Positions 1 to 64,000 of a DNA stretch of 64,000 nt are shown here, piece by piece. The position numbers and the translations under genes were made by a program. Numbering within the stretch: the first letter of the stretch is position 1; every line of letters starts with the position of its first letter. The stretch is from Terriglobales bacterium (GTDB taxonomy: Bacteria; Acidobacteriota; Terriglobia; Bryobacterales; Bryobacteraceae), in assembly GCA_027485675.1 (NCBI GenBank), contig JAIXQP010000007.1:124001-188000 (forward strand). The letters run 5' to 3'. Under the pieces are notes generated by a model that had not been told where the DNA came from, searched no databases, and saw only the letters and a program-made list of their open reading frames with translations.

Positions 1-1989
1 GCCGAACTGATCCCACAGGGCGATGCGCGGCGCGGCGAGCTTCATCGACTCGCCGGCGGGGCGGGAGGCGACGGCCTTGGCATTGAAGCCGAACTCGGCG
101 GCAGCCTTCTCGATGATGGCTTTCGTCGAGGGCTTGGCCGGCACATAGAGCGCGCCGGGGCCATACAGCGGATCGTCTTTGATTCCCTGCTTGAGCCAGT
201 AGACCTCTTCCTTGGCCGCGATGAGGCGGTTGGTCAGGATGAAGCTGTCGTTGACCTTGTGGCTGATGAGGTAACCGGCGCCGGAACCTTCCACCTTACC
301 AACAGGCGGCTTTTCGAGAGCGCCCCAGGGCAGCTTGGCGAAGGGCCCATCGAAGGGCTCGAGGACGCGGTCGAACTGGACGCCCATCTGATAGGCGAGG
401 GTCCAGCCGGCGTTGTCATACGGAGGGATGGGCGGGCCGCCTTCGAAACGGAAGTCGTTCGGGTGATCCTGGGGCTCGAACATATCGAGGACGTGGGGCC
501 GGAAGGCCTGGGCGGTCTTGACGACGTAGGAGCCGGCGGGATAGCTTTTGCCGGCGACGGTGAAGGGCGCGGTGGCCTTGTGGATCTGGATGCCGTTCTT
601 GACGAGGGCGTTGATGAACTTGACGGCCGTGGGGAAGTCGGCCTGCGCGGCGGAGATGACGTAGCCGCGGGGGTCGCGCAGTTCGGGCTTTTTCATGGCC
701 TCGTAGAAACGGGCGGGCGCGGCGGCGGCCTGCGGGCCGGCCTGGCGGGCGTTCGATTCTTTCGCGATCTCCGCCTTGACGGCTTCGATGCGCTTGGGGG
801 TCATGGACCAGGTGTCTTTGCTACCGCGATCGATGGAGTTTTTGCCCATCTTCCAGATGTTGTAGAGGAAGTGTTCACGCTGCCGGGAGGCGACGTCCAG
901 AACGGCGCGGTTGGCCGTGATGGAGTAATCAATGGACTGCCGGTAGTGCCATTTCTGGGGCGCGATGGGCAGCGGCAGGTCGCCGGAGGGGAGCTGGCGA
1001 TTCGGGACGAAGGCGACTTCCATGGGGGTGGGCGAGCCGATGATTTCGGTGAGGAGCCCGATCATATTGTGGAAGTACGTGGTGGTGCGGAGGCCGCCGT
1101 TGTACCAGGTGGAGTAGTTGGCGCCGCTGCGCATGGTGGAGCCGGGCTTATCTTCCTGGACGAAGCGGGAGTGCATCGCCGAGCCGACCAGATCGAGCGA
1201 GGTGATGATGAGCGGATCGATGTTGTAGTTGAACGGGTCGCGGAAGGGCGGCGCGAAGATCACCGTGCCGAGCGGGCCGGTCTGGTGATGGTTGTACATG
1301 ATCTGGGGGAACCATTCGACGAAGAGCTGGCGATTCATGTTGACCGATTCGCGGAGGTTGGCCATATAGAAGTCGCGGTTGTTATCGTGGCCGGCGTACT
1401 TCTGATAGAGGCGGGGCGCCCCGGTCATGACGCGCTTCTCGGGGACGGGTTCGCGCATATACCATTCGCTGATGAGATCGTGACCGTCCGGATTGGCGTG
1501 GACGCAGAGGATGATGACGTCCTTCAAGATGCGCAGCGTCTCGGGGTCATTGCGGCTGGCGAACTGCCAGATGGTTTCGATCAACTGATGGGTGCCGACG
1601 GTTTCGGTGGAGTGCAGGCCGCCATCGATCCAGACGACGGCTTTGCCTTCGGCGGCGAGGGCGCGGGCCTGGGCTTCGGTGAGGCCTTCGGCGCGGGCAA
1701 GTTTCTGGGCGATGTCCTTATACTTGGCGAGATTGGCCAAGTTTTCGGGCGCCGAGATGATCATCATGTATTGCGTGCGATCTTCTTCGGTTTTGCCGAT
1801 ATCGACGAGGCGCAGCCGGTTGGACTCCGCGGCGAGCTTCTTGAAGTAGGCTTCGGTTTGCTTATAGGTGGTGAGGTGGTAATCGTCACCGATGTTGAAA
1901 CCGTAGTGCTCTTTCGGGCTGGTGAGTTTCTGGGCGGCCACGGGGGCGGCCACGAGAGTCAGAGCGGCGACTAGGGAATACAGGCGCAT
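1..1989 (-). CDS. M14-family zinc carboxypeptidase, exported (C-terminus beyond window)
   Basis: The minus-strand frame is open from the ATG at 1989 to the window edge (663 codons), so the protein is cut at its C-terminus. It begins with a hydrophobic signal peptide (MRLYSLVAALTLVAAPVAAQ). The M14 zinc site is visible near residues 125-130 as GGLHSTE (H and E ligands), followed by the NPDGHD and NHHQTGP segments typical of M14 peptidases. I infer a secreted or periplasmic peptidase that removes C-terminal residues from peptides. The gene lies 37 bp downstream of the conserved small protein on the same strand, so read-through is possible. The long plus-strand frame opposite it has no recognisable motif and is a shadow. 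Confidence 0.88.
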   Translation of the reverse strand, partial: MRLYSLVAALTLVAAPVAAQKLTSPKEHYGFNIGDDYHLTTYKQTEAYFKKLAAESNRLRLVDIGKTEEDRTQYMMIISAPENLANLAKYKDIAQKLARAEGLTEAQARALAAEGKAVVWIDGGLHSTETVGTHQLIETIWQFASRNDPETLRILKDVIILCVHANPDGHDLISEWYMREPVPEKRVMTGAPRLYQKYAGHDNNRDFYMANLRESVNMNRQLFVEWFPQIMYNHHQTGPLGTVIFAPPFRDPFNYNIDPLIITSLDLVGSAMHSRFVQEDKPGSTMRSGANYSTWYNGGLRTTTYFHNMIGLLTEIIGSPTPMEVAFVPNRQLPSGDLPLPIAPQKWHYRQSIDYSITANRAVLDVASRQREHFLYNIWKMGKNSIDRGSKDTWSMTPKRIEAVKAEIAKESNARQAGPQAAAAPARFYEAMKKPELRDPRGYVISAAQADFPTAVKFINALVKNGIQIHKATAPFTVAGKSYPAGSYVVKTAQAFRPHVLDMFEPQDHPNDFRFEGGPPIPPYDNAGWTLAYQMGVQFDRVLEPFDGPFAKLPWGALEKPPVGKVEGSGAGYLISHKVNDSFILTNRLIAAKEEVYWLKQGIKDDPLYGPGALYVPAKPSTKAIIEKAAAEFGFNAKAVASRPAGESMKLAAPRIALWDQFG

Positions 1990-2026
1990 AGAATCCTTGA
2001 AGAAGCGGCAACGTCGCGGTTGGCTA

Positions 2027-2701
2027 TTAGCGTGAGCGTGACAGACGGATGTGACCGGTGTCAACGCGATTCTGGGTTCGATGGGGTGCATGATTCGCCT
2101 TTTCGGGTACTGGATTTGGATGAACCGAACGAGGAAGTGACTTTTTTTGAACGACTTCCTGGGACCTTCCTTCCCAGAAGGGCAACAGGGCACGTATGGC
2201 GGTGAGCCGGGCCATTTGGATTTGGCTGATTTTTCGATCGAGCGCTACGCCGGCCGGGGACCTTTGATAGAGGGAGGCGACAGCGACGCCAAGCCGGGCT
2301 TGTTCGCGTTCGCCGCCGGTGAGTTGGGGATTTTCGGCTTCGAACCGGGCTTTGGTGGACCGGATTTCCTGATTCAGCAGGGCGGTTTCGGCGGCTTGCG
2401 CCCGGAGGAGCCGCCATTCGTTGGCGATGAAGGATTCGGCGCACTCGAGTTCGGCGACGGACCGCGGACCGAGCCGGGCGAGCCACCCCTGGCGAAAGAG
2501 GGCGAATTCTTCTGGATTTTCGTTGCAGAGCAACGGGCCGATGCCCTTCTCGGCGGAGCGGGCATAGCAGCCGTGCTTGAGCCGGGCTTTGCGGCACTGT
2601 TCTTTGCCGGCGGCCGTGACGGGACCGCGGGAACGGGCTCCGTTGATGCGGGCTTGTTCGGCCCGGGTGTTTTTCCGAGGTGGATTCATTTCGACGTTCA
2701 T
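2027..2701 (-). CDS. Conserved hypothetical protein with N-terminal 'INGARSRGPVT..GK' motif
   Basis: A 224-residue basic protein of unknown function. The N-terminal pattern ARINGARSRGPVTAAGKEQC followed by ARLKHGCYA resembles a family I recall as common in Acidobacteria, in which 'NGA.S.GP.T.EGK' precedes 'ALKHG'. The central part is rich in Ala, Glu and Arg and probably helical; no catalytic motif or membrane segment is seen. The C-terminal 40 residues are Pro/His/Arg-rich and look less constrained. The second ATG four codons in could be the true start. An overlapping open frame on the same strand (2061-2735) is Arg/Ser/Pro-rich shadow sequence. Confidence 0.65.
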   Translation of the reverse strand: MNVEMNPPRKNTRAEQARINGARSRGPVTAAGKEQCRKARLKHGCYARSAEKGIGPLLCNENPEEFALFRQGWLARLGPRSVAELECAESFIANEWRLLRAQAAETALLNQEIRSTKARFEAENPQLTGGEREQARLGVAVASLYQRSPAGVALDRKISQIQMARLTAIRALLPFWEGRSQEVVQKKSLPRSVHPNPVPEKANHAPHRTQNRVDTGHIRLSRSR

Positions 2702-2879
2702 CCGTAGTGCTCCTGGCGGAAACAGGATACGGCACGGGAAAGGGGTAACCGGCGCGACGGCGGGTTCCGGCGGAGGCGAAAAGTGGATCTATGTCGCTTG
2801 GATGGAACGGGTTACGGACTTTTTTCGAAATTTACGGATTGGTTGTGAACGCGGGTCGGCCGAGGCGCGAAGAGGCAGC

Positions 2880-3884
2880 TTATGGCGGCCAAGGGCCCAG
2901 GAGGGGCACGTCCCCCTGCTGGGTGACGATGGTGGCGGGAGGTGGCAGGCCGGGCGGACAGCCGTTATCGATATCGCCTGGGTACTCGATTTGAAAGAGG
3001 CGGCAGAACTCGCGGCGCAGCGACGGGTGGCTGATGGCGGTGAGCAGGCGGTTGGTGTCCCGATCGCTCTTGCGCCACCACGCGGCGGCACTCCGTTTTT
3101 CCCACTTCTGTCGATCTGCGGCGACCTCCTCCGCCGTGCAGCAATGGGTTCCGTGCTCCCGGAGTTGCGCTCGTTCCTGGCTCGTCAGAACATCCCAGCA
3201 CTCATCCTGGCCCCAGTTCAGACTCAGGAGCTCTCGGCAGGCCGGCACGCGGACGCCGGGACTGGGGTGGCGAAGCAGGCCGCGGAGTAGCTTGACTGTG
3301 CGCCACCGAGTGAGCACTCCGGCGGGGTCGTGATAGGGGGAAGACGGGGAGTTGATTCGCAAGTGTGCGTCGCTCCGCGGAATCCACCAGTTCATCAGGG
3401 CGATCCGCTCCCACAGAGGATAGGAGTCATCGAGCGGGAGGCGGGCATGGGGGCCCGTGGTTACGGGGAAGATGCTGCGCCACCAGTCGCCGGCGACGCG
3501 ATAGTAGCCATGCTCTTGGCGGAGGGGAAAAACGGCCCTGTCGCCGTCGTGGGTAGCGTTCCAGTCGCCGGAGACCCCGGCGGTCCACCTCACCTCATAG
3601 ATATCGATAGTAGGCCCCGGCGGCAGGGGGCCGGAAAGCACCGTTTCCACGCGGACGCGACGGCGGAGCACTTGCCAAATGTGCGCGTCGGGGCCGGGAG
3701 GAACCTGTACGCGGAAATAGGGCCAAGATTCCAGTTTGTGTTCTTCGATGACGCCGACGACCACGAGGCTTGCGCCCGCTAGCATCTCCTCGCGGGTGGC
3801 GGGCTGATGCAGTACGAAGGTCGGGCCGCAGCCGGTCAGCGCCAGAAAGGCAAGGAAGGCGAACGCGAGGGGAACCCGGCGCAT
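2880..3884 (-). CDS. Hypothetical lipoprotein
   Basis: A 334-residue protein starting with a lipoprotein signal whose lipobox is LTGC (Cys near residue 19), so it is probably anchored in a membrane. The mature N-terminal half contains 'GASLVVVGVIEEHK' and 'VLSGPLPPGPTIDIYEV'. This pattern resembles the N-terminal region of the protein at 17586-18965, where 'FTGTVL' and 'VFKG' occur in similar positions; a distant relationship is an inference. The C-terminal half is rich in Trp, Arg and Cys and resembles nothing I recognise. It stands alone, with about 180 bp to the next gene downstream. Function unknown. Confidence 0.6.
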   Translation of the reverse strand: MRRVPLAFAFLAFLALTGCGPTFVLHQPATREEMLAGASLVVVGVIEEHKLESWPYFRVQVPPGPDAHIWQVLRRRVRVETVLSGPLPPGPTIDIYEVRWTAGVSGDWNATHDGDRAVFPLRQEHGYYRVAGDWWRSIFPVTTGPHARLPLDDSYPLWERIALMNWWIPRSDAHLRINSPSSPYHDPAGVLTRWRTVKLLRGLLRHPSPGVRVPACRELLSLNWGQDECWDVLTSQERAQLREHGTHCCTAEEVAADRQKWEKRSAAAWWRKSDRDTNRLLTAISHPSLRREFCRLFQIEYPGDIDNGCPPGLPPPATIVTQQGDVPLLGPWPP

Positions 3885-4429
3885 GGTGGCTTGGACACCG
3901 GGGGGATCCTACGGTTCCGATATGGGTTTATGGCTCGATCGATTCGGCGGGGGAGGGCTTCCTACGCCATTGGGAGGTCAAACTTGGACTGTAGGTTCAA
4001 CCACAGTTGGGCGGATCGGCCAAAACGGCGGGCCAGCCGCAGAGCGAGATCCGCGATTCAGTGATTGCTTCCTCGGAATAGCTGTCGAGGCAATCTAGAT
4101 CTACGCTGGTTGGCGGTTCGGTCTCCGCGGGCAAAGTCGGCCGTGCCGGTCAATTGGAAGCTGTCAACCGATGCCTCAGGGGGCGCCATGCAGACCGTTA
4201 TCACCAGTAGCGTTGGCGATCCGGAACTTGGGATGGCCTCTCTATAGAGGGCAACAAGGCTAATCTGGTGATGTTCAACCCTGCCGGGGACACGCTGCTC
4301 TTCGATAGGCCGATTTGGCGTTCGCTCGAGCGCCGACACCTCCACGACAACCCAAGGCGATCTCGATCTCGGCATCGTCAACATCCTGAAGCAGATTGCC
4401 GGACGGCAACCACCCGAGGAGCCTGAAAG
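3885..4429. other. Gene-poor stretch with possible coding remnants
   Basis: No intact gene is evident. Between about 4140 and 4426 on the plus strand, short protein-like pieces occur in different frames: one with MQTVITSSVGDPELGMASL ending at a TAG near 4245, one with NLVMFNPAGDTLLFDRP, and one with GDLDLGIVNILKQIAG running toward the tail tube gene. Stops and frame changes separate them. This is what a decayed gene upstream of the tube gene would look like, but chance open frames are not excluded. The left part (3885-4140) shows nothing recognisable. Confidence 0.35.
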
Positions 4430-4999
4430 ATGCCCACAGCTGATTCGGTCGTCACTGCCGATCCACACGACGCTTACAAGAATTTCCGTTTTCGGGTGAA
4501 GTGGGACGGAAGGTATGTGGCCGGCTTCAGCAAGGTGAGTGGCCTGACCCATTCCACCCAGGTGGTTTCGCACCGTTCGGGTGGCGATCCCGGCACGCCC
4601 CGCGTTTCGCCGGGCCAGCAGGAGTATGGGCCGATTAGTCTTGAAAAGGGCGTCACCCGCGACCCAGGCTTTGTACAGTGGGCCAACAAGATCTGGGACT
4701 ACTCGAATTCGACGAAGGACTCCGAACTCGATCCGTCATCGAGCGCGCCATCGGTCTCGCTGGCCGACTTCCGGAAGGACATCCTGGTCGAGCTTTACAA
4801 TGAGTCCGGGCAAAAGGTCCTGGCGTGGAATATCTACCGCTGCTGGGTCTCGGAATACTCAGCTGTTCCGGAATTCGAGGGTGGCGAGAACGCCATAGCC
4901 ATTCAGACCATTCAGCTGGAGAACGAGGGCTGGGAACGCGACACCAGCGTAAAGGAACCGGAGGAGCCAAGCTTCCTGTTTCCCGCTAGCTCAGCATAG
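4430..4999 (+). CDS. Contractile tail tube protein (T4 gp19 / extracellular injection-system tube family)
   Basis: A 189-residue protein. The pattern DPHDAYKNFRFRVKWDGRYVAGFSKVSGL, continuing with a positively charged 'EYGPISLEKGVTRD' segment and a central 'WNIYRCWVSEYSAVPEFEG', is characteristic of the gp19-like inner tube proteins of contractile phage tails and of phage-derived extracellular injection systems. About 190 residues would be longer than the ~150 typical of the family because of a central Ser-rich insert and a short C-terminal extension. The ATG is chosen because GAGGAG lies 8 bases upstream (4416-4421). No sheath, baseplate, spike or AAA+ gene is nearby, so it is an orphan, probably the remnant of a lost cluster or a solitary repurposed tube gene. 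Confidence 0.82.
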   Translation: MPTADSVVTADPHDAYKNFRFRVKWDGRYVAGFSKVSGLTHSTQVVSHRSGGDPGTPRVSPGQQEYGPISLEKGVTRDPGFVQWANKIWDYSNSTKDSELDPSSSAPSVSLADFRKDILVELYNESGQKVLAWNIYRCWVSEYSAVPEFEGGENAIAIQTIQLENEGWERDTSVKEPEEPSFLFPASSA

Positions 5000-5111
5000 A
5001 CTCTCTTGCGGTTGCACCGCAGTTCTGAGTCGCCCGCCACGCGCTGCTGCAAATCGCTGGCCTCGATGGGATGACTGCTCGATCGGACCGCTGAAGCAAC
5101 GATCGGCGGCA

Positions 5112-5364
5112 TCAGCGGATGAACAGCACTTAGTACCCGGGTTGTGCTGCCAGGGTATCGAACTCATGTTGATCGGCGGTCAAGAGGTTATCGAAGCGAG
5201 CGGCCTGCTAACGGGCTTTCCAAGTCGTAGAAGACTTCGAAGAGATTGAGCGAGTGAGCGCAACACCTGGACGCGGTCTCTACCAGCGCTTCAGCGGCAA
5301 CATCAGCCCCGGGCTCATCTCGAAGGAACGCGATCGTGGCGCTCGCATCAAGGGCAAGGTTCAC
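5112..5364 (-). pseudogene. PIN-domain (VapC-like) toxin, internally deleted
   Basis: The gene starts with GTG at 5364, whose last bases overlap the TGA of the antitoxin (GTGA), the usual TA arrangement. Codons 1-58 give LALDASATIAFLRDEPGADV and CCAHSLNLFEVFYDLE, the N-terminal half of a PIN domain with the first catalytic Asp, then hit TAA at 5188-5190. In another frame, about 5200-5130 encodes LLTADQHEFDTLAAQPGY, then a TAA, then VLFIR and a TGA at 5112. These match the C-terminal end of the same PIN subfamily (TADHHEF ... V.FIR). About 50 residues of the middle, including the second acidic cluster, are missing, so the toxin should be inactive. Confidence 0.8.
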
Positions 5365-5546
5365 GGCCGGGTTTCCAGGGCGAGGTCCTCTCTTTTCCGG
5401 CTCAGGAACGACTCACTCGAAGTGGGAACGTCACGGTACTTGCCTTTCAGGGACTGGACCAATTCCCCGCGGCTAGCGAGGACAGGGACCGAGGATGCTT
5501 CCACCGTCGCCAAGACCTCCGTGGTTTCGCGGCGCTGTTCGGCCAT
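5361..5546 (-). CDS. VapB-like antitoxin (partner of the broken PIN toxin)
   Basis: A 61-residue frame. Its second half (LVQSLKGKYRDVPTSSESFLSRKREDLALE) is the amphipathic toxin-binding style tail seen in small VapB-type antitoxins, with a 'GKY.DVPTSSE.F...K..D.ALE' pattern. The N-terminal half would be the DNA-binding part but I cannot assign a fold. An AGAAGGGAGG ribosome-binding sequence lies about 14 bases upstream of the ATG; an in-frame upstream start is possible. The stop overlaps the toxin GTG. The antitoxin itself shows no disabling mutation although its toxin is deleted. Confidence 0.65.
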   Translation of the reverse strand: MAEQRRETTEVLATVEASSVPVLASRGELVQSLKGKYRDVPTSSESFLSRKREDLALETRP

Positions 5547-5707
5547 CAGGCTCCGAACGGCCTCCCTTCTCGATTGAACTTGTTCTGACCTGTCGAAGGC
5601 TGATGACGAATCCCTCCCTAGGATACGGAATCATAATGCCGTGGCCGCGCGCAGATCGCTAGCGCGAAGCGTCCTCTGTAGACGTCGCGACCCGCTACCA
5701 TGGGCGG

Positions 5708-6856
5708 ATGGGAAAGAACCGGATGACCGGGCACAACGCCGACGATGATCTCGCCATGGAATCCTGGCTGGTTTCGGCCGGCCGGGACCGGCGGCCTGGT
5801 TCTCCCCTTAACGTTCCGCCCATCCCTGCCTCAAACTTTGTCTTCGGCGAGCGCCGCGCTTACTCGCGTGACGATGGCACCGCCGGTTGGGAAGCCCTCG
5901 AAGAGATCGTCGGTGGCCTCGAAGGCGGCTTCTCCGTCTCCTTCGCCTCCGGCATGGCCGGTATCGCCGCCATCTTCGACCAACTGCCCGCCGGCTCCCT
6001 CATCGCCCTGCCCGACGACTGCTACCAGGGCGTCGCCGGGCTCGTCGAAGCCGGACGTCTGCGGGGCCGCTGGGAGGTCCGCCGCCTCGCCGTTCCCGAT
6101 ACCGCCGGCTGGATCCAGGCCTGCGGCGAGGCCGACCTCCTCTGGCTCGAATCCCCCTCCAACCCGCTGCTGCAAGTCGCCGACCTCGATGCGATCTGCG
6201 CCGCCCCGCGCAAGGCCGGCGCCACCCTCTGCGTCGACAATACCTTTGCTACCCCGCTCAATCAGCGCCCCCTCGCGCTCGGCGCCGACCTCTCCGTGCA
6301 ATCCGCCACCAAGTACATCGGAGGACACTCGGATCTGCTCTGCGGCGTCGTCACCGCGCGCGAAGCCGGCTGGCTCGAACGCCTGCGGCACGCCCGGGAA
6401 CTCGGCGGCGCCACGCCGGGAACCCTCGAAGCGTTTCTGGCCGTCCGCGGGGCGCGGACCCTGGCCGTGCGGCTCGAACGGGCGCAAGCGAACGCCCAGA
6501 TCCTGGCCGAGCGGCTGGCCGAGCATCCGCAGGTCGGGCTGACCCGGTATCCGGGCCTCGCCAGCCATCCCACGCACGCGGCCGCTCGGCGCCAGTTGGC
6601 GGGGTTCGGCACCATCATCTCCTTCGATGTGCGCGGCGAGGCCGGGGACGCCGACCGGGTCTGTGGCGCGCTGCGGCTGATTCAACACGCGACCAGCCTG
6701 GGCGCTGTGGAGTCGACCATCGAACGACGGGCCAGCATTCCGGGGCAGGAGCATCTGCCGCCAACATTGCTGCGGCTGAGCGTGGGCATCGAAGCCGTCG
6801 AAGACCTGTGGGCCGATCTGGACCGGGCGCTGCGGAGCAGCGCGGCGGACCGCTAG
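5708..6856 (+). CDS. Cys/Met-metabolism PLP-dependent enzyme (cystathionine gamma-synthase/lyase family)
   Basis: A 382-residue PLP enzyme of the trans-sulfuration family. Family features in order: the SFASGMAGIAAIF cofactor-phosphate segment, LWLESPSNPLLQVADL, CVDNTFATPLNQRPL, the SATKYIGGHSDLLCG segment carrying the PLP-binding Lys, and an RLSVGIEAVEDLWADLDRAL C-terminus. This family acts on O-acyl-homoserine, cystathionine, homocysteine or methionine. Which of metB, metC, metZ or mgl it is cannot be decided by eye. ATG 5708 is the first plausible start; MESWLVSAGR at 5756 would also fit family length. Its TAG stop shares the palindrome CTAG with the stop of the convergent gene. Confidence 0.87.
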   Translation: MGKNRMTGHNADDDLAMESWLVSAGRDRRPGSPLNVPPIPASNFVFGERRAYSRDDGTAGWEALEEIVGGLEGGFSVSFASGMAGIAAIFDQLPAGSLIALPDDCYQGVAGLVEAGRLRGRWEVRRLAVPDTAGWIQACGEADLLWLESPSNPLLQVADLDAICAAPRKAGATLCVDNTFATPLNQRPLALGADLSVQSATKYIGGHSDLLCGVVTAREAGWLERLRHARELGGATPGTLEAFLAVRGARTLAVRLERAQANAQILAERLAEHPQVGLTRYPGLASHPTHAAARRQLAGFGTIISFDVRGEAGDADRVCGALRLIQHATSLGAVESTIERRASIPGQEHLPPTLLRLSVGIEAVEDLWADLDRALRSSAADR

Positions 6857-7740
6857 GCCCCAGAGACTCCGGCGATGAAGCCGGCGACGAGGCTTTCGAT
6901 CTGCGCCGGGGGCAGGTTGTACCGCGTGACCGTGTCCGGCTGACCCAGATTGCCGCTGATGACAAAGGCGCGGAGGCCGGCGCGCGCCAAGCCTTTCGCC
7001 TGCGCCCCATGCAACCCGCCCACCACCTGCACCGGGGCCCGCCGGCCCACCTTGTCAAAAACCGCCCGGGCCGTCTCTCCTAAGTAGTCGTTGTCGATCA
7101 GCTTCGGGTCGGCGCGCCGGGCGTCTGATTGCAGATGGATGCCCACCGCGTCCACTCCCGCGTCGAGCATGCGCAGGGCGGCCTCCGCCGCCTTCGCCGC
7201 CGGGCCCTGGTGCGGCACCAAAATGTCAGCAAACGCCAGCCGGGGCAGCTCCCCGGCGCGGCGGAACTCGTCCCGGACCGCGCAGACCGCCTTCGCCGTG
7301 TCGACTCCTGACAGGGCCAGGAAATCGATGATGTTGCCACCACCGGCGTAGACCCCGCGCGCCTCGGAAGCGCCGCCATCCATCGTCTTCATATCGGCGA
7401 GCAGGAGCGCCTGGGGGAACTGCTTGCGGAAGGCCGGCACCACGTTCACCACCCCTTCGTTCTTCAGCAGCGGGGTCCCCATTTCGACAATTTGCACCCC
7501 TCCCCGAAGCGCCGCCGCGGCGACCGCCAAGCCCTGCGGCAGGGTGGACACATCCACCGAGATCTGGAAGGTGAAGCGCGTCCGGAGTTGTTCGAGGAGC
7601 CGGGTCGAAGCCGCGTGGGGGGCGCCACCCGCCTGCGCTACAAGAGCGCCGGGCAACAGCGAACCACCCGCGAGGCCGCCGAGAAGGGTTCGCCGGCTGT
7701 AGGGGGCCTTCGTATGGCCGGACGGTTGTTTGGACTCCAT
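6853..7740 (-). CDS. Tat-exported orotidine-5'-phosphate-decarboxylase-fold protein (hexulose-6-phosphate synthase / ketogulonate-6-phosphate decarboxylase-like)
   Basis: A 295-residue protein. Residues 1-40 hold a twin-arginine signal (YSRRTLLGGLAGGSLLPGA). The mature part is a beta/alpha barrel of the OMPDC suprafamily: the repeated strand 'IVEMGTPLL', the metal/catalytic motif LLADMKTMDGG (the D-x-K-x-x-D signature), and a 'VGIHLQSD...VVGGLHGAQ...FVISGNLG' phosphate-binding end. Cytoplasmic members form or cleave hexulose- or ketogulonate-phosphates. An exported member is odd because phosphosugar substrates are cytoplasmic, so a different substrate or a precursor-processing role is possible. 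It is convergent with the PLP enzyme and shows no pathway neighbour. Confidence 0.75.
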   Translation of the reverse strand: MESKQPSGHTKAPYSRRTLLGGLAGGSLLPGALVAQAGGAPHAASTRLLEQLRTRFTFQISVDVSTLPQGLAVAAAALRGGVQIVEMGTPLLKNEGVVNVVPAFRKQFPQALLLADMKTMDGGASEARGVYAGGGNIIDFLALSGVDTAKAVCAVRDEFRRAGELPRLAFADILVPHQGPAAKAAEAALRMLDAGVDAVGIHLQSDARRADPKLIDNDYLGETARAVFDKVGRRAPVQVVGGLHGAQAKGLARAGLRAFVISGNLGQPDTVTRYNLPPAQIESLVAGFIAGVSGA

Positions 7741-7886
7741 GGGGGCAGCTCCTTACAGGAAGTAGCTCCATCCTACTCTTGCCAATGGGCCTTCGGTGAA
7801 TTAATTTCGTTTAATGAATTTAACTAAATTGAAGTACCTTTGTCACAGAGCCGTTTTGGCTGGGTGTGTAGCCTGAAGGCATATCT
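7741..7886 (+). promoter_or_regulatory. AT-rich leader of the TonB receptor-phytase operon
   Basis: The segment around 7798-7845 is strikingly AT-rich compared with the surrounding sequence (a run with TTAATTTCG, TTTAATG and AACTAAATTGAAG), which marks it as the likely promoter and operator region for the receptor. A GAAGG ribosome-binding sequence sits about 8 bases before the ATG at 7887. I could not identify a convincing -35/-10 pair or a Pho box, so the regulator is unknown; phosphate control would be expected from the downstream phytase. Confidence 0.45.
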
Positions 7887-10808
7887 ATGGGATTTTTAAT
7901 GGGGCGGTTTCTGCTGGTTCTGGCTTCGGCTGGCGTTTTGCTGGCACAGGTGGACCGGGCGACGGTAAGCGGTACGGTTTCGGATGCGACGGGCGCGACG
8001 ATTTCCGGGGCCGAAGTGACAGTGGTTTCGAGTGCGACGGGATTCCGCCGCTCGGCCACGACGGGCCCGGGCGGAGCGTATCAGCTTCCCGGACTGCCGG
8101 TGGGCAACTACACCCTGAGCGTGGAGAAGCAGGGTTTCAACACCGTCAAGATTGACCAGTTGGTGCTGGCGGTGGGGCAGTCGCGGACCGTGGACGCGCA
8201 GCTCACGGTGGGGATGGTGAATACGGCGGTAGAGGTGGTCGCCGAAGTGACGCCGCTCGAACAGAAGAATGCCGAGATCGGCACCGTGATTGGGGAGCAG
8301 CAGATCAAGAACATCCCGCTGAACGGGCGGCACTGGGCGTCGTTGATGGCGCTGGCGCCGGGCGCGGTGAACGTGGGCGAGGGCAACCAGAACTCCATCC
8401 GGTTTTTCGGGCGTCCGCGCGACGACAACAATTGGACCTTTGACGGCGTCGATGCGACCGGCATCAAAGACCCGCGGCAGGAAGGCAACCTGCGTCTCGT
8501 GATTTCCACCGATTCGATTGCGGAGTTCCGGGTGAACTCGCTGCCGTTCACGGCGGAGGGCGGCGTGGGCGGCGGCGCGCAGATCAACCTGGTTTCGAAG
8601 ACGGGCACGAACGATTTTCATGGGTCGGCGTACGAGTTTTTCCGCAACAGCGCCCTGGATGCGCGGCGGCCGTTTGACGGGGCGAACCCGCCGCCGTTCC
8701 GGCTGAACCAGTTTGGCGGGAACCTGGGTGGCCGGATCGTAAAAGACCGGACGTTCTTCTTCGCCAACTATGAGGGCTTGGCGCAGCGGCTGACCATCGC
8801 CCGCGCGGACGGGCTGGTGCCTTCGGCGGCGTTCCGGGCACGGACTCCGGCGGCGTTGCAGAGTCTGATCAATCTGTATCCGGTGGGTACGGGGCCGGGG
8901 CCGAACGCGAACGTGGACCGGCTGGTGGCGGAGACGCCGGAGCGGCGCGATGAGCACAGCGGCATGGCGCGGGTGGACCACCGCATTAATGACAAACACA
9001 GCCTGTTCTTCCGGTTTGCGATGACGGATGGGTTGATCAGCCAGATTCGGAACGGGTTGCTCGAAACGCGCGACTCGGCCATCCGGCCGACGAACGTGAC
9101 GGCGCAATGGCAGCAGGTGTGGAGTCCGGCGATGGTGAACGAGGTGAAGCTGGGCTTCAATCGTTCGGCGCTAACGCGGACGGACGTGGGACGGATTGCC
9201 GAGGGCGTGGCGATTCCGGGATTTACTTCGACGCAGCCGACGAGCTACATCATCGAGAAGCCGAGCGCTTACTCGATTGTGGACAACTTCTCCTGGATCA
9301 AGGGCCGGCACACGATCAAGGTGGGCGGCGAGATCCGGCGGATTCATTTGAACGTCGGAAACGGTCCGGCGACGAGTGTGGCGTTTGCGAACCTGGACGC
9401 GTTTTTGCGGAACTCATTGAACAGCGTCACGGTGGGCAGCCAGTTGGATACGGTGGGAGTACGGCGGACTTTCCATTCGATCTATGTGCAGGACGAGATC
9501 CGGTTCAGCCCGGAGTTCACCTTGAACGTGGGATTCCGTTATGAGCAGTACACGGTTTCGAAGGACGTGTATGGCCGGGGCCGGGTGTTCGACATTGTGC
9601 GGTGCCAGGGCTTCTGCGCGGCGGGAACGCCGTGGTTCTTCCCGGACAACGACAACTTCGCGCCGCGCATTTCGATGGCCTGGACGCCGCGGATGCTCGG
9701 CGGCAAGACGGTGATCCGGACTGGATATGGCCGGTACATCGGGCCGGGGCAGAACGACGACGTGACGGCGGCGATTGACAGCCTGCCGCAGAACTTCTCG
9801 CTGACGGCGGCGGACGCGCCGACGCTGAGCTATCCGCCGACGCCGTTCCTGGCGCAACTGCGCGGGCAGGGGCAGACGCCGCGCAGCGTGCAGCGCGACC
9901 GGAAGGAACCGGAGAGCCACATGTGGACGCTTTCGTTGCAGCGCGAACTGCCGAAGGGCCTGGTCGCGCAGGTAGCCTATGTGGGGAACGTGGGACGGAA
10001 TCAACTGACGCGGACCTACGTGAACACGCTGAATCCGGTGACGCGGTTGCGGCCGCTGACGACGTTCGGACAGATTGACGAGAAGCGCTTTGACGGCAAC
10101 ACGAACTTCAACGGGCTGCAGAGCTCGTTGACGCGTTCGTTCTCGAAGGGCTTCCTGTTCCAGGCGCAATACATGTGGGGCCATGCGATCAGCGACAATG
10201 CGGGCTCCGGCGAGGGTGGCCAGATTCAGGACGTGGCATGCCGGGCCTGTGACCGGGGCGATGCGGACTACGATGTGCGCCAGACGTTTACGGCCAACTC
10301 GGTGTACCAACTGCCGTTCGCGCGGGACAAGTGGTATGGCGGATGGGACCTGAGCGGGATCTATACGGCGCGGACGGGATTGCCGTTGACGGTGAGCATC
10401 GCGCGGGCGGCGGGGACGGTGCCTTCCGGGCAGACGCAGAGCCAGCGGGCGGACTTTGTGGGCGGCAACCCCTATGCGGAGAACCGGTCGCCGGCGCAGT
10501 GGCTGAATCCGGCGGCGTTTGTGCTGCCCGCGGCGGGGACGTACGGCAACTCGGGACGGAACCGGTTCCGGGGTCCGGGGTTGTGGCAGGCGGATGTGGC
10601 GGTGTCGAAGAAGTTCCGGGTGACGGAGCGGTTGAACCTGGACTTCCGGACGGAGATGTTCAACCTGTTCAACCGGGCGCAGTTTGGCAATCCGGTGAGC
10701 GCCCGGAACAATGCGACGTTCGGCCAGATTCTCTCGACGGCGAATGATGGTTCGACTGGTTCGGGGACCTCGCGGCAGGTGCAGTTCATGCTGCGGCTGA
10801 ACTTCTAA
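7887..10808 (+). CDS. TonB-dependent receptor, Oar-like, with N-terminal carboxypeptidase-regulatory domain
   Basis: A 973-residue outer-membrane transporter. Domains in order: a signal peptide (LLVLASAGVLLAQ); a carboxypeptidase-regulatory Ig-like domain at about 20-105 (ATVSGTVSDATGATISGAEV ... GGAYQLPGLPVGNYTLSVE); a plug domain with NIPLNGRHWASLMAL; then a long beta-barrel rich in aromatic and Asn/Gly strands, ending in a typical terminal strand with the aromatic last residue (QVQFMLRLNF). Such receptors import large or scarce ligands using TonB energy. The stop codon overlaps the start of the phytase gene (TAATG), which implies the ligand or product is linked to phytate breakdown. Confidence 0.9.
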   Translation: MGFLMGRFLLVLASAGVLLAQVDRATVSGTVSDATGATISGAEVTVVSSATGFRRSATTGPGGAYQLPGLPVGNYTLSVEKQGFNTVKIDQLVLAVGQSRTVDAQLTVGMVNTAVEVVAEVTPLEQKNAEIGTVIGEQQIKNIPLNGRHWASLMALAPGAVNVGEGNQNSIRFFGRPRDDNNWTFDGVDATGIKDPRQEGNLRLVISTDSIAEFRVNSLPFTAEGGVGGGAQINLVSKTGTNDFHGSAYEFFRNSALDARRPFDGANPPPFRLNQFGGNLGGRIVKDRTFFFANYEGLAQRLTIARADGLVPSAAFRARTPAALQSLINLYPVGTGPGPNANVDRLVAETPERRDEHSGMARVDHRINDKHSLFFRFAMTDGLISQIRNGLLETRDSAIRPTNVTAQWQQVWSPAMVNEVKLGFNRSALTRTDVGRIAEGVAIPGFTSTQPTSYIIEKPSAYSIVDNFSWIKGRHTIKVGGEIRRIHLNVGNGPATSVAFANLDAFLRNSLNSVTVGSQLDTVGVRRTFHSIYVQDEIRFSPEFTLNVGFRYEQYTVSKDVYGRGRVFDIVRCQGFCAAGTPWFFPDNDNFAPRISMAWTPRMLGGKTVIRTGYGRYIGPGQNDDVTAAIDSLPQNFSLTAADAPTLSYPPTPFLAQLRGQGQTPRSVQRDRKEPESHMWTLSLQRELPKGLVAQVAYVGNVGRNQLTRTYVNTLNPVTRLRPLTTFGQIDEKRFDGNTNFNGLQSSLTRSFSKGFLFQAQYMWGHAISDNAGSGEGGQIQDVACRACDRGDADYDVRQTFTANSVYQLPFARDKWYGGWDLSGIYTARTGLPLTVSIARAAGTVPSGQTQSQRADFVGGNPYAENRSPAQWLNPAAFVLPAAGTYGNSGRNRFRGPGLWQADVAVSKKFRVTERLNLDFRTEMFNLFNRAQFGNPVSARNNATFGQILSTANDGSTGSGTSRQVQFMLRLNF

Positions 10809-11785
10809 TGACGCCCCTGTTTTTTGCTCTTTATCTGCTCGCGCAGGTGGATATTCCTGCCCTGCGCGAGACGGCTTCCGAACCGCAGCAGACGGACGAT
10901 CCGGCGATCTGGGTGCACCCCAAGGACCGGGCGCAGAGTCTGATTTTCGGGACGATCAAGATGGCGGCGCCGGACGGGGCGATTGCCGTGTACCGGATGG
11001 ACGGTTCGCGGCTGATGACGGTGCCGAAGTTGGACCGGCCGAACAACATCGACGTGGCGTACGGGTTCCGGGTGGGCGGACGGACCGTGGACATCGCGGT
11101 GGCGACGGAGCGGAACAAGAGCCAGTTACGGATCTTCGAAGTCGTGCCCGGGGTGGGTTTGAAGGACCTGGGCGCGGTGCCGGTGTTTGCGGGCGAGAGT
11201 GGCGCGATGGCGCAGCCGATGGGGATTGCGCTGTACCGGAGGAAGCGGGACAAGGCGCATTTCGCGATTGTGAGCCGGAAGAACGGGCCATCGGGCCGTT
11301 ACCTGTGGCAGTACCGGTTGACGGGGGATACGGCGGGGAACATCCGGGCGGAGAAGGTGCGGGAGTTCGGCCTGTTTAGCGGGAGCAAGGAGATTGAGGC
11401 CGTGGCGGTGGACGCCGAGCGGGAGCACGTCTACTACTCGGACGAGGGGGCGGGGATTCGGAAGTATCTCGCGGACCCGGAGAAGGCCAAGGCAGGCGAG
11501 CAGTTGGCGCTTTTTGCCGAGAGCGGCTGGAAGGGCGACCGCGAGGGTCTGGCGATCTACAAGGGCTACCTGGTGGCGACGGATCAGCAGCCGGGCAACT
11601 CCGAGTTCCATGTGTTTTCGCGGGATACGCTGCGGGAACTGGGCGTGTTTCGCGTGGGGGCGGATACGACGGACGGGATCGACATTGCTCCGTTTGGCCT
11701 GTTCGTGGCGATGAACGACAGCCGGCACAATTTCATCCTGGTGGATTGGAAGGCGATTGCGGCGGGGCTGCGACTGCGAAAGTGA
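10808..11785 (+). CDS. Beta-propeller phytase (3-phytase)
   Basis: A 325-residue exported protein with a short signal peptide (MTPLFFALYLLAQ). The beta-propeller phytase signatures are clear: QTDDPAIWVHPKD near residue 30, 'IFGTIKMAAPDGAIAVY', 'NNIDVAYGFRVGG', the GSKEIEAVAVDAEREHVYYSDE blade, and 'DTTDGIDIAPFG...FVAMNDS' near the end. The acidic residues in these loops bind the calcium ions and phosphate in characterised family members. It should release phosphate from myo-inositol hexakisphosphate in the periplasm or outside the cell. Start and upstream stop overlap as TAATG, so translation is probably coupled to the receptor. Confidence 0.92.
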   Translation: MTPLFFALYLLAQVDIPALRETASEPQQTDDPAIWVHPKDRAQSLIFGTIKMAAPDGAIAVYRMDGSRLMTVPKLDRPNNIDVAYGFRVGGRTVDIAVATERNKSQLRIFEVVPGVGLKDLGAVPVFAGESGAMAQPMGIALYRRKRDKAHFAIVSRKNGPSGRYLWQYRLTGDTAGNIRAEKVREFGLFSGSKEIEAVAVDAEREHVYYSDEGAGIRKYLADPEKAKAGEQLALFAESGWKGDREGLAIYKGYLVATDQQPGNSEFHVFSRDTLRELGVFRVGADTTDGIDIAPFGLFVAMNDSRHNFILVDWKAIAAGLRLRK

Positions 11786-11795
11786 TCGGGCCGGA

Positions 11796-12521
11796 CTAGA
11801 TGCCGGCGTACCAGGAGTAGCGGCCGCCGGCGGGGTGGCCTTGCAGGGTGTCGGTGACGGTGATGCGGTTGACGAACTTCACGTTCTTGTAGCCGAGTTG
11901 GCGGGGGACGCGGAGGCGGAGTGGGCCGCCGTGATCGACGGGCAGATCGCGGCCGTTCATGCCGTAGGTGAGGAGCGTTTGGGGATGGAGCGCTTCGGGG
12001 AGGTCGATGCTGTTGGCCCAAGGCTTTTGGGCGGAGGCGTAGACGACGAAGCGGGCCTGGGGTAAGAGACCGGCTTGCTGGAGGAGCGCGGCGAGGGGGA
12101 CGCCGGTCCATTCGGCGATGAAGGACCAGCCTTCTTCGCAGATGAGTTGGGTGATCTGGCTGCCGGCGGGTTGGGCGCGGAGGTCGGCGAGGGAGAGGGA
12201 GACGGGCCGGGCGACGAGACCGTCGATGGTAACGCGCCAATCGGGGAAGCCGGTGGCGGCGGCTTGCTGGAACTCTGGCGTTTTGGGGCGGCCTTTGGTG
12301 GAGAAGGGCGCGGCGGAGATCTGGTGGCGGGGGAACTCGCGGGCCAGGGCGTTGCCGGTGAGGAGGCGATGGGCGGCGTAGGTGAGCGCGTGGCCGGGGC
12401 CGTAGAGGCCGCGGGAGTCGGGCGGCAGGAGGCCGTATTGATCGGCGAGGCGGGCGGCGAGGGCGAGACCGCCGAAGCCGGCGGCGCCCGTGAGGAGTTG
12501 GCGGCGGGAGAAGCGGCTCAT
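11796..12521 (-). CDS. Tat-exported molybdopterin-dependent oxidoreductase (sulfite oxidase/MsrP-like)
   Basis: A 241-residue protein with a twin-arginine signal (SRRQLLTGAAGFGGLALAA). The mature chain has the sulfite-oxidase fold features: WRVTIDGLVARPVSLSLADL, the molybdenum-ligand Cys in QLICEEGWSFIAEW, GVPLAALL, and the DHGGPLRLRVPRQLGYKNVK end. It lacks the C-terminal dimerisation domain of true sulfite oxidases, so it resembles MsrP/YedY more. Its start overlaps the stop of the cytochrome b gene (ATGA). The three genes from 14111 down to 11796 form a likely operon in which this is the catalytic subunit. The substrate cannot be read from sequence. Confidence 0.85.
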   Translation of the reverse strand: MSRFSRRQLLTGAAGFGGLALAARLADQYGLLPPDSRGLYGPGHALTYAAHRLLTGNALAREFPRHQISAAPFSTKGRPKTPEFQQAAATGFPDWRVTIDGLVARPVSLSLADLRAQPAGSQITQLICEEGWSFIAEWTGVPLAALLQQAGLLPQARFVVYASAQKPWANSIDLPEALHPQTLLTYGMNGRDLPVDHGGPLRLRVPRQLGYKNVKFVNRITVTDTLQGHPAGGRYSWYAGI

Positions 12522-13138
12522 GCGGCGGGGCCTCCGGTGACCATGGCGCGGACGTGGCGGACGAAGCCGGCGCGCCAGACCATGGCGACGTGGCCGAGTG
12601 CGAACCCGACGAGGAGGAGGGTCGCGAAGAAGTGGAGGGTGCGGGCGGATTGGTGGCCGCCGAAGGTGGCGGCGAGCCAGGGGAAGGCGGCGTTGAGGGT
12701 TGGCGACATGGCGAGGCCGGTCCAGATGAGCAAGGGGAGGAGGGCGAAGACGACGGCGCGGTAGGCGAGGCGTTGGAGGGTGGGGCGGAGGTCTTGCTGG
12801 AAGTGGCGGGAGGCCAGGCCGGCGGTGACGTAGGAGAGGCCGGTGAGGACGCAGAGCCAGGCGGCTTGAAAGTGGAGCGAGCGGCTCCAGCCATTTTGGT
12901 CGGGGAGGACGTAGGGGTAGCCGGTGTCGACCCAGGGGCGGGAGGCGGGGATGGGCAGCGAGAAGAGAGCCGGGGTATTGGAGTTGCCTACGTCGCCCCA
13001 GTAGAAGCGGGGATGGGAGATGACGATTTCAACCCCGGTGAGCAGGAGGGCGAGGAAGCACAGGAGATTCAGCCAGTGGGTGACGCGGACGAAGAGCGGA
13101 TGGCGGGGAGCGGCGTCGGCCATGCTGCATCGTAGCAC
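12518..13138 (-). CDS. Membrane cytochrome b (b561/hydrogenase-type, four helices)
   Basis: A 206-residue integral membrane protein. Four hydrophobic helices carry His residues suited to bind two b hemes: HWLNLLCFLALLLTGVEI (helix 1), the SLHFQAAWLCVLTGLSYV segment (helix 2), a third helix VFALLPLLIWTGLAMS, and ARTLHFFATLLLVGFALGHV (helix 4). It would anchor and electrically connect the periplasmic molybdopterin enzyme to the quinone pool or to the cytochrome c upstream. Its stop overlaps the oxidoreductase start (ATGA), and only 4 bp separate it from the cytochrome c stop, so one transcript is likely. Confidence 0.85.
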   Translation of the reverse strand: MLRCSMADAAPRHPLFVRVTHWLNLLCFLALLLTGVEIVISHPRFYWGDVGNSNTPALFSLPIPASRPWVDTGYPYVLPDQNGWSRSLHFQAAWLCVLTGLSYVTAGLASRHFQQDLRPTLQRLAYRAVVFALLPLLIWTGLAMSPTLNAAFPWLAATFGGHQSARTLHFFATLLLVGFALGHVAMVWRAGFVRHVRAMVTGGPAA

Positions 13139-13142
13139 TCGA

Positions 13143-14111
13143 TTATGGAGTGAGGGAGGCGAGATAGGCCGAGAGGGCGAGCATGTCGCTGTTCTTCATG
13201 TACTTGACGACCTTGTCCATTTCCGAGCTTTTGCCGCCGCGGCGGGCGCCGGACTTGAAGTCGTAGAGCTGGCGCATGATGGAGGTGGGCGAGCGGCCGG
13301 CGATGCCGGGGACCTCATCTTTGCCCTTGTAGCCGGGGCCGTGGCAACTCGAACATTCGAGTTCCTGGCTATCGCCCCAGGTTTGGGCGAGGCGCTTGCC
13401 GAGGGCCACGCTGCCGGGCGGGACATAGGCGATGTACTTGGTGTTCGGGTCGCGCAGTTCGAACTGGACGAAGTCTTCGGGGCCTTCGAGGATGCGTTCG
13501 CCGAGGGGTTCCTGGGCGCCGTTGGGACTGAACTTGTAGAGCCAGCCAGCGATCTCCGCTTTGGGCACTTGCGCGGTTTCGACGATGCGGATGAAGGACT
13601 GCGGCCGCAGGGTGGCGTAGTACTGAGCGGCGGCGAGGATTTCGGCGTCCTGCATGGCGACGGCGGTTTTGGTCATGTTGATGACGGGGGCGCGGCCATC
13701 GACGGAGGACTTGCGGGTGCCGTCGCGGAAGGCTTTGACCTGGGCGACGAAGTATTCAACGGGGAGGCCGGCGAGGCGGGCGTTTTCGGGCCGGCCATTG
13801 CCGGTGGGGAGATGGCAGTAGCCACAGGCGCGGACTTCGGGTTGGCGGCCGTGGGAGACGATCTCCGGCATGGGGGGATGATCTTCGGGGCGCCAGTCGG
13901 GAGCGGCGAAGAGGTTGGAGAGTTCTTTGCGGGTGAAGGAGAGTTTGCTCGAGGGGATCTGGAAAGGCCCTTGGGGCACCTCCGCGGCGGGGCCGGGCGG
14001 GGGCGGGGGATTGGTGGGGTAGGCCCAGGCGGGGGCGGGTTCGAGGACGACGGGGCGGCAACTGCTGAGGAGCAGGGTGAGGAGGGCAACCAGAGATAGG
14101 GGGCGGATCAC
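13143..14111 (-). CDS. Diheme c-type cytochrome, probable lipoprotein
   Basis: About 322 residues if started at the GTG at 14111, which places a lipobox (LLLSSC) after a short hydrophobic signal. A longer ATG frame (14204) adds about 31 hydrophilic residues before the signal and is less likely. Two covalent heme sites are visible: CGYCH in the N-terminal half, inside a class I domain with NARLAGLPVEYFVAQVKAF, and CSSCH in the C-terminal half with IAGRSPTSIMRQLYDFKSG. The two domains look like tandem cytochrome c4/c553-like units. As the first gene of the operon it probably passes electrons between the molybdopterin enzyme, cytochrome b and a terminal acceptor. Confidence 0.87.
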   Translation of the reverse strand: MIRPLSLVALLTLLLSSCRPVVLEPAPAWAYPTNPPPPPGPAAEVPQGPFQIPSSKLSFTRKELSNLFAAPDWRPEDHPPMPEIVSHGRQPEVRACGYCHLPTGNGRPENARLAGLPVEYFVAQVKAFRDGTRKSSVDGRAPVINMTKTAVAMQDAEILAAAQYYATLRPQSFIRIVETAQVPKAEIAGWLYKFSPNGAQEPLGERILEGPEDFVQFELRDPNTKYIAYVPPGSVALGKRLAQTWGDSQELECSSCHGPGYKGKDEVPGIAGRSPTSIMRQLYDFKSGARRGGKSSEMDKVVKYMKNSDMLALSAYLASLTP

Positions 14112-14169
14112 GGTGGGAACTATGCTATCAGGCGAGGCGGGGTTCGCGAAGGAATTGCGGTCGCGAATC

Positions 14170-14192
14170 AATGGACCATTGCGTGGTCCATT
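14170..14192. promoter_or_regulatory. 9-bp perfect inverted repeat (candidate TA operator)
   Basis: AATGGACCA (14170-14178) and TGGTCCATT (14184-14192) form a perfect inverted repeat with a 5-base centre. It lies about 45 bp upstream of the antitoxin start. Phd-type antitoxins commonly bind such palindromes to repress their own operon, so this is the best operator candidate. A weak transcription terminator is less likely because no clean T-tract follows. Confidence 0.45.
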
Positions 14193-14238
14193 TTGTGTGA
14201 TCATGGAAGCGAGGCGCTGGAATCAGCAGGAGATCGTG

Positions 14239-14496
14239 ATGATGGTATCGGTGACAGAAGCGAAGGGACAGTTGACAGAGCTGGTTCGGCGCGCTGAAGC
14301 GGGCGAGGAGATTATCCTGACCCGCCATGGGCATGCGGCGGTGCGGTTTGTCGCGGTGAAACCGGCCCAGGACAGGCAGTCTCGCCGGGCGCTCCTTGAA
14401 GCGGTGCAGGCATCGGCAGCGGCGAAAGCTTCGAGTGGTCCAAGTGCGGCGCGCAGTCAGGATTATCTCTACGACGATGACGGCACGCCGGCATGA
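14239..14496 (+). CDS. Type II antitoxin, Phd/YefM family
   Basis: An 85-residue protein. The N-terminal VSVTEAKGQLTELVRRAEAG, then EEIILTRHGHAAVRFV, is the Phd/YefM DNA-binding dimer pattern, and the Ala/Ser-rich tail ending YLYDDDGTPA would wrap the toxin. ATG 14239 is chosen over longer upstream frames because AGGAG (14228-14232) is 6 bases before it and the family starts here. The stop overlaps the toxin start (ATGA). It should neutralise the VapC toxin and repress the operon. Confidence 0.87.
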   Translation: MMVSVTEAKGQLTELVRRAEAGEEIILTRHGHAAVRFVAVKPAQDRQSRRALLEAVQASAAAKASSGPSAARSQDYLYDDDGTPA

Positions 14497-14876
14497 TGGT
14501 GGTGGACACGTCGGCGCTGATGGCCATTCTGCTGGGTGAACCGGAGGCAGCAAATTGCGTCGCGGCGCTCGAAGCCGAAAGGGACTTGGTCATTTCGAGT
14601 GGCACGGTAGCCGAGGCGTTAATCGTTGCCGCCCGGCGGAACGTCGGTGAGGAGATGGACCGGTTAATCGAGGGACTTGGGTTTGAAGTGGTCAGCGTGA
14701 CTCCAGCGTCCGCCCGCCGGATCGCCCGCGCGTATGGGCGCTGGGGAAAAGGGGTGCACCGGGCGGCTCTGAACTTCGGCGATTGTTTCGCTTACGCACT
14801 GGCGATAGAGCGCCGATGCCGCTTGCTGTACGTGGGCGGGGACTTCGCACGGACCGACGTTCGCGGAGTGCTCTGA
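14493..14876 (+). CDS. vapC: PIN-domain ribonuclease toxin (VapC family)
   Basis: A 127-residue PIN protein of normal length. The catalytic acidic residues are in place: MVVDTSALMAILLGEPEA (first Asp), SSGTVAEALIVAARR (Glu), and LNFGDCFAYALAIE (Asp), ending with LLYVGGDFARTDV. The usual 'LLFKG.DF..TD' ending has Val-Gly here in place of Lys-Gly. VapC toxins cleave tRNA or rRNA using Mg2+. It is translationally coupled to the antitoxin by a 4-base overlap. This is the only one of the three TA loci in the window that looks functional. Confidence 0.9.
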   Translation: MMVVDTSALMAILLGEPEAANCVAALEAERDLVISSGTVAEALIVAARRNVGEEMDRLIEGLGFEVVSVTPASARRIARAYGRWGKGVHRAALNFGDCFAYALAIERRCRLLYVGGDFARTDVRGVL

Positions 14877-15560
14877 GGCCCTATCGCCGGCTAGACAGGA
14901 TTTGCCGGGCCGGGGGTTCGATCTTTGCCGGTACGCAGCCAGAATGTCCTGTGCATTGCGCGATTCCAGGACATCGGCGGGGACCAGCGAACTGGATGGA
15001 TGCTGTTGTCACTCAGGTCGAGCTTAGTGAGGAGAGGCAGCGAAGCCAGTGCCTGGGCTCCTTGGCCACCGATCCTGTTGAACGCTAGGGCAAGCGACTT
15101 CCGACCCGTCAGGGAGGAGAGGGCACTCGCCCCTTCCGGGCCCAAGCAGTTACAGCCAAGGTCCGGTTCGTTCAACTCGTTAAGCGACGCTAAGGGCCAC
15201 ACCGGCCCAGGGCCGAGCGCAAGCCCTGCAGCCGGTCCAGTCGAGCTTCACGCTCGCCAGGAACGGCAGAGAGGCGAGCGCCCGGAGGCCGCTGTGGCGG
15301 ATCGGATTCCAACTGATGTCCAGCGTGCCCAGCGCAGCCACAACGTAAGCCGCCTCGTCACCGCGCTGGCAATGCACGAGGCTGAGCGAGGCGGGGCAAG
15401 CTGGGTAAGATCCGTGAGTTGGCCGATGCGGCTCAGCGTGTCCGGCGGGAGGGCCGCGGTGCAGGCGTCTGGCCTTTTTATGTACCGGGAGAGTTCGGGC
15501 GAGACAAGGCGGAGAGAGGCCCAACGCTCTGCGCCGGCGCGTTCGATTGCGACTCGTCGA
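14877..15560 (-). pseudogene. Leucine-rich-repeat protein, frameshifted
   Basis: Three pieces of one leucine-rich-repeat protein lie in different minus-strand frames. The upstream piece (about 15560-15380) encodes a hydrophilic stretch and LPPDTLSRIGQLTDLTQL. The middle piece (about 15330-15190) encodes LGTLDISWNPIRHSGLRALA and SLPFLASVKLDWTG. The last (15202-14891) encodes SLNELNEPDLGCNCLGPEGA, AFNRIGGQGAQALASLP and LLTKLDLSDNSIHP, and shifts again into VPADVLESRNAQDILAAYRQ. The repeats follow the 24-residue 'LxxL..LDLS.N.IG..GA.ALA' type. At least two frameshifts make it non-functional. The original protein's other domains are not visible. The rest of this interval holds nothing else. Confidence 0.7.
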
Positions 15561-15593
15561 TGACTTCCCTGTGCGACAACGCGGCTGGGTCGG

Positions 15594-16190
15594 CTAGTGA
15601 GCCGCGGACGCCTTCATCGTCTTGTGGGCGGTGGCGACGGGGAGGAGCGTCGGGTAGAACTGGACGAAGGTGTGCTCGACGGCGGCATTCTTCGCGTGGC
15701 AGTCGTAGCACGACGCGGTGGGCGGCAGCTTCGCGGCGGGCTGGCGGTTGGTTCCGAATTCGAAGAAGCCCCAGCCCTTGGTGTCGGCGAAGCGCTTCGA
15801 ATCCTTGACGAGGACTTCGACCGCGGTGACGTCGGTTTGGAACTGGCCGCCCTTGTTGATGGAGCCTTCCGACTGGGCCTTGCGGATTTCGAGGATGAAG
15901 ATCGACTGCTCGGGCCAGCGGCCTGTCTTCGTGAAGTGCCGGTAGGCGGCGGGGTGGACGAAGACGTTATCGAACTGGGGCGGGCCGTTGGGGTCGGCGG
16001 CGGGGCCGTAGGTCATGCCACGGCCGGCGGAGAGGAAGATCCATTCGCGATAGTTGGCGGGGAACTCCAACCGCTGGGCGGCGTTGTAGCGGGCGCCGGG
16101 CACATCCTGGGACTTGGCCGGGAGCGGCGAGAGGACCGCGAGGGCGAGCAGGAAGGCGGAGGACAGGGCGAGGGCCGAGACGGTGCGCAT
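15594..16190 (-). CDS. Cytochrome P460-like exported heme protein
   Basis: A 198-residue protein with a clear signal peptide (residues 1-28, ending near AKSQ). The mature chain has the P460 family layout: FPANYREWIFLSAGRGMTYG, FDNVFVHPAAYRHFTKTGRW, 'FILEIRKAQSEGSINKGGQ', GWGFFEFG, and a single CYDCH heme c site near residue 162, followed by the conserved ending 'AAVEHTFVQFYPTLLPVA'. Characterised P460 proteins oxidise hydroxylamine or NO-related species, while many homologues in heterotrophs have unknown roles; detoxification is an inference. It is 16 bp upstream of, and parallel with, the LRR remnant and follows the esterase on the same strand. Confidence 0.85.
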   Translation of the reverse strand: MRTVSALALSSAFLLALAVLSPLPAKSQDVPGARYNAAQRLEFPANYREWIFLSAGRGMTYGPAADPNGPPQFDNVFVHPAAYRHFTKTGRWPEQSIFILEIRKAQSEGSINKGGQFQTDVTAVEVLVKDSKRFADTKGWGFFEFGTNRQPAAKLPPTASCYDCHAKNAAVEHTFVQFYPTLLPVATAHKTMKASAAH

Positions 16191-16206
16191 AGGGACAGTA
16201 TGAACG

Positions 16207-17514
16207 TTAATTCATGGCCGGAGCCACCTTCAGAAACGATTGGAGCCAGGACTGGACTTCGGCGACCTGTTCGGGGATGTTGTTGTGGCCGGTTTCGAGG
16301 GCGAGCAGGAGTTTCTTCTGGCCGGGGATGACGTTGTAGGCCGCGTACATGGACGTGGGCGGGCAGGTTTCGTCGTTGAAGCCCCAGGAGTAGAGGCCAG
16401 GGACTTTGACGCGGCGGGCGAAGTTGACGACGTCGTAGTAGGCCGTGGTGGCGATCTTATCGGCGGAGCGATGGGCGGTGGGCCCTTCGGTCGAGCGGAA
16501 CATGTGGGGCCAGCCGCCGGCGCGGTTGTGGAGATAGCCGGTGACGTCGGCGAGGGCGGGATAGTAAGCCGCGAGGCCGCGGACGCGGGGGTCTAACGCG
16601 GCGGTGATGATGGAGAGGGCGCCGCCCTGGCTGCCGCCGGTGACGGCGAGGTCAGCGCCGTTCCAGTTGGGGCGGCTGGTGAGGAAGTCGTTCGAGCGGA
16701 CGCAGCCGAGATAGACGCGGCGATAGTAGTAGCGGTCGCGGTTATCGAGGCCGAAGGTGTTATAGCCGGCGAGGGCTCCGGCGCCGAGGGAGTCATAGAC
16801 GGACTGGTCCATGGTGACGGGGATGCCGTGGATGCCGACCTGGAGGGTGATGATGCCGCGGGCCGCCATGTCGGCCATGCCGCGATAGGGGCGGACGCCG
16901 GCGCCGGGGACGCTGAGGAGGGCAGGATACTTGCCGGGGGCTTTGGGTTCGCAGAGGATGCCGTAGAAGCGGGAGGGGGCGGCGCCGGCGCCGATGTTCT
17001 GGAGGTTGACGTGGTAGCAGTCGGCGGCGGCGTTGCCGTATTCGGGGAGGAGGGTGAGTTTGGCGTCGATGGGGAGTTTGGCGAGGGCGGCTTTGCCGGC
17101 GGCCCAGAACTGGTCGAAGTCGGCGGGATCGGTTTGCGTGGGTTGGATGCGTTCGGGGGTGAAGGCGGCGGTGGCGAGGGCGCGGTAGGTTTTGCCGTTC
17201 TTTTCGACGGTGGCGATGCAGCGGAGGAAGCCGGGTTCGGCGAGGGTGCCGCCGTCGACGGTGAGGCCTTCGGCGGGGAGGTTGACGGTTTGGTCGACCT
17301 TGGGGGGCAGCATTTCGGGGCCGATGCGGTAGGTGACTTTGAGGCCGGCGACGGGGTGGCCGTCCTGGATGGCTTGGATGCGGAAGCGGACGGGTTGGCC
17401 GGGGGCGTAGCGCCAGTCGGGCCGGTCGGTGGAGACGCGGAGTTGGAGGGTGCCGACGCGCTCCTGGGCGAGGAGCGGGAGAGAGAGGAGGGTGAGAAGG
17501 ATGAGGCGGAGCAT
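16207..17514 (-). CDS. Acetylxylan esterase / cephalosporin-C deacetylase-like hydrolase (AXE1 family)
   Basis: A 435-residue exported protein. ATG 17514 gives a clean signal peptide (LRLILLTLLSLPLLAQ). A beta-sandwich-like N-terminal region (about 20-130) precedes an alpha/beta hydrolase: FDQFWAAGKAAL, GILCEPKAPGKYPALLSVPG, the nucleophile elbow GGSQGG, then GFNDETCPPTSMYAAYN with the acid and a terminal ETGHNN with the His. This matches the AXE1 family, which removes acetyl groups from xylan or other esters. Its stop is 17 bp from the P460 gene start on the same strand, so the two may be co-transcribed. The divergent gene at 17586 leaves about 70 bp for both promoters. Confidence 0.85.
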   Translation of the reverse strand: MLRLILLTLLSLPLLAQERVGTLQLRVSTDRPDWRYAPGQPVRFRIQAIQDGHPVAGLKVTYRIGPEMLPPKVDQTVNLPAEGLTVDGGTLAEPGFLRCIATVEKNGKTYRALATAAFTPERIQPTQTDPADFDQFWAAGKAALAKLPIDAKLTLLPEYGNAAADCYHVNLQNIGAGAAPSRFYGILCEPKAPGKYPALLSVPGAGVRPYRGMADMAARGIITLQVGIHGIPVTMDQSVYDSLGAGALAGYNTFGLDNRDRYYYRRVYLGCVRSNDFLTSRPNWNGADLAVTGGSQGGALSIITAALDPRVRGLAAYYPALADVTGYLHNRAGGWPHMFRSTEGPTAHRSADKIATTAYYDVVNFARRVKVPGLYSWGFNDETCPPTSMYAAYNVIPGQKKLLLALETGHNNIPEQVAEVQSWLQSFLKVAPAMN

Positions 17515-17585
17515 GGGTGAGTTCACACGATAGCGCGGGTGGGGGGACGGGAACAAACGGGCGGCGGACGCTGTCTATAGGGTCC

Positions 17586-18965
17586 ATGCGATTGGCGGCG
17601 GGATTGTTTCTGGTGAGTAGCTTGTTGCGGGGTTTGACCTGCGGCGATGACGCCCCGGCTTGCGAGCGGTATCCGGGTGCGCGGGCGGTGTTTACCGGCA
17701 CGGTGCTGCGGGGGAGTGACCACGCCGATGGGAACTTTCAGAGGGGCACGTTGTTTCTGGTAAGGGTGGTGGAGGTGTTCAAGGGGCTCCGCCTGGACCA
17801 GCGGGAGGTAGTCGTTGATCCGAGGAGTTACTCGCAGTATCAGCTGGGAGCGGTTCACCTTTTCTACGGCGGACAGGAGCTGCCAGCGAGCGAGGTGCAA
17901 CGCGATGGGCACCCCGGGCCATGGCCCAACGTGTGGGTGGAGAAACGGAAGCTGAAGGTGTACCCGGTGGCGACTTGCGGCGGATCGAAAGAGGTGGCGC
18001 GGGCGGGTGAGGACTTGCGGTGGATCCGGCGGGCTCTGCTCGAGAAACAGGCGACGCGGGTGTTCGGCGCGACCTACCAGCTTTACGCCTCGATCGCTAC
18101 GTCAGTCAAAGCAGGGAGCAATGTTCCGTTGGAGGGCGCCACGGTAAGGTTGCGCGGACAAGGACAGGACCGGTCGATGCAGTCCGGAGTGGATGGCGCC
18201 TACGAGTTTTCAGGGATCGCGCCGGGCGAGTACCGGCTTTGGGCGGAGCGAGAGCCATGGAAGGAGTCCTACCGGCAGACGATCGTGGTAGACCCGGGTG
18301 GCTGTGTGGAGCGCGCGCTCAGGCTGGCGCCGGCGGGCACGATCTCCGGGGTGGTGAAGGGGGCGGATGGGAAGCCGGCGAAGGATGTCGGCGTGGAGTT
18401 GGTGCGGGTGCTGCGAGACGGTAAGCTGCCGAAGGAATCCTCGCTCTGGGCCAGAACGGATGCGGCGGGAAGGTTCCTAATGGAAGGAGTGCCGGCGGGG
18501 AAGTTCGTTTTGGGGGTGAATCTGACCGGGCCTACCTCCGCCGAGAGGCCTTGGCCGTCGACCTACTATCCGGGGAGGCGGCGCCTGGCGGAGGCTAAGG
18601 TTTTGGAGTTAGCGCCGAATGGACATCTGGCGGGATTGGAACTACCGTTGCCGGCGGCCTTGCCGACCAGGAAGGTGGGGATTCGGGTGCTGTGGGCGGA
18701 TGGATCGGCAGCCGAGGAGGCTTCTGTACGGGCCCTTCCGACGCAGTTTCCGGATGCTTGGGACGTTGGGACTAGCGCAGAGCAGGGAAACATAGTGAAG
18801 TTGCAGCTCATGCAGCACTACGATTACGAGATCTCGGCGAGTTGGTACCAGGGAAGCGTGGATGGCAAGCCGAGTCGGCATGTCAGGGGCGGGAAGATCA
18901 CGCTGCCGGCAGGGAAGAACGACACACGAGTCGATATTCGGCTCTTGAGTAACCGGCCGCAGTAG
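17586..18965 (+). CDS. Exported protein with TIMP/netrin-like N-terminus and carboxypeptidase-regulatory domains
   Basis: A 459-residue protein. ATG 17586 is chosen because it begins the signal peptide (MRLAAGLFLVSSLLRG). Residues about 20-150 contain regularly placed Cys residues with CERYPGARAVFTGTVL, RVVEVFKGL and an ATCGGSKEVA ending, like netrin/TIMP-type modules. Two Ig-like carboxypeptidase-regulatory repeats follow: GATVRLRGQGQD ... GAYEFSGIAPGEYRLWAE, and ISGVVKGADGKPAKDVGVEL ... GRFLMEGVPAGKFVLGV. No catalytic motif is seen. I infer a cell-surface or outer-membrane-associated structural or binding protein. Confidence 0.75.
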   Translation: MRLAAGLFLVSSLLRGLTCGDDAPACERYPGARAVFTGTVLRGSDHADGNFQRGTLFLVRVVEVFKGLRLDQREVVVDPRSYSQYQLGAVHLFYGGQELPASEVQRDGHPGPWPNVWVEKRKLKVYPVATCGGSKEVARAGEDLRWIRRALLEKQATRVFGATYQLYASIATSVKAGSNVPLEGATVRLRGQGQDRSMQSGVDGAYEFSGIAPGEYRLWAEREPWKESYRQTIVVDPGGCVERALRLAPAGTISGVVKGADGKPAKDVGVELVRVLRDGKLPKESSLWARTDAAGRFLMEGVPAGKFVLGVNLTGPTSAERPWPSTYYPGRRRLAEAKVLELAPNGHLAGLELPLPAALPTRKVGIRVLWADGSAAEEASVRALPTQFPDAWDVGTSAEQGNIVKLQLMQHYDYEISASWYQGSVDGKPSRHVRGGKITLPAGKNDTRVDIRLLSNRPQ

Positions 18966-19037
18966 CTGGATGCCCGCACCTGCTGCAGGAAAGTCGATCG
19001 GCGGCCAGTAGCTTCGATGGGAATCGTCCTGAACAGA

Positions 19038-19053
19038 GTTGCCAGCGGGCAAC
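19038..19053. repeat. Small GC-rich hairpin
   Basis: GTTGCC (19038-19043) and GGCAAC (19048-19053) form a perfect 6-bp stem with a 4-base AGCG loop in the 137-bp gap between two plus-strand genes. No T-run follows, so an intrinsic terminator is doubtful; it may be chance. The rest of this gap shows only the AAGGAG ribosome-binding sequence of the next gene. Confidence 0.25.
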
Positions 19054-19102
19054 AGTTGGAGGATGCTGAAGAGCGAGAGCGGGCGAGCAAGGAGACCGGG
19101 CC

Positions 19103-19576
19103 ATGAATGATAGCGAGCGGTGGGCTGAGGCGATTCGCGAGGCCTACGGCCCCGATAGCTACTGGGCGCGGTCCCAAGAGGGCGGAGGAAACCGTGGATA
19201 CGGGGGTGGAGGCGGGGGTGGGGGCGGCGGCATCGGGAATCTGGCTGGGTGGGTTTGCCTGGCGGGAATGATTGGCGCGCTGTTAGGGGGAGTGGTGGGG
19301 CGCGGATTGGTGGGGGCGGCTGCGGGTGGGTTGTTTTTGGCGGGGCTGGTGTGGGTCCCCGGGGCGTTACTGCGTCCGGGAGCGGGGACAGTGAGCCGGA
19401 TTTCCGTGATTGGATGGGCGGTGGGCGGGGCGGTGGTGGGATTGCTGTTCGGGGTGGGGTTCGCGTTGGTCTGGGATATCGTCTTTCTGCAGGATGTGGT
19501 GGAGACCTCGGTGCCGGGGTTTGGCCTATTGGGACTTCTGGGGTTAGGCGGGATCCGGCTGAAGCAGCGCGGCTGA
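19103..19576 (+). CDS. Hypothetical membrane protein with polyglycine linker
   Basis: A 157-residue protein. A charged N-terminal segment (SERWAEAIREAYGPDSYWA) is followed by a Gly-rich linker (about residues 27-45, with ten consecutive Gly) and three to four hydrophobic helices (GWVCLAGMIGALLGGVVG, GAAAGGLFLAGLVWVPGALL, VIGWAVGGAVVGLLFGVG, and a terminal FGLLGLLGLGG). AAGGAG lies 8 bases before the ATG. I do not recognise the family. Its cytoplasmic head on a flexible tether suggests a small membrane-anchored partner protein, but no partner is evident nearby. Confidence 0.6.
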   Translation: MNDSERWAEAIREAYGPDSYWARSQEGGGNRGYGGGGGGGGGGIGNLAGWVCLAGMIGALLGGVVGRGLVGAAAGGLFLAGLVWVPGALLRPGAGTVSRISVIGWAVGGAVVGLLFGVGFALVWDIVFLQDVVETSVPGFGLLGLLGLGGIRLKQRG

Positions 19577-19578
19577 GA

Positions 19579-19673
19579 TCAAACGGACCGGAGCGGTAAG
19601 GAGCGGCAGCGAGAGCCGGGGCGACGACGATGATGGGCGTTTCGCCGGCTCCTACTGCGGGGAGAACCGGGCG
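19579..19673 (-). pseudogene. 3'-end fragment of a second molybdenum-hydroxylase large-subunit gene
   Basis: Read on the minus strand, 19673-19602 encodes PAVGAGETPIIVVAPALAAA, nearly identical to the end of the intact large subunit at 21164-23077 (PSVGAGETPIIVVAPALAAA). After a frame change the last codons give CRSLPLRSV and TGA at 19579, matching the intact ending RRSLPLRSA. About eight residues (VSALTGQR in the intact copy) are missing between them. The fragment begins 3 bp past the LysR stop. It is the relic of a duplicated or recombined copy. Confidence 0.8.
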
Positions 19674-19676
19674 CGA

Positions 19677-20591
19677 TCACACGGGACGGACGGTTGGCAG
19701 CGCAGGACGAGCCAGGAAGTGGGCTCGCGCCTTCAGACGAAAATTCGTCACCAAGGGATTGATGGCGCCTGCCGGCACGGCGAGATCCACGGTGGTCCGG
19801 GCATCGCTTTGCAAAGGGCGGAAGACGACACCCGGCATGGCTAATTCGGCCACGCAGGCAGGAGCTATGGAGACACCGATGCCGGCGCCGACGAGCCGGA
19901 CGACCGTGGGCCACTGGGGCGCTTCCTGCACGATCCGCAGCGGCGCGCCAAGACAGTCGGCCGTACGGTCAAACGCGAGAGCGCCTTCGGTGCGGGAATA
20001 GAGAACAAAAGATTCGCCGCGCAGGTCGGCAGGGCGGAGTTTCCGTCGAGTTGCCAGAGGGTGGCGTTCGGGAAGGATGGCGAGATAGCGCTCCGAGTGG
20101 AGCGTGGTGAGCGTGATTCCGGGGGAAGGATCACCGTCGCGGAGGAAGGCGAGATCCAGGGCGCCGTCGCGCAGAGCCACCAGTTGGCGGGCGGTCGTAA
20201 GTTCGCGGAGGCGGAGTTCGACGCCGGGGTAGCTCGCGCGGAAGGACTCGATGGCGAGGGGGAGTTGCGTCAACATCACCGAACCACTGAAGCCGACGGT
20301 AAGGATTCCCTCCTGGCCGGAGCCGATGCGGCGGACGTGTTCCAGATCGTCCTCTACCTTGCGAAGGGTGCCCGCGGCGCGGCTGGCCAGCAGCGAACCG
20401 GCGGGCGTAAGCGTCACGCCACGCGTGGTGCGTTGCACGAGCGGGTAGCCGATAGCCCGTTCCAGGCGCTGCAGTTGCAGACTGAGAGCCGACTGGGCGA
20501 TGCCGAGATTGGCGGCAGCGCGCGTGAAATGGAGAGTATTTGCGAGGGCGAGAAAGCAGCGGAGATGGCGGATCTCGATGGGATCTTTCAT
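19677..20591 (-). CDS. LysR-family transcriptional regulator
   Basis: A 304-residue LysR protein of standard length. The winged helix-turn-helix is at residues 1-60 (IEIRHLRCFLALANTLHFTR, AAANLGIAQSALSLQLQRLE, RAIGYPLVQRTTRGV). The effector domain covers about 90-295, with 'GILTVGFSGSVMLTQLPLAI' and 'LVALRDGALDLAFLRDGDP'. It is divergent from the GNAT gene across 70 bp, the classic LysR layout, so GNAT and its own gene are the most likely targets. The molybdenum hydroxylase lies beyond the GNAT gene in the same direction as LysR and may also be controlled. Confidence 0.92.
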   Translation of the reverse strand: MKDPIEIRHLRCFLALANTLHFTRAAANLGIAQSALSLQLQRLERAIGYPLVQRTTRGVTLTPAGSLLASRAAGTLRKVEDDLEHVRRIGSGQEGILTVGFSGSVMLTQLPLAIESFRASYPGVELRLRELTTARQLVALRDGALDLAFLRDGDPSPGITLTTLHSERYLAILPERHPLATRRKLRPADLRGESFVLYSRTEGALAFDRTADCLGAPLRIVQEAPQWPTVVRLVGAGIGVSIAPACVAELAMPGVVFRPLQSDARTTVDLAVPAGAINPLVTNFRLKARAHFLARPALPTVRPV

Positions 20592-20661
20592 CTGTTTATC
20601 TTATGAGTTCAGTGCATTTATATATTGGACCTTATGAGTGGCGATTCCTTACGCTCTAGCT
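20592..20661. promoter_or_regulatory. Divergent LysR/GNAT promoter region with 9-bp direct repeat
   Basis: CTTATGAGT occurs twice, at 20600-20608 and 20631-20639, 31 bp apart, which is close to three helical turns and thus on one face of the DNA. Between them is an AT-rich TTTATATATTGG stretch suitable for a promoter. This arrangement would suit a regulator bound at two sites. Whether LysR itself binds there is an inference; the repeat is direct rather than the inverted T-N11-A form. Confidence 0.4.
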
Positions 20662-21135
20662 ATGGAGAACCTGCTAATTCGAGACTTCGGGCCGGGCGAC
20701 AGCGCGGCGTTTCGCCAATTGAATGAAGCGTGGATCCGGCACTACTTTGTCTTGGAACCCAAGGACGAAGCGACGCTGGGGGATCCGTCGGGGGCGATTC
20801 TTGAAAAGGGGGGCCAGATTCTGTTGGCCGAGACGGCGGGGGAAGTGGTCGCTTGCTGTGCGCTGCAGTTCATGGCCGTGGGGGAATTTGAGGTGGCGAA
20901 GATGGCGGTTACCGAAGCGGCACAGGGGAAACGCATCGGCAGGAGACTGTTAGAGGCTGTGATTCAAAGAGCGGAGCAGATGGGAGCGCATCGGCTTTAT
21001 TTGGAGACGAACCGGGTGCTTGAGCCAGCGGTGCGACTGTATGAATCTTTGGGCTTCGTGCATTTGCCTCCGGAGCGGGTGCCATCGTCCCCCTATGCAC
21101 GGGCGAACGTATTCATGGAGAAGGTGCTGCGGTGA
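20662..21135 (+). CDS. GNAT-family N-acetyltransferase
   Basis: A 157-residue protein with the GNAT fold. IRDFGPGDSAAFRQLNEAWI is the first strand-helix, GEVVACCALQFM and FEVAKMAVTEAAQGKRIGRRLL contain the acetyl-CoA pyrophosphate-binding 'Q/RxxGxG/A' type loop (QGKRIG), and LYLETNRVLEPAVRLYESLGF is the conserved C-terminal part. ATG 20662 is preferred; a GTG at 20638 in the same frame would add eight residues and lacks a better ribosome site. The acceptor substrate is unknown. It is divergent from LysR and may be part of its regulon. Confidence 0.85.
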   Translation: MENLLIRDFGPGDSAAFRQLNEAWIRHYFVLEPKDEATLGDPSGAILEKGGQILLAETAGEVVACCALQFMAVGEFEVAKMAVTEAAQGKRIGRRLLEAVIQRAEQMGAHRLYLETNRVLEPAVRLYESLGFVHLPPERVPSSPYARANVFMEKVLR

Positions 21136-21163
21136 GGGTTTGCGAACGGGCCATAAGGTGATT

Positions 21164-23066
21164 TCACGCCGATCGAAGCGGCAGAGAACGGCGGCGCTGG
21201 CCGGTCAACGCCGAGACGGCGGCGGCCAAGGCCGGGGCGACAACGATGATGGGCGTTTCGCCGGCGCCGACCGACGGCAGGTCTTTGCGGTCGAGCAAGG
21301 TGATCGTCAGCGGCGGGACGTCGCGTAGACGGGGGAGGCGGTAGGCCGTGAAGCTGCCGTTGGTCAGGCGGCCGTTCACAAACTCGATCGACTCCATCAG
21401 CGCGCCGCCGAGGCCCTGGATGATGGCGCCTTCGACTTGCGCGCGCAGATTCGAAGGGTTCAGAATCGCCCCGCATTCATAGGCCATGTGAAAGTCGCGA
21501 ATGGCGAAGCCGGACTTGGCGTCCTTGGCGACTTCAACGCAGGCGGCCACATACGAACCCTTCTCAAAGCCGGCGGCGATGCCGAGGGCGGCGCCGGGCT
21601 TCTGGCGGCGGGACTTCCAGTTGAATTTCTCGGCTACGGCGACCAGGACGTCGCGGAGACGGGGGTTATCGAGATGGGCAAGGCGGAAATCGAGCGGGTC
21701 CTGGCCGGCGAGGGCGGCGAGTTCGTCCATGGCGCACTCGCGGGCGAAGTTGTTGGTGGTGGCGGCGATGCCGCGGTAGGAGCCTTCGCGGAGCGGCGAA
21801 TCGCTGCGGAAGAAGCGGGTGCGCGTGTTGGGAATTCGGTAGGGCGATTCGAGACCCGCGGTGCCGGCGTTGTAAGAAGCGAAGTCCCATGCGGTGAGGC
21901 GGCCGTTCGCGTCGAGGGCGGCCTGGATCTCCCAGAGCCCGGCGGGGCGGCAATAGGCCCAGGCGAACTCCTCGGCACGGGTCCAACGCAGGTGGACGGG
22001 CTTGCCGGCTTCCTTAGCCAGACGTGCTGCCTCGATGGCGACTTCGCCCGTGTGCTTGCCGCCGAAGCCCCCGCCGGAGCCGGGTTCGATGACGCGGACC
22101 TGTTCGGCGGAGAGGCGGAAAGCCTGCTGCAACTGCTGCTGGACGCCAAAGGGGTTCTGCGTGCCGGTCCAGACGGTGAGCTTGCCATCCAGCCACTCGG
22201 CCACGGCGGCGCGGGGCTCCATGGGAGCGTGCTGGATGTAGGGGGTCTGGTAGGTGCCCCGAGACTGTTTGGAGGCGGCCGCGAACGCGGGGGCGAGATC
22301 GCCTCGTTTGTTTTCGCGCGGGTTGGTGGCGGTTTCCTTGAGGACGCGGAAGAGATCGGCGCTGGCGGGGTGGGGCTTGGTCTCCCAGCGGGCGGCGGCG
22401 GCGAGGGTGGCGACGGCCTGGCGGGCGGCGAACGAAGTCGGCGCGGCGACAGCGACGAAGCCGTTGTCGTTGACTACCGTGAGGGACTTGTCCTTGAGGA
22501 CGGAAGGATCGATCGAGAGGAGTTTGGCGCCGAAGCTGGGGGGCCGGAGGACGGCGGCGTAGAGCATGCCGGGGCGGCGGATATCGGAGGGGTACTGGTG
22601 CCGGCCGGTGACGATGGCGCGGGCGTTTTGCGCGGGGTGGGATTGGCCGAGCGTCTTCCATGCCGGGGGCGGCGAGAGTTCCCCGCCCCGGTGCGCGGCC
22701 GCGGCTTTGCGGGCTTCGGGGACGGTGGCGGGGGTGGTGCGGCTGCCGGCGGTGATGCCGTCGTTGGGGCAGAGATCGGTATCGCCGAGGACGGCGCGAA
22801 CTTTGCTGACAGGCAGGCGCAACTCTTCGGCGACGGCCATGGCGAGTTCGGTGGCGGCGCCCTGGCCGACTTCCACTTTGCCGGCGAAGACGGTGACCGT
22901 GCCATCGGCGGCGAAGGCGAGACGGGCGCGGGGCTTGGCGGCGGTTTGGGCGTCGAGCAGGGGCGTGGCGGTAAGGCAGATGACGAAGCCGGCCACTTCG
23001 AGAAAATCGCGGCGGTTCAGTTGGAACTGGTAGGGCGGGGCCTCGAAGAGTTCGTAACGTTCGGGC

Positions 23067-23077
<11 letters not shown>
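21164..23077 (-). CDS. Molybdenum hydroxylase large subunit (xanthine dehydrogenase / isoquinoline 1-oxidoreductase beta type)
   Basis: A 637-residue molybdopterin-binding subunit. A Tat-like signal (NRRDFLEVAGFVICLTATPL) suggests export, as in IorB-type enzymes. Conserved segments in order: GKVEVGQGAATELAMAVAEE, TAGSRTTPATVPEARKAAA, 'YQTPYIQHAPMEPRAAVAEW', GSGGGFGGKHTGEVAIEAA (molybdopterin loop), LREGSYRGIAATTNNFARE, and the GAGETP segment holding the catalytic Glu. At about 640 residues it is shorter than the usual ~740 of this group. It overlaps the end of the 2Fe-2S subunit gene by 11 bases, so the two are coupled. The substrate may be an aldehyde or N-heterocycle; I cannot tell. Confidence 0.87.
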
Positions 23078-23540
<463 letters not shown>

Positions 23541-23552
23541 ATGACCGTGAGT

Positions 23553-23969
23553 TTACTGGTTTGGGGGGAGGTCCTCAAGAACAGTTCCTTCCAGGTCTGG
23601 CGTAGGACTTTCAAACTCGATCCGGTAGCCGTCGGGATCCGCCAGCCCGGTCACCCAAAGTCCATTGCCGAGGAAGGGGCGCTCTGCCGCAACGCCGCGT
23701 CTCTGCAGGTCGCGGTAGATGGCTACCGCGTCAACGCAGAAGATGCAGATCGAAAGGCCCACTCCCCGAGGGCTCGGCGGCTTGCTCTCCTGCAGCATCA
23801 GAGCCACGCGATCCAATTCTAACCAGCACCAGCGAATGCGGCCCTCCGGGCTCCAGTGCTTGGTCAGGACGAAGCCCAGCCCTTCGCAATAGAAGCGGAG
23901 GGAGGCATCGATATCGGTGACCTGCAGGAACGGCACCGCGAGAGAGGCAGCGTGGCGAGCGGGCGGCAT
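23553..23969 (-). CDS. VOC-superfamily (glyoxalase/dioxygenase-fold) protein
   Basis: A 138-residue protein with one complete VOC module: AVPFLQVTDIDASLRFYCEG, LGFVLTKHW, WCWLELDRVALMLQE, then ICIFCVDAVAIYRDLQRRGV, and LADPDGYRIEFESP. These are the betaalphabetabetabeta repeats of glyoxalases and extradiol dioxygenases. ATG 23969 is chosen as family-like; an upstream frame adds 35 residues of non-family sequence. Activity is unknown, as VOC proteins include antibiotic-resistance, lyase and dioxygenase functions. The gene stands 13 bp upstream of the hydroxylase operon on the same strand. Confidence 0.82.
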   Translation of the reverse strand: MPPARHAASLAVPFLQVTDIDASLRFYCEGLGFVLTKHWSPEGRIRWCWLELDRVALMLQESKPPSPRGVGLSICIFCVDAVAIYRDLQRRGVAAERPFLGNGLWVTGLADPDGYRIEFESPTPDLEGTVLEDLPPNQ

Positions 23970-24006
23970 GGGGATACGGTATCGAAATTTGGGATAGAAC
24001 AGAAGA

Positions 24007-25356
24007 ATGCGATGCGTCTGCCGAATCGTGTTGGCCGAAATGCTGCTAGCCGCCATGGCCGAAGCGCAGCCCAAGCGAGTGCTCTATCTCACCCACTCCG
24101 CCGGCTTCCGCCACGACTCGATCCCTGTCTCCGTGCAGGGGCTGGGGGCGGGCGGCATGGTGGAGATCGTAGCCACCGAGGACGTGGGGATGCTGAACGC
24201 CGCGACGCTGCGCGGCTTCGACGCCGTCCTGTTTTTTACCAGTGGCGAATTGCCAGTGACCGAGCAGCAGAAGCGGGACTTGCTTGAGTTCGTGCGCTCC
24301 GGCAAAGGGTTCGGCGGGGTCCATAGCGCTACGGACACGTTCTACACGTGGCCGGAGTACGGGGAACTGATCGGGGCACGGTTCAACGGGCACCCGTGGG
24401 TGCAGCCAGTGCGTTTCGACATCGAGGATCCGGAGCATCCGGCGATGAAGGGTCTCGGGGCCGGGTTCACCAAGCTCGAAGAGGTGTACCAGTTCCGGGA
24501 GTTTTCGCGGGAACGGGTCCGGGTGCTGATGACGCTCGACACGGCATCGGTGGACCTGGGCGCCGCCGGGGTCAATCCGGGGACGGAGGATTTCCCGTTG
24601 ACGTGGTGCCGGCGATACGGAGCGGGGCGGGTGTTCTATTCGGCGCTCGGTCACTTCGACAGCACGTGGCGGGATGCGCGGTTTCTGGGCATGATGCAGG
24701 AGGCGCTGCTGTGGCTGACGGGGGCCGTGGACGGGGAGGCGATGCCGCGCCCCATCCGGCGGCCGTCGTTCGCGCCGAACACGATCGGGAACAGTGCGAC
24801 CTTGACACCGCGGGGGACAATCTCGCCGGGGTCCTTGATCTCGATCTACGGGTCTGGCCTGACGCCGGGCGGGACCATGGCGGCGGAGGCGGGGCGGCCA
24901 TCGGCGAAGCTGGCGGGGACGACCGTGAAAGTGGGTGGGGTGCGGGCGCCGTTACTCTATGCCTCGCCGGGGCAGGTGAACGCGTATGTGCCGCTGACGG
25001 TGCGCGGGACGGCATTGACGATCGAAGTGGCGGCGCCGGAGAAAGCGGCCGCAGAGGTGGCCGGGGCGGAGGCGACGCCGGGGATTTTCGCGGTGACGGC
25101 GACGCGGGAGTGGGCGATTCTGTGGGCGACGGGGCTCGGCGCGGTGCAGGCGAGTGGAGAGTTCCAGGTGACGACGCTGCGGCCGCAGGTGACGGTGGCG
25201 GGCGCCAACGCGCCGGTGCTCTACAGTGGCTTAGCGCCGGGATGGCTGGGGCTCTATCAGGTCAATGTCGCCATGCCGCCCGGCGCCGCGTTTCCGGCGG
25301 CGCTGGTCTTCCGATTCGGCGGCTCCGAGAGCACGGTGACGCTGCGGCCGGAGTGA
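24007..25356 (+). CDS. ThuA-domain protein with Solibacter C-terminal domain
   Basis: A 449-residue protein. A short hydrophobic N-terminus (CRIVLAEMLLAAMAEA) looks like a signal peptide. Residues about 25-255 form a ThuA-like, glutamine-amidotransferase-fold domain: VLYLTHSAGFRHDSIPVSVQ, FDAVLFFTSGELPVT, GKGFGGVHSATDTFY, and YGAGRVFYSALGHFDSTW. ThuA proteins are linked to sugar or trehalose metabolism, though activity is rarely proven. Residues about 265-449 are a Solibacter C-terminal domain (TIGR03437 type): ISPGSLISIYGSGL, LLYASPGQVNAYVPL, APVLYSGLAPGWLGLYQVNV. The fusion suggests a secreted carbohydrate-related protein tethered by an Ig-like module. Confidence 0.82.
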   Translation: MRCVCRIVLAEMLLAAMAEAQPKRVLYLTHSAGFRHDSIPVSVQGLGAGGMVEIVATEDVGMLNAATLRGFDAVLFFTSGELPVTEQQKRDLLEFVRSGKGFGGVHSATDTFYTWPEYGELIGARFNGHPWVQPVRFDIEDPEHPAMKGLGAGFTKLEEVYQFREFSRERVRVLMTLDTASVDLGAAGVNPGTEDFPLTWCRRYGAGRVFYSALGHFDSTWRDARFLGMMQEALLWLTGAVDGEAMPRPIRRPSFAPNTIGNSATLTPRGTISPGSLISIYGSGLTPGGTMAAEAGRPSAKLAGTTVKVGGVRAPLLYASPGQVNAYVPLTVRGTALTIEVAAPEKAAAEVAGAEATPGIFAVTATREWAILWATGLGAVQASGEFQVTTLRPQVTVAGANAPVLYSGLAPGWLGLYQVNVAMPPGAAFPAALVFRFGGSESTVTLRPE

Positions 25357-25360
25357 ACGG

Positions 25361-26878
25361 CTAGTCGACGCGGAGTCCGCCGAGGACGTGCCAGCCGGAG
25401 TTCGCACCGCCGATGGTCTGCGCACCGCCGTAGACGAGCCGGCGGCCGAGGAAGGCCGTTTTGAACTGCACCTGGAGCACGAGAGTCAGCGTGTCGCCAC
25501 TATCTTGGAACGTGGAGCCCGCGGCGAAGAGGGTGCATTGGCTGTTCTGGATCGAGGCGGCGCCGCCGGGAGCGCCGTTGAGGCGGACCGGGGTGGGTTG
25601 GAGTTCGCCGTTGTCGCCGACCAGGTAGACGTAGTTGCCGGTATGGTCGAAGCCGAAGTAGCAGGCGTTGGCGCCGTCGAGGGCGGAGTTGATGAGGAGT
25701 TGTACGGGCTGGAGGTTGGTGGAGGCCGTGGCGTCCCGATAGAGGGCCGAGATGGGGGTGGTCACCCCGGCGCGGACGGTGGGTCCGGCCAGGCCAGCGG
25801 TGAGCGGAAGCGGGTTGGTGGGCAGGAGGGAGACGAGATGCGATCCGGCCGAGGCCCAACCGGAGTTCCCGTTGGCGCGATCCCGGGCAGCGAGGTAGAC
25901 GGCGTGGGCGCCGCCGAAGGATTCGGTGAACGTGAAGGGGATCGTGAGTGTGAGCGTGGTGCCGGACTTGACGGCTTGGACGCCGGCGCCGTCGACGGAG
26001 CACTGCGAGTTCCGGAGCGAGTTAGTGGAAGGAAGAGCGAGAACGGAGCCGTCGGTTCCGGCATCGTCTTGCAGAACGAGGAGATTGTTGACGCTGTCGT
26101 AGGCGAGATAGCACGCCTGGCGCCCATCGAGAGCGCGATTAATGAGAACGTTGACCACGCCGAGTTCGGAGACGCCTCGTGGACTCGTGAAGGTGAAGGT
26201 GCGGGCGATCCGGCGGCCGTTGGTGGTGACCGAGGGCGTGGCGAGAGTGGACGGCGGACCGTTGAGAATGGTGGCTGAGCGTACGAAGACGAGGTTGGCT
26301 TCGCTGACCGATTGGCCGGATTGGTAGTTGCGGAGGGGGACGTCGGTCAGAGCCGCGTTGTTCAGGCGGAAGATGGGCACGGCAGCGATCTGATCCATGA
26401 TCTCGAGTCCGGCGGCGACGCGGCCGAAGACGGTGAAGCCACCGTTCTGAAAGTTGAGATTCTGGGAGTTGTCGGCCAGATTGAAGAACCATTGGCTGGT
26501 GGCGCTGTTCGGATTGCCTCCCATTTTTGCCATGGAGATGGTGCCGCGGGTATTGGAGACGCGGAATTCGTTCCGGATCGGCGGATCGATCGGGATGGCG
26601 GGAAAGGCGCCGGCGTTGAAGGTAAAGCCGCCGCCTTGAATCACGAAACCAGGAACAGACCGGTGGATGATGGAGTTGTCGTAAGCGCCCCGGCGGACAT
26701 AGTTCAGAAAGTTCTCGACGGTAACCGGGGCGGACTCCGGAAACAGAACGAGGTCGATGTTGCCGAGCGAAGTGGAGAGGCGGACCGTGAGGTCAGAACC
26801 GGTTTGGGCGGGCGCGGGGGCGGCGCCGGCGAGTAACGCCAGGACGAACCAGGCGAGACGAATCTGCACTCTCATCAT
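25361..26878 (-). CDS. Exported cyclophilin-type peptidyl-prolyl isomerase with tandem C-terminal repeats
   Basis: A 505-residue protein. A signal peptide (residues 1-24) is followed by a cyclophilin domain at about 28-205: LVLFPESAPVTVENFLNYV, DNSIIHRSVPGFVIQGG, SATSQWFFNL and GGFTVFGRV. The rest is two copies of a roughly 110-residue module. Copy 1 has VLINRALDGRQACYLAYD, LRNSQCSVDG and LTIPFTFTESFGGAHAVYLA; copy 2 has LLINSALDGANACYFGFD, IQNSQCTLFA and LVLQVQFKTAFLGRRLVYGG. Each has two conserved Cys residues, likely a disulfide. The isomerase would assist periplasmic folding; the module's role is unknown. It is convergent with the ThuA gene. Confidence 0.87.
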   Translation of the reverse strand: MMRVQIRLAWFVLALLAGAAPAPAQTGSDLTVRLSTSLGNIDLVLFPESAPVTVENFLNYVRRGAYDNSIIHRSVPGFVIQGGGFTFNAGAFPAIPIDPPIRNEFRVSNTRGTISMAKMGGNPNSATSQWFFNLADNSQNLNFQNGGFTVFGRVAAGLEIMDQIAAVPIFRLNNAALTDVPLRNYQSGQSVSEANLVFVRSATILNGPPSTLATPSVTTNGRRIARTFTFTSPRGVSELGVVNVLINRALDGRQACYLAYDSVNNLLVLQDDAGTDGSVLALPSTNSLRNSQCSVDGAGVQAVKSGTTLTLTIPFTFTESFGGAHAVYLAARDRANGNSGWASAGSHLVSLLPTNPLPLTAGLAGPTVRAGVTTPISALYRDATASTNLQPVQLLINSALDGANACYFGFDHTGNYVYLVGDNGELQPTPVRLNGAPGGAASIQNSQCTLFAAGSTFQDSGDTLTLVLQVQFKTAFLGRRLVYGGAQTIGGANSGWHVLGGLRVD

Positions 26879-26994
26879 TTTAACTCGCGCCCGAGACGGG
26901 ATACCCGAAAATAAATCTGCGCGGCATGATCGGAATCGACTTCGTTTCGCGCCCTTGCCAGTGAGCGGGGTAGAATCCGGCTCAGTAGGAACCT

Positions 26995-27561
26995 ATGTCA
27001 ATCGAAGCTGATGTCACCAGTTTGCTGGTGGAGTGGAAGTCCGGCAACGAAGACGCCAAGGAACTTTTGATTCCGCTGCTATACGACGAACTGCACCGGA
27101 TGGCGGAGCGGTACCTGCGCAACGAAAGCGGAGCGCGGACGCTGCAGCCGACGGCGCTGGTGCACGAGGCCTATTTGCGTCTGGTGCAGCACAGCCTGCC
27201 CGACTGGGAGAGCCGGGCGCACTTTTTCGGGGTGGCGGCCTACCTGATGCGGCAACTGCTGGTGGAACATGCGCGGCGCAACCAGACGCAGAAACGGGGA
27301 CAAGGAAAAGTTCACCTTCCCTTTGACGAAGCGTTGACGTTCGCGCCGGAATCAAGCCGAGACATTGTGAATTTGGACGCCGCGTTGCAGGCGCTGGCGG
27401 AATTCGACGAGCGGAAAAGCAAAATCATCGAACTCCGATTTTTCGGAGGGCTCACCCTGGACGAAGTGGCGCGGGTGCTGACGATCTCCCCGGCCACCGT
27501 AGGACGAGAACAAAGGCTGGCGGAAGCATGGTTGTACCGGGAAATGCAAAGCGAAGCGTAA
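26995..27561 (+). CDS. ECF-type RNA polymerase sigma factor (TIGR02999-like)
   Basis: A 188-residue sigma-70-family protein without regions 1 and 3. Region 2 is visible as PLLYDELHRMAERYLRNE, LQPTALVHEAYLRLV and WESRAHFFGVAAYLMRQLLV, the pattern I know for the Planctomycetes/Acidobacteria subfamily TIGR02999. Region 4 has KSKIIELRFFGGLTLDEVAR and a helix-turn-helix SPATVGREQRLAEAWLYREM. The stop overlaps the kinase ATG (TAATG), so translation is coupled. In related genomes these sigma factors are paired with Ser/Thr kinases, which suggests kinase control of their activity. Confidence 0.9.
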   Translation: MSIEADVTSLLVEWKSGNEDAKELLIPLLYDELHRMAERYLRNESGARTLQPTALVHEAYLRLVQHSLPDWESRAHFFGVAAYLMRQLLVEHARRNQTQKRGQGKVHLPFDEALTFAPESSRDIVNLDAALQALAEFDERKSKIIELRFFGGLTLDEVARVLTISPATVGREQRLAEAWLYREMQSEA

Positions 27562-30338
27562 TGACTCCGGCCCGCTGGAAGCGGGCGGGCGAGCTGTTCC
27601 ACCAGGCGCTGGAACGGCCGGCCGGCGAGCGCCGGCCGTGGCTCGGCGAACTGTGCGCCGGCGACACGGAGATGCTGGCGGAGGTGGAGTCGCTGCTCGG
27701 CAGTGATGCGGATGGCGCGGGGAAGATCCTGGCCGACAAGATTGAGCCTGCGTTCTCCGCCCTGGTCCGGGGCAACATGCCGGAGCGGGCAGGCCCGTAC
27801 CGGCTGGTGCGGGAACTGGGGCGCGGGGGCATGGGGACGGTGTACCTGGGAGAGCGCGACGACGACGAGTATCAGACCAAAGTCGCCATCAAACTGGTGC
27901 GGCGCGGGATGGATACGGGCATCATTCTGAACCGGTTTTACCGGGAGCGGCAGACGCTGGCCCGGCTGCAACATCCCCATATCGCCCGGCTGTTGGACGG
28001 ATCGACAACAGCGGACGGCGAACCGTATATCGTCATGGAGTATATCGAGGGCGACCGGATCACGGACTATTGCCGCGCCCACGAACTCAACACGACACGG
28101 CGGCTCGAACTGTTTCTCGATGTCTGCAAGGCGGTCGACTACGCCCACCGGCAGTTCGTCGTGCACCGGGATCTGAAGCCGGGGAACATCCTGGTGGACC
28201 GGACCGGCGCGGTGAAGCTGCTGGATTTTGGCATCTGCAAGCTTCTGCAGGCGCCCGCGGTGTCCGGCGACGAGACGATGGAATTCGAACGGGCGCCGCT
28301 GACGCCGGACTATTCGAGCCCGGAACAGATTCGGGGCGAGGCAACGACGATCGTCTCGGATGTGTACTCGCTGGCGGCCGTGCTCTATGAGCTCCTGACC
28401 GGCGTGAAGCCGCACCGCATAACCGAATACACGCTGCGGGGGATTGAGCGCGGGATCTGCGAGGAGGAGATCGCCAAGCCGAGTACGGTGTGTGAGGACC
28501 GCGCGGTGAGCCGGCAGTTACAAGGTGATCTCGATACGATTCTTCTGCTGGCGCTGCAGAAGGATCCGCGGCGGCGGTATGAGACGATCGAGCAGTTCGC
28601 GGCGGATGTCCGGCGGCATCTGGCGCATCAGCCCGTGAAGGCCCGGCCGGACACGCTGGCCTACCGGGCGGGGAAGTTTGTGCGGCGGCGGCGCGGTCTG
28701 GTGGTGTCGGCGGCGTTGGTGGTGCTCTCGCTATTGGCGGGGGTATTGGTATCGATGCGATCAGCACGGATCGCCAACGAAAACCTGCAGTTGGTGCGCC
28801 AGCTCTCGAACACCTTCGTGTTCGATGTTTACGACGCAGTCAGCGATCTACCGGGTTCCACCCGGGCCCGGCAACTGGTCGTGCAGACGGGCCTGAAGTA
28901 CCTCGATAACTTATCGCAAAACGCAAGCGGCGACGAGGAGTTCCAGGTGGAACTGGGGATGGCTTACCGGCGAATCGGCGACGTCCAAGGCAACGTGATG
29001 AAGGCGAATCTGGGGGACACCGCCTCGGCCATGGCAAGCTATGACAAGGCGATGAGGCTGTTCGAGGCGGTGCTGGCCAAGGATCCGGGGCATGGGAAAG
29101 CGTTAGGTCAGATGCTGAGCTTACATCTGGCGATGGGCGCGGTGCTCGAGTACACGAAGAACACCAAGGAATCGATCGCCACCTATCGGAAGGCGGTGGA
29201 GCTGGCGGCGGCGGTGATGCAGGCGAATCCGGAGGATCGGGGCATTCGAGAGCACCTGGCGAGCGCTCACGCCGCTCTGGGCCGCGGATGGCAACGGAGC
29301 GGCGACCTCGCGGCGGCACGGCAGAGCTACTTACAGGCAAAGGAGCTTTTTGAGCCGTTGGCTAAGGCCGCCCCTGGAAATCGGATTCTGCAGGGTTCCT
29401 TGGCGACCGTGTATGGAGGCATTGGAATGGCCGATGCCCGGATGGGCCGGATGCAGGAAGCGCTGGCGGGGCATCGGAAAGCCGCCGCCATCCGAGAGCA
29501 ACTCGTGGCAGCGAACAGTGCGAACGTTGACTACCAACGGGAGCTGATGTTCGCGTACTCGCACATCGGAGACGTGCTGGGGAACCCCAACCTGCCGAAC
29601 CTGGGCGAAACGGCTCGCGCTGTGGAAGCCTACGAGAAGATGCTGGTGGTAGCCCGGAGAGTGCAGGAGGCCGACCCGTCCGATCAGCGGGCGCGCGGCG
29701 ACTACAGCATCGCCCTTTCTCGCGTGGCCCAACTGCTGCCGGAGGCGCGGTCCCGGGAACGCGTCGAGTTAATCCGAAAATCCTTGACGTTGCAACAGGA
29801 GGTGGCCGCCCTGGACCCACAAAATGTGGACATCCGCACGGCCATGGCGACGAACTACAACTTCCTGGGAGACGCCTATGGCAGCTTGAGGGAAGACGAG
29901 AACGCAGCACAGGCCTACCGGGCGGGGCTGAAGACAGTGGAGCCTCTTCTGCACGTCGGAAGCAACCTGATTTCGACGACCTGCCTGCTGCTCTATCAGA
30001 AGCTCGGAGAGGTGCGAGTGAGGCAGGGCGCCAGAGAGGAGGGACTCGCCTTGGCCCGCCGGGCGCTGGCACTTTCTGATCCGGCCAGTCCGGTGACCCT
30101 AAGGCGCCCGGAGGCTACGCGTAAGACCTTCACTGCCCGGGGCTTGGGGGCGGTCGGCCGCGTGTACGCACGGGCGGCGCGTTCGGCCGGAAGCCAGCCC
30201 GGCGACGCCGCCGAGGCGCGGCGGTGGTTAACGGCGAGCCTGGCGGAGTACCGGAGGTTGGAGAACAGCCCGGTGTTCAACAACGCGCACCGGCGGGATG
30301 TGAATGAGGTAGCCAAAATCCTCGAGGGGGTGAGATGA
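27561..30338 (+). CDS. Transmembrane Ser/Thr protein kinase with periplasmic TPR-like repeats
   Basis: A 925-residue protein. The first 50 residues carry the family lead-in (W....ELFHQALERPAGER.PWLGELCA). The kinase domain is at about 80-350: P-loop GRGGMGTV (87-94), AIK (Lys 111), HRDLKPGN (202-209), DFGICK (222-227) and a DYSSPEQIRGE activation segment, all key residues intact. One membrane helix (VSAALVVLSLLAGVLVSM) follows near 380. The remaining about 530 residues form helical repeats of TPR type outside the cell membrane. ATG 27561 is selected because it overlaps the sigma-factor stop and begins the family lead-in. I infer a sensor kinase acting on the sigma factor or its partners. Confidence 0.92.
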   Translation: MTPARWKRAGELFHQALERPAGERRPWLGELCAGDTEMLAEVESLLGSDADGAGKILADKIEPAFSALVRGNMPERAGPYRLVRELGRGGMGTVYLGERDDDEYQTKVAIKLVRRGMDTGIILNRFYRERQTLARLQHPHIARLLDGSTTADGEPYIVMEYIEGDRITDYCRAHELNTTRRLELFLDVCKAVDYAHRQFVVHRDLKPGNILVDRTGAVKLLDFGICKLLQAPAVSGDETMEFERAPLTPDYSSPEQIRGEATTIVSDVYSLAAVLYELLTGVKPHRITEYTLRGIERGICEEEIAKPSTVCEDRAVSRQLQGDLDTILLLALQKDPRRRYETIEQFAADVRRHLAHQPVKARPDTLAYRAGKFVRRRRGLVVSAALVVLSLLAGVLVSMRSARIANENLQLVRQLSNTFVFDVYDAVSDLPGSTRARQLVVQTGLKYLDNLSQNASGDEEFQVELGMAYRRIGDVQGNVMKANLGDTASAMASYDKAMRLFEAVLAKDPGHGKALGQMLSLHLAMGAVLEYTKNTKESIATYRKAVELAAAVMQANPEDRGIREHLASAHAALGRGWQRSGDLAAARQSYLQAKELFEPLAKAAPGNRILQGSLATVYGGIGMADARMGRMQEALAGHRKAAAIREQLVAANSANVDYQRELMFAYSHIGDVLGNPNLPNLGETARAVEAYEKMLVVARRVQEADPSDQRARGDYSIALSRVAQLLPEARSRERVELIRKSLTLQQEVAALDPQNVDIRTAMATNYNFLGDAYGSLREDENAAQAYRAGLKTVEPLLHVGSNLISTTCLLLYQKLGEVRVRQGAREEGLALARRALALSDPASPVTLRRPEATRKTFTARGLGAVGRVYARAARSAGSQPGDAAEARRWLTASLAEYRRLENSPVFNNAHRRDVNEVAKILEGVR

Positions 30339-30757
30339 CGCGGCGGGACAAACAGTTAGTGCGGGAGAGCTTTCGCGGTTTAGAGGAGGTAGCCGAACCC
30401 TTGGCGCTGTTATTCTACGGGCGGCTATTTGAGCGGGAGCCGGGGCTGCGGCCGATGTTTCGGGGCGACCTGGCCGCGCAAGGAAAGAAGCTGATGGAGA
30501 TGCTGACGGCGGTGGTAGAGAACCTGGACCGGACCGAGTCCCTGACGCCCGTCTTGCAGGCGATGGGGCAGCGGCATGCGGGGTACGGGGTGACCGCCCG
30601 GCATTATGAGCTGGTGGAGGAGGCGTTGCTGTGGGCGTTAGGGCAGGCGCTGGAGTCCGGGTTGGATGGGGAGGGCCGGAGGGCGTGGCAAGCGGTGCTG
30701 GGTCATGTGAGTGCGACGATGCAACAGGGCGCCGCCCTGCTTTCGGTTCCGCGCTAG
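30335..30757 (+). CDS. Single-domain globin
   Basis: A 140-residue globin of the bacterial, neuroglobin-like type. The proximal heme His lies in GQRHAGYGV, the distal region reads MFRGDLAAQGKKLM with Gln at the position usually filled by a distal Gln or His, and 'YELVEEALLWALGQAL' begins helix G. There is no reductase domain, so it is not a flavohemoglobin. It could store or sense O2, or react with NO. Its ATG overlaps the kinase stop (ATGA), so all three genes (sigma factor, kinase, globin) are translationally linked. A direct gas-sensing input to the kinase is attractive but unproven. Confidence 0.88.
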   Translation: MTRRDKQLVRESFRGLEEVAEPLALLFYGRLFEREPGLRPMFRGDLAAQGKKLMEMLTAVVENLDRTESLTPVLQAMGQRHAGYGVTARHYELVEEALLWALGQALESGLDGEGRRAWQAVLGHVSATMQQGAALLSVPR

Positions 30758-30950
30758 ACGTTGCCCGGCCTGACGGGCTGCGGGCAGGCGCCGGAAACCA
30801 CGCAGCGGAGGGCATGGGGGCGTCGGCGCAGGGTCTCGTTCCCGTCGCACCGGCCACGGACCCCACGGCGAATAGGGCGAAACGGACTGCGCGGATCGCG
30901 TTCTTGGCGGAATCTGGGGCGGTTCTTGCGGTCTCCGCGGCGAGGCCGGG

Positions 30951-33900
30951 CTAGGAAGTTTGCGGAGCCGGGCGCTGCGTGGTCTTGGCTTGCCCGAGAT
31001 TCTGGTGGAGCTGGAGAAGGCTGGGAGCGTTCGACCGCAGGGAGGCGGGGAGCGTCCACGGTTGGCTGGAGCGGAGACGGACAAGGCCGAGAGCCGCTTC
31101 CGCATCGACGGGCCGCGAGAAGTAGTAGCCTTGACCCAAGTCGCAACCAAGGTGTGCCAGTTGGGTCCAGTGATCTTCGGATTCGATGCCTTCGGCGATC
31201 ACGCTGATGCCGAGGTTGCCGGAGAGATTGACGATCGACTCGACGATCTTGCGGCCATCCTGCTGCGGATCAACATGCTGGTCCATGGCCTGCACAAAAC
31301 TGCGGTCGACCTTCAGGGTGTTGAACGGCAACCGGTGCAGCTGCCCCAGGCAGGAGTAGCCGGTGCCGAAATCATCCACTTCGAGGGAAACACCCATGGC
31401 GGAGAGTTCGTTGAGGATCGACTGCGCGACAGCCGGATCGTCGGCGAGTATGCTTTCGGTAACCTCCAAGTGGAGGCGGGCGGGCGCAAGACCGGTCTCA
31501 GCGAGAACATCCGCGATCAGCGCCGACAGTTTGGGGTCGGCGAACTGGAGCGCCGAGAGATTGATACTCATCGAGAGCTCCCGGCAGCCCGGGAACTCCG
31601 CTTCCCAGGCTGCCAGTTGGCGGCAGCCTTGCGCCAGCACCCAACGGCCCAGGGGCAGGATAAGTCCGTTCTCTTCGGCAGCGCGAATGAACTCGGCCGG
31701 ATGGAGCAGCCCGCGCGTCGGATGCTGCCAGCGGACTAGCGCTTCGAACCCATCCAGCCGGCCGCTGTGGAGATCGACCTGGGCTTGATAGTGCAGGAGA
31801 AACTCCTGCTTTTCGAGCGCCCGGCGAAGATCGGTTTCAAGAGCCAGACGGGCGACCGCGCGGGCGTGCATGCTCGAATCGAAGAGCCGGAACTTCCCGC
31901 GGCCGGCAGCCTTGGCCTGATACATCGCGGTGTCCGCGTTCCGCAGCAGGTCTTCGACGCTCAAGAGCCCGGGATCGCTGAGCGCGATTCCAATGCTGGC
32001 GGAGGCGAACAGGAGGGAACCATCAAGGTGGAAGGGCGGCTCCATTTCCCGTTGCACGGCCTGCGCCACGGCGATGGCGGTCTGGCCGCCGGGAGCGTCA
32101 TTCAAAACGATCACGAACTCGTCGCCGCCGAGCCGACCCACGAAGCCGCTGGCGCCATCCACCTGATCGAGCGCGGCAAGCAGCCGGCGGGAGACACCGA
32201 GCAAAAGATGATCACCCTTCACATGCCCCAGGCTATCGTTGATCAGCTTGAAGCGATCGAGATCCATGAACAGCAGAGCGAACTGGCGGCTGGGATCGTC
32301 ATGCTGGCGGGACAGCAACTGGTCGAGGCGATCCACGGCGGCGAGCCGGTTGGGCAGGCCAGTGAGGGGATCAACCAGTTTTCCGGCCGTGATGTCCGAG
32401 GTCGAACCAGCCATCCGGAGGGCGCGGCCGTCGGGTCCCCGAACGGCCGCACCACTCGTCAGCACCCAGCGCCAGGTACCGTCAGCGTGCTGAATCCGGT
32501 GTTCGGATTCAAAGACTTCGCTTCCCGGCTCACGCAGGAACTGGCCCAACTCCCGGCGCAAGGAGCGGATATCGGCGGGATGCACCCGGTCGAACCAAGC
32601 CTCCGGAGTCCCGCAGGGACTGTTCGCCCCGAGACCGAACATCTCCCTCCAACGGGGTGAGTAGTAGACATGGCCAGTGCGCACGTCCCAGTCCCAGATC
32701 CCGTTATTGCTCCCGCGAACGGCGAGCGCATAGCGCTCCTCGGCGTCCCGCAAAGCCAACTGCGCGCGGCGCTGCTCGGTGATGTCCCGGGCGATCGCCT
32801 GAAAGCCGGCGATGCGGCCATCGTCATCCAGCAAGAGCTGGGTACTCTGGCCGATCCAGCACGACTCGCCGCCCGGTCGCCGCAGTTCGAACTCCATCGA
32901 CGCCACGGGAACGCGGCCGCGCATCTGCTGGACCGCGGCGAGGCGAACGGCGTGCCGGTGAGCGGGATCGACGAATGCCAACAGATTCGCACCCGGCGGG
33001 ACGGAGCCAGTGAGGCGCGCAAAGGCTGAGTTGTAGAACGTAAGGACACCGGTTGGGCTAGTCCGGTAGATGATGTCGGGGGAGCTTTCGACGACTTGGC
33101 GATATCGGTTCTCGGAGTCGGCCAGCTGGGCGGTGCGTTCGATGACTTGGCGATCGAGGTCCATCAGCGCGGAACGCAACTGGCGGTGGGAGGAGTGCAG
33201 GCGCTGGCCGAGGCGGCGGAACTCGGAGTCGATTTGCGCGATCTCGCAGGCGGGGTAGACGGCGCTTCCCGGTGGAGCCAGCGGCGTGTCCAGATCGAAC
33301 GACTGCATCTCCTCCGCGAGCGCCGCGATCGGACCGGCCACCGTAGACGCCATCCGTTGCGCGACCCACCAGGAGAAGAAGCTGACGGCAAGAAGGGCGA
33401 GCCCGGCGAACACATAAAACTGATTCAGATCGGAGTCTACGGTTGCCACCGCCAGGAGAGAAACTACCTCCCAACCGGCGTACGGGAGAGGCAGACGGAC
33501 GGCCAGTTGCGGCTGGTTGCGCTGCGCCGGATCCACGAAGCGGTACGGGGCGCCGAAATCGGTGGCTGCCTCCGCCCGGCTCTGCGCCCAAGGCCGGAGA
33601 GGAGCATGGATCTGGGGGCGGGTCGAAAAGACAATAGTGTGGGTCTTGTCATAGACAACCACAAACGGAAGGTGGTGGGCCTCTTCGAGGGTCAGTGGCA
33701 TGCGGGCCAAGTCGATGGAACCCTCCAGCACTCCAGCGAACTGTCCGGCCTCGTCAAAGAGCGGGACGCTGATGGCCACGATAGGATCCCGCCCGAGCCC
33801 GCGGCCCTGAAATACCCCGGAAATGAAGGGCTTGCGCGTCCGTCGCGGTTCGGCAAAGTAGGGACGATCCTTCACGGAGAGTTGGCCCCCAGCGGCAGGA

Positions 33901-34304
33901 CTGAAACTGGGTTCATCGCGCCGCACCGCACGAATGACGCGGCCTTCGGCATCGGTCACGAGAAGCGAGAGGAAACCGGGGTAGACCTTGCTCGTGCTCT
34001 CCAGCCAGGTATTGGGTATGGCCGCATGGAGAGGTCTGCCGGCCGGGACGCGAGCCGAAGCGGCGGCTTGACGGAGGGCGGCCTCATGGAGAGAGAGATA
34101 GGCCGCCAAACCCTCCCGGACCCGGCGGGCGGCTTCGAGCAGGTGCTCGGTCGAGTCCTGATTGATCTGGCTCGCGAGAAAACGGCCGCCGAAAATGGTG
34201 ATCGCCAGGACAGAAAGCAGGGTAAGAGCAACCAAACGCCCCACAACGAGAGCCTTGAAGGAAGGGAGAGAGCGCCGGAAGATGGGGAGAAGAGGCTCGG
34301 ACAC
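30951..34304 (-). CDS. Membrane c-di-GMP signalling protein: Cache-HAMP-PAS-PAS-GGDEF-EAL
   Basis: A 1117-residue protein. Membrane helix 1 (about 22-44), a periplasmic Cache sensor (about 50-285, with TDAEGRVI, SVKDRPYF and PIVAISVPLFDE), helix 2 (about 297-315), a HAMP-like linker, PAS 1 (about 400-515), PAS 2 (about 520-640), GGDEF (about 645-810; RLGGDEFVIVL intact) and EAL (about 820-1080; FEALVRWQHP, DDFGTGYS, KVDRSFV and DLGQGYYFSRP intact). Both output domains keep their catalytic residues, so it may make or degrade c-di-GMP depending on the periplasmic signal. It stands alone, opposite in direction to the globin operon. Confidence 0.92.
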   Translation of the reverse strand: MSEPLLPIFRRSLPSFKALVVGRLVALTLLSVLAITIFGGRFLASQINQDSTEHLLEAARRVREGLAAYLSLHEAALRQAAASARVPAGRPLHAAIPNTWLESTSKVYPGFLSLLVTDAEGRVIRAVRRDEPSFSPAAGGQLSVKDRPYFAEPRRTRKPFISGVFQGRGLGRDPIVAISVPLFDEAGQFAGVLEGSIDLARMPLTLEEAHHLPFVVVYDKTHTIVFSTRPQIHAPLRPWAQSRAEAATDFGAPYRFVDPAQRNQPQLAVRLPLPYAGWEVVSLLAVATVDSDLNQFYVFAGLALLAVSFFSWWVAQRMASTVAGPIAALAEEMQSFDLDTPLAPPGSAVYPACEIAQIDSEFRRLGQRLHSSHRQLRSALMDLDRQVIERTAQLADSENRYRQVVESSPDIIYRTSPTGVLTFYNSAFARLTGSVPPGANLLAFVDPAHRHAVRLAAVQQMRGRVPVASMEFELRRPGGESCWIGQSTQLLLDDDGRIAGFQAIARDITEQRRAQLALRDAEERYALAVRGSNNGIWDWDVRTGHVYYSPRWREMFGLGANSPCGTPEAWFDRVHPADIRSLRRELGQFLREPGSEVFESEHRIQHADGTWRWVLTSGAAVRGPDGRALRMAGSTSDITAGKLVDPLTGLPNRLAAVDRLDQLLSRQHDDPSRQFALLFMDLDRFKLINDSLGHVKGDHLLLGVSRRLLAALDQVDGASGFVGRLGGDEFVIVLNDAPGGQTAIAVAQAVQREMEPPFHLDGSLLFASASIGIALSDPGLLSVEDLLRNADTAMYQAKAAGRGKFRLFDSSMHARAVARLALETDLRRALEKQEFLLHYQAQVDLHSGRLDGFEALVRWQHPTRGLLHPAEFIRAAEENGLILPLGRWVLAQGCRQLAAWEAEFPGCRELSMSINLSALQFADPKLSALIADVLAETGLAPARLHLEVTESILADDPAVAQSILNELSAMGVSLEVDDFGTGYSCLGQLHRLPFNTLKVDRSFVQAMDQHVDPQQDGRKIVESIVNLSGNLGISVIAEGIESEDHWTQLAHLGCDLGQGYYFSRPVDAEAALGLVRLRSSQPWTLPASLRSNAPSLLQLHQNLGQAKTTQRPAPQTS

Positions 34305-34435
34305 TGGGGCGTTCGCTTTGACTGCTTCTCGACATATCGGTCAGTCTTCGCAATGTATGAGCGCCGTAGGCCGGCATTTTTTGGTGCAGGAGCCCGGCCC
34401 GAACCGCGGCGGGCAAGCCGCATGGTCCCGGCGGC

Positions 34436-35914
34436 CTAGGTGCCGCAGAACGTGCGGTAGGGAGCGCTCCCCCGGGGGGCCGGTTCGGCGTAGGCCTCCA
34501 GGCCGCCGCGGGGAGTGAACGGCGCGGCGAGGACGTCGAGCAAGGCGTGGAAGGGAGCGAGGTCATCCCGCTCCACCGCCGCCGCGAGGGCGGCCTCGAC
34601 GATATGATTCCGGGGAATATAGACGGGGTTGACGCCGTCCATGACGCGGGCGCTGGCCGCCGGGTCAGCCAACCGGCCCTGCCAATGCTCGGCCCACGCG
34701 TCGTAGGGCCGCGGGTCCGAAAAGAGCGGACGGACGAGCGTATGGTCGCCGAGCGCCGCGCCGGAGAGCCCGCGGAAGGCGAGGGTAAAGTCGACCGCTT
34801 GCGCTTCGAGGATCGCCAGAAATCCGTTGGCGAGATCGAGATCGCCCGCCTGCGGGTCGCCGAGCAGCCCCAGCTTGGCGCGCATGCCGGCGAGCCAGGC
34901 GGCATCGAAGCGACCGCCGAAGGTTTCGAGAACCGCGACAGCCTCCGGGATGGCGGCCTGAGGATCGGAGTGGATCAGGGGCAACAGAGTCTCGGCAAAG
35001 CGGGCGAGATTCCAACGGGCGATCTGCGGTTGCTGGCCGAAGGCGTAGCGGCCGCCCCGATCGATGGAACTGAAGACCGTGGCGGAGTGATAGGCGTCGA
35101 GGAAGGCGCAGGGCCCATAGTCGATGGTCTCGCCGGAGATGGCCATATTGTCGGTATTCATCACTCCGTGAATGAATCCGATGTGCATCCATTGGGCGAT
35201 GAGGGAGGCCTGCCGGTCCGCCACGGCGGCGAGCAGGGCGAGGTACGGGTTAGGGGCGGCGGCCAGGTCCGGGAAGTGGCGGGCGATCGTGTAATCCGCT
35301 AACTGCCGCAGCTTGGCGGTGTCGCCACGGGCGGCGAAGAATTGAAACGTGCCCACACGGATATGGCTCGCGGCGACGCGCGTGAGCACGGCCCCAGGCA
35401 GCGGAGTCTCGCGATAAACCGGTTCCCCGGTGGCCGCCGCGGCCAGGGCTCGCGTGGTAGGGACGCCCAGGGCATGCATGGCTTCGCCCAGGATGTACTC
35501 GCGCAGCACGGGCCCCAGCGCGGCCTTGCCATCGCCACCCCGGGAGAACGGGGTCCGGCCGGAGCCCTTGAATTGAATGTCCCGGCGCCGGCCCTGCCTA
35601 TCGACCACTTCCCCGAGCAGCAGCGCGCGGCCATCGCCCAACTGCGGCACGAAGTTGCCGAACTGATGGCCGGCGTAGGCTTGGGCCAACGGCTCGGCGC
35701 CGGGCGGGGCGTAGTTGCCGGAGAAGATCTCCGCGCCCACCGGGGAGTCAAGCGCCGCGGCGTTCAGCCCAAGTTCCCGGGCCAGCGCATGGTTCAGTTT
35801 GACGAGCCGCGGCGCGGGCGCGGCGGCGGCGGTGGCAGGAGCGTAGCAGCCCGGCAGTTCACGGGCGTAGGTGTTATCGAACTGAAAGCCTAGTTCACGA
35901 GACAGATCAAGCAC
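34436..35914 (-). CDS. selO: SelO/YdiU-type protein AMPylase (pseudokinase fold)
   Basis: About 490 residues. Family features: FDNTYARELPGCYAP, SGNYAPPGAEPLAQAYAGHQ, FVPQLGDGRALLLGEVV, RDIQFKGSGRTPFSRGGDGK, GVPTTRALAAAATGEPVYRE, and GFIHGVMNTDNMAISGETID with YGPCAFLD (metal-binding Asn and Asp). SelO transfers AMP to protein hydroxyls, often in redox homeostasis. The protein ends FCGT, so Cys occupies the position where some SelO proteins carry selenocysteine. The GTG at 35914 is chosen because the ATG at 35959 overlaps the well-supported start of the divergent gene; the ATG remains possible and would add 15 residues. Confidence 0.9.
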   Translation of the reverse strand: MLDLSRELGFQFDNTYARELPGCYAPATAAAAPAPRLVKLNHALARELGLNAAALDSPVGAEIFSGNYAPPGAEPLAQAYAGHQFGNFVPQLGDGRALLLGEVVDRQGRRRDIQFKGSGRTPFSRGGDGKAALGPVLREYILGEAMHALGVPTTRALAAAATGEPVYRETPLPGAVLTRVAASHIRVGTFQFFAARGDTAKLRQLADYTIARHFPDLAAAPNPYLALLAAVADRQASLIAQWMHIGFIHGVMNTDNMAISGETIDYGPCAFLDAYHSATVFSSIDRGGRYAFGQQPQIARWNLARFAETLLPLIHSDPQAAIPEAVAVLETFGGRFDAAWLAGMRAKLGLLGDPQAGDLDLANGFLAILEAQAVDFTLAFRGLSGAALGDHTLVRPLFSDPRPYDAWAEHWQGRLADPAASARVMDGVNPVYIPRNHIVEAALAAAVERDDLAPFHALLDVLAAPFTPRGGLEAYAEPAPRGSAPYRTFCGT

Positions 35915-35957
35915 TACTCTTGAGTATGATGCACCGTAGATACCGGGAGGGCTGGAC

Positions 35958-36668
35958 ATGGGCTTGGCAGTGTTCTTGTTTCTGGCCGCGATGATCGTGG
36001 GCCTGGCCGTGGCGTGTTTCGCCGCGGTGATTCTATTCGGCGTGGGCGTGTTGCTGACGCGCGGCGTCGACCGCGGGCGGGGCGGCTTCCTGGCGGTGAC
36101 GGTGCTCTTCCCTTTCCTTTGCGTCGGGTGGATGGGGGCGGCCTACGTGGGGCACGGCATCATCAATGTCCTGGTTTTGGACCGGAGTGTCGTGGGCTCC
36201 GACGAGTTGGATTGTCCGCTGCCCAACGGCTATGCGCTTTCGTTCGCGGCGGGCTCGCGGGAGGTGGCGGCCCTCTACCGGCCCGCCGGCTGGCCGCGGT
36301 GGCGGAACGGGGTCAAGGAAGGCATTCCGGATGTCCGGCTGCTGCAGATGGCGAACGGCTATCTGCTCGGCGGGCGCGGACGGCAGTTGGTGGAGACGCC
36401 GGAGATCGGGGACCGGACGGTAGAGTCCTACTTCCTGCTGGAGACAGGAAGCGGCCGGTTGCGCGAGTTCCCGACGCTGCCCGAGTTGGAACAGGCGGCG
36501 GGACCGTTGGGCTTGCGGCCGCAACTACAGCCCGCCGCGGCGCTGTACGACCTCCATGGCCGGACGTGGTTCAACGGGGTGCTGCCGTGGATCATGCTCG
36601 TGCCCGTGGCGTTCGCCGCCTTCGGGATGTTCCGCTGGCTGGGCCGGCTGCGGGCGCGGCGCGAGTGA
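35958..36668 (+). CDS. Hypothetical membrane protein
   Basis: A 236-residue protein with two N-terminal membrane helices (about 3-30 and 43-75), a soluble middle of about 120 residues containing 'NGYALSFAAGSREVAAL' and 'EIGDRTVESYFLLETGSGRLREF', and one C-terminal helix (WIMLVPVAFAAFGMFRWLG). GGAGGG lies about 7 bases upstream of the ATG, a strong start. The family is unknown. It is divergent from SelO and 38 bp upstream of the second dead TA locus, and shows no pathway context. Confidence 0.7.
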   Translation: MGLAVFLFLAAMIVGLAVACFAAVILFGVGVLLTRGVDRGRGGFLAVTVLFPFLCVGWMGAAYVGHGIINVLVLDRSVVGSDELDCPLPNGYALSFAAGSREVAALYRPAGWPRWRNGVKEGIPDVRLLQMANGYLLGGRGRQLVETPEIGDRTVESYFLLETGSGRLREFPTLPELEQAAGPLGLRPQLQPAAALYDLHGRTWFNGVLPWIMLVPVAFAAFGMFRWLGRLRARRE

Positions 36669-36671
36669 GTG

Positions 36672-36697
36672 GTACAACTTTTGGAAGCCGGTTGTAC
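36672..36697. promoter_or_regulatory. 7-bp inverted repeat GTACAAC...GTTGTAC (relict TA operator)
   Basis: GTACAAC (36672-36678) and GTTGTAC (36691-36697) form a perfect inverted repeat with a 12-base centre, ending 9 bases before the antitoxin ATG. This is where an autoregulatory antitoxin would bind. It has survived although both downstream genes are broken. Confidence 0.5.
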
Positions 36698-36706
36698 TAT
36701 CAAGGC

Positions 36707-36967
36707 ATGGCCCTGACCATTTCGAAAGTCCGGCAGAACCTGTTCGCCCTGGCGGATGCGGCCTCGCGCGGCGAAAAGGTGCAGTTTACCTAGAAGGGCA
36801 ACACGTTCCAGTTGGTGGCGGAGAAGAAGCCTTCGAAGCCCGCCCGGCTCGCCCGCACAAAACCGCTCTTCACTCTCGTTGCAGGGGACTCGACCGAAAA
36901 AATCGAAGCGGATTGGCAAAAGATGAAGGACCAAATGTACGCGGACTGGGAAAAGAAGAGCCGGTAG
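36707..36967 (+). pseudogene. Phd-like antitoxin with in-frame amber stop
   Basis: The frame starts MALTISKVRQNLFALADAAS, a Phd/YefM-like N-terminus, and reaches TAG at codon 29 (36791-36793). Beyond it the same frame continues as KGNTFQLVAEKKP through DSTEKIEADWQKMKDQMYAD to a normal TAG at 36965-36967, 87 codons in all. A single base change therefore explains the break, unless the stop is read through. It is 10 bp upstream of the PIN toxin relic. Confidence 0.75.
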
Positions 36968-36977
36968 GAGCGGAAGG

Positions 36978-37222
36978 ATGCACGCCTACCTGGATACGCA
37001 GGTTATCGTTCGGGTAGCGACCGGCGACCTGAAACGAATCTCCCGCCCAGCGAAACTGGCCTTGGAGCGATACGACCTACTCATCTCCCCCATGGTCCGG
37101 GTGGAACTTCAGTATCTGCATGAGCTGGGACGCTGCAGCGCCGACGCCGCGACGCCGGCGACGCCTATCTGATCACCAGCGACGAACACATCCGCGCCCA
37201 CTTCCCCAAGGCCGTCTGGTAG
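36978..37222 (+). pseudogene. PIN-domain toxin, internally deleted
   Basis: Codons from 36978 give MHAYLDTQVIVRVATGDL and LLISPMVRVELQYLHELGR, the N-terminal half of a PIN domain with the first Asp and the Glu. The frame then ends at TGA near 37172. Just before, in another frame, GDAYLITSDEHIRAHFPKAVW runs to TAG at 37220-37222; this is the typical C-terminal end ('L.T.D..IR.H...A.W') of the subfamily. Roughly 50 residues between are lost. The junction holds three copies of CGACGCC (about 37140-37165), which suggests a slippage or microhomology deletion. Confidence 0.8.
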
Positions 37223-37259
37223 CCGCCGCGCCTCCGGCAAAGCGATACGATAGTGCCCG

Positions 37260-38534
37260 ATGCAGATTCTGAAGCACGGCACACACCGGCTTTTCGAGCA
37301 GGATGCCGAGACGGCCGCCGTCGTCAACCGCATGCTCATCGACCTCGAAAAGAACGGCATGGACGCGGTGCGCCGCTATAGCCGGCAGTTCGACGACTGG
37401 GCCCCGGCCGACTTTGAACTCTCTCCGGCGCAGATCGCCGCCGCCATCGCCAGCCTGCCGGAGCAGGCCATTCGCGATACCGACTACTGCCAGAGCAACG
37501 TCCGCCGCTTCGCCGAAGCGCAGTTGCGAACCATGCTGCCGCTCGAAGTCGAGACGCGGCCCGGCGTCTTCCTCGGGCACCGGCATATCCCCGTGAACGC
37601 CGTGGGCAGCTATATCCCCGGCGGCCGTTACCCGATGTTCGGCTCGGCGCAGATGAGCATCATCCCCGCCCGTGTGGCCGGCGTCAAACGCATCGTCGCC
37701 TGCACTCCGCCCGTGAAAGGCCAAGGCTGGTACCCGGCCACGATCAACGCGATTCACAAGGCCGGGGCGGATCGCATCTTCGCCGTAGGCGGCGTGCCGG
37801 CCATGGCGCTGATGGCGTTTGGTCTCGCGGACGTGGAGCCGGCCGACATCCTGTGCGGCGCGGGCAACCGCTTTGTCGCCGAAGCCAAGCGGCAACTGTT
37901 CGGGCGCTGCGGCATCGATCTGCTGGCCGGGCCCACCGAAATTCTCGTCCTCGCCGACGACACCGCGGACCCGGCCCTGGTCGCCTGCGACCTGCTCGGC
38001 CAAGCCGAGCACGACCCCAACAGCGGCGTCTGCCTCATCTGCCTCAGCGAGGACTTCGGCCGGCGGACCATCGCCGAACTCGAAAAGCAGCTCGCCGTGC
38101 TGCCCACTCGAGATGTCGCGGCGCTCGCCTGGCGGGACCATGGCATCGTCTACCTGGCCGAGTCGAAGGAAGAAGCGGTGGCGCTCAGCGACCGGTACGC
38201 CCCGGAGCACCTCGAGCTGCATGTAGCCGACATCGACTTCTACTTCGCCAACCTGACGAACTATGGCTCGCTCTTCCTCGGCGAAGAGACAACGGTGGCC
38301 TATGGCGACAAGACGATTGGGACCAACCACATCCTGCCCACCAGCCGCGCCGCGCGCTACACGGGCGGCGTTTGGGTGGGCAAGTTTTTGAAGACCTGCA
38401 CCTATCAGCGCATGAGCCGGGAGGCGAGCATTGAGACGGGCGAAGTGACCGAGCGGCAGTGCAACCTCGAAAACATGCTGGCCCACGCGATCACGGCGCG
38501 GGTGCGGATCGATCGCTACCGGAGCGGCGATTGA
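37260..38534 (+). CDS. HisD-family zinc dehydrogenase, catabolic HpsN-like type
   Basis: A 424-residue NAD-dependent dehydrogenase of the histidinol dehydrogenase family. Zinc and catalytic residues are present: GQAEHD (Gln and His), YAPEHLEL (Glu, His), YGDKTIGTNH (Asp) and a C-terminal His in MLAHA. Its family context is unusual: biosynthetic HisD has '...NHVLPT...SVLDF' endings, whereas this protein reads NHILPTSRAARYTGGVWVGK, which is the pattern I recall from HpsN (sulfopropanediol 3-dehydrogenase) and related polyol dehydrogenases. No other his gene is near. It overlaps a permease gene, supporting a catabolic role. The substrate is not known. Confidence 0.85.
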   Translation: MQILKHGTHRLFEQDAETAAVVNRMLIDLEKNGMDAVRRYSRQFDDWAPADFELSPAQIAAAIASLPEQAIRDTDYCQSNVRRFAEAQLRTMLPLEVETRPGVFLGHRHIPVNAVGSYIPGGRYPMFGSAQMSIIPARVAGVKRIVACTPPVKGQGWYPATINAIHKAGADRIFAVGGVPAMALMAFGLADVEPADILCGAGNRFVAEAKRQLFGRCGIDLLAGPTEILVLADDTADPALVACDLLGQAEHDPNSGVCLICLSEDFGRRTIAELEKQLAVLPTRDVAALAWRDHGIVYLAESKEEAVALSDRYAPEHLELHVADIDFYFANLTNYGSLFLGEETTVAYGDKTIGTNHILPTSRAARYTGGVWVGKFLKTCTYQRMSREASIETGEVTERQCNLENMLAHAITARVRIDRYRSGD

Positions 38535-39910
38535 GCATTCTCATCATTCTGCTGGCGCTGGGCTTTCTCATGTTCGTGGCCTACCGCGGCCTGAGCGTGA
38601 TTCTGTTCGCCCCGGTGGCGGCGGTGCTGGCGGTGCTGTTGACCAACCCGGCCTGGGTGCCGACGTTCTTCTCCGGGATCTTCATGGAGCGGATGGTCGT
38701 CTTCGTGAAGCTGTATTTCCCGGTGTTCCTGCTCGGCGCGCTGTTCGGGAAACTGATTGAGCTCTCCGGGTTCGCGCGGTCGATCATCCGGGCGGTGACG
38801 AACCTGGTGGGTGTGCGCCACGCCATGCTCGCAGTGGTGGCGGTGTGCGCGATCCTCACCTACGGCGGGGTCTCGCTGTTCGTGGTGGCCTTCGCGGTGT
38901 ATCCCTTCGCGGCCGAACTCTTCCGCGCGGCCAACGTCCCTAAGCGGCTGATTCCGGCTACCATCGGCCTGGGCGCGGCGACGTTTACGATGGACGCGCT
39001 CCCCGGCTCACCCCAGATTCAGAACATCATTCCGACCACATTCTTCGGCACCGACGCCTGGGCGGCCCCGTGGCTGGGGCTCTGCGGCGGCGTCTTCGTC
39101 TTCGGCGCCGGCATGGCCTTTCTCGAATGGCGGCGGCGCAGTGCGGAGCAGGCGGGCGAAGGCTACGGCGAGGGCCACACCAACGAGCCCGTCTCGGAAT
39201 GGACCGGTTCCCTGCCCCACCCGGCGCTGGCGATGGCGCCGCTGCTGCTGGTGGGGATCCTGAACAAGTTGCTGACGGACTGGATTCCCACGGTCTACGG
39301 CAAGACCGTGCAACTGCCGGAGGGCTCGCGGGTGGAAGTGGACAAGCTGACGGCTATCTGGGCGGTGGAGGGCGCACTGCTGGCGGCGATCCTGCTGGTG
39401 GCCGCGGTCTCGTTCGCCCGCATCCGGGCGGGCTTCGCGGCGGGTACGCAAAGCGCGGTGAACGGGGCGGTGCTGGCGGCGTTGAATACGGGGTCCGAGT
39501 ATGGCTTCGGCGCGGTGATTGCGGCGCTGCCGGGCTTCGCCGCGGTGCGGGAGATCGTGGCGGGGTCGGTGCGCGATCCGCTGCTGAACGTCGCCGTCAC
39601 GACGAACGTGCTGGCCGGCATCACCGGATCGGCCTCCGGCGGAATGAGCATCGCGCTCGGGGCCATGGGGCCGACCTATTTGCAGAACGCGCTGGCGGCG
39701 GGAATCTCCCCCGAGGTGCTCCACCGGGTGGCCGCGATGGCCAGCGGCGGGATGGATACGCTGCCTCACAATGGGGCCGTGATTTCGCTGCTGATGGTGA
39801 CCGGCTTGACGCATCGGCAATCGTACCGGGACATCCTGGGCATGACGGTGATCAAGACGGCCGCCGCGTTCCTTGTGATCGGCCTTTACTACTGGTTCGG
39901 GGTGCAGTAG
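38531..39910 (+). CDS. GntP-family permease (organic-acid or polyol transporter)
   Basis: A 459-residue integral membrane protein with about 11-12 helices. GntP-type signatures are GVSLFVVAFAVYPFAAELFR, RLIPATIGLGAATFTMDALP (with the conserved PGSPQIQN), and VTTNVLAGITGSASGGMSIA. GntP relatives carry gluconate, citrate or hydroxybutyrate by H+ symport. The probable start is TTG at 38531, which overlaps the dehydrogenase stop (TTGA), so the pair is translationally coupled. The longer upstream frame runs into the dehydrogenase coding sequence and lacks family residues. It probably imports the substrate of the upstream dehydrogenase. Confidence 0.83.
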   Translation: MSILIILLALGFLMFVAYRGLSVILFAPVAAVLAVLLTNPAWVPTFFSGIFMERMVVFVKLYFPVFLLGALFGKLIELSGFARSIIRAVTNLVGVRHAMLAVVAVCAILTYGGVSLFVVAFAVYPFAAELFRAANVPKRLIPATIGLGAATFTMDALPGSPQIQNIIPTTFFGTDAWAAPWLGLCGGVFVFGAGMAFLEWRRRSAEQAGEGYGEGHTNEPVSEWTGSLPHPALAMAPLLLVGILNKLLTDWIPTVYGKTVQLPEGSRVEVDKLTAIWAVEGALLAAILLVAAVSFARIRAGFAAGTQSAVNGAVLAALNTGSEYGFGAVIAALPGFAAVREIVAGSVRDPLLNVAVTTNVLAGITGSASGGMSIALGAMGPTYLQNALAAGISPEVLHRVAAMASGGMDTLPHNGAVISLLMVTGLTHRQSYRDILGMTVIKTAAAFLVIGLYYWFGVQ

Positions 39911-39943
39911 CGGACGGAATCCTGGTAGTCTCATCGAAAGAAT

Positions 39944-41071
39944 ATGCGATACGCGCTACTGGTTGGACTGGCGGCTATGCCGCTCGGAATCCTGGCTCAA
40001 GGCTTGCCGCCGCTGCCCGCGCCGATGGGCATTCCCGCGCCAGGGCCGGTGACCAATGGCCCCTACGCTCCGCAGCCGATCCTGCCCGGCGGGGTGGTGA
40101 TTCCGCTTTATCCGCCGGGTTCGCCGATGCTGAAGGCCGACCGCGTGAAAGAGGCCGAAGTCTACAACTTGAGCCAGGCCGTGCCGGGCCGGATCAGCAG
40201 CATTGTGAACATTCACAATCCGTCGATTGAAGTACACCTCGTCGAGCGCAACCTGAACACCGGCGCCGTGATCATTCTGGCCGCGGGCGGCGGGCACAAT
40301 ACGTTGAACGTCGGCGGCGAAAGCGCGGACTTCGTCCCCTTCTTCTATAACTACGGCGTCAACACCGTGATCCTCCGCAACCGGCTGCGGAAGGATGGCT
40401 ACGTGGCCGAGGTGGATGCGGTGAACGATGCGCTGCAGGCGATCCGCCTGGTGCGGGCCTATGCCAAGGAGTTCCGCTTCGACCCGCAGAAGATCGGCAT
40501 CATGGGCTTTTCGGCCGGGGCGGAGCTATCGGCGCCGGCGGCGGTGCTGTTCGATCCGTTCGACAAGAAGTACAACGAAGAGGGCGATCCGCTGCGCGGC
40601 ATCTCGTCGCGGCCGGACTTCGTGGGGATCATCTATCCGGGACCCAGCCCGTTTGCGCGCAACCGGACGGCGCCGGAGATTCCGGCCAACGTCCCGCCCG
40701 CCTTCGTGGCCACCCCCGGCTCGGGCGACCGCGTCCACGCCATTTGGGCGATGGAGTATTTCAGCGCCATGCTGGCCAAGGGTGTACCGAATATCGAGAT
40801 GCATGTTTACGGGAATGGACGGCACCCCGGCGACGCGCTGCCGGACGGCAGCCGGATGACCGGAGGGTTGACGGACCGGGGCGGGATCCCGCTGGGCACG
40901 TGGCAATACCGCATGGTGGATTGGATGCGGGATCTCGGATTCTTCGGCAAACCGGGAGAGGAGACGAAGGCGGCGCGGGACGTGGCCGAGTTCGTGAAGA
41001 ACCCGCCGCGCCTGGGACCGCGCGGACCCCGGCCGCCCGCCGCGCCGGGCGTGAAGCCCCAGGGGAACTAA
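39944..41071 (+). CDS. Exported alpha/beta hydrolase (dienelactone-hydrolase/esterase-like) with proline-rich ends
   Basis: A 375-residue protein. A signal peptide (MRYALLVGLAAMPLGILAQ) is followed by a Pro-rich linker (about 20-70). The hydrolase fold covers about 85-330: TGAVIILAAGGGHN, the nucleophile elbow IGIMGFSAGAEL, FVGIIYPGPSP, TPGSGDRVHAIW (acid) and YGNGRHPGDAL (His). It resembles the BD-FAE/acetyl-esterase group acting on carbohydrate esters. The tail after about 345 is again Pro-rich. The stop overlaps the start of the Rrf2 gene (TAATG), so the two are co-expressed. The substrate is unknown. Confidence 0.82.
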   Translation: MRYALLVGLAAMPLGILAQGLPPLPAPMGIPAPGPVTNGPYAPQPILPGGVVIPLYPPGSPMLKADRVKEAEVYNLSQAVPGRISSIVNIHNPSIEVHLVERNLNTGAVIILAAGGGHNTLNVGGESADFVPFFYNYGVNTVILRNRLRKDGYVAEVDAVNDALQAIRLVRAYAKEFRFDPQKIGIMGFSAGAELSAPAAVLFDPFDKKYNEEGDPLRGISSRPDFVGIIYPGPSPFARNRTAPEIPANVPPAFVATPGSGDRVHAIWAMEYFSAMLAKGVPNIEMHVYGNGRHPGDALPDGSRMTGGLTDRGGIPLGTWQYRMVDWMRDLGFFGKPGEETKAARDVAEFVKNPPRLGPRGPRPPAAPGVKPQGN

Positions 41072-41550
41072 TGCGCACACTTTCGAAGAAGACCCAATAC
41101 GCGCTCCGCGCCCTCTACGTCCTGGCCGGGAACTACGGCCAGGGTCCCACGCTGATTGCGAAGATGGCGGCGCAGGAATCGATCCCGCAGGACTTTCTCG
41201 AAGCGATCCTGCTCGGCATGAAACGGCAGGGACTGGTGGAGAGCAAGAAGGGGAAAGGCGGCGGTTACTCGCTCAGTCTGCCGCCGGACAAGATCACCAT
41301 GGGGTCCGTGATCCGGTTGCTCGAAGGGCCTCTGGCCCCGCTGCCGTGCGCCAGCGAAACCGCCTACCGCAAGTGCGACGAGTGCGTGGACGACCGCATC
41401 TGCGGCACCCGCATGGTGATGCGGCAGGTGCGGGACGCGATGGCCGAGATCCTCGATGGGACCACGCTGGCGCAGGTCTGCGAGCGCATGGAAGAGGCCA
41501 AGGCCCGCGTGGCGAAGGACGCGGACGAAGCCCTGATGTACTACATCTGA
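41071..41550 (+). CDS. Rrf2-family Fe-S-dependent transcriptional regulator
   Basis: A 159-residue Rrf2 protein. The N-terminal winged helix is KKTQYALRALYVLAGNYGQG with SIPQDFLEAILLGMKRQG, and the wing is KGKGGGYSLSLPP. The C-terminal half holds four Cys residues (LPCASETAYRKCDECVDDRIC), more than the three needed for a [2Fe-2S] cluster in IscR-type proteins. It should sense iron-sulfur status, NO or oxidants. ATG 41071 overlaps the hydrolase stop. The longer frame upstream (from 40744) lies inside the hydrolase and is not used. Confidence 0.9.
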   Translation: MRTLSKKTQYALRALYVLAGNYGQGPTLIAKMAAQESIPQDFLEAILLGMKRQGLVESKKGKGGGYSLSLPPDKITMGSVIRLLEGPLAPLPCASETAYRKCDECVDDRICGTRMVMRQVRDAMAEILDGTTLAQVCERMEEAKARVAKDADEALMYYI

Positions 41551-41556
41551 GCCAAC

Positions 41557-43122
41557 CTACTCGGATTTCTTGCCGCGATCGAGACCGAAGTGCGGATCCT
41601 TGCGGTTGCCGTCGATCTTGATCTTCAGGAACGTCCCGGCGCCTTTCTTCGAGAAGAACGGATCCACGGGTTTCAACGCCCAACGCTTCCAGCCGGTCTG
41701 CGTCTGCGAGACTTTGGCGCGGAGCCGGGCGGTGCCGCGGAAGTCGAGCTCCTCGCTGTCCATCTGATAGCGGCCGGCGATCTCCATCAGGGCGCCGGGA
41801 ATGGCGAAAGTCAGGTCCCGGAACGTGACGGATTCGTCTTCGAGGTGGAAGTGACCGGTGAGGTCGGTAAAGACTTCATCGATAGCCATGTTTTTCGGTT
41901 GGCCCTGCGCTTGCCGGCTGATGCCGTCGATCTTCTCCTGGATCTGGGAACTGATGAACTGGCCGTTCTGGATCTTGAAGTCTCCGTCGAGCAGGAGCTT
42001 TTCTTTCACCTTGCCATCGAGTGGCGGGATGCGGATCTTTGTTTTCAGGAAAAAATCACCGGCCATGAAGGGGGTGTTACCCTTCATGGCGAGGTGGAGC
42101 AGATCGGCCAAATGGCCCTTGGGCATCAGGACGTCGAGGTCAATGGTGCGCCGGGTGTCGCCGTCATGTTTGATCACGGCGCCGGAGGTGGTGAAGGCGG
42201 TTTTCCCAAGCACCGCGTGAATGGGCTTCAGGATCGTGTTGCCGTTGGTGCCGTCCACCTCGACGTCATAATTCACGGTGAGCGGTATGGGGTTGCCGGC
42301 CATCTTGAGCTGGAAGTCCGGGACGGTGGCGGCACCCTTGGCGAAGATGTGGGCGAGTTGACCCTCGAAAGAGCCCTTGGAATCGAGAATGCCACCGATG
42401 CCGGAGAAGACCCCGAGGTCGGCGTTGTCGAACACGAAGTCGCCCGTAAGCGGCGTTTCGCCGGGCTCGGCGGAGTTCCAGGGTCCGAACCCGCCTTTGC
42501 ATTCGATCTGGCCGGGGGGCCGGGCGTTGCGGAGCGAGGCTTCATACTTCATGGGTACGCCCAGGCCGGCCGAGAGCATCCGAATGCGCTGCAGTTCAAA
42601 CTCGAGCGGCTTCTTGGCCGGGTCTTTGGGCAGGATCACCAGCTTGGCGTTGGTGATGACCAGCTCTTCCAGGATGACGTTGGTGGGGGGCTTCGCGCCG
42701 GAGGTCTTGCCCCGTTCGCCCTTGGGCGGGATATAGATTTCGAGGCCATCCAGGACGACGAGCGAAACCTTTTTCTCGGGATCGAAGAGCTTGCCGAGGT
42801 CTGCCGTGAAGGAGAACCGCTTTATATTCAGGAGCGGAGCGGCATTGGAGCGGCGCAGCACGACGTTGTCGGCTTCGACGGCGGCCGTGGAGCCGCGGCC
42901 TTTGTTCATCCACAGGGCGACGGGCGAGAACTTGGGCAGGTTCACCCGCAGGGCGCCGAGTTCGACATCGGCATCGAAGCGATCGCGAAGGTAAGTGGTC
43001 GCCTGCTCGCGGATGTAGGGTTCAAAGCGAGCCGCCAGTTGTTTGGCAGAGTAGTAGAGGGCGCCGCCCAAGCCGGCGAGCAGGACGATGAGAACCAGAA
43101 GAATGATCTGCCATTTGCGCAT
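41557..43122 (-). CDS. AsmA-like membrane protein
   Basis: A 521-residue protein with one N-terminal membrane anchor (WQIILLVLIVLLAGLGGALYY) and a long beta-rich remainder typical of AsmA/TamB-like lipid-transfer proteins: FEPYIREQATTYLRDRFDAD and 'ELGALRVNL' near the start, VSLVVLDGLEIYIPP, and the ending RGTARLRAKVSQTQTGWKRW with FFSKKGAGTFLKIKIDGNR. Such proteins bridge the periplasm and influence outer-membrane assembly. It is convergent with the Rrf2 gene by a 6-bp gap. It is divergent from the trypsin-like protease, with overlapping 5' ends (43103-43122), so one of the two starts may be downstream. Confidence 0.78.
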   Translation of the reverse strand: MRKWQIILLVLIVLLAGLGGALYYSAKQLAARFEPYIREQATTYLRDRFDADVELGALRVNLPKFSPVALWMNKGRGSTAAVEADNVVLRRSNAAPLLNIKRFSFTADLGKLFDPEKKVSLVVLDGLEIYIPPKGERGKTSGAKPPTNVILEELVITNAKLVILPKDPAKKPLEFELQRIRMLSAGLGVPMKYEASLRNARPPGQIECKGGFGPWNSAEPGETPLTGDFVFDNADLGVFSGIGGILDSKGSFEGQLAHIFAKGAATVPDFQLKMAGNPIPLTVNYDVEVDGTNGNTILKPIHAVLGKTAFTTSGAVIKHDGDTRRTIDLDVLMPKGHLADLLHLAMKGNTPFMAGDFFLKTKIRIPPLDGKVKEKLLLDGDFKIQNGQFISSQIQEKIDGISRQAQGQPKNMAIDEVFTDLTGHFHLEDESVTFRDLTFAIPGALMEIAGRYQMDSEELDFRGTARLRAKVSQTQTGWKRWALKPVDPFFSKKGAGTFLKIKIDGNRKDPHFGLDRGKKSE

Positions 43123-44947
43123 ATTGCTTTGGGTGCCGCTCTTGTCGGCCGGGGTGCCTGGAAGTTCCGAACTGCTGCGGGAGGATCACCGCCACAGCGG
43201 GATCGCGAAACTGAGTGTTGCTGGTTCGTGCACGGGCAGTTGGATCATACCGCGGGGCGGCGCGCCGGCGGAGGCCCCCGCGTATTTGGTTTCGGCGGGC
43301 CATTGCTATTCAACCTCACTGGGGACCAGTGAACTGGTACGGGAGCGCGACCTCACCCGCGGAATGGCTTCGTTTCGTTATTTTGTAGATACTCCCGCGG
43401 AGCGGATTGTTACCGTGCCCGTCCGGCGGGTGGTCTGGGCCTCGATGGCGAATACGGACGTCGCGGTGTTCGAGTTGGGGGCCACGGTGGGGGAGTTGCG
43501 CGCTAGGGAGTTGACCCCGCTCGTGTTCGGCGAACAGGTGGAGGAGGAACTGGTAGTCCGCGGGGTGCCGGTGTCGGGGACGCCGCTCGAAGACCAGTAT
43601 CTGCGGGAGGCGGCGTGCCGGTTCGACGGGGTGTATAACCTCGTGGAGTTCGTCTGGACCTTTCGGCGATTCCTGCGGCACGACTGCGCGGACATTCGCG
43701 GCGGCAGTTCCGGTTCGCCGGTGATGAACCGGCGGACCGGCGAAGTGGTGGGCGTGATGAGCACGGCGGTGGAGGGCGAATCGCCCTGCTACCTGGGGAC
43801 GCCGTGCGTGGTGGGCGGAGAGCAACCGGAGATTCTGCCGGGGAGTTATTCGGCGCCGGTTTGGGGTTGGGATGTCTGCTTTCGGAACGACGGCCGGTTC
43901 GATCCGGAGAGGTCCGGCTGCCCGCTCGAGACCCGGACGGCGCCGGGTTTGACGGGGGCGCCGCCGCGGACGATTCGAGCGGGACGTCCTTGGAATGTGA
44001 GTGTCAATGGGCGGTACCGGTATGGGGTGATCGCCGAGCGGGACGGCTTCTGCGAGAGCGCGCCGAGGAGCGACTGGCGGGAAGGAGTCATCCAGGGGCC
44101 GATTCCGGACGTGGCCGGCGGCTACTTCCTTTGCGTGACCGGCGAGAACGGCGCGGTGGCCATGCGGCATGTGCGGGTGGACAAGACGCCGCCGCTGTTG
44201 GCGCCCCGGTTTACCTTTACCGACGAGGGAGAAGGCATGGTGCTGCGATTCGAGTTTTCCCCGGCGGAGCTATCGAGTTACTCCTACAAGTTCGGCGCCG
44301 GGGCGGATTGCGAGTCGCCGGAGGGGTATTTGATCTACCGCCGGGTGCCGGTTCGTATCACGGGGGCGGGCCGAATGTGTCTGTACGGCGAGGACGAAGC
44401 CGGCAACCGGACGCCGCCGCAGGGATACGATTATGGGCCGGGGGCGCGGATCTACCGGGTGGCCCACGGCGCGAGTCTGCGGGAAGGCTGGCTCGCGCCG
44501 GGTTCGTACGCGACGGTGTTCGGTACCGGGTTACGGGGCGCGCGGGTGACCATCGTGGACCACGTGGGCGAGCGACACGCCGCGACGGTGCTGGCGGCGC
44601 TGCCAGGACAGGTGAACTTCTACGTCCCGCAGGGGGTTCGGCTGGGCCGGGCGCGGCTGGAAGTGGGGGAGGGGGTCGCCGAGTCCGAGGTGCGATCGGC
44701 GTCGCCGGGTCTGTTTTTCACAAGCACGGAAGGGCTGGAGCAGTATGGGACCGGGCTCCGTTTCCGGCCGGACGCCGAGGGGTTCGTGGGAGGTCTGCGC
44801 GTGGGACTGCAGGTGGAGCCGCTCGCGGAGGGATTGGAGCGGGTCCGGTTCGTCCTGCCGGAGGGGGTAAAACTCCGTGGCTTCGTTCCGTTGTGGGTGC
44901 GAATCGGCGAGTGGGAAAGCAACCGTCTGGTGGTTCGGTTGCGTTGA
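43103..44947 (+). CDS. Exported trypsin-like (S1) serine protease with Solibacter C-terminal domain
   Basis: About 614 residues. After a signal peptide (residues 1-16) comes a chymotrypsin-fold protease: SCTGSWIIP, LVSAGHCY (His 67), MANTDVAVFEL (Asp 119) and the nucleophile GGSSGSPVMN (Ser 203), with Cys pairs placed for disulfides. A middle Ig-like segment ends with APRFTFTDEGEG. The last about 180 residues are the Solibacter C-terminal domain: REGWLAPGSYATVFGTGLRG, LPGQVNFYVPQ, ending WVRIGEWESNRLVVRL. ATG 43103 is the best start although it overlaps the AsmA gene; the TTG at 43124 is an alternative. Confidence 0.85.
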   Translation: MICHLRILLWVPLLSAGVPGSSELLREDHRHSGIAKLSVAGSCTGSWIIPRGGAPAEAPAYLVSAGHCYSTSLGTSELVRERDLTRGMASFRYFVDTPAERIVTVPVRRVVWASMANTDVAVFELGATVGELRARELTPLVFGEQVEEELVVRGVPVSGTPLEDQYLREAACRFDGVYNLVEFVWTFRRFLRHDCADIRGGSSGSPVMNRRTGEVVGVMSTAVEGESPCYLGTPCVVGGEQPEILPGSYSAPVWGWDVCFRNDGRFDPERSGCPLETRTAPGLTGAPPRTIRAGRPWNVSVNGRYRYGVIAERDGFCESAPRSDWREGVIQGPIPDVAGGYFLCVTGENGAVAMRHVRVDKTPPLLAPRFTFTDEGEGMVLRFEFSPAELSSYSYKFGAGADCESPEGYLIYRRVPVRITGAGRMCLYGEDEAGNRTPPQGYDYGPGARIYRVAHGASLREGWLAPGSYATVFGTGLRGARVTIVDHVGERHAATVLAALPGQVNFYVPQGVRLGRARLEVGEGVAESEVRSASPGLFFTSTEGLEQYGTGLRFRPDAEGFVGGLRVGLQVEPLAEGLERVRFVLPEGVKLRGFVPLWVRIGEWESNRLVVRLR

Positions 44948-44967
44948 GCGGGTGGAGGCCGTATACT
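44939..44967 (+). promoter_or_regulatory. Sigma-70-type promoter for rpmH
   Basis: TTGCGT (44939-44944) and TATACT (44962-44967) are separated by exactly 17 bases, a strong housekeeping promoter, with the first transcribed base expected near 44974 and about 50 bases of leader before the rpmH ATG. It is the most convincing promoter in the window and would drive rpmH-rnpA-yidD-yidC and possibly jag and mnmE. Confidence 0.65.
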
Positions 44968-45023
44968 GAAAGATCGGGTATGGTGTGCCCTCGCGCGCCT
45001 GTGCCCATAGGAATTATAAGACA

Positions 45024-45191
45024 ATGCCGAAGCGTACATTTCAGCCCAATAATCGCAAGCGTGCCAAGGTGCATGGCTTTCGCGAGCGCATGAAAACCAA
45101 GAATGGCCGTGCCGTGTTGGCCCGCCGCCGCGCGCGGGGCCGTTGGAAGCTCACCGTCAGTGACGAGCCAGCCGTCCGCGCCGCCAAGTAA
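45024..45191 (+). CDS. rpmH: Ribosomal protein L34
   Basis: A 55-residue, Arg/Lys-rich protein with the L34 signature [20 protein letters not shown] and [17 protein letters not shown]. The C-terminal extension after KLTV (about 10 residues) is longer than in E. coli L34 (46 residues). ATG 45024 is the conserved L34 start; an in-frame upstream ATG adds non-homologous residues. It heads the usual L34-RNase P protein-YidD-YidC cluster. The next gene begins inside its last codons. Confidence 0.97.
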
Positions 45192-45552
45192 CCGTTCGCT
45201 GACCGCCCACCGCTTACGAAAGCCCGCGGAGTTCCGCCGGGTCTACGATCAAGGGGTGAGGTATCCGAGTACCTATTTCGTGGCTTTTTGCTTGCGGCAT
45301 AGTCCCGTTGAACCAGATTCGGCCCTCCGCGCAGGAGGGCCCCGCTTTGGGATCACGATTCCCCGCGCGGTGGGCAAGGCCGTCATACGGAATAAGATCC
45401 GCCGCCGATTGCGGGAGCTCTTGCGAGCGCGGCTGGATCGGGTAGCCGCGAACTGCGATATCGTATTCAACCCGCGCCGCTCCGCGCTGCTGGTTGATTT
45501 CTCGGTACTGGAGCGGGAGATGGACAAGGTGCTGGCGCGATGCAACGCGTAG
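45160..45552 (+). CDS. rnpA: RNase P protein component
   Basis: A 130-residue basic protein that assists the RNase P RNA in maturing tRNA 5' ends. Conserved parts are [35 protein letters not shown] and LRELLRARL with the RNR-type motif ([11 protein letters not shown]). The start is most likely the GTG at 45160, which makes it overlap rpmH by 32 bases; no later start fits the family N-terminus. The stop overlaps the yidD start by 13 bases. An 8-bp GC hairpin around 45322-45342 lies inside the gene and is probably chance. Confidence 0.93.
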
Positions 45553-45782
45553 CCAACCGGCTCACGCCGGCTGAACTGTGTCTTCTCCTGCTGCGTATCT
45601 ACAAGCAGGGCATTTCGCCTTGGCTCCCCTCGGCTTGCCGATTCCACCCTACCTGTTCCGTCTACATGATGGAGGCCATCACCCGGTTTGGCGCCGCCCG
45701 CGGCATCTGGCTGGGCTTGCGGCGTCTGGGCCGTTGCCATCCGTTTTGTGAAGGCGGAGTTGACCCCGTCCCCAAACAATAA
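45540..45782 (+). CDS. yidD: Membrane protein insertion efficiency factor YidD
   Basis: An 80-residue protein with the family pattern [31 protein letters not shown] and [24 protein letters not shown], with its conserved Cys residues. It helps YidC insert inner-membrane proteins. ATG 45540 overlaps rnpA by 13 bases. The next gene, yidC, starts 6 bp later. Confidence 0.95.
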
Positions 45783-45788
45783 TCTTTT

Positions 45789-47498
45789 ATGGCTGATCCG
45801 AATCCGAAGAAAGAGCTTTCGATGGAGCAGCGGCTGCTGCTAGCCTTCGTGCTGATGGGCGTGGTGATTTTCGCCTCCCAATACCTCCTGCCGAAGCCGC
45901 CCGCGCCGCCGCCGGCCGCAAAGAAAGAGGCTCCGGCCGCGGCCAAGCCCGAGGCGAAACAGGCAGCACCCGCCGCCCCGGCAGCGGCTCCCGCGGCCGA
46001 GGCGCCCGCCACGCCGGTGGAGACGACGACAGCCGCGAAAGAGGAGTTCCCCTTCCTCGATACCGATCTGTACCGGATCCAGTTCGCCAATCGCGGCGGC
46101 GTCGTGCTCAGCTGGGTGCTGAAGAATTTCAAGGACAACACCGGCAAGCCGCTCGATCTCGTCTCCCCGGAGAACACGACGATGATCGGCGTGCGCCCGT
46201 TTGCTTACGACTTTAAGGAGCAGGCAACGCCCGTGGACCTCAACAAGGCGCTGTTCACGGTGGAGAAGGGCGAAGACGGCAAGTCGATCACCTTTGTTTA
46301 CGCCGACGGCAAGGTCACGGCCCGCAAGCAGTTCCGCTTCAAGGACAAGAGCTACCTGGGTGAGATCAAGAGCGAAGTGACGGCCAACGGGGCGCCGGTT
46401 TCGCATCTCCTGGTCTGGCGCGGCGGTTTTGGTGACCAGAGCGTGGATAAGGCCTATGCCGTGCAGTTCTCGCTCCGCCAGGAGCAGAACGAGAACTATC
46501 CGACAACGCTCGAGAGCGCGGCCGGAGAGAGCGGACCGGTGACCAACTCCGGCAACTTCACGTTCGTCGGCCTGCAGGATGCCTACTTTGGCGCGTTGTT
46601 CCTGCCCAAGTCCCCCCAGACGCTCGAGATCAAGACCTTTACGGACAAGCTGCCCTACCCGGCCGGATCGAAGGACTTCCTGCCGTTCGTGGGCGCCGGC
46701 ATCGGGGCTGCCGGGAAGAACGACTTTTCGATGTTTGTCGGCCCGAAGGATCTCGAGTTACTGAAGGCGACCGATCCGCGCCTCGAGTCGGTGGTGGACT
46801 GGGGTTGGTTCGGTTGGATTGCGCGGCCTCTGTTTGCGATGTTGCGCTGGGTGCAGACCTATACGGGCGGCAACTGGGGCTGGGCCATTGTGGCGGTTAC
46901 GGTGCTGATCAACGTGGCGCTCGTACCGCTGAAGCTCAGCAGCATGAAGAGCATGAAGAAGATGGCGCTGCTGCAGCCGCAGATTCAGGCCATCAACGAC
47001 AAGTACAAGGGCGTCGGCCTGAAGGATCCGCGGGCGAACGACAAGAACAACGAGATCATGGAGCTGTATAAGAAGAACGGCGTGAACCCGGCCGGCGGCT
47101 GCGTGCCTCTGCTGCTGCAGTTCCCGTTCTTCATCGGCTTCTATAAGGTGCTCTCGGTGGCGACCGAATTGCGCGGCGCCGATTGGCTGTGGGTGACCGA
47201 CCTGTCGCGCCCCGAGACCATTCCGCTGCGGATGCTGCCGCTGCTGATGCTGGGTTCGCAGATCTATTTGCAGAAGATGACCCCGTCGACAGGCGGCGAC
47301 CCGGCCCAGCAACGCATGATGATGTTCATGATGCCGGTAATGATGGCGTTCCTGTTCTGGAATGCGTCGAGCGGCCTGGTGTTATACTGGCTTACCGGAA
47401 ACGTGGTCGGCATCGTGCAGCAGCTTTTCTTTAACCAGCTGACCCCGTCTACAGGGGTTAGCGCGGCCCCGGTCGCACCAAAGAAAAAGGGTAAGTAG
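45789..47498 (+). CDS. yidC: Membrane protein insertase YidC
   Basis: A 569-residue protein. The N-terminal membrane helix (LLLAFVLMGVVIFASQYLL) is followed by an Ala/Pro-rich linker (about 38-75), then the large periplasmic P1 domain (about 85-340). The C-terminal insertase core follows: 'WGWAIVAVTVLINVALVPLKLSSMKSMKKM' with its conserved Arg-lacking groove region, LLQFPFFIGFYKVLSVATEL, and FLFWNASSGLVLYWLTGNVV. It inserts and folds inner-membrane proteins with or without SecYEG. Its place between yidD and jag is conserved widely. Confidence 0.96.
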   Translation: MADPNPKKELSMEQRLLLAFVLMGVVIFASQYLLPKPPAPPPAAKKEAPAAAKPEAKQAAPAAPAAAPAAEAPATPVETTTAAKEEFPFLDTDLYRIQFANRGGVVLSWVLKNFKDNTGKPLDLVSPENTTMIGVRPFAYDFKEQATPVDLNKALFTVEKGEDGKSITFVYADGKVTARKQFRFKDKSYLGEIKSEVTANGAPVSHLLVWRGGFGDQSVDKAYAVQFSLRQEQNENYPTTLESAAGESGPVTNSGNFTFVGLQDAYFGALFLPKSPQTLEIKTFTDKLPYPAGSKDFLPFVGAGIGAAGKNDFSMFVGPKDLELLKATDPRLESVVDWGWFGWIARPLFAMLRWVQTYTGGNWGWAIVAVTVLINVALVPLKLSSMKSMKKMALLQPQIQAINDKYKGVGLKDPRANDKNNEIMELYKKNGVNPAGGCVPLLLQFPFFIGFYKVLSVATELRGADWLWVTDLSRPETIPLRMLPLLMLGSQIYLQKMTPSTGGDPAQQRMMMFMMPVMMAFLFWNASSGLVLYWLTGNVVGIVQQLFFNQLTPSTGVSAAPVAPKKKGK

Positions 47499-47507
47499 CC
47501 AACGCTG

Positions 47508-48158
47508 ATGAGTGACGCAAAGAAATACACGGTAGAGGCCTATGGGCCACGCATCGAGCAGTTCTTGGGCGATCTCATCGCAAAGGCCGGCTTGGAACTC
47601 GGATTCACGGTGACGCCCGGCGTCAGCCTGCATCCGGAGATCGAGAACCCGGACCTGATGGTGAAGTTCACCGGCAAGGACATCGACATGCTGCTCGAGA
47701 ACCGGGCGGAGTTGATGCTCGCGCTCGAACACCTCACGCTGGAGCTGCTGCGGGTACCTTCCGACGAGCATTCGCTCGTGTGCTTCGACGCCAACGACTA
47801 CCGGCTGCTGCGCATGGAAGAGCTGCGGCTGAGCGCCCTGGCGGCGGCCGAACGGGTTAAGAAAACGGGTGAGCCGTTCCGGTTTTCGCCGATGACGTCA
47901 CGCGAGCGGCGGATCGTGCATATGGCCTTGCGCGGGGACACCGAGTTAACGAGCGAGAGCTTCGGCACGGGGCCCAGTCGGCAGGTCGTGATCTATCTCG
48001 CCGGCCAGCCGAAGCCGAATATTCCGCTGCTGCCGGCCCCTCCGCCGCGGCGGCCCTTTGGCGCCCCGCCCACCGAGCGGAGCCGGGACGAACGCGGCGA
48101 CCGCCGGGATCGTGACCGGGGTCCCCGCCGTGGCCCGCGGCCGCGCCGCGACGAATAA
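47508..48158 (+). CDS. RNA-binding protein Jag/KhpB (KH and R3H domains)
   Basis: A 216-residue protein. The KH-like domain is at about 15-90 ([40 protein letters not shown]), the R3H domain at about 95-155 with [20 protein letters not shown] as its RNA-binding core. The last about 55 residues form a Pro- and Arg/Asp-rich disordered tail ([20 protein letters not shown]). It binds RNA and, in other bacteria, helps regulate cell elongation and division. The mnmE gene starts 10 bp downstream. Confidence 0.9.
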
Positions 48159-48168
48159 CGGGACCACC

Positions 48169-49476
48169 GTGGAGACGATCGTCGCCATCGCGACGCCTCC
48201 GGGACGAGGCGGAATCGGCGTCGTCCGGGTGTCGGGAACGGAGGCCAGGCCGATCGTCCAGCGAGTGCTCGGCGCGCCACTCGGAGAGCCGAGGGTGGCC
48301 ACGTTACGAAAGCTGCTGGACCCGGTGCTGGTGACCTACTTCGCCGCGCCGCACTCCTACACCGGCGAAGACGTGGTCGAGATCTCCTGCCACGGGGCGC
48401 CGGTGATTCTCCGCCATACCGTTGAACAGTGCGTTGCCGCCGGGGCCCGCCTGGCCAACCCCGGGGAGTTCACCTTGCGGGCGATGGTGCACGGCCGGCT
48501 GGACCTGCCGCAGGCCGAAGCCGTCCGCGACCTGATCAACGCCACCACGCTCTACCAGGCGCGCGTCGCCGCCCGGCAGGTGGAGGGCTCGGTGGCCCGC
48601 ATCGTCCGCCCGGTGAAGGAGCAGTTGCTCGAGCTGATCGCGCTGCTCGAAGCCGGCATCGACTTCGCCGAGGACGACGTCAGCGTGGCTCCGGATGCCG
48701 AGATTTTGCGGCGTCTCGAACCGATTGCGCGGGAGACGGACCGCCTGGCGCGCAGCTTCGACTACGGCCGGCTGGTTCATGACGGCGTGACGTTGGCGAT
48801 TGTCGGGCGCCCCAATGTCGGCAAGAGCTCGCTGTTTAACCGGCTGCTCGATCAGGACCGCGCGATTGTGACGGAGATCCCGGGTACCACGCGCGACCTG
48901 GTGGCGGAGACGGCGAGCGTGGGCGGTGTGCCGGTGCGGTTCGTCGACACCGCGGGCATTCGCGAAGGGCAGGATCGCGTGGAGATCTTGGGCATTGAAC
49001 GCAGCCTGCAGGCCATGGCCGACGCCGATCTGACGATGGTGGTGCTGGACGGCAGTATGCCGCTGACACCGGAAGACGAGCAGATTCTGGCGCGAGCCGA
49101 AGGGCAAGGCCGGCACCTCATCGTGCTTAACAAAGCGGACCTTCCCGGCGTCATCCGCCAGGAAGGCATTCCGGTTTCGGCCAAGACGGGTGAGGGGATC
49201 GAGGGGTTGCGCGAAGCCGTACTCCGCGCCATCGGCCAGGCGGCGGCCAGCGAGCATGAGTTTACATTCATCACGTCACTGCGCCAAGCGCAGTTGTTTC
49301 GCGACAGTCACGAAGCGCTCGCCCGCGCGCAGGCAGCCGCAGCGGGGAAGATCCCGCACGAGATGCTGCTGCTGGACCTTTATGAGGCGCTCTGGCCTTT
49401 GGACGCCGTGACGGGAGCGACCACGGCGGATGACATTCTGAACCGGATTTTTTCTACGTTCTGTATCGGAAAGTAG
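48169..49476 (+). CDS. mnmE: tRNA uridine-5-carboxymethylaminomethyl modification GTPase MnmE
   Basis: A 435-residue GTPase. GTG 48169 gives the family N-terminus [20 protein letters not shown]; a longer frame runs into jag. Domains: N-terminal tetrahydrofolate-binding part (about 1-115; [20 protein letters not shown]), helical part, and the G domain inserted at about 205-370 with G1 [13 protein letters not shown]2 GTTRD, G3 DTAG, G4 NKAD. It ends FCIGK with the catalytic Cys. With MnmG it modifies wobble uridine in tRNA. Confidence 0.96.
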
Positions 49477-49477
49477 G

Positions 49478-49720
49478 CTATTCGGCAGCCGCCGCGGCGG
49501 CCGGGGCGGCCTTCTTGCGCGCCGCGCGCTTCTTCTCGGGCGGAGGGGTCCGATTCGATTTGGTGAGGTTCGGCAGGACGATAGAGAGGACAAACTTCTT
49601 CTCCCCGCTGTCGTCGAACTTGATCGTGATGTGCTCTTCCGTGCAGAGGACCACGCTGCCGAGGCCGAATTTCGGATGTTCTACTTGTGCGCCAGTGGCG
49701 AATGCGGGTTTAGCGGCCAT
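49478..49720 (-). CDS. Small Tudor-like protein (UvrD/PcrA C-terminal-domain type) with Lys/Ala tail
   Basis: An 80-residue protein. Residues about 10-50 (GAQVEHPKFGLGSVVL, HITIKFDDSGEKKFVL) match the small Tudor-like fold at the C-terminus of UvrD/PcrA helicases, which binds RNA polymerase, and related DNA/RNAP-binding modules. The tail is Lys/Ala/Pro-rich (EKKRAARKKAAPAAAAAAE), suited to nucleic-acid binding. Its stop is 1 bp from the mnmE stop on the opposite strand. As a stand-alone module it may dock onto RNA polymerase or DNA; function unproven. Confidence 0.75.
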   Translation of the reverse strand: MAAKPAFATGAQVEHPKFGLGSVVLCTEEHITIKFDDSGEKKFVLSIVLPNLTKSNRTPPPEKKRAARKKAAPAAAAAAE

Positions 49721-49794
49721 TTCGATGGACTCCTAAACGCTATGATAACACAGGGGTTTGAAACGAATGGAACCCGTGTCGCGTCGAGGAGACT

Positions 49795-52700
49795 ATGAGA
49801 TTTCTGATTCTGCTGGCCATTGGGACCGCCGCTTTCGCTCAGGAGCGCTTCGCCGTTGTGCTGGAGGAGGCCCCCGTCGCGGTGGCCCGTACCGGGCGCG
49901 CCAGGGTACTAGAGTCGCAGAATGCTGTACGCCGCCACCTGAGCCGCATGAAGGTGCGCGAGATGGGCTCGACCGAGACGCTCGTCAACGCCGTCTTCAT
50001 CGAGGCGACCGAGGAGCAGGCGCAAGAGATGCGGACGATGCCCGGCGTGAAGTACGTCCAACGCCTGCGGAAGTATAAGCGGCTGGATCAGCCAGCGGCG
50101 GATCTGGCGCGGGTGCAGGCTGCATGGAACGCCGCCGGCGGCGCGGAAAACGCGGGAGCCGGGGTGAAGATCGGCATCATCGATAGCGGCATCGACCACA
50201 CGCATCCTGCCTTGCAGGATTCCACCCTGACGATGCCGAGCGGCTATCCTCGCTGTACCGGTTCGGCCTGCGACTTCACCAGCACGAAGGTGATCGCCGC
50301 GCGTAGCTTCGTTGACCTTCTGGTTTATAGCTTCCCGGACGATACCCGTCCCGACGATCTGAGCCCGCGCGACCCTGTGGGCCATGGCACGGCGGCGGCG
50401 ATGTTGGCGGCGGGACGGCCCCTGCAGGGGCCGGGCGGCCGCGTGACAGGCGTTGCGCCGAAAGCCTACCTGGGCAATTACAAGGTATTCGGCTCTCCGG
50501 GAATCAACGATTTTTCGGACGACTTAACGGTTATCCGGGCCATGGAGGCGGCACTCGCCGACGGCATGGATATCGTCTCGCTTTCGCTGGGACAGGCCGC
50601 GGTGTGGAGCCCGAACGACCGAGGGACGATTTGCGGGAACCAGGGGCAGACCGCGTGTGACCTGCAGGTAGAAGCGGTGGAAAACGCCACCCGGGCCGGC
50701 ATGGTGGTGGTAGCCAGCGCCGGGAATGACGGCGACCTGGGGTCGGAGGTTCCCACGCGCAACTCGATCTCGTCGCCGGGTAGCGCCCCTTCGGCCATTA
50801 CCGTGGGGGCCACGACCAATAGCCGCATTCTGCTGCAGACGGTTCGGGTGGAAAACGGGCCGGCGAATCTGCGGCAGATTGACGCCCGGTTGGGTAACGG
50901 GTCGCAGACGCTCTCGCCCAATCCCGCGCCGTTGACGGACGTGGCGGCCATCGATTCGACGGGCCTCGGCTGCAACACACTGGGCAATGGCGCGCTGGCC
51001 AACCGCGTGGCGCTGATCCTGCGGGGCGAGTGCTCCTTTTTGCAGAAGTTGACGAACGCGCAGCGCGCCGGCGCCGCCGGGGTGATTGTGTACCAGCAGA
51101 ACAGCAACGCGGTGTTCGTGGCGACGGGCCTCGAAGGCACCGCCATTCCGCTGGCGATGATCGGCAACCGGGACGGGTTGGCGCTGAAACAGTATCTGGC
51201 CGCCACTCCGGAAGCCCGCGTGAGCTTTGACGCCTCGTTGCGCCCGGTGGAGGCGACCGCCGACGATACGGCGATCTTCAGTTCGCAGGGCCCTTCGATT
51301 GGCGATTCGTTGATCAAGCCGGAGATTATGGCCGTGGGGCAGGATGTTTATGTCGCCACGCAGAACTATGACCCGAACGGCGACATGTTCGACGTGTCGC
51401 GCTATCGCAGCGTCGAGGGCACGAGCTTCTCGGCGCCGATGGTGGCCGGTGCGGTGGCGCTGGTGAAGCAGCGGTATCCTACGCTGGCGCCGGCGGGGCT
51501 CAAGTCCGCGGTGGTGAACACGGCGGACCCGCGGGTGATGGATTTTGACTATCAGGGACGGCCGGTGGAGGCGCGGGCGATCGCGATGGGCGCAGGGAAG
51601 TTGGACGCGGCGAGCGCCGTGCGGACGACCGTCCTGGCCGTGCCGGCGACCCTATCGTTCGGGCAGGTGCTGCCGACCTCAACGTTTCCGGTAAGCCGCA
51701 CGCTGCGGCTGCGGAACCAGGGCACGGGTTCGGCGAATGTCCGGCTGACCGTGGTGCAGCGGGATACCGATTCCGCTGCCCGGGTAACCCTGACGCCGGC
51801 GTCCGCCACGCTGGGCGCGGGGCAGGAAGCGACCTTCACGCTCCGTTTGGAGGGCACGCGTCCGCGAGCCGGGATCTACGAAGGAATCATCCGCGTAGAA
51901 GGGGGCGAAGCGCCGCTGCGGATCCCGTATCTCTACCTGGTGAGTGACAACATCGCCTTCAACGCATTCCCGTTAGGGGGCGATGGATTCACGCGCGCCC
52001 CCGGGCGTGGCTTGCGGCTAACCGCGAAGTTTGTCGATCAGTTCGGGGCGCCGGTGGCGAACCTGCCGGTCCGCTTCCGCGCCGAGACGGGCGGAAGCAT
52101 TGATCAGGCGACCCAGACGACGGATGAACTCGGCATTGCCGAAGCGCGCGTGGTGGCCGGCACGGCGCTCGGCCAGCACCGGTTCTCTGTCGAGCCGGTG
52201 AACGGCGGCGATCCGCGCGTAGTGTTCGCGGGCCAAGTGGTGCAGGAGCCGGCGCTGCGCAGCGATGGTATCGTCAACGCCGCCAGTGGCCAGGTGGGCC
52301 GTGGTTTGGCGCCGGGGTCGTACATCTCGTTGTTTGGCGCCTCGTTCACGGACCAGACCCGGGTGTTCAACACGAACTACCTGCCGCTTTCGCTGGCCGG
52401 GGTGAGCGTCGGCTTTGACGTCCCTGGGCAGACCAACCGGAGCTTCCCCGGAACGATCTCGTTTGTGAGTCCCGGACAGATTAACGTCCAGGTGCCGTGG
52501 GAGTTGGCCGGCCAATCGCAGGTGCAACTGAAGGTAAGCAACGGGCTCTATTCGAGCGCCCGGCTGACGATTCCGCTCAATGAAGTCTCGCCCGCCTTCT
52601 TTGAATACACCGACCCCGGCAGCGGCCGCCAGTTGATTGCGGCGCTCGATCAGAACTTCCAGTTAGTGACCGGCGCGGCGCCGGTGGCGCGCGGCAGCGT

Positions 52701-52977
52701 GGTGCAGCTGTATGCCAATGGCCTGGGTCCGGTGGATAACCAACCGGCTACCGGCCAAGTGGCTCCGTCCTCGCCGTTGGCCACCTGCCGGATTGCGGCG
52801 CAAGTAACCATCGGGGGGCAGAATGCAACTGTGCTCTTCGCGGGACTAGCCCCCGGATTCGTCGGGTTATATCAGATCAACGCCACGGTACCCGCCGAGG
52901 CGCCTACTGGAATTCAGCCGGTTGTGATTACTATGAATGGAGTCGCATCAAAGACCGCCTCGTTGCCGGTTCGCTAA
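49795..52977 (+). CDS. Subtilisin-like (S8) serine protease with PA domain and Solibacter C-terminal domain
   Basis: A 1060-residue secreted protease. Signal peptide (1-15), an inhibitor-I9-like propeptide (about 17-95), then the catalytic domain with Asp 130 (GIIDSGID), His 197 (GHGTAAAM) and Ser 544 (GTSFSAPMVAG). A PA domain is inserted before the Ser (CSFLQKLTNAQRAGAAGVIV). An Ig-like region and, at about 825-1060, the Solibacter C-terminal domain (LAPGSYISLFGASF, SPGQINVQVPW, ending GLAPGFVGLYQINATVP) follow. It degrades extracellular proteins. The next S8 gene starts 10 bp later, suggesting co-transcription. Confidence 0.93.
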   Translation: MRFLILLAIGTAAFAQERFAVVLEEAPVAVARTGRARVLESQNAVRRHLSRMKVREMGSTETLVNAVFIEATEEQAQEMRTMPGVKYVQRLRKYKRLDQPAADLARVQAAWNAAGGAENAGAGVKIGIIDSGIDHTHPALQDSTLTMPSGYPRCTGSACDFTSTKVIAARSFVDLLVYSFPDDTRPDDLSPRDPVGHGTAAAMLAAGRPLQGPGGRVTGVAPKAYLGNYKVFGSPGINDFSDDLTVIRAMEAALADGMDIVSLSLGQAAVWSPNDRGTICGNQGQTACDLQVEAVENATRAGMVVVASAGNDGDLGSEVPTRNSISSPGSAPSAITVGATTNSRILLQTVRVENGPANLRQIDARLGNGSQTLSPNPAPLTDVAAIDSTGLGCNTLGNGALANRVALILRGECSFLQKLTNAQRAGAAGVIVYQQNSNAVFVATGLEGTAIPLAMIGNRDGLALKQYLAATPEARVSFDASLRPVEATADDTAIFSSQGPSIGDSLIKPEIMAVGQDVYVATQNYDPNGDMFDVSRYRSVEGTSFSAPMVAGAVALVKQRYPTLAPAGLKSAVVNTADPRVMDFDYQGRPVEARAIAMGAGKLDAASAVRTTVLAVPATLSFGQVLPTSTFPVSRTLRLRNQGTGSANVRLTVVQRDTDSAARVTLTPASATLGAGQEATFTLRLEGTRPRAGIYEGIIRVEGGEAPLRIPYLYLVSDNIAFNAFPLGGDGFTRAPGRGLRLTAKFVDQFGAPVANLPVRFRAETGGSIDQATQTTDELGIAEARVVAGTALGQHRFSVEPVNGGDPRVVFAGQVVQEPALRSDGIVNAASGQVGRGLAPGSYISLFGASFTDQTRVFNTNYLPLSLAGVSVGFDVPGQTNRSFPGTISFVSPGQINVQVPWELAGQSQVQLKVSNGLYSSARLTIPLNEVSPAFFEYTDPGSGRQLIAALDQNFQLVTGAAPVARGSVVQLYANGLGPVDNQPATGQVAPSSPLATCRIAAQVTIGGQNATVLFAGLAPGFVGLYQINATVPAEAPTGIQPVVITMNGVASKTASLPVR

Positions 52978-52987
52978 GGGAGTTAGG

Positions 52988-55303
52988 ATGTTTCGTTTCC
53001 TTGTTTGGTTTGTTCCGGCATTATTATGCGCGCAGATCGTTCCGAATCTGTATATCGTCGAGTTGGTGGAGGAGGCGAGGCCAACTCCTCTGACCCGCCG
53101 GGCCGCTCAGGATAACTTAGTCCGGACGCTCGGCGCCCGGCACCAGGTGAAGAGCCGGGTGCGGATGGTGGGTAATGCTCTCGTAGTGGAGTCTCCGGCG
53201 GCCGAGGAGTTGCAGCGTATGCCCGGGGTGCGGCGGGTGACTCCGGTGGTGCAACTGCGCGCGAGCCTGGACCGGGCTCTGACGCTCCACCAGATCAAGG
53301 CCGCCTGGGAGCGGTTGCCCGACCCCAACCGCGCCGGCGACGGCATCAAGATCGGGATCCTCGACACGGGTATTGACGCGAAGCATCCCGCGTTTTCGGG
53401 TGAAGGCATGACGGCGCCGGAAGGCTTTCCGAAGGTTTCGAGCGAGGGGTTTCGGCCCGCCACGAGCGGCAAAGTGATTGTGCAGCGCAGCTACGATGCG
53501 TTGAACCGGACGGAGGCCTCCATCGTCGATGGCGCCGGCCACGGCACCGCCGTTGCGATGGTGGCGGCGGGTGCGCGGGTGAAGAGCCAGTTTGGAGAGA
53601 TTTCGGGAGCGGCTCCCGGCGCGTGGCTGGGGGCGTACCGCGTTTTCGGCGGCGTTACCGGGACCCAAGGGAGTTCGGCTGCGCTCTTGCAGGCGCTCGA
53701 CGATGCCGTCGCGGACGGCATGGACGTGGTCAACATGAGCCTTGGCTTCTTCCCGCCCTACCGGGAGAGCCTGGACCCGATGGCCGACGCCGTCAAGCGG
53801 GCGGTGGACATGGGCGTGATGGTGATTAAGGCAGCCGGCAACGAGGGCCCGGATATCGCCTCCGTGGATTCGCCGACCGTAGCCGGGGTGGGCATTACGG
53901 TGGGAGCGATTCAGAACGACCGGGCCTTCGCCGAGGCCGTGGAGATTGAAGGGCTGGGGAGCCTGCTGGCGGTGGCCTCGACGGGAACGCGGCCGGAGCC
54001 GCTGCGCGGACGCCTGGTGGATGTCGCCGGCGCCGATCCGAGCGGCTTGGCCTGCGACCCGATCCCCGGCGACTCGCTGCGGGGCAACGTGGCGCTGATG
54101 CTTCGCGGGTCCTGCTTCTTCAGTGACAAGCTGAAGAATGCGGAGGCGGCGGGCGCCATCGCAGCCGTCATCTACACCCACGCAATGGAGCCGCAGCCGT
54201 TCACCATGGACGTGGCTGACGCCAGGCTGCCGGCCTTGATGGTGGGGTTTGAAGCCGGTCGCTTTTTGAAAAGCCGCCTGGAACAGATTCCCGATACCGA
54301 CGTCCTGCTGACTTTCTCGCCGACTGTGGCCTTCTCCCTGCGGGCGACGCCCCTGAGCAGCTTCTCTTCGCGGGGTCCAACGCTCGAGGGCCGGATATCG
54401 CCCGATCTGGTGGCGGTGGGCCAGTTCGTCACCACCGCCGCGGGAACCACCGAGCCCTCCGGGAGCGTTTACGATGCCAGCGGGTTTCTGGTGGCGCAGG
54501 GAACCAGTTTTTCGGCTCCCCTGGTGGCGGGGGCTTACGCCGTACTCAAGCAGGCGCGGCCCGGACTGCGCCCGCAGCAGTACCGGTCGCTACTGATCAC
54601 CTCCACTACGCCGGCGCCTCTCGGGAATGGCAACGAGGGTTCGCCGCAGCAGGTCGGCGCCGGCAGACTTGATCTGCGCCAGGCGATTGACAATGCCCTC
54701 ATCGCCCGGCCGGCGGTGCTGAGTTTTGGCGCGGGTGGTCCGCAGGGGCCGGCGGCGCAGGAGATTACGGTGGAGAACACAGGCAGCGAGAGTGGCCGGT
54801 TCACCGTCCGGTTGGAATCCAGCGCGGGCAGCGTTCCGAGGGTGGAGCCCACCGAGTTCGATTTGGCCGCGGGCGGCTCGACGACCGTCCGAATCACCTG
54901 GCCCGGGGATCTGGCAGCCGGAGCGCATCATGGCCGCTTGCTGGTCACCAAAGCGGAAGCCGAGACGGCGGCGCTGCGGATTCCCTACTGGTATGGCGTG
55001 CCGCGCCCGGAGGCCGCGAACATCACGTTCCTGCCGTATCCCCCGTTCGAGGCGGACGCCGGCTCTACCGTCGACCTTTGGTTTCTGACGACGGACCTGA
55101 TCGGTATCGCAGCGACCACGCAGGAACCCACGGTAACAGTGGAGGAGGGCGGCGGCTCCGTCGTGGAGGTGCTCCGCCGCGAGTCTTTGGCGCCGGGTCT
55201 GGTGAAGGCGACCGTCCGGCTGGGTCCCACGCGGGACGTGGGGAACGTGTTCCTGATCCGCTGTGGCGAGGCGGTCACCCGCGCGTATATCGTTGGTCTG
55301 TAG
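52988..55303 (+). CDS. Subtilisin-like (S8) serine protease with PA domain
   Basis: A 771-residue secreted protease, paralogous to the upstream one. ATG 52988 begins the signal peptide (FLVWFVPALLCAQ); AAGGGAG lies 7 bases before it. Propeptide about 17-95, then Asp 126 (GILDTGID), His 185 (GHGTAVAM) and Ser 507 (GTSFSAPLVAG), with a PA domain between (CFFSDKLKNAEAAGAIAAVI). Two Ig-like regions end the protein, but unlike its neighbour it lacks the Solibacter C-terminal domain. The two appear to derive from a tandem duplication. Confidence 0.93.
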   Translation: MFRFLVWFVPALLCAQIVPNLYIVELVEEARPTPLTRRAAQDNLVRTLGARHQVKSRVRMVGNALVVESPAAEELQRMPGVRRVTPVVQLRASLDRALTLHQIKAAWERLPDPNRAGDGIKIGILDTGIDAKHPAFSGEGMTAPEGFPKVSSEGFRPATSGKVIVQRSYDALNRTEASIVDGAGHGTAVAMVAAGARVKSQFGEISGAAPGAWLGAYRVFGGVTGTQGSSAALLQALDDAVADGMDVVNMSLGFFPPYRESLDPMADAVKRAVDMGVMVIKAAGNEGPDIASVDSPTVAGVGITVGAIQNDRAFAEAVEIEGLGSLLAVASTGTRPEPLRGRLVDVAGADPSGLACDPIPGDSLRGNVALMLRGSCFFSDKLKNAEAAGAIAAVIYTHAMEPQPFTMDVADARLPALMVGFEAGRFLKSRLEQIPDTDVLLTFSPTVAFSLRATPLSSFSSRGPTLEGRISPDLVAVGQFVTTAAGTTEPSGSVYDASGFLVAQGTSFSAPLVAGAYAVLKQARPGLRPQQYRSLLITSTTPAPLGNGNEGSPQQVGAGRLDLRQAIDNALIARPAVLSFGAGGPQGPAAQEITVENTGSESGRFTVRLESSAGSVPRVEPTEFDLAAGGSTTVRITWPGDLAAGAHHGRLLVTKAEAETAALRIPYWYGVPRPEAANITFLPYPPFEADAGSTVDLWFLTTDLIGIAATTQEPTVTVEEGGGSVVEVLRRESLAPGLVKATVRLGPTRDVGNVFLIRCGEAVTRAYIVGL

Positions 55304-55318
55304 ACGCCGCCAGGCAGG

Positions 55319-55324
55319 TATACT
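55319..55324 (+). promoter_or_regulatory. Candidate -10 element for greA
   Basis: TATACT at 55319-55324, the same -10 sequence as at rpmH, sits 34 bp before the greA ATG, right after the protease stop. No clear -35 hexamer is seen at 16-18 bases upstream, so this is tentative. Confidence 0.35.
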
Positions 55325-55357
55325 GGGGGAGATCGATCGTCACCGGAAGTTGTCTCC

Positions 55358-55834
55358 ATGGATGCACTAAAGAAAAAACTGCTGGAAGAGATTACAGCAC
55401 TGGAATATGAGTTTCGTAATGAGTTGCCGAAGGAGATCCTGCGCGCCCGGGAGCTTGGTGATCTGAGTGAGAACGCCGAGTATCACGCGGCGAAGGAACG
55501 CCAGGGCCTGGTGAATGCGCGCCTGGGTCAGTTGCAGAAGCGGCTGGCGGAGCTTTCGATGATCGACCTGACGAAGGTGCCGAAGGACCGGGTTGGTTTT
55601 GGTTCGACGGTGGTGGTTTACGACATCGTGAAGTCGGTGGAAATCGAGTATCGTCTCGTGACCAGCGAGGAGTCCGACGCCAAACAAGGCATGGTTTCCA
55701 CCAGTTCGCCGATTGGCCGGGGCCTGCTCAATAAGCGCGTGGGTGAAGAGATCAAGATCCAGGTTCCGGGGGGCGCGCTCGAATTCGAAGTAGTGCGGAT
55801 CACCACGATCCATGGTGAGACCCTGGAGGGCTAG
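55358..55834 (+). CDS. greA: Transcription elongation factor GreA
   Basis: A 158-residue protein of standard length. The N-terminal coiled coil carries the acidic tip (LRARELGDLSENAEYHAAKERQ), with the conserved Asp and Glu that trigger RNA cleavage in backtracked polymerase. The C-terminal FKBP-like domain (about 85-155) includes SPIGRGLLNKRVGEEIKIQ and PGGALEFEVVRI. The next gene starts 6 bp later. Confidence 0.95.
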   Translation: MDALKKKLLEEITALEYEFRNELPKEILRARELGDLSENAEYHAAKERQGLVNARLGQLQKRLAELSMIDLTKVPKDRVGFGSTVVVYDIVKSVEIEYRLVTSEESDAKQGMVSTSSPIGRGLLNKRVGEEIKIQVPGGALEFEVVRITTIHGETLEG

Positions 55835-55840
55835 ATTCCG

Positions 55841-56473
55841 ATGACAGTCACGCGCGCGATCGGCCAAGCCTGCAACCAAGTCATTTTGTTGATCGTCAGG
55901 GGGCTTGCGCTTTCCAAGATCCACCCGAACATGCTGACCTTCATCGGTCTGCTGATCAACGTGTACGCAGCGGTTTTGCTGGGGCGTGGCGAGTTCTTCG
56001 CGGGCGGCCTGGTGGTGCTGGGAGCCGGGCTTTTCGACATGGTGGACGGGCGCGTGGCGCGGCATACGAATCAGGTAACCATGTTTGGTGGCTTTTTCGA
56101 TTCGGTGCTCGACCGCTATTCGGATCTGGGCCTGCTGATGGGCCTGCTCGTCTATTACGCCTCGATCGACCGTTTCTTTTACGTCGTCCTGACCGCCGTC
56201 GTGATGACCGGCTCGGTGATGGTGAGCTACACCCGGGCACGCGCGGAGAATACGATTCCCCAGTGCAAAGTTGGTTTCGCGGAACGGCCGGAGCGGGTAG
56301 TGTTGTTAATTATTGGCGCGTTGTTTGACCGGATGGCGCCGGTGCTGTGGGTAATCGCCATTCTGGCGAATCTTACCGTGATACACCGAATGATCTACAC
56401 TTATCAACAAGCCAAGCGCCTTGAAGAGGCCCAGTTACGCCCCGCCGGCAAAAGCGGCGCCACGGTCCTGTAG
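55841..56473 (+). CDS. CDP-alcohol phosphatidyltransferase
   Basis: A 210-residue membrane protein of the CDP-alcohol phosphotransferase family. The active-site signature D-G-x2-A-R-x8-G-x3-D-x3-D is intact as MVDGRVARHTNQVTMFGGFF followed by DSVLDRYSD. Five or so hydrophobic helices surround it. Members make phosphatidylglycerol phosphate, phosphatidylinositol phosphate or related lipids; the alcohol here is not known, and pgsA is possible but not shown. It forms a small operon with greA, 6 bp apart, and is convergent with acpS. Confidence 0.88.
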   Translation: MTVTRAIGQACNQVILLIVRGLALSKIHPNMLTFIGLLINVYAAVLLGRGEFFAGGLVVLGAGLFDMVDGRVARHTNQVTMFGGFFDSVLDRYSDLGLLMGLLVYYASIDRFFYVVLTAVVMTGSVMVSYTRARAENTIPQCKVGFAERPERVVLLIIGALFDRMAPVLWVIAILANLTVIHRMIYTYQQAKRLEEAQLRPAGKSGATVL

Positions 56474-56474
56474 C

Positions 56475-56849
56475 TTAGTTTTCGAGGATAACGACCGCCA
56501 TCGCCATGCTGGCTGTATGGGTCAGCGAGAGATGAATGTGCCGCGTCCCCAACCGCTCCGCGTGCACGGCGGCCTGGCCAGAGAGCCGGAGCGTGGGCTT
56601 GCCGGAGGGGAGATTGACCACCTCAATATCCTGCCAGGAGACGCCGCGGGTAAGTCCGGTACCGATCGCTTTCATCAGCGCCTCCTTGGCGGCGAACCGC
56701 GCGGCGAGGCGTTCGTGCCGGTTGGCCTTCCGCAGCGAGTAAGCGATCTCTCCGGCGGTGAAGACGCGTTGGAGAAACCTGTCTCCAAAGCGGTTATGGG
56801 CCTCTTGAATGCGGGGAACTTCGGCGAGATCGGTGCCAATCGAAAGAAT
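56475..56849 (-). CDS. acpS: Holo-[acyl-carrier-protein] synthase
   Basis: A 124-residue protein that attaches 4'-phosphopantetheine to acyl carrier protein. The conserved N-terminal ILSIGTDLAEVPRI (metal-binding Asp) and RFAAKEALMKAIGTG (Glu and Lys) are intact; the C-terminus has HIHLSLTHTASMAMAVVI. GTG 56849 is the likely start because it aligns with the family; a TTG seven codons upstream is possible. Convergent with the phosphatidyltransferase gene, the stops being 1 bp apart. Confidence 0.95.
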   Translation of the reverse strand: MLSIGTDLAEVPRIQEAHNRFGDRFLQRVFTAGEIAYSLRKANRHERLAARFAAKEALMKAIGTGLTRGVSWQDIEVVNLPSGKPTLRLSGQAAVHAERLGTRHIHLSLTHTASMAMAVVILEN

Positions 56850-56889
56850 CACGTTCCAATTGTCTCGCAAGTAGAATAGAGGTCTGGTT

Positions 56890-57609
56890 ATGGCGGAAGA
56901 AACATCCCGGGGGATCGTATTGCACGTGGAGGGGCTTCGCCATCGCTATGCCAATGGCTGGGCGGCCCTGCATGGCGTGGACCTGTCCATCGCCACCGGC
57001 GAGGGGGTTGCCTTGCTGGGCGCGAATGGCTCCGGCAAGACAACGCTCTTACTCCACCTGAACGGGCTGCTACGCGGGGAGGGACGGGTGACGGTGGGCG
57101 GAGAGGAGTTGACGGACTCGACCGTAGGGCGTATTCGCGAGCGGGTCGGGCTGATCTTCCAGGATTCCGACGACCAACTGTTTATGCCGACCGTCTGGGA
57201 AGATGTAGCCTTTGGCCTGCGGCAGCGCGGCGTGGGAGCGGAAGAGGCCCGCAGCCGGGCGGAAGCGATGCTCGACAGGCTGGGGATCCGGCAACTGGCG
57301 GAGCGGCCGCCGTATCAGCTCAGCGCCGGGGAAAAGAAGCGGGTCGCCTTGGCCGGGGTGCTGATTCTCGATCCCGATCTTCTGGTGCTGGACGAGCCAA
57401 CGACGTTTCTGGACCCACCGGGTCAACGGGAACTAATTAGTCTGCTCAGGGAACTGCCGCAAGCGAAGCTGGTGGCGACTCACGATATGGATTTTGCGGA
57501 GGCGGTGGCGGAGCGGGGGATCTTTCTGGAGGGTGGACGCGTTCGCGATAGCGGTTCACTGGTTGAGTTAGCTTCGCGCTATCGCTGGCGCGTGGTTGAG
57601 AGGGGTTAA
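56890..57609 (+). CDS. ABC transporter ATP-binding protein, CbiO/EcfA type
   Basis: A 239-residue ATPase. Walker A GANGSGKTTLL, Q-loop FQDSDDQLFMPTVWEDVAFG (the segment typical of energy-coupling-factor ATPases), signature LSAGEKKRVALAG (Ala in place of the usual second Gly), Walker B LLVLDEPT, and H-loop ATHDMDF. ECF transporters take up vitamins or metals, but no transmembrane EcfT or substrate-binding S subunit is adjacent. It may serve a transporter encoded elsewhere. Convergent with the small basic protein. Confidence 0.9.
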   Translation: MAEETSRGIVLHVEGLRHRYANGWAALHGVDLSIATGEGVALLGANGSGKTTLLLHLNGLLRGEGRVTVGGEELTDSTVGRIRERVGLIFQDSDDQLFMPTVWEDVAFGLRQRGVGAEEARSRAEAMLDRLGIRQLAERPPYQLSAGEKKRVALAGVLILDPDLLVLDEPTTFLDPPGQRELISLLRELPQAKLVATHDMDFAEAVAERGIFLEGGRVRDSGSLVELASRYRWRVVERG

Positions 57610-57623
57610 GAGGGAGAGGAAAC

Positions 57624-57935
57624 TTAGTTGCCCTGAGCAGCGCGGAAGGTTTCCCAACGCTTCTTCTGGGCTGCTGCGATGCGTTGACGGGCCTCTTCGC
57701 TGAGTGTCCGTTTCCGCGGCTTCTTGGCAGAAGGCGCAGCCTTAACTTTCTTCTTTTTGTCGCCCGAATCTGCCGGCGCGGCAGACTCCGACGGTGCAGC
57801 AGTGACCCGCCGGCCGCTAAGGACCGCGCGAACCTGACGGATCTGTTCTTCAACGCGCTGCTTCTGCAGCTCCAGACCTTCTAGAGCCGCTTCATACAGA
57901 GCGATATTGTCGACAAGGAGAGTTGTTTTAGCCAT
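57624..57935 (-). CDS. Small basic coiled-coil protein
   Basis: A 103-residue protein. The N-terminal third is a helix (NIALYEAALEGLELQKQRVE, EQIRQVRAVL) likely to form a coiled coil; the middle is Ala/Ser/Pro/Lys-rich linker; the end is basic with RTLSEEARQRIAAAQKKRWE, a nucleic-acid-binding-like motif that I recall at the C-terminus of other acidobacterial small proteins. It lies 3 bp downstream of dtd on the same strand. A DNA- or RNA-binding role is an inference. Confidence 0.6.
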   Translation of the reverse strand: MAKTTLLVDNIALYEAALEGLELQKQRVEEQIRQVRAVLSGRRVTAAPSESAAPADSGDKKKKVKAAPSAKKPRKRTLSEEARQRIAAAQKKRWETFRAAQGN

Positions 57936-57938
57936 ACT

Positions 57939-58433
57939 CTAGTTACCAGAGTCTGCCTTCACTTTCGTTTTGTCAAGCTTCGGTTTCGTTTTGTCAAGAG
58001 AGTCGATGAATATCGTCACCGGTCCGTCGTTGACCAACGAAATCGACATATGTGCCTGAAAGACGCCGGAGCCTACTTTGGCACCGGATATTTCAGCTTT
58101 CCGCAGAAAATACTCGTACAGTGCGCGCGCTAAGTCAGGAGGCGCCGCACTGTCAAAGCTAGGCCGGCGGCCCTTTTTCGTTTCGGCGTAAAGCGTAAAC
58201 TGGGAAGCCACCAGCAGGGCGTTCGAAGTCTCCTGGAGGTTACGGTTCATGCGGCCATTTTCATCGGGGAAAATGCGCAGATGCAAAATCTTGTCGAGCA
58301 GGTAATCCGCGTCCAGCTCGGTGTCACCCTGCCCCACGCCCAAAAACACCAATAATCCTGGGCCAATGGCCCCGGTCACCACCCCATCCACTGTGATCTC
58401 GGCGCGGAGAACCCGCTGTAAGAGTGCACGCAT
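57939..58433 (-). CDS. dtd: D-aminoacyl-tRNA deacylase
   Basis: A 164-residue protein. ATG 58433 fits the family (MRALLQRVLRAEITVDG). Conserved parts are GPGLLVFLGVGQGDTELDA, LRIFPDENGRMNRNL, the chiral-proofreading 'SQFTLYA' and the C-terminal 'VNDGPVTIFIDS' ending. It hydrolyses D-amino acids from tRNA. Beyond this the protein carries an unusual Lys-rich tail with the 7-residue repeat LDKTKPK-LDKTKVK. It is the first gene of a two-gene operon. Confidence 0.95.
   Translation of the reverse strand: MRALLQRVLRAEITVDGVVTGAIGPGLLVFLGVGQGDTELDADYLLDKILHLRIFPDENGRMNRNLQETSNALLVASQFTLYAETKKGRRPSFDSAAPPDLARALYEYFLRKAEISGAKVGSGVFQAHMSISLVNDGPVTIFIDSLDKTKPKLDKTKVKADSGN
57963..57998. repeat. 15-bp tandem direct repeat in the dtd 3' end
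   Basis: TTTCGTTTTGTCAAG occurs at 57963-57977 and again at 57984-57998, a 21-bp period, coding for the two heptads LDKTKPK and LDKTKVK. In-frame duplication of 21 bp within dtd is the simplest explanation. Confidence 0.7.
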
Positions 58434-58496
58434 ACTAGACCAGTATGCCCGCAAGGTTGCGTCCAGTGGGCGGGCCGGGCGATTATGAAATGCCAT

Positions 58497-59489
58497 ATGA
58501 TTGAGACCTACGCCTACGCCCGCGCCGGCCTGCTGGGCAATCCCAGCGACGGCTATTTCGGAAAAACCATTTCGTTATTGGTGCGGAATTTCCGTGCGCG
58601 CGTTCTCTTGTATCCCAGCGCGCGGCTCGAAATTAGACCAGCGAAATCCGATTTGCCGGTGTTCGACAGCCTAGACGATCTCTACAACTCGACGCGGTGG
58701 CGAGGTTACTACGGCGGTATTCGCATTGTTCAGGCGCTCATCGTCCGTTTTCTTGACTACTGCAAGGAACAGGGAATCGAATTGCCGGAGCGCAATTTCA
58801 CCCTGGAGTATGAGTCGACGGTTCCCCTGCGCCTGGGTATGGGCGGCAGCAGCGCCATCATCACGGCGGCCCTGCGCGCATTGATGCAGTACTATTCCAT
58901 CGAGATACCCCTGCCTATACAGGCCAACCTGGTGCTCGAAACCGAAACCCGGGAACTGGGAGTGAGTGCCGGACTGCAAGACCGCGTGATCCAGGCCTAC
59001 GGCGGGGTGGTGTATATGGACTTCAACGAAGAGTTGATGAAGCGCCAGGGCTACGGCCACTACGAGTCATTGGACCCCGCGCTTTTGGATCGGGTATATG
59101 TCGCCTATCGCACCTCGCTAAGCGAAGGAACGGAGCTGTTTCATAATAACGTTCGCGACCGGTGGCGGCGCGGGGAGCCGCTCGTCGTCGAAGCGATGCA
59201 GACGTGGGCAACTTACGCCGAACAGGGGCGGGCGGCGATTCTGGCGGGGGAGCGCCAGAAGCTCCATGAGTTGATTGACGCGAACTTCGATCTGCGGACG
59301 AAGATCTATCAGATCGGCGAAGGCAATCTCGAAATGATCCGGGTCGCCCGGGAGTGCGGAGTATGCGCCAACTTTGCGGGCTCCGGAGGCGCGATTGTCG
59401 GCCTCTATGAAGACGAAGCGCAGTTTAACGCCCTGCAAGCGGCGCTGGCGAAGATCCAGGTGGCGGTGATTCGGCCCAAAATCGTCTAA
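58497..59489 (+). CDS. GHMP-family sugar kinase (glucuronokinase-like)
   Basis: A 330-residue kinase. Family motifs: YARAGLLGNPSDGYFGKTIS near residue 7 (motif 1), VPLRLGMGGSSAIITAALRA (the Gly/Ser-rich ATP loop, motif 2), and CANFAGSGGAIVGLYED (motif 3). The layout is closest to what I recall of plant glucuronokinase and of similar bacterial proteins sometimes called mevalonate kinase. It phosphorylates the C1 of a sugar acid or a sugar. The start may be 58485 or 58497; the second fits the family better. It is divergent from dtd. It might feed sugar-1-phosphates to the GalU at 62995, but the two are not adjacent. Confidence 0.83.
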   Translation: MIETYAYARAGLLGNPSDGYFGKTISLLVRNFRARVLLYPSARLEIRPAKSDLPVFDSLDDLYNSTRWRGYYGGIRIVQALIVRFLDYCKEQGIELPERNFTLEYESTVPLRLGMGGSSAIITAALRALMQYYSIEIPLPIQANLVLETETRELGVSAGLQDRVIQAYGGVVYMDFNEELMKRQGYGHYESLDPALLDRVYVAYRTSLSEGTELFHNNVRDRWRRGEPLVVEAMQTWATYAEQGRAAILAGERQKLHELIDANFDLRTKIYQIGEGNLEMIRVARECGVCANFAGSGGAIVGLYEDEAQFNALQAALAKIQVAVIRPKIV

Positions 59490-59523
59490 GGCCGCCTCTC
59501 GGGTTGGTTGGGGGATTTACCGC

Positions 59524-59847
59524 ATGGAAGTTCGGCCAAAATCCAGTAAGAATGCGGGTATGGTCTACCGCCGTAATCAGAGATTGAGTTCGGTTCCCAG
59601 CGGCTATTACCGGTTTGAGAATGTGCGGGGCGGTGGAACTTTATTTGGCTTCGGCACGGGCGAGTTTGTCCGCCTGCGCGACGAGTATGGCGTCGAGTGG
59701 AACGGTACCGCCGAGCCGCAGGGCGACAACATCACCCGCTACCGGTTCTGCAGTCAGCACGGCAAAATCATCTCCGGCGTCTCGGACGGTTCCGGGATTC
59801 TGCTCCGCGATGAACGGGGGAATGCCTGGAGAGGTTTTATCGAATAG
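59524..59847 (+). CDS. Small conserved hypothetical protein
   Basis: A 107-residue protein with a repetitive strand pattern: GYYRFENVRGGGTLFGFGTG, FVRLRDEYGVEWNGTAEPQG, NITRYRFCSQHG, ILLRDERGNAWRGFI. It has no signal peptide, membrane segment or known motif. A GGGGGA ribosome site lies 8 bases before the ATG. It lies 34 bp after the GHMP kinase and before purM, on the same strand, so it may be co-transcribed. Confidence 0.6.
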   Translation: MEVRPKSSKNAGMVYRRNQRLSSVPSGYYRFENVRGGGTLFGFGTGEFVRLRDEYGVEWNGTAEPQGDNITRYRFCSQHGKIISGVSDGSGILLRDERGNAWRGFIE

Positions 59848-59881
59848 GCTATATACGGTAACCTAAAGGTTTTCGTATCGC

Positions 59882-60922
59882 ATGGCAAGTTCGAAACCGA
59901 TCGAGTATAAAGACGCGGGAGTGAATATCGATGAGGCGGATCGCGCTGTTGCGTTGATTCGATCCCACGCCCGCAAGACGTTCACTGATTCCGTGAAGAC
60001 CGATATCGGCTCCTTCGGCGCCGGCTACCTGCTCCAGGGTTGGAAGAAGCCGGTGTTGATCAGTTCCGCCGACGGGGTGGGGACCAAGTTAAAGGTCGCC
60101 TTCGTCACGGGCCGGCATGACACCGTGGGCGAGGACCTCGTCAATCACTGCGTCAACGATATTGCCGTGCAGGGTGCGGCGCCGCTTTTCTTCCTCGACT
60201 ACTTTGCCGTGGGAAAGCTGGACGCCCGGATTGCCGGGGATGTCGTCAAAGGCATCGCCCGCGGATGCAAGGCTAACGGCTGCGCGCTCATCGGCGGGGA
60301 GACGGCGGAGATGCCCGGGATGTACCTGCCCGGCGAGTACGATTTGGCCGGCTTCATTGTCGGCGCCGTCGAACGGGACAAGATGCTGGATGGTAAGACC
60401 ATCGAAGCGGGTGACGTCCTGATCGGCCTGCCCTCGACGGGCCTTCACACCAACGGCTACTCGCTCGCCCGCAAGCTGCTTTTTGACGTCGCCGGCTACC
60501 GGCCGGATCAGCGGGTGGACGCGCTGGGCGGCACCGTGGCGGACGCGTTATTGAAGGTGCATCGCAGCTATCTCAAGGCTATCCAGACGCTGCTCAAGGC
60601 CAAACTGCTCAAGGGCGCGGCGCATATCACCGGCGGCGGCATTAGCGACAACACGCCGCGCATGCTGCCCAAAGGGCTGGGCGCGGAGATCGCCCTGAAC
60701 TCCTGGACGATCCCGCCGCTGTTCGAGCATATGCGGGAACTGGGAAGCGTGCCCGACGAAGATTACCGCCGGACGTTTAACTTGGGCGTGGGCATGATCC
60801 TATGCGTCGGCGCCAAACAGGCGGCCAAGGCCACGAAGGCGTTGCAAGGCGCCGGGGAGCCTCACTTCCAGATCGGAACGGTCGTGCCGGTGCGGCGCGG
60901 CGCCCGCGTCCGCTACGTATGA
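59882..60922 (+). CDS. purM: Phosphoribosylformylglycinamidine cyclo-ligase (AIR synthetase)
   Basis: A 346-residue enzyme for step five of purine synthesis. Conserved segments are YKDAGVNIDEADRAVALI, FGAGYLLQGWKKPVLISSAD, GVGTKLKVAFVTGRHDTVGE, DLVNHCVNDIAVQGAAPLFF, GGETAEMPGMY and HITGGGISDNTPRMLPKGLG. Its stop overlaps the purN start (ATGA), so the two are translated together. Confidence 0.97.
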   Translation: MASSKPIEYKDAGVNIDEADRAVALIRSHARKTFTDSVKTDIGSFGAGYLLQGWKKPVLISSADGVGTKLKVAFVTGRHDTVGEDLVNHCVNDIAVQGAAPLFFLDYFAVGKLDARIAGDVVKGIARGCKANGCALIGGETAEMPGMYLPGEYDLAGFIVGAVERDKMLDGKTIEAGDVLIGLPSTGLHTNGYSLARKLLFDVAGYRPDQRVDALGGTVADALLKVHRSYLKAIQTLLKAKLLKGAAHITGGGISDNTPRMLPKGLGAEIALNSWTIPPLFEHMRELGSVPDEDYRRTFNLGVGMILCVGAKQAAKATKALQGAGEPHFQIGTVVPVRRGARVRYV

Positions 60923-61521
60923 CACGGCTGGGAATCGTCCTATCGGGCCGCGGGTCGAATTTCCTGGCGATTGCCGATCAGATTCAGCAGGGAAACCTGC
61001 CGGCGGAGATCGCGGTGGTGATCTCCAACCGGCCCGACGCCGCGGGCCTCGCCGCCGCGCGGGAACGGGGTCTGGTGGCGTTGGCGCTGCCTTCGAAGGG
61101 GCTCGATCGGGAAGAGTACGATCAACGCCTGGTCGCTGCTCTTAAAGAGCATCAGGTCGACTGGGTCATCCTGGCGGGTTACCTGCGGATTCTCAGTGCG
61201 GAATTCATCCGCGCGTTCCCCCAGCGGATCCTGAACATCCATCCGTCGCTGCTGCCCGCCTTCCCGGGACTCGATGCGCAGGAGCAGGCGTTCACCTACG
61301 GCGTGAAGATCGCTGGCTGCACGGTCCACTTCGTCGATGAACAACTCGACCACGGGCCGATTGTGCTGCAGGCCGCCGTCCCGGTGGCCGACTCCGATAC
61401 CGCGCAGACGCTTTCGGCCCGTCTCCTCCGGGAGGAGCATCGCCTGTACAGCGAGGCGCTGCGCCTGCTGCTCACCCGGCCCTGGCGGATCGTGGACCGG
61501 CGCGTTGTGCTAGGCGAGTAA
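60919..61521 (+). CDS. purN: Phosphoribosylglycinamide formyltransferase
   Basis: A 200-residue enzyme that formylates GAR with 10-formyl-tetrahydrofolate. The N-terminal RLGIVLSGRGSNFLAIADQI, WVILAGYLRILSAEFIRAFP, the catalytic NIHPSLLPAFPGLDAQEQAF and GCTVHFVDEQLDHGPIVLQA (catalytic Asp) are all present. ATG 60919 overlaps the purM stop; the longer frame lies inside purM. Its 3' end overlaps the converging kinase gene by 12 bases. Confidence 0.97.
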   Translation: MTRLGIVLSGRGSNFLAIADQIQQGNLPAEIAVVISNRPDAAGLAAARERGLVALALPSKGLDREEYDQRLVAALKEHQVDWVILAGYLRILSAEFIRAFPQRILNIHPSLLPAFPGLDAQEQAFTYGVKIAGCTVHFVDEQLDHGPIVLQAAVPVADSDTAQTLSARLLREEHRLYSEALRLLLTRPWRIVDRRVVLGE

Positions 61522-62853
61522 CCGGTTAACGGCGTCGACCAGCGCCGAGTGCGGGAAAGGCTTGGGGAGAAACGCGGTTCCCGCCGGCAGGCGTCCGGAT
61601 TGCACGTCGGCGTCCTCGGTGTAACCGGAAATAAATAGGATACGGATGCCGGGCCGCATCTGCGAGACCCGGGTGGCCAGCGTGCGGCCGTCGACTCCGG
61701 GCATCATCATGTCGCTGATCAGCAGGTCGAAGGGCGCCCCATCCCGTTCGAGCAGCCGGATCGCCACATCGCCGGACTCGGCTTCCAGCACTTGGAAGCC
61801 TTGGCGCTCGAGGACCTTGCGAACCAGCGTCCGAATGCCCTCTTCATCATCGACCACCAGAATCCGCTTGGAGGCCGTCGCGGCCACCGCTTCGCTCGCG
61901 AAGTGGAGGTGCAGAGTAGCACCGTCCGGGGCCGGCACCACCCGCCACTGGACACGTGATTCCGCCAACAGCGCCGGCACGGCGGAGAGTGCGCCTTGGG
62001 TGAGCCGCGCCGCCGGGCTGAGCAGTTCGAGATCTTCCTTCACCGACCGGGCGAAACCGGAGAGCCACACACTCGCCGGGCCCTTCACTTCGGCAAGCAG
62101 CGGCCGCTGGGCGTAGCGAACCAGGGTCAACAAGATCTGCTCGAGATGGCTGCGGTCCGCCGTCACCGCCAGAGCCGGCACGGCGCTTTGCACCCGTATA
62201 CTGGGCTCCCGCGCGGACAGGGCTTGCAGGAAGGCCACGGCGTCGAAGGAGGTTCGCACGGCCTTCGGCGGAGAGGCCAGCGATTGCAGTTGTGCCGACA
62301 TGCCCTTGATCCGGTCCGTCGACCGCAGAATCTCCCGCATGTCTTCCCGCAACGGGCTATCCGGGGGCAGGGCGTCCAGGATCTCCTCTCCGTATCCGGA
62401 GAGCACCATCATGAGGTTGTTGGCTTCGTGGAGCACGCGGCCCGCCAGTTTCGCCGAAGCGGTGGTGACCGCCTCCTGCAGGGCGAACTCCGCGGCCGCG
62501 GGGTCGGCCGGGGGCGCCGCCAGCTCCCGGCGTTGCACCAGCACGAGATCGGACTCGGCGTCGTTCCACCGCTGAATCCGCAGCAGGTCCCAGCCTTCGT
62601 GCGCACCGGCGGCGAGAGGCACGGCGGGCAGGACGCGGGCCAGGGTCAACACACCGAGTTCGGCCATGGTGAGGCGCTGCGATTGCAGGAAGGCCCGGTT
62701 GGCGGAGAGGAACTGCCCGCTCGCGTTGAGAATGGCGACGGGAATCGGGAGGATCGTCAGGATATCCTCGTAATAGCGCCGCTCGGACTCGACGAGCGAG
62801 AGCAGGCGGGCGACCTCGCGAGATCGCCAAATATAGTTTTCCGATTTCTCCAT
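61510..62853 (-). CDS. Histidine-kinase-like protein with C-terminal receiver domain (ATPase degenerate)
   Basis: A 447-residue protein. A PAS-like domain (about 20-115, with ILTILPIPVAILNASGQFLS and ANRAFLQSQR) precedes a phosphoacceptor helix LAGRVLHEANNLMMVLSGYG whose pattern matches the 'VAHDFNNLL..I' His box, then a region where the ATPase should be. There the N-box Asn is replaced by 'LEQILLTLVRYAQRP' and no D-x-G-x-G box is visible, so ATP binding looks lost. The receiver domain (about 325-447; ILVVDDEEGIR, LISDMMMPGVDG, FISGYT and FLPKPF) looks intact. ATG 62853 fits the PAS start; the longer frame is not family-like. Confidence 0.83.
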   Translation of the reverse strand: MEKSENYIWRSREVARLLSLVESERRYYEDILTILPIPVAILNASGQFLSANRAFLQSQRLTMAELGVLTLARVLPAVPLAAGAHEGWDLLRIQRWNDAESDLVLVQRRELAAPPADPAAAEFALQEAVTTASAKLAGRVLHEANNLMMVLSGYGEEILDALPPDSPLREDMREILRSTDRIKGMSAQLQSLASPPKAVRTSFDAVAFLQALSAREPSIRVQSAVPALAVTADRSHLEQILLTLVRYAQRPLLAEVKGPASVWLSGFARSVKEDLELLSPAARLTQGALSAVPALLAESRVQWRVVPAPDGATLHLHFASEAVAATASKRILVVDDEEGIRTLVRKVLERQGFQVLEAESGDVAIRLLERDGAPFDLLISDMMMPGVDGRTLATRVSQMRPGIRILFISGYTEDADVQSGRLPAGTAFLPKPFPHSALVDAVNRLLA

Positions 62854-62994
62854 GCGCGGGAAAGTTACTATAGTGTGCGGGGTGAAATGTCCGGATGCAA
62901 TTGCACTATGGTAGGTACTTCGAGGCAACCCGTACCAGTACCGGCCATTTAGGTTCGGCATCCCATCCCCTGAGTTGAGGAGATTCCAAATCGA

Positions 62995-63879
62995 ATGATT
63001 GCGAAACCACGTAAGGCGGTATTCCCCGCCGCAGGACTGGGCACGCGGTTCCTGCCGGCCACCAAGGCCATGCCCAAAGAGATGTTGCCACTGGTGGATA
63101 AGCCATTAATTCAGTATGGCGTTGAAGAGGCGATGCATTCCGGGATGAGCAACATCATCATCGTCACCGGACGCGGCAAGAGCGCGATTGAGGACCACTT
63201 CGACGTCAGCTTTGAACTCGAACACCTGCTCGAATCGAAGGGGAAGAAGGACCTGCTGCACCAGGTTCGCAGCATTTCGGACATGATCGACGTGAGCTAT
63301 GTCCGGCAGAAGGAGGCGCTGGGCCTCGGCCACGCGGTGCTGCGGGCGAAGGAACTGGTGGGCCAGGAGCCGTTTTCGGTGGTGCTGTCGGACGACATCA
63401 TCGACGCCGAGATCCCGTGCCTGCGCCAGATGAGCGACGTCTACGAGTTCTATGGCGCCTCGGTGGTGGCGCTGATGGAAGTGCCGCGCGAGAACATCTC
63501 GGCGTACGGCGTCGTGGACGCCGAGCCGATTGATCATCAGGGAGTGAGCGGCCGCCTGTTCCGCATTCGCAATCTGGTGGAGAAGCCGAAGGCGGAGGAG
63601 GCTCCGTCGAATCTGGCGATCATCGGGCGTTATATTTTGACACCGGAGATTTTCACCTCGATCGAGTCGATCGAGCCGGGCAAGGGCGGCGAAATTCAGT
63701 TGACCGACGCATTGAAGCATCTGCTGCGCAGCCGGCCGATCTATGGCTTCAAGTTTGAAGGCCGCCGGTTTGACGCCGGCGACAAGCTGGGCTTCCTGCA
63801 GGCCACCGTGGAGTTCGCCATGAAGCGTTTCGACCTGGGCGGGCCCTTCCGCCAGTACTTGAAGACGCTCCAGCCATGA
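62995..63879 (+). CDS. galU: UTP--glucose-1-phosphate uridylyltransferase
   Basis: A 294-residue enzyme. KAVFPAAGLGTRFLPATKAM is the nucleotide-binding signature, PKEMLPLVDKPLIQYGVEEA follows, then HAVLRAKELVG, FSVVLSDDIIDAE, LVEKPKAEEAPSNLAIIGRY, and the conserved GGEIQLTDALKHLL. It makes UDP-glucose for polysaccharides, lipids and trehalose. GAGGAG lies about 9 bases upstream of the ATG. Its stop overlaps the next gene's ATG (ATGA), implying an operon. Confidence 0.96.
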   Translation: MIAKPRKAVFPAAGLGTRFLPATKAMPKEMLPLVDKPLIQYGVEEAMHSGMSNIIIVTGRGKSAIEDHFDVSFELEHLLESKGKKDLLHQVRSISDMIDVSYVRQKEALGLGHAVLRAKELVGQEPFSVVLSDDIIDAEIPCLRQMSDVYEFYGASVVALMEVPRENISAYGVVDAEPIDHQGVSGRLFRIRNLVEKPKAEEAPSNLAIIGRYILTPEIFTSIESIEPGKGGEIQLTDALKHLLRSRPIYGFKFEGRRFDAGDKLGFLQATVEFAMKRFDLGGPFRQYLKTLQP

Positions 63880-64000
63880 ACCCCGTGCCGTTGACCCTGC
63901 CGGTGCGCGCCGCGGATGCGGCCGCGCTGGCCGACCTGGTGCTGCAGGTGACCGGGCGCGGGCCCTTGAGCGATGCGGCCCGCCATCAACTGGCCGCCCG
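63876..64000 (+). CDS. Unknown protein, 5' part only
   Basis: The ATG at 63876 overlaps the galU stop (ATGA) and the frame stays open to the window end (41 codons): NPVPLTLPVRAADAAALADL, then VLQVTGRGPLSDAARHQLAA. Too short to assign. Its tight coupling suggests a partner function in sugar-nucleotide or polysaccharide metabolism, but this is a guess. Confidence 0.55.
   Translation, partial: MNPVPLTLPVRAADAAALADLVLQVTGRGPLSDAARHQLAA

Follow-up and report, generated by a model that had tools for sequence, protein, structure and literature searches.

Within the window (the whole 64,000-nucleotide stretch analyzed, from a Terriglobales bacterium), an ECF sigma factor, a TPR-containing Ser/Thr kinase and a single-domain globin are encoded by three overlapping genes, and this trio is conserved in order across other Acidobacteriota genomes. 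We favor, by a modest margin, the reading that the operon is a haem-controlled route to transcription, in which the kinase would have the globin as its haem sensor or regulatory subunit and would activate the sigma factor by phosphorylation.

Operon Layout

The genes and the features discussed below are as follows.

26971–26976, + strand: possible promoter, a -10-like hexamer TAGAAT, 24 bases 5' of the sigma start codon
26995–27561, + strand: ECF sigma factor gene, 188 aa, stop TAA, TIGR02999/PF07638 family (ORF read directly, with profile matches)
27145–27156, + strand: codons of Q51-P52-T53-A54 in sigma region 2.2, occupying the DAED place; T53 is the predicted phosphorylation site
27559–27563, + strand: sigma/kinase overlap TAATG, the kinase ATG sharing the last A of the sigma TAA (read directly)
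27561–30338, + strand: Ser/Thr (Hanks) kinase gene, 925 aa, one predicted transmembrane helix, TPR-containing C-terminal part, stop TGA
27798–28583, + strand: kinase catalytic domain, residues 80–341, with AIK, HRDLKPGN and DFG motifs
28695–28760, + strand: predicted transmembrane helix, approximately residues 379–400, after RRRR (hydropathy scan)
30335–30338, + strand: kinase/globin overlap ATGA, the kinase TGA ending at 30338 and the globin ATG running from 30335
30335–30757, + strand: single-domain globin gene, 140 aa, Hell's Gate globin I-like, with Tyr28 (B10), Gln49 (E7), Leu53 (E11) and His81 (F8)

Direct reading of the ORFs and junctions upheld the claim of the first-pass annotation that the three genes are joined by TAATG and ATGA overlaps, and its naming of the products as an ECF sigma factor, a TPR-Ser/Thr kinase and a single-domain globin with an intact proximal His held as well, on Pfam and TIGR02999 matches and on H81. 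Short gene overlaps are by themselves ordinary in such a genome; it is their conservation that matters.

The Sigma Factor and the Kinase

The window sigma factor matches Pfam Sigma70_ECF (3.5e-53) and scores 203.5 bits against TIGR02999 (cut-off, 126.15 bits). Its region 2.2 reads QPTA where ordinary ECF sigma factors have DAED, so that the DAED charges are lost, and a Thr occupies the QPTA Thr place in all 18 aligned trio sigma factors. Under the phosphosite motif logic taken from PMC13147305 and PMC8999054, the window sigma factor meets two ECF43-like criteria, namely an uncharged motif with a Thr in place of the negative DAED, and an adjoining Hanks kinase. By analogy, it resembles the kinase-activated ECF43 sigma factors; its match is to TIGR02999, its ECF group number is undetermined, and phosphorylation of Thr53 is inferred. 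Two observations weigh on the other side. Comparable uncharged motifs are also present in globin-less sigma factors of the same genome, and EcfK does not require the equivalent Thr51 on its own, a second site being important (PMC13147305).

The window kinase has matches to Pfam Pkinase (7.8e-45) and to TPR profiles, and the motifs expected of an active Hanks kinase (catalytic Lys in AIK, HRD-K-x-x-N, and DFG) are met by AIKL, HRDLKPGN and LLDFGI; across 18 trio kinases, a pattern search missed DFG in locus L045 and HRD in L093. The hydropathy scan predicts that the kinase domain lies inside and the TPR part outside, probably in the periplasm. Our filter returned 13 kinase positions characteristic of the trio clade (see below), of which 11 lie on the side predicted to be cytosolic. 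A globin docking site formed by such trio-specific residues was considered and rejected: most of the residues are also kept in the globin-less members of the clade, and they therefore mark the clade rather than a globin contact.

The Globin

The window globin matched only PF00042 (Globin, 1.6e-15), with no match to PF11563, and is thus neither a truncated globin nor a protoglobin. Its best match among solved structures is HGbI of Methylacidiphilum infernorum (3s1i, 3.3e-25), and alignment to HGbI identifies H81 as the proximal His. The Tyr B10 and Gln E7 pocket is the same in both proteins, and HGbI binds O2 with very high affinity (PMC4476040). Tyr B10, Gln E7 and His F8 (Y28, Q49 and H81 in the window) are invariant across the aligned trio globins (alignments of 17 and 18 sequences), which are as little as 42% identical to the window globin; E11 is Leu in 18/18 trio globins in one alignment and Phe in L039. 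We conclude that this is an HGbI-type single-domain globin that keeps the HGbI O2-binding pocket, its binding of haem and O2 being inferred from sequence alone. A flavohaemoglobin was ruled out, as the 140-aa protein consists of the globin domain only, without a C-terminal FAD/NAD reductase domain; against NF009805 it scored 52 bits (cut-off, 432). Nor is it a classical globin-coupled sensor, given the PF00042 match, the lack of a PF11563 match and the separate gene, although it is possible that it functions like one.

Conservation in Related Genomes

A survey of relatives found the sigma-kinase-globin order conserved, with 20 trios in 16 Acidobacteriota genomes, one of them with a frame-shifted kinase. 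The distribution is patchy, trios being present in 12 of the 150 sampled genomes of the bacterial family. The flanking genes of 18 trios fall into 12 groups, with neighbors shared only among near relatives once members of widespread families are set aside, and the trio thus occurs in at least 12 different genomic settings.

At 23/23 kinase-globin junctions, stop and start codons overlap by 4 or 1 bases; this includes two truncated loci and the decayed locus L040, which still keeps the overlap. For L045, the gene caller had set the globin start 44 bases past the kinase, and inspection by eye gave instead an in-frame TTG that overlaps the kinase stop. The sigma-kinase spacing is variable, from -4 to +14 among trios and about 100 in L039, where the caller missed the sigma factor and the globin and a six-frame search showed them; the distance of -37 in L062 probably reflects a wrong start call.

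In the kinase tree, one clade holds the 20 trio kinases and three globin-less ones (L218, L228, and L231) with an SH-aLRT support of 99 (quick tree), and the trio label changes 3 times, against a mean of 18.1 when shuffled. The three globin-less members indicate that the kinase can exist without the globin. Distances among trio globins, kinases and sigma factors are closely correlated (Mantel r 0.92, 0.89 and 0.89; globin-kinase 0.92, globin-sigma 0.89).

The relay would have been refuted had the globin been found beside unrelated genes in close relatives. This was not the case: all 23 globins assigned to the window type come after kinase sequence and share the overlap with it, two of them behind the end of a kinase cut off by a contig border and one behind a remnant. 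More distantly related members of this globin family do occur in other places, in other phyla and also in some of the genomes that carry a trio, and the best 80 loci of the globin search comprised 14 trios, 1 remnant and 65 non-trio loci. Not all genomes matched in the searches for globin relatives were fetched. Three Polyangium loci with a globin 5' of a large kinase (L085, L088, and L091) were not counted, the genes being approximately 1 kb apart and the species all of one genus.

Sigma-Kinase Pairs in the Window's Genome

The genome that contains the window encodes 18 TIGR02999 sigma factors above the cut-off, 12 of them in same-strand sigma-kinase pairs. A globin follows two of these 12 pairs, and the globin search matched nothing else in the genome; the remaining 10 pairs have no globin, and in none of the 10 did the gene caller place an overlapping same-strand third gene. 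The trio as a general trait of sigma-kinase pairs is therefore rejected. PF00115 gave a single match in this genome (514.7 bits), and a second, NorB-like member was not found. Its absence disfavors NO from the cell's own denitrification as the signal and is weak evidence for O2 over NO, other sources of NO not being excluded.

Globin Fusions to Kinases and Chemotaxis Domains

Fusions of a Hanks kinase with a globin were found in 29 proteins of several architectures from Acidobacteriota, Myxococcota and Planctomycetota, a count that leaves out most globin frames of 300–700 aa from two of the searches and some matching genomes. The fused proteins carry Fer2, LRR, hydrolase or cNMP-binding parts and no sigma factor. 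A same-frame kinase was lacking in 2/13 Acidobacteriota globin frames longer than 700 aa (L179 and L312), in 4/21 long Myxococcota frames (L332, L334, L344, and L346; two of these four are MCP-globin proteins) and in 14/14 long Planctomycetota frames, where five of the six scanned were MCP-globin proteins. MCP signaling domains accompany related globins in 7 of 12 scanned proteins from the best 80 globin loci, as well as in the 2 Myxococcota and 5 Planctomycetota MCP-globin proteins just mentioned. The fused kinases and globins that were placed in trees fall in clades other than those of the trio (Myxococcota ones were left out of the trees), and the fusions are therefore analogous, not orthologous, to it. 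As an analogy, they independently favor the sensor reading of the trio globin.

Proposed Mechanism and Comparison With Known Systems

In the proposed mechanism, a cytosolic globin, made in step with the kinase through coupled translation, would bind O2 (or NO or CO, or change its redox state) and serve the membrane Ser/Thr kinase as its soluble sensor or regulatory subunit. This kinase would phosphorylate Thr53 in the QPTA motif of the ECF sigma factor encoded with it, and the phosphate would supply the negative charge otherwise missing for RNA polymerase binding, turning on the genes of the sigma factor. The identity of the ligand, the contact between globin and kinase, the sign of the effect, the phosphorylation of Thr53 and the target genes are inferred. 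The first-pass annotation had likewise suggested that the globin joins the pair in a signal relay responsive to gas or redox state, one not known to have been described. As to its genomic part, that proposal is supported; its mechanism has only become likely, the biochemistry (ligand, effect on the kinase, sigma phosphorylation) being inferred, and no description of a sigma-kinase-globin operon was found in the papers searched.

The closest known sigma-kinase systems are the ECF43 pairs EcfP/PknT of Vibrio parahaemolyticus and EcfK/PknS of Xanthomonas citri, in which, as in the window, the sigma factor adjoins a Hanks kinase and a Thr-bearing uncharged motif replaces DAED (PMC13147305; PMC8999054), although EcfK itself retains one negative charge there, as QATE (PMC13147305). 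Unlike in the window operon, no globin is mentioned in the sections of PMC13147305 and PMC8999054 that bear on these pairs. On the globin side, HGbRL of M. infernorum, which has a Roadblock domain, is a putative sensor (PMC4476040); it would signal through this fused domain, whereas the window globin is separate, and the word kinase is absent from PMC4476040. In classical globin-coupled sensors (HemAT, globin diguanylate cyclases, AfGcHK, and the RsbR stressosome), a globin feeds a signaling output, as proposed here, but the globin domain is generally N-terminal within a chimeric protein (PMC1457004), whereas the window globin is a protein of its own. Classical globin-coupled sensors use S-family globins. 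By contrast, the window combines an FHb-like globin with an output made up of a Ser/Thr kinase and a sigma factor. The kinase-globin fusions found here tie same-family globins to Hanks kinases as in the window, but within one polypeptide.

The signals sensed by bacterial transmembrane Ser/Thr kinases are mostly unknown, and there are few worked examples of sigma-factor phosphorylation by kinases (see PMC13147305 and PMC8999054). The co-encoded globin offers a concrete, testable candidate signal for one kinase pathway; if the proposal is true, O2 or NO sensing would be placed upstream of sigma-factor phosphorylation. A bolder reading, which we consider as apt to fail as to stand, is that globins of the HGbI type provide the sensory modules for a large and apparently undescribed class of Hanks Ser/Thr kinases, gated by haem and present in Acidobacteriota, Myxococcota and Planctomycetota, with the window operon as a split form in which the globin would place sigma phosphorylation and activation under gas or redox control. 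Should the fusions work in the same way, bacteria would have a globin-gated Ser/Thr kinase family besides the known histidine kinases, cyclases and chemoreceptors.

Alternative Explanations

The first-pass annotation had named an NO- or O2-scavenging by-product as the duller alternative. In this explanation, the globin is an effector, a scavenger of NO or a buffer of O2, produced together with a sigma-kinase pair that responds to stress and senses something else through the TPR part. In its favor, globins of the family often stand alone, most of the best 80 globin loci having no sigma or kinase match within reach, and the globin search of the window's genome gave no third match such as a flavohaemoglobin. 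However, the globin has no reductase domain and the three-gene operon no reductase gene, and the invariant overlap with the kinase and the recurrent kinase-globin and MCP-globin fusions are left unexplained. The -10-like element near the sigma start is weak evidence in the same direction, hinting at housekeeping rather than sigma-driven expression. We regard the effector explanation as unlikely and prefer the sensor reading, which gains from the related globin-Hanks kinase fusions.

The globin might instead act directly on the sigma factor as a haem-dependent anti-sigma factor or chaperone, with the kinase as a separate input. The globin and the sigma factor are co-inherited nearly as tightly as the globin and the kinase (Mantel r 0.89 vs. 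0.92), and the operon encodes no other possible anti-sigma protein (operon genes only; the neighbors were not scanned for anti-sigma domains). Yet the invariant overlap involves the kinase and not the sigma factor, and the fusions are to kinases and MCP domains, with a sigma domain in none of the scanned fused proteins, which makes this explanation very unlikely.

Finally, inherited baggage, in which a globin was inserted once by chance behind a single sigma-kinase pair and retained there without function, would fit a single gain for the trio clade (3 changes) and the three clade members without a globin, but it is very unlikely and already disfavored by conservation, as the pocket residues are invariant despite identities down to 42%, the trio was retained while its surroundings changed, the overlap persists even in L040, and separate kinase-globin associations exist elsewhere.

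Upstream Regions

No common motif was seen in the trio promoters, giving no sign of auto-regulation of the operon. The upstream regions of the window operon and its two nearest relatives align poorly, and the sigma start of L033 was perhaps called too early. Of 12 non-redundant trio operons, 5 have a TANAAT no more than 45 bases from the sigma start (shuffles, n = 2000: mean 0.58, maximum 3), an over-representation that would fit a housekeeping promoter.

A sigma factor, kinase and globin operon

Three consecutive genes on one strand of the window, which belongs to a genome of 6.6 Mb and 97% completeness, overlap one another. As read from the sequence, TAATG joins the sigma factor and kinase genes and ATGA joins the kinase and globin genes.

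Genes of the trio (window coordinates)
26995-27561, strand +, ECF sigma factor, 188 aa; Sigma70_ECF (Pfam), TIGR02999 (NCBIfam)
27561-30338, strand +, Ser/Thr kinase, 925 aa; Pkinase plus TPR matches (Pfam)
30335-30757, strand +, globin, 140 aa; Globin (Pfam)

Among solved structures, the globin best matches Hell's Gate globin I (HGbI; 3s1i, 3.3e-25). In the best-supported reading, the globin would provide the kinase with its haem input, and the sigma factor would act as the output. The gene order, overlaps, conservation and fusions described here are observed; contact between the proteins, the ligand, phosphorylation and the sign of the effect rest on inference. The main rival is that the globin acts as a scavenger. 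The haem-input reading joins two kinds that are already known, kinase-activated sigma factors and globin sensors, and the new part is their union: the literature searched (titles and abstracts, with subscription papers mostly outside its reach) contained no description of a globin paired with a Ser/Thr kinase or belonging to a sigma factor-kinase operon.

Distribution and conservation of the trio

We searched 150 genomes of the family with the window globin, and the neighbourhoods fetched were searched with the window sigma factor, kinase, TPR and globin sequences. A globin match was found in 20 of these genomes, and 16 trios are present in 12 of the 150, with two each in four genomes, including the window's own. 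The kinase of one trio (locus L042) is frame-shifted, and at L035 and L049 the TPR end of a kinase lies upstream of the globin at the contig end. In a decayed trio within the window's genus (L040/L276, genome G135), only a C-terminal remnant of the kinase is left (matches spanning 34-69 residues at 29-48% identity, best E 1e-4), fused to an unrelated coding sequence before the globin, with the ATGA junction kept; this state could reflect recombination or an assembly join. Five other family genomes contain more distant globins, with no sigma factor or kinase match within the stretch fetched.

Among the best 80 of 321 loci in a scan of GTDB genomes, there were 14 trios, the kinase-remnant locus described above and 65 loci with neither. 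All 14 trios come from genomes labelled as Acidobacteria or one of its groups, and three (L062, L066, L093) add genomes to the count. In the phylum sample, 28 of 396 genomes had a globin match, and the neighbourhoods fetched from 17 of them (our own genome not included) yielded one trio, L170, from a different class (genome G274). The overall tally is 20 trios in 16 genomes.

All 23 kinase-globin junctions overlap, by either 4 bases (ATGA, GTGA or TTGA) or 1 base; 17 were taken from gene calls and six were read by eye, L045 among the latter depending on a TTG start. The first-pass annotation had proposed a gas- or redox-responsive relay with the globin as a translationally coupled third member; the overlapping third member held up across these junctions, and the relay itself is still an inference. 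The sigma factor-kinase spacing is less strict, at -4 to +14, with about 100 in L039 and -37 in L062, where the start is probably miscalled. When flanking genes were compared all against all for 18 trios, they matched well only inside three groups of near relatives; between groups, matches were restricted to widespread families (kinases, short repeat domains, a ~990-aa family and the second globins of L043 and L045), and the 18 trios therefore represent 12 settings. As a control, the window's genome has 32 kinases and 18 TIGR02999 sigma factors above the cut-off, 12 of which form same-strand adjacent pairs with a kinase. Ten pairs lack a globin, and the gene that follows is on the opposite strand in four and on the same strand without overlap in six (9 to 1487 bases away).

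Several features were observed around these loci. The genus has a second trio (L036, on C24 of the window's own genome), with counterparts in two relatives (L037, L038). A further sigma factor-kinase pair follows the globin in these counterparts and is absent from the window's genome; the L036 globin directly overlaps the gene of a 276-aa Lnb_N-domain protein. In two family members, a second globin gene is divergent from the trio sigma factor gene (L043:6052-6462, L045:10041-10475), and that of L043 has apparently lost its proximal His region. A large gene convergent with the window globin (30951-34304, strand -), by eye a PAS-GGDEF-EAL c-di-GMP protein, adjoins the trio only in the two nearest relatives among the trios compared. 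One truncated haemoglobin (PF01152; G000:C33:22369-22677) is likewise encoded in the genome, on a contig different from those of both trios.

Inheritance as a unit

A quick tree built from 79 kinase catalytic domains places all 20 trio kinases inside one clade of 23 (SH-aLRT 99), together with three kinases that lack a globin by six-frame check (L218, L228, L231). Three label changes are enough, versus 18.1 with shuffled labels, and a single gain with two losses is the most parsimonious history. The tree of 88 globin domains, from which L039 was left out, is poorly resolved, having too few columns; a branch with support of 99 splits 18 trio globins plus those of L035, L040, L042 and L049 from the remainder. 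L310 and L073, with less than half of the columns filled, were placed on the trio side and not counted. Mantel r was 0.92 for kinase-globin, 0.89 for sigma-kinase and 0.89 for sigma-globin distances (18 trios, near-copies included). This agreement shows that the three genes are inherited as a unit; contact between the proteins is not shown by distances.

Predicted input and output

Tyr28 (B10), Gln49 (E7) and His81 (F8) are invariant in trio globin alignments of 17 and 18 sequences, and Leu53 (E11) is invariant in the 18-sequence alignment, while L039 has Phe. In HGbI the same two residues, Tyr and Gln, hold the bound O2; its affinity for O2 is very high and it autoxidizes little (PMC4476040, PMC11203436). 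From the pocket and, weakly, the single PF00115 hit in the window's genome, O2 is inferred to be the most likely ligand, and NO, CO or redox state are still possible. The catalytic motifs of the window kinase are intact, and a strong hydrophobic stretch follows RRRR at residue 379, which predicts a cytosolic kinase domain with the TPR part outside. The globin should meet the kinase side, because its N-terminus looks hydrophilic by eye, without a signal peptide.

The window sigma factor has QPTA in the position of DAED, the usual charged motif of ECF region 2.2, and Thr is found there in 18 of 18 aligned trio sigma factors. ECF43 sigma factors have the same replacement of DAED, which is considered to place their activity under the control of phosphorylation at that Thr (PMC13147305, PMC8999054). 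EcfK with just this Thr changed to Ala remained functional, and a second site, Thr106, matters in that protein (PMC13147305); Thr53, the Thr of QPTA, may therefore not be enough for the model. Similar uncharged motifs occur in other TIGR02999 sigma factors of the genome, and such a switch is thus not confined to the trio.

Looser links and globin fusions

Globins also occur near sigma factor-kinase pairs in looser arrangements. In the class of G274, three pairs are flanked on both sides by an opposite-strand globin gene (L176, L296, L298), and in L313 (5965-10355) globin, sigma factor and kinase genes follow one another in that order and on one strand, 24 bases apart. Also in Acidobacteriota, L174 (G438, 3288-8423) has a globin gene on the same strand as a pair and two genes after it, and in four genomes of one family the globin is divergent from the pair at ~0.6-1.2 kb (L171, L173, L177, L178), with a fifth, looser case in L172. 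In one planctomycete, the interval separating a TIGR02999-like sigma factor gene from its kinase gene holds an antisense globin frame (L385:3785-4414). A genome such as the window's contains roughly 12 of these pairs, and a few of the links could therefore be due to chance; we place the main weight on the trio and the fusions.

Long open frames with a globin of the same HGbI-type family were fetched, and those >700 aa were counted. A Ser/Thr kinase is present in 11 of 13 such frames in Acidobacteriota. Nine of these were Pfam-scanned: six are kinase-Fer2-globin (L180, L181, L299, L309, L310, L311), three of them with a weak cyclase match, and L302, L304 and L305 are kinase-LRR-globin. The latter three adjoin another kinase gene, which in L302 comes after a TIGR02999-like sigma factor. 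L300 and L301, outside the scanned set, group with L299 in trees. In Myxococcota (phylum of genome G793; globin match in 69 of 377 genomes), 17 of 21 frames have a kinase, confirmed by Pfam in 11 of 11 scanned, and the fusion partners are Fer2, LRR, alpha/beta hydrolase, or cNMP-binding plus aminotransferase-like parts. In Planctomycetota (phylum of G794; 56 of 392 genomes), none of 14 frames >700 aa has a kinase, and one shorter kinase-globin protein (L387) was found. The kinase-globin fusions total 29 in three phyla and several architectures (21 of 29 Pfam-scanned).

Loci encoding globin fusions
Kinase-globin: L180, L181, L299-L302, L304, L305, L309-L311, L329, L333, L335-L343, L345, L347-L351, L387
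MCP-globin, GTDB-scan loci: L073, L079, L094, L102, L108, L113, L124
MCP-globin, further proteins: L334, L344, L373-L376, L382

In the MCP-globin proteins, related globins are joined to MCP domains, which serve chemotaxis signalling. Six long planctomycete frames were scanned, of which five are MCP-globin proteins with PAS domains and one shows a globin match only. MCP-globin also accounts for seven of 12 proteins scanned from the GTDB-scan loci, all seven from Alphaproteobacteria or its groups. Some MCP-globin proteins have PAS or GAF domains, and L073 and L124 each have two globin domains.
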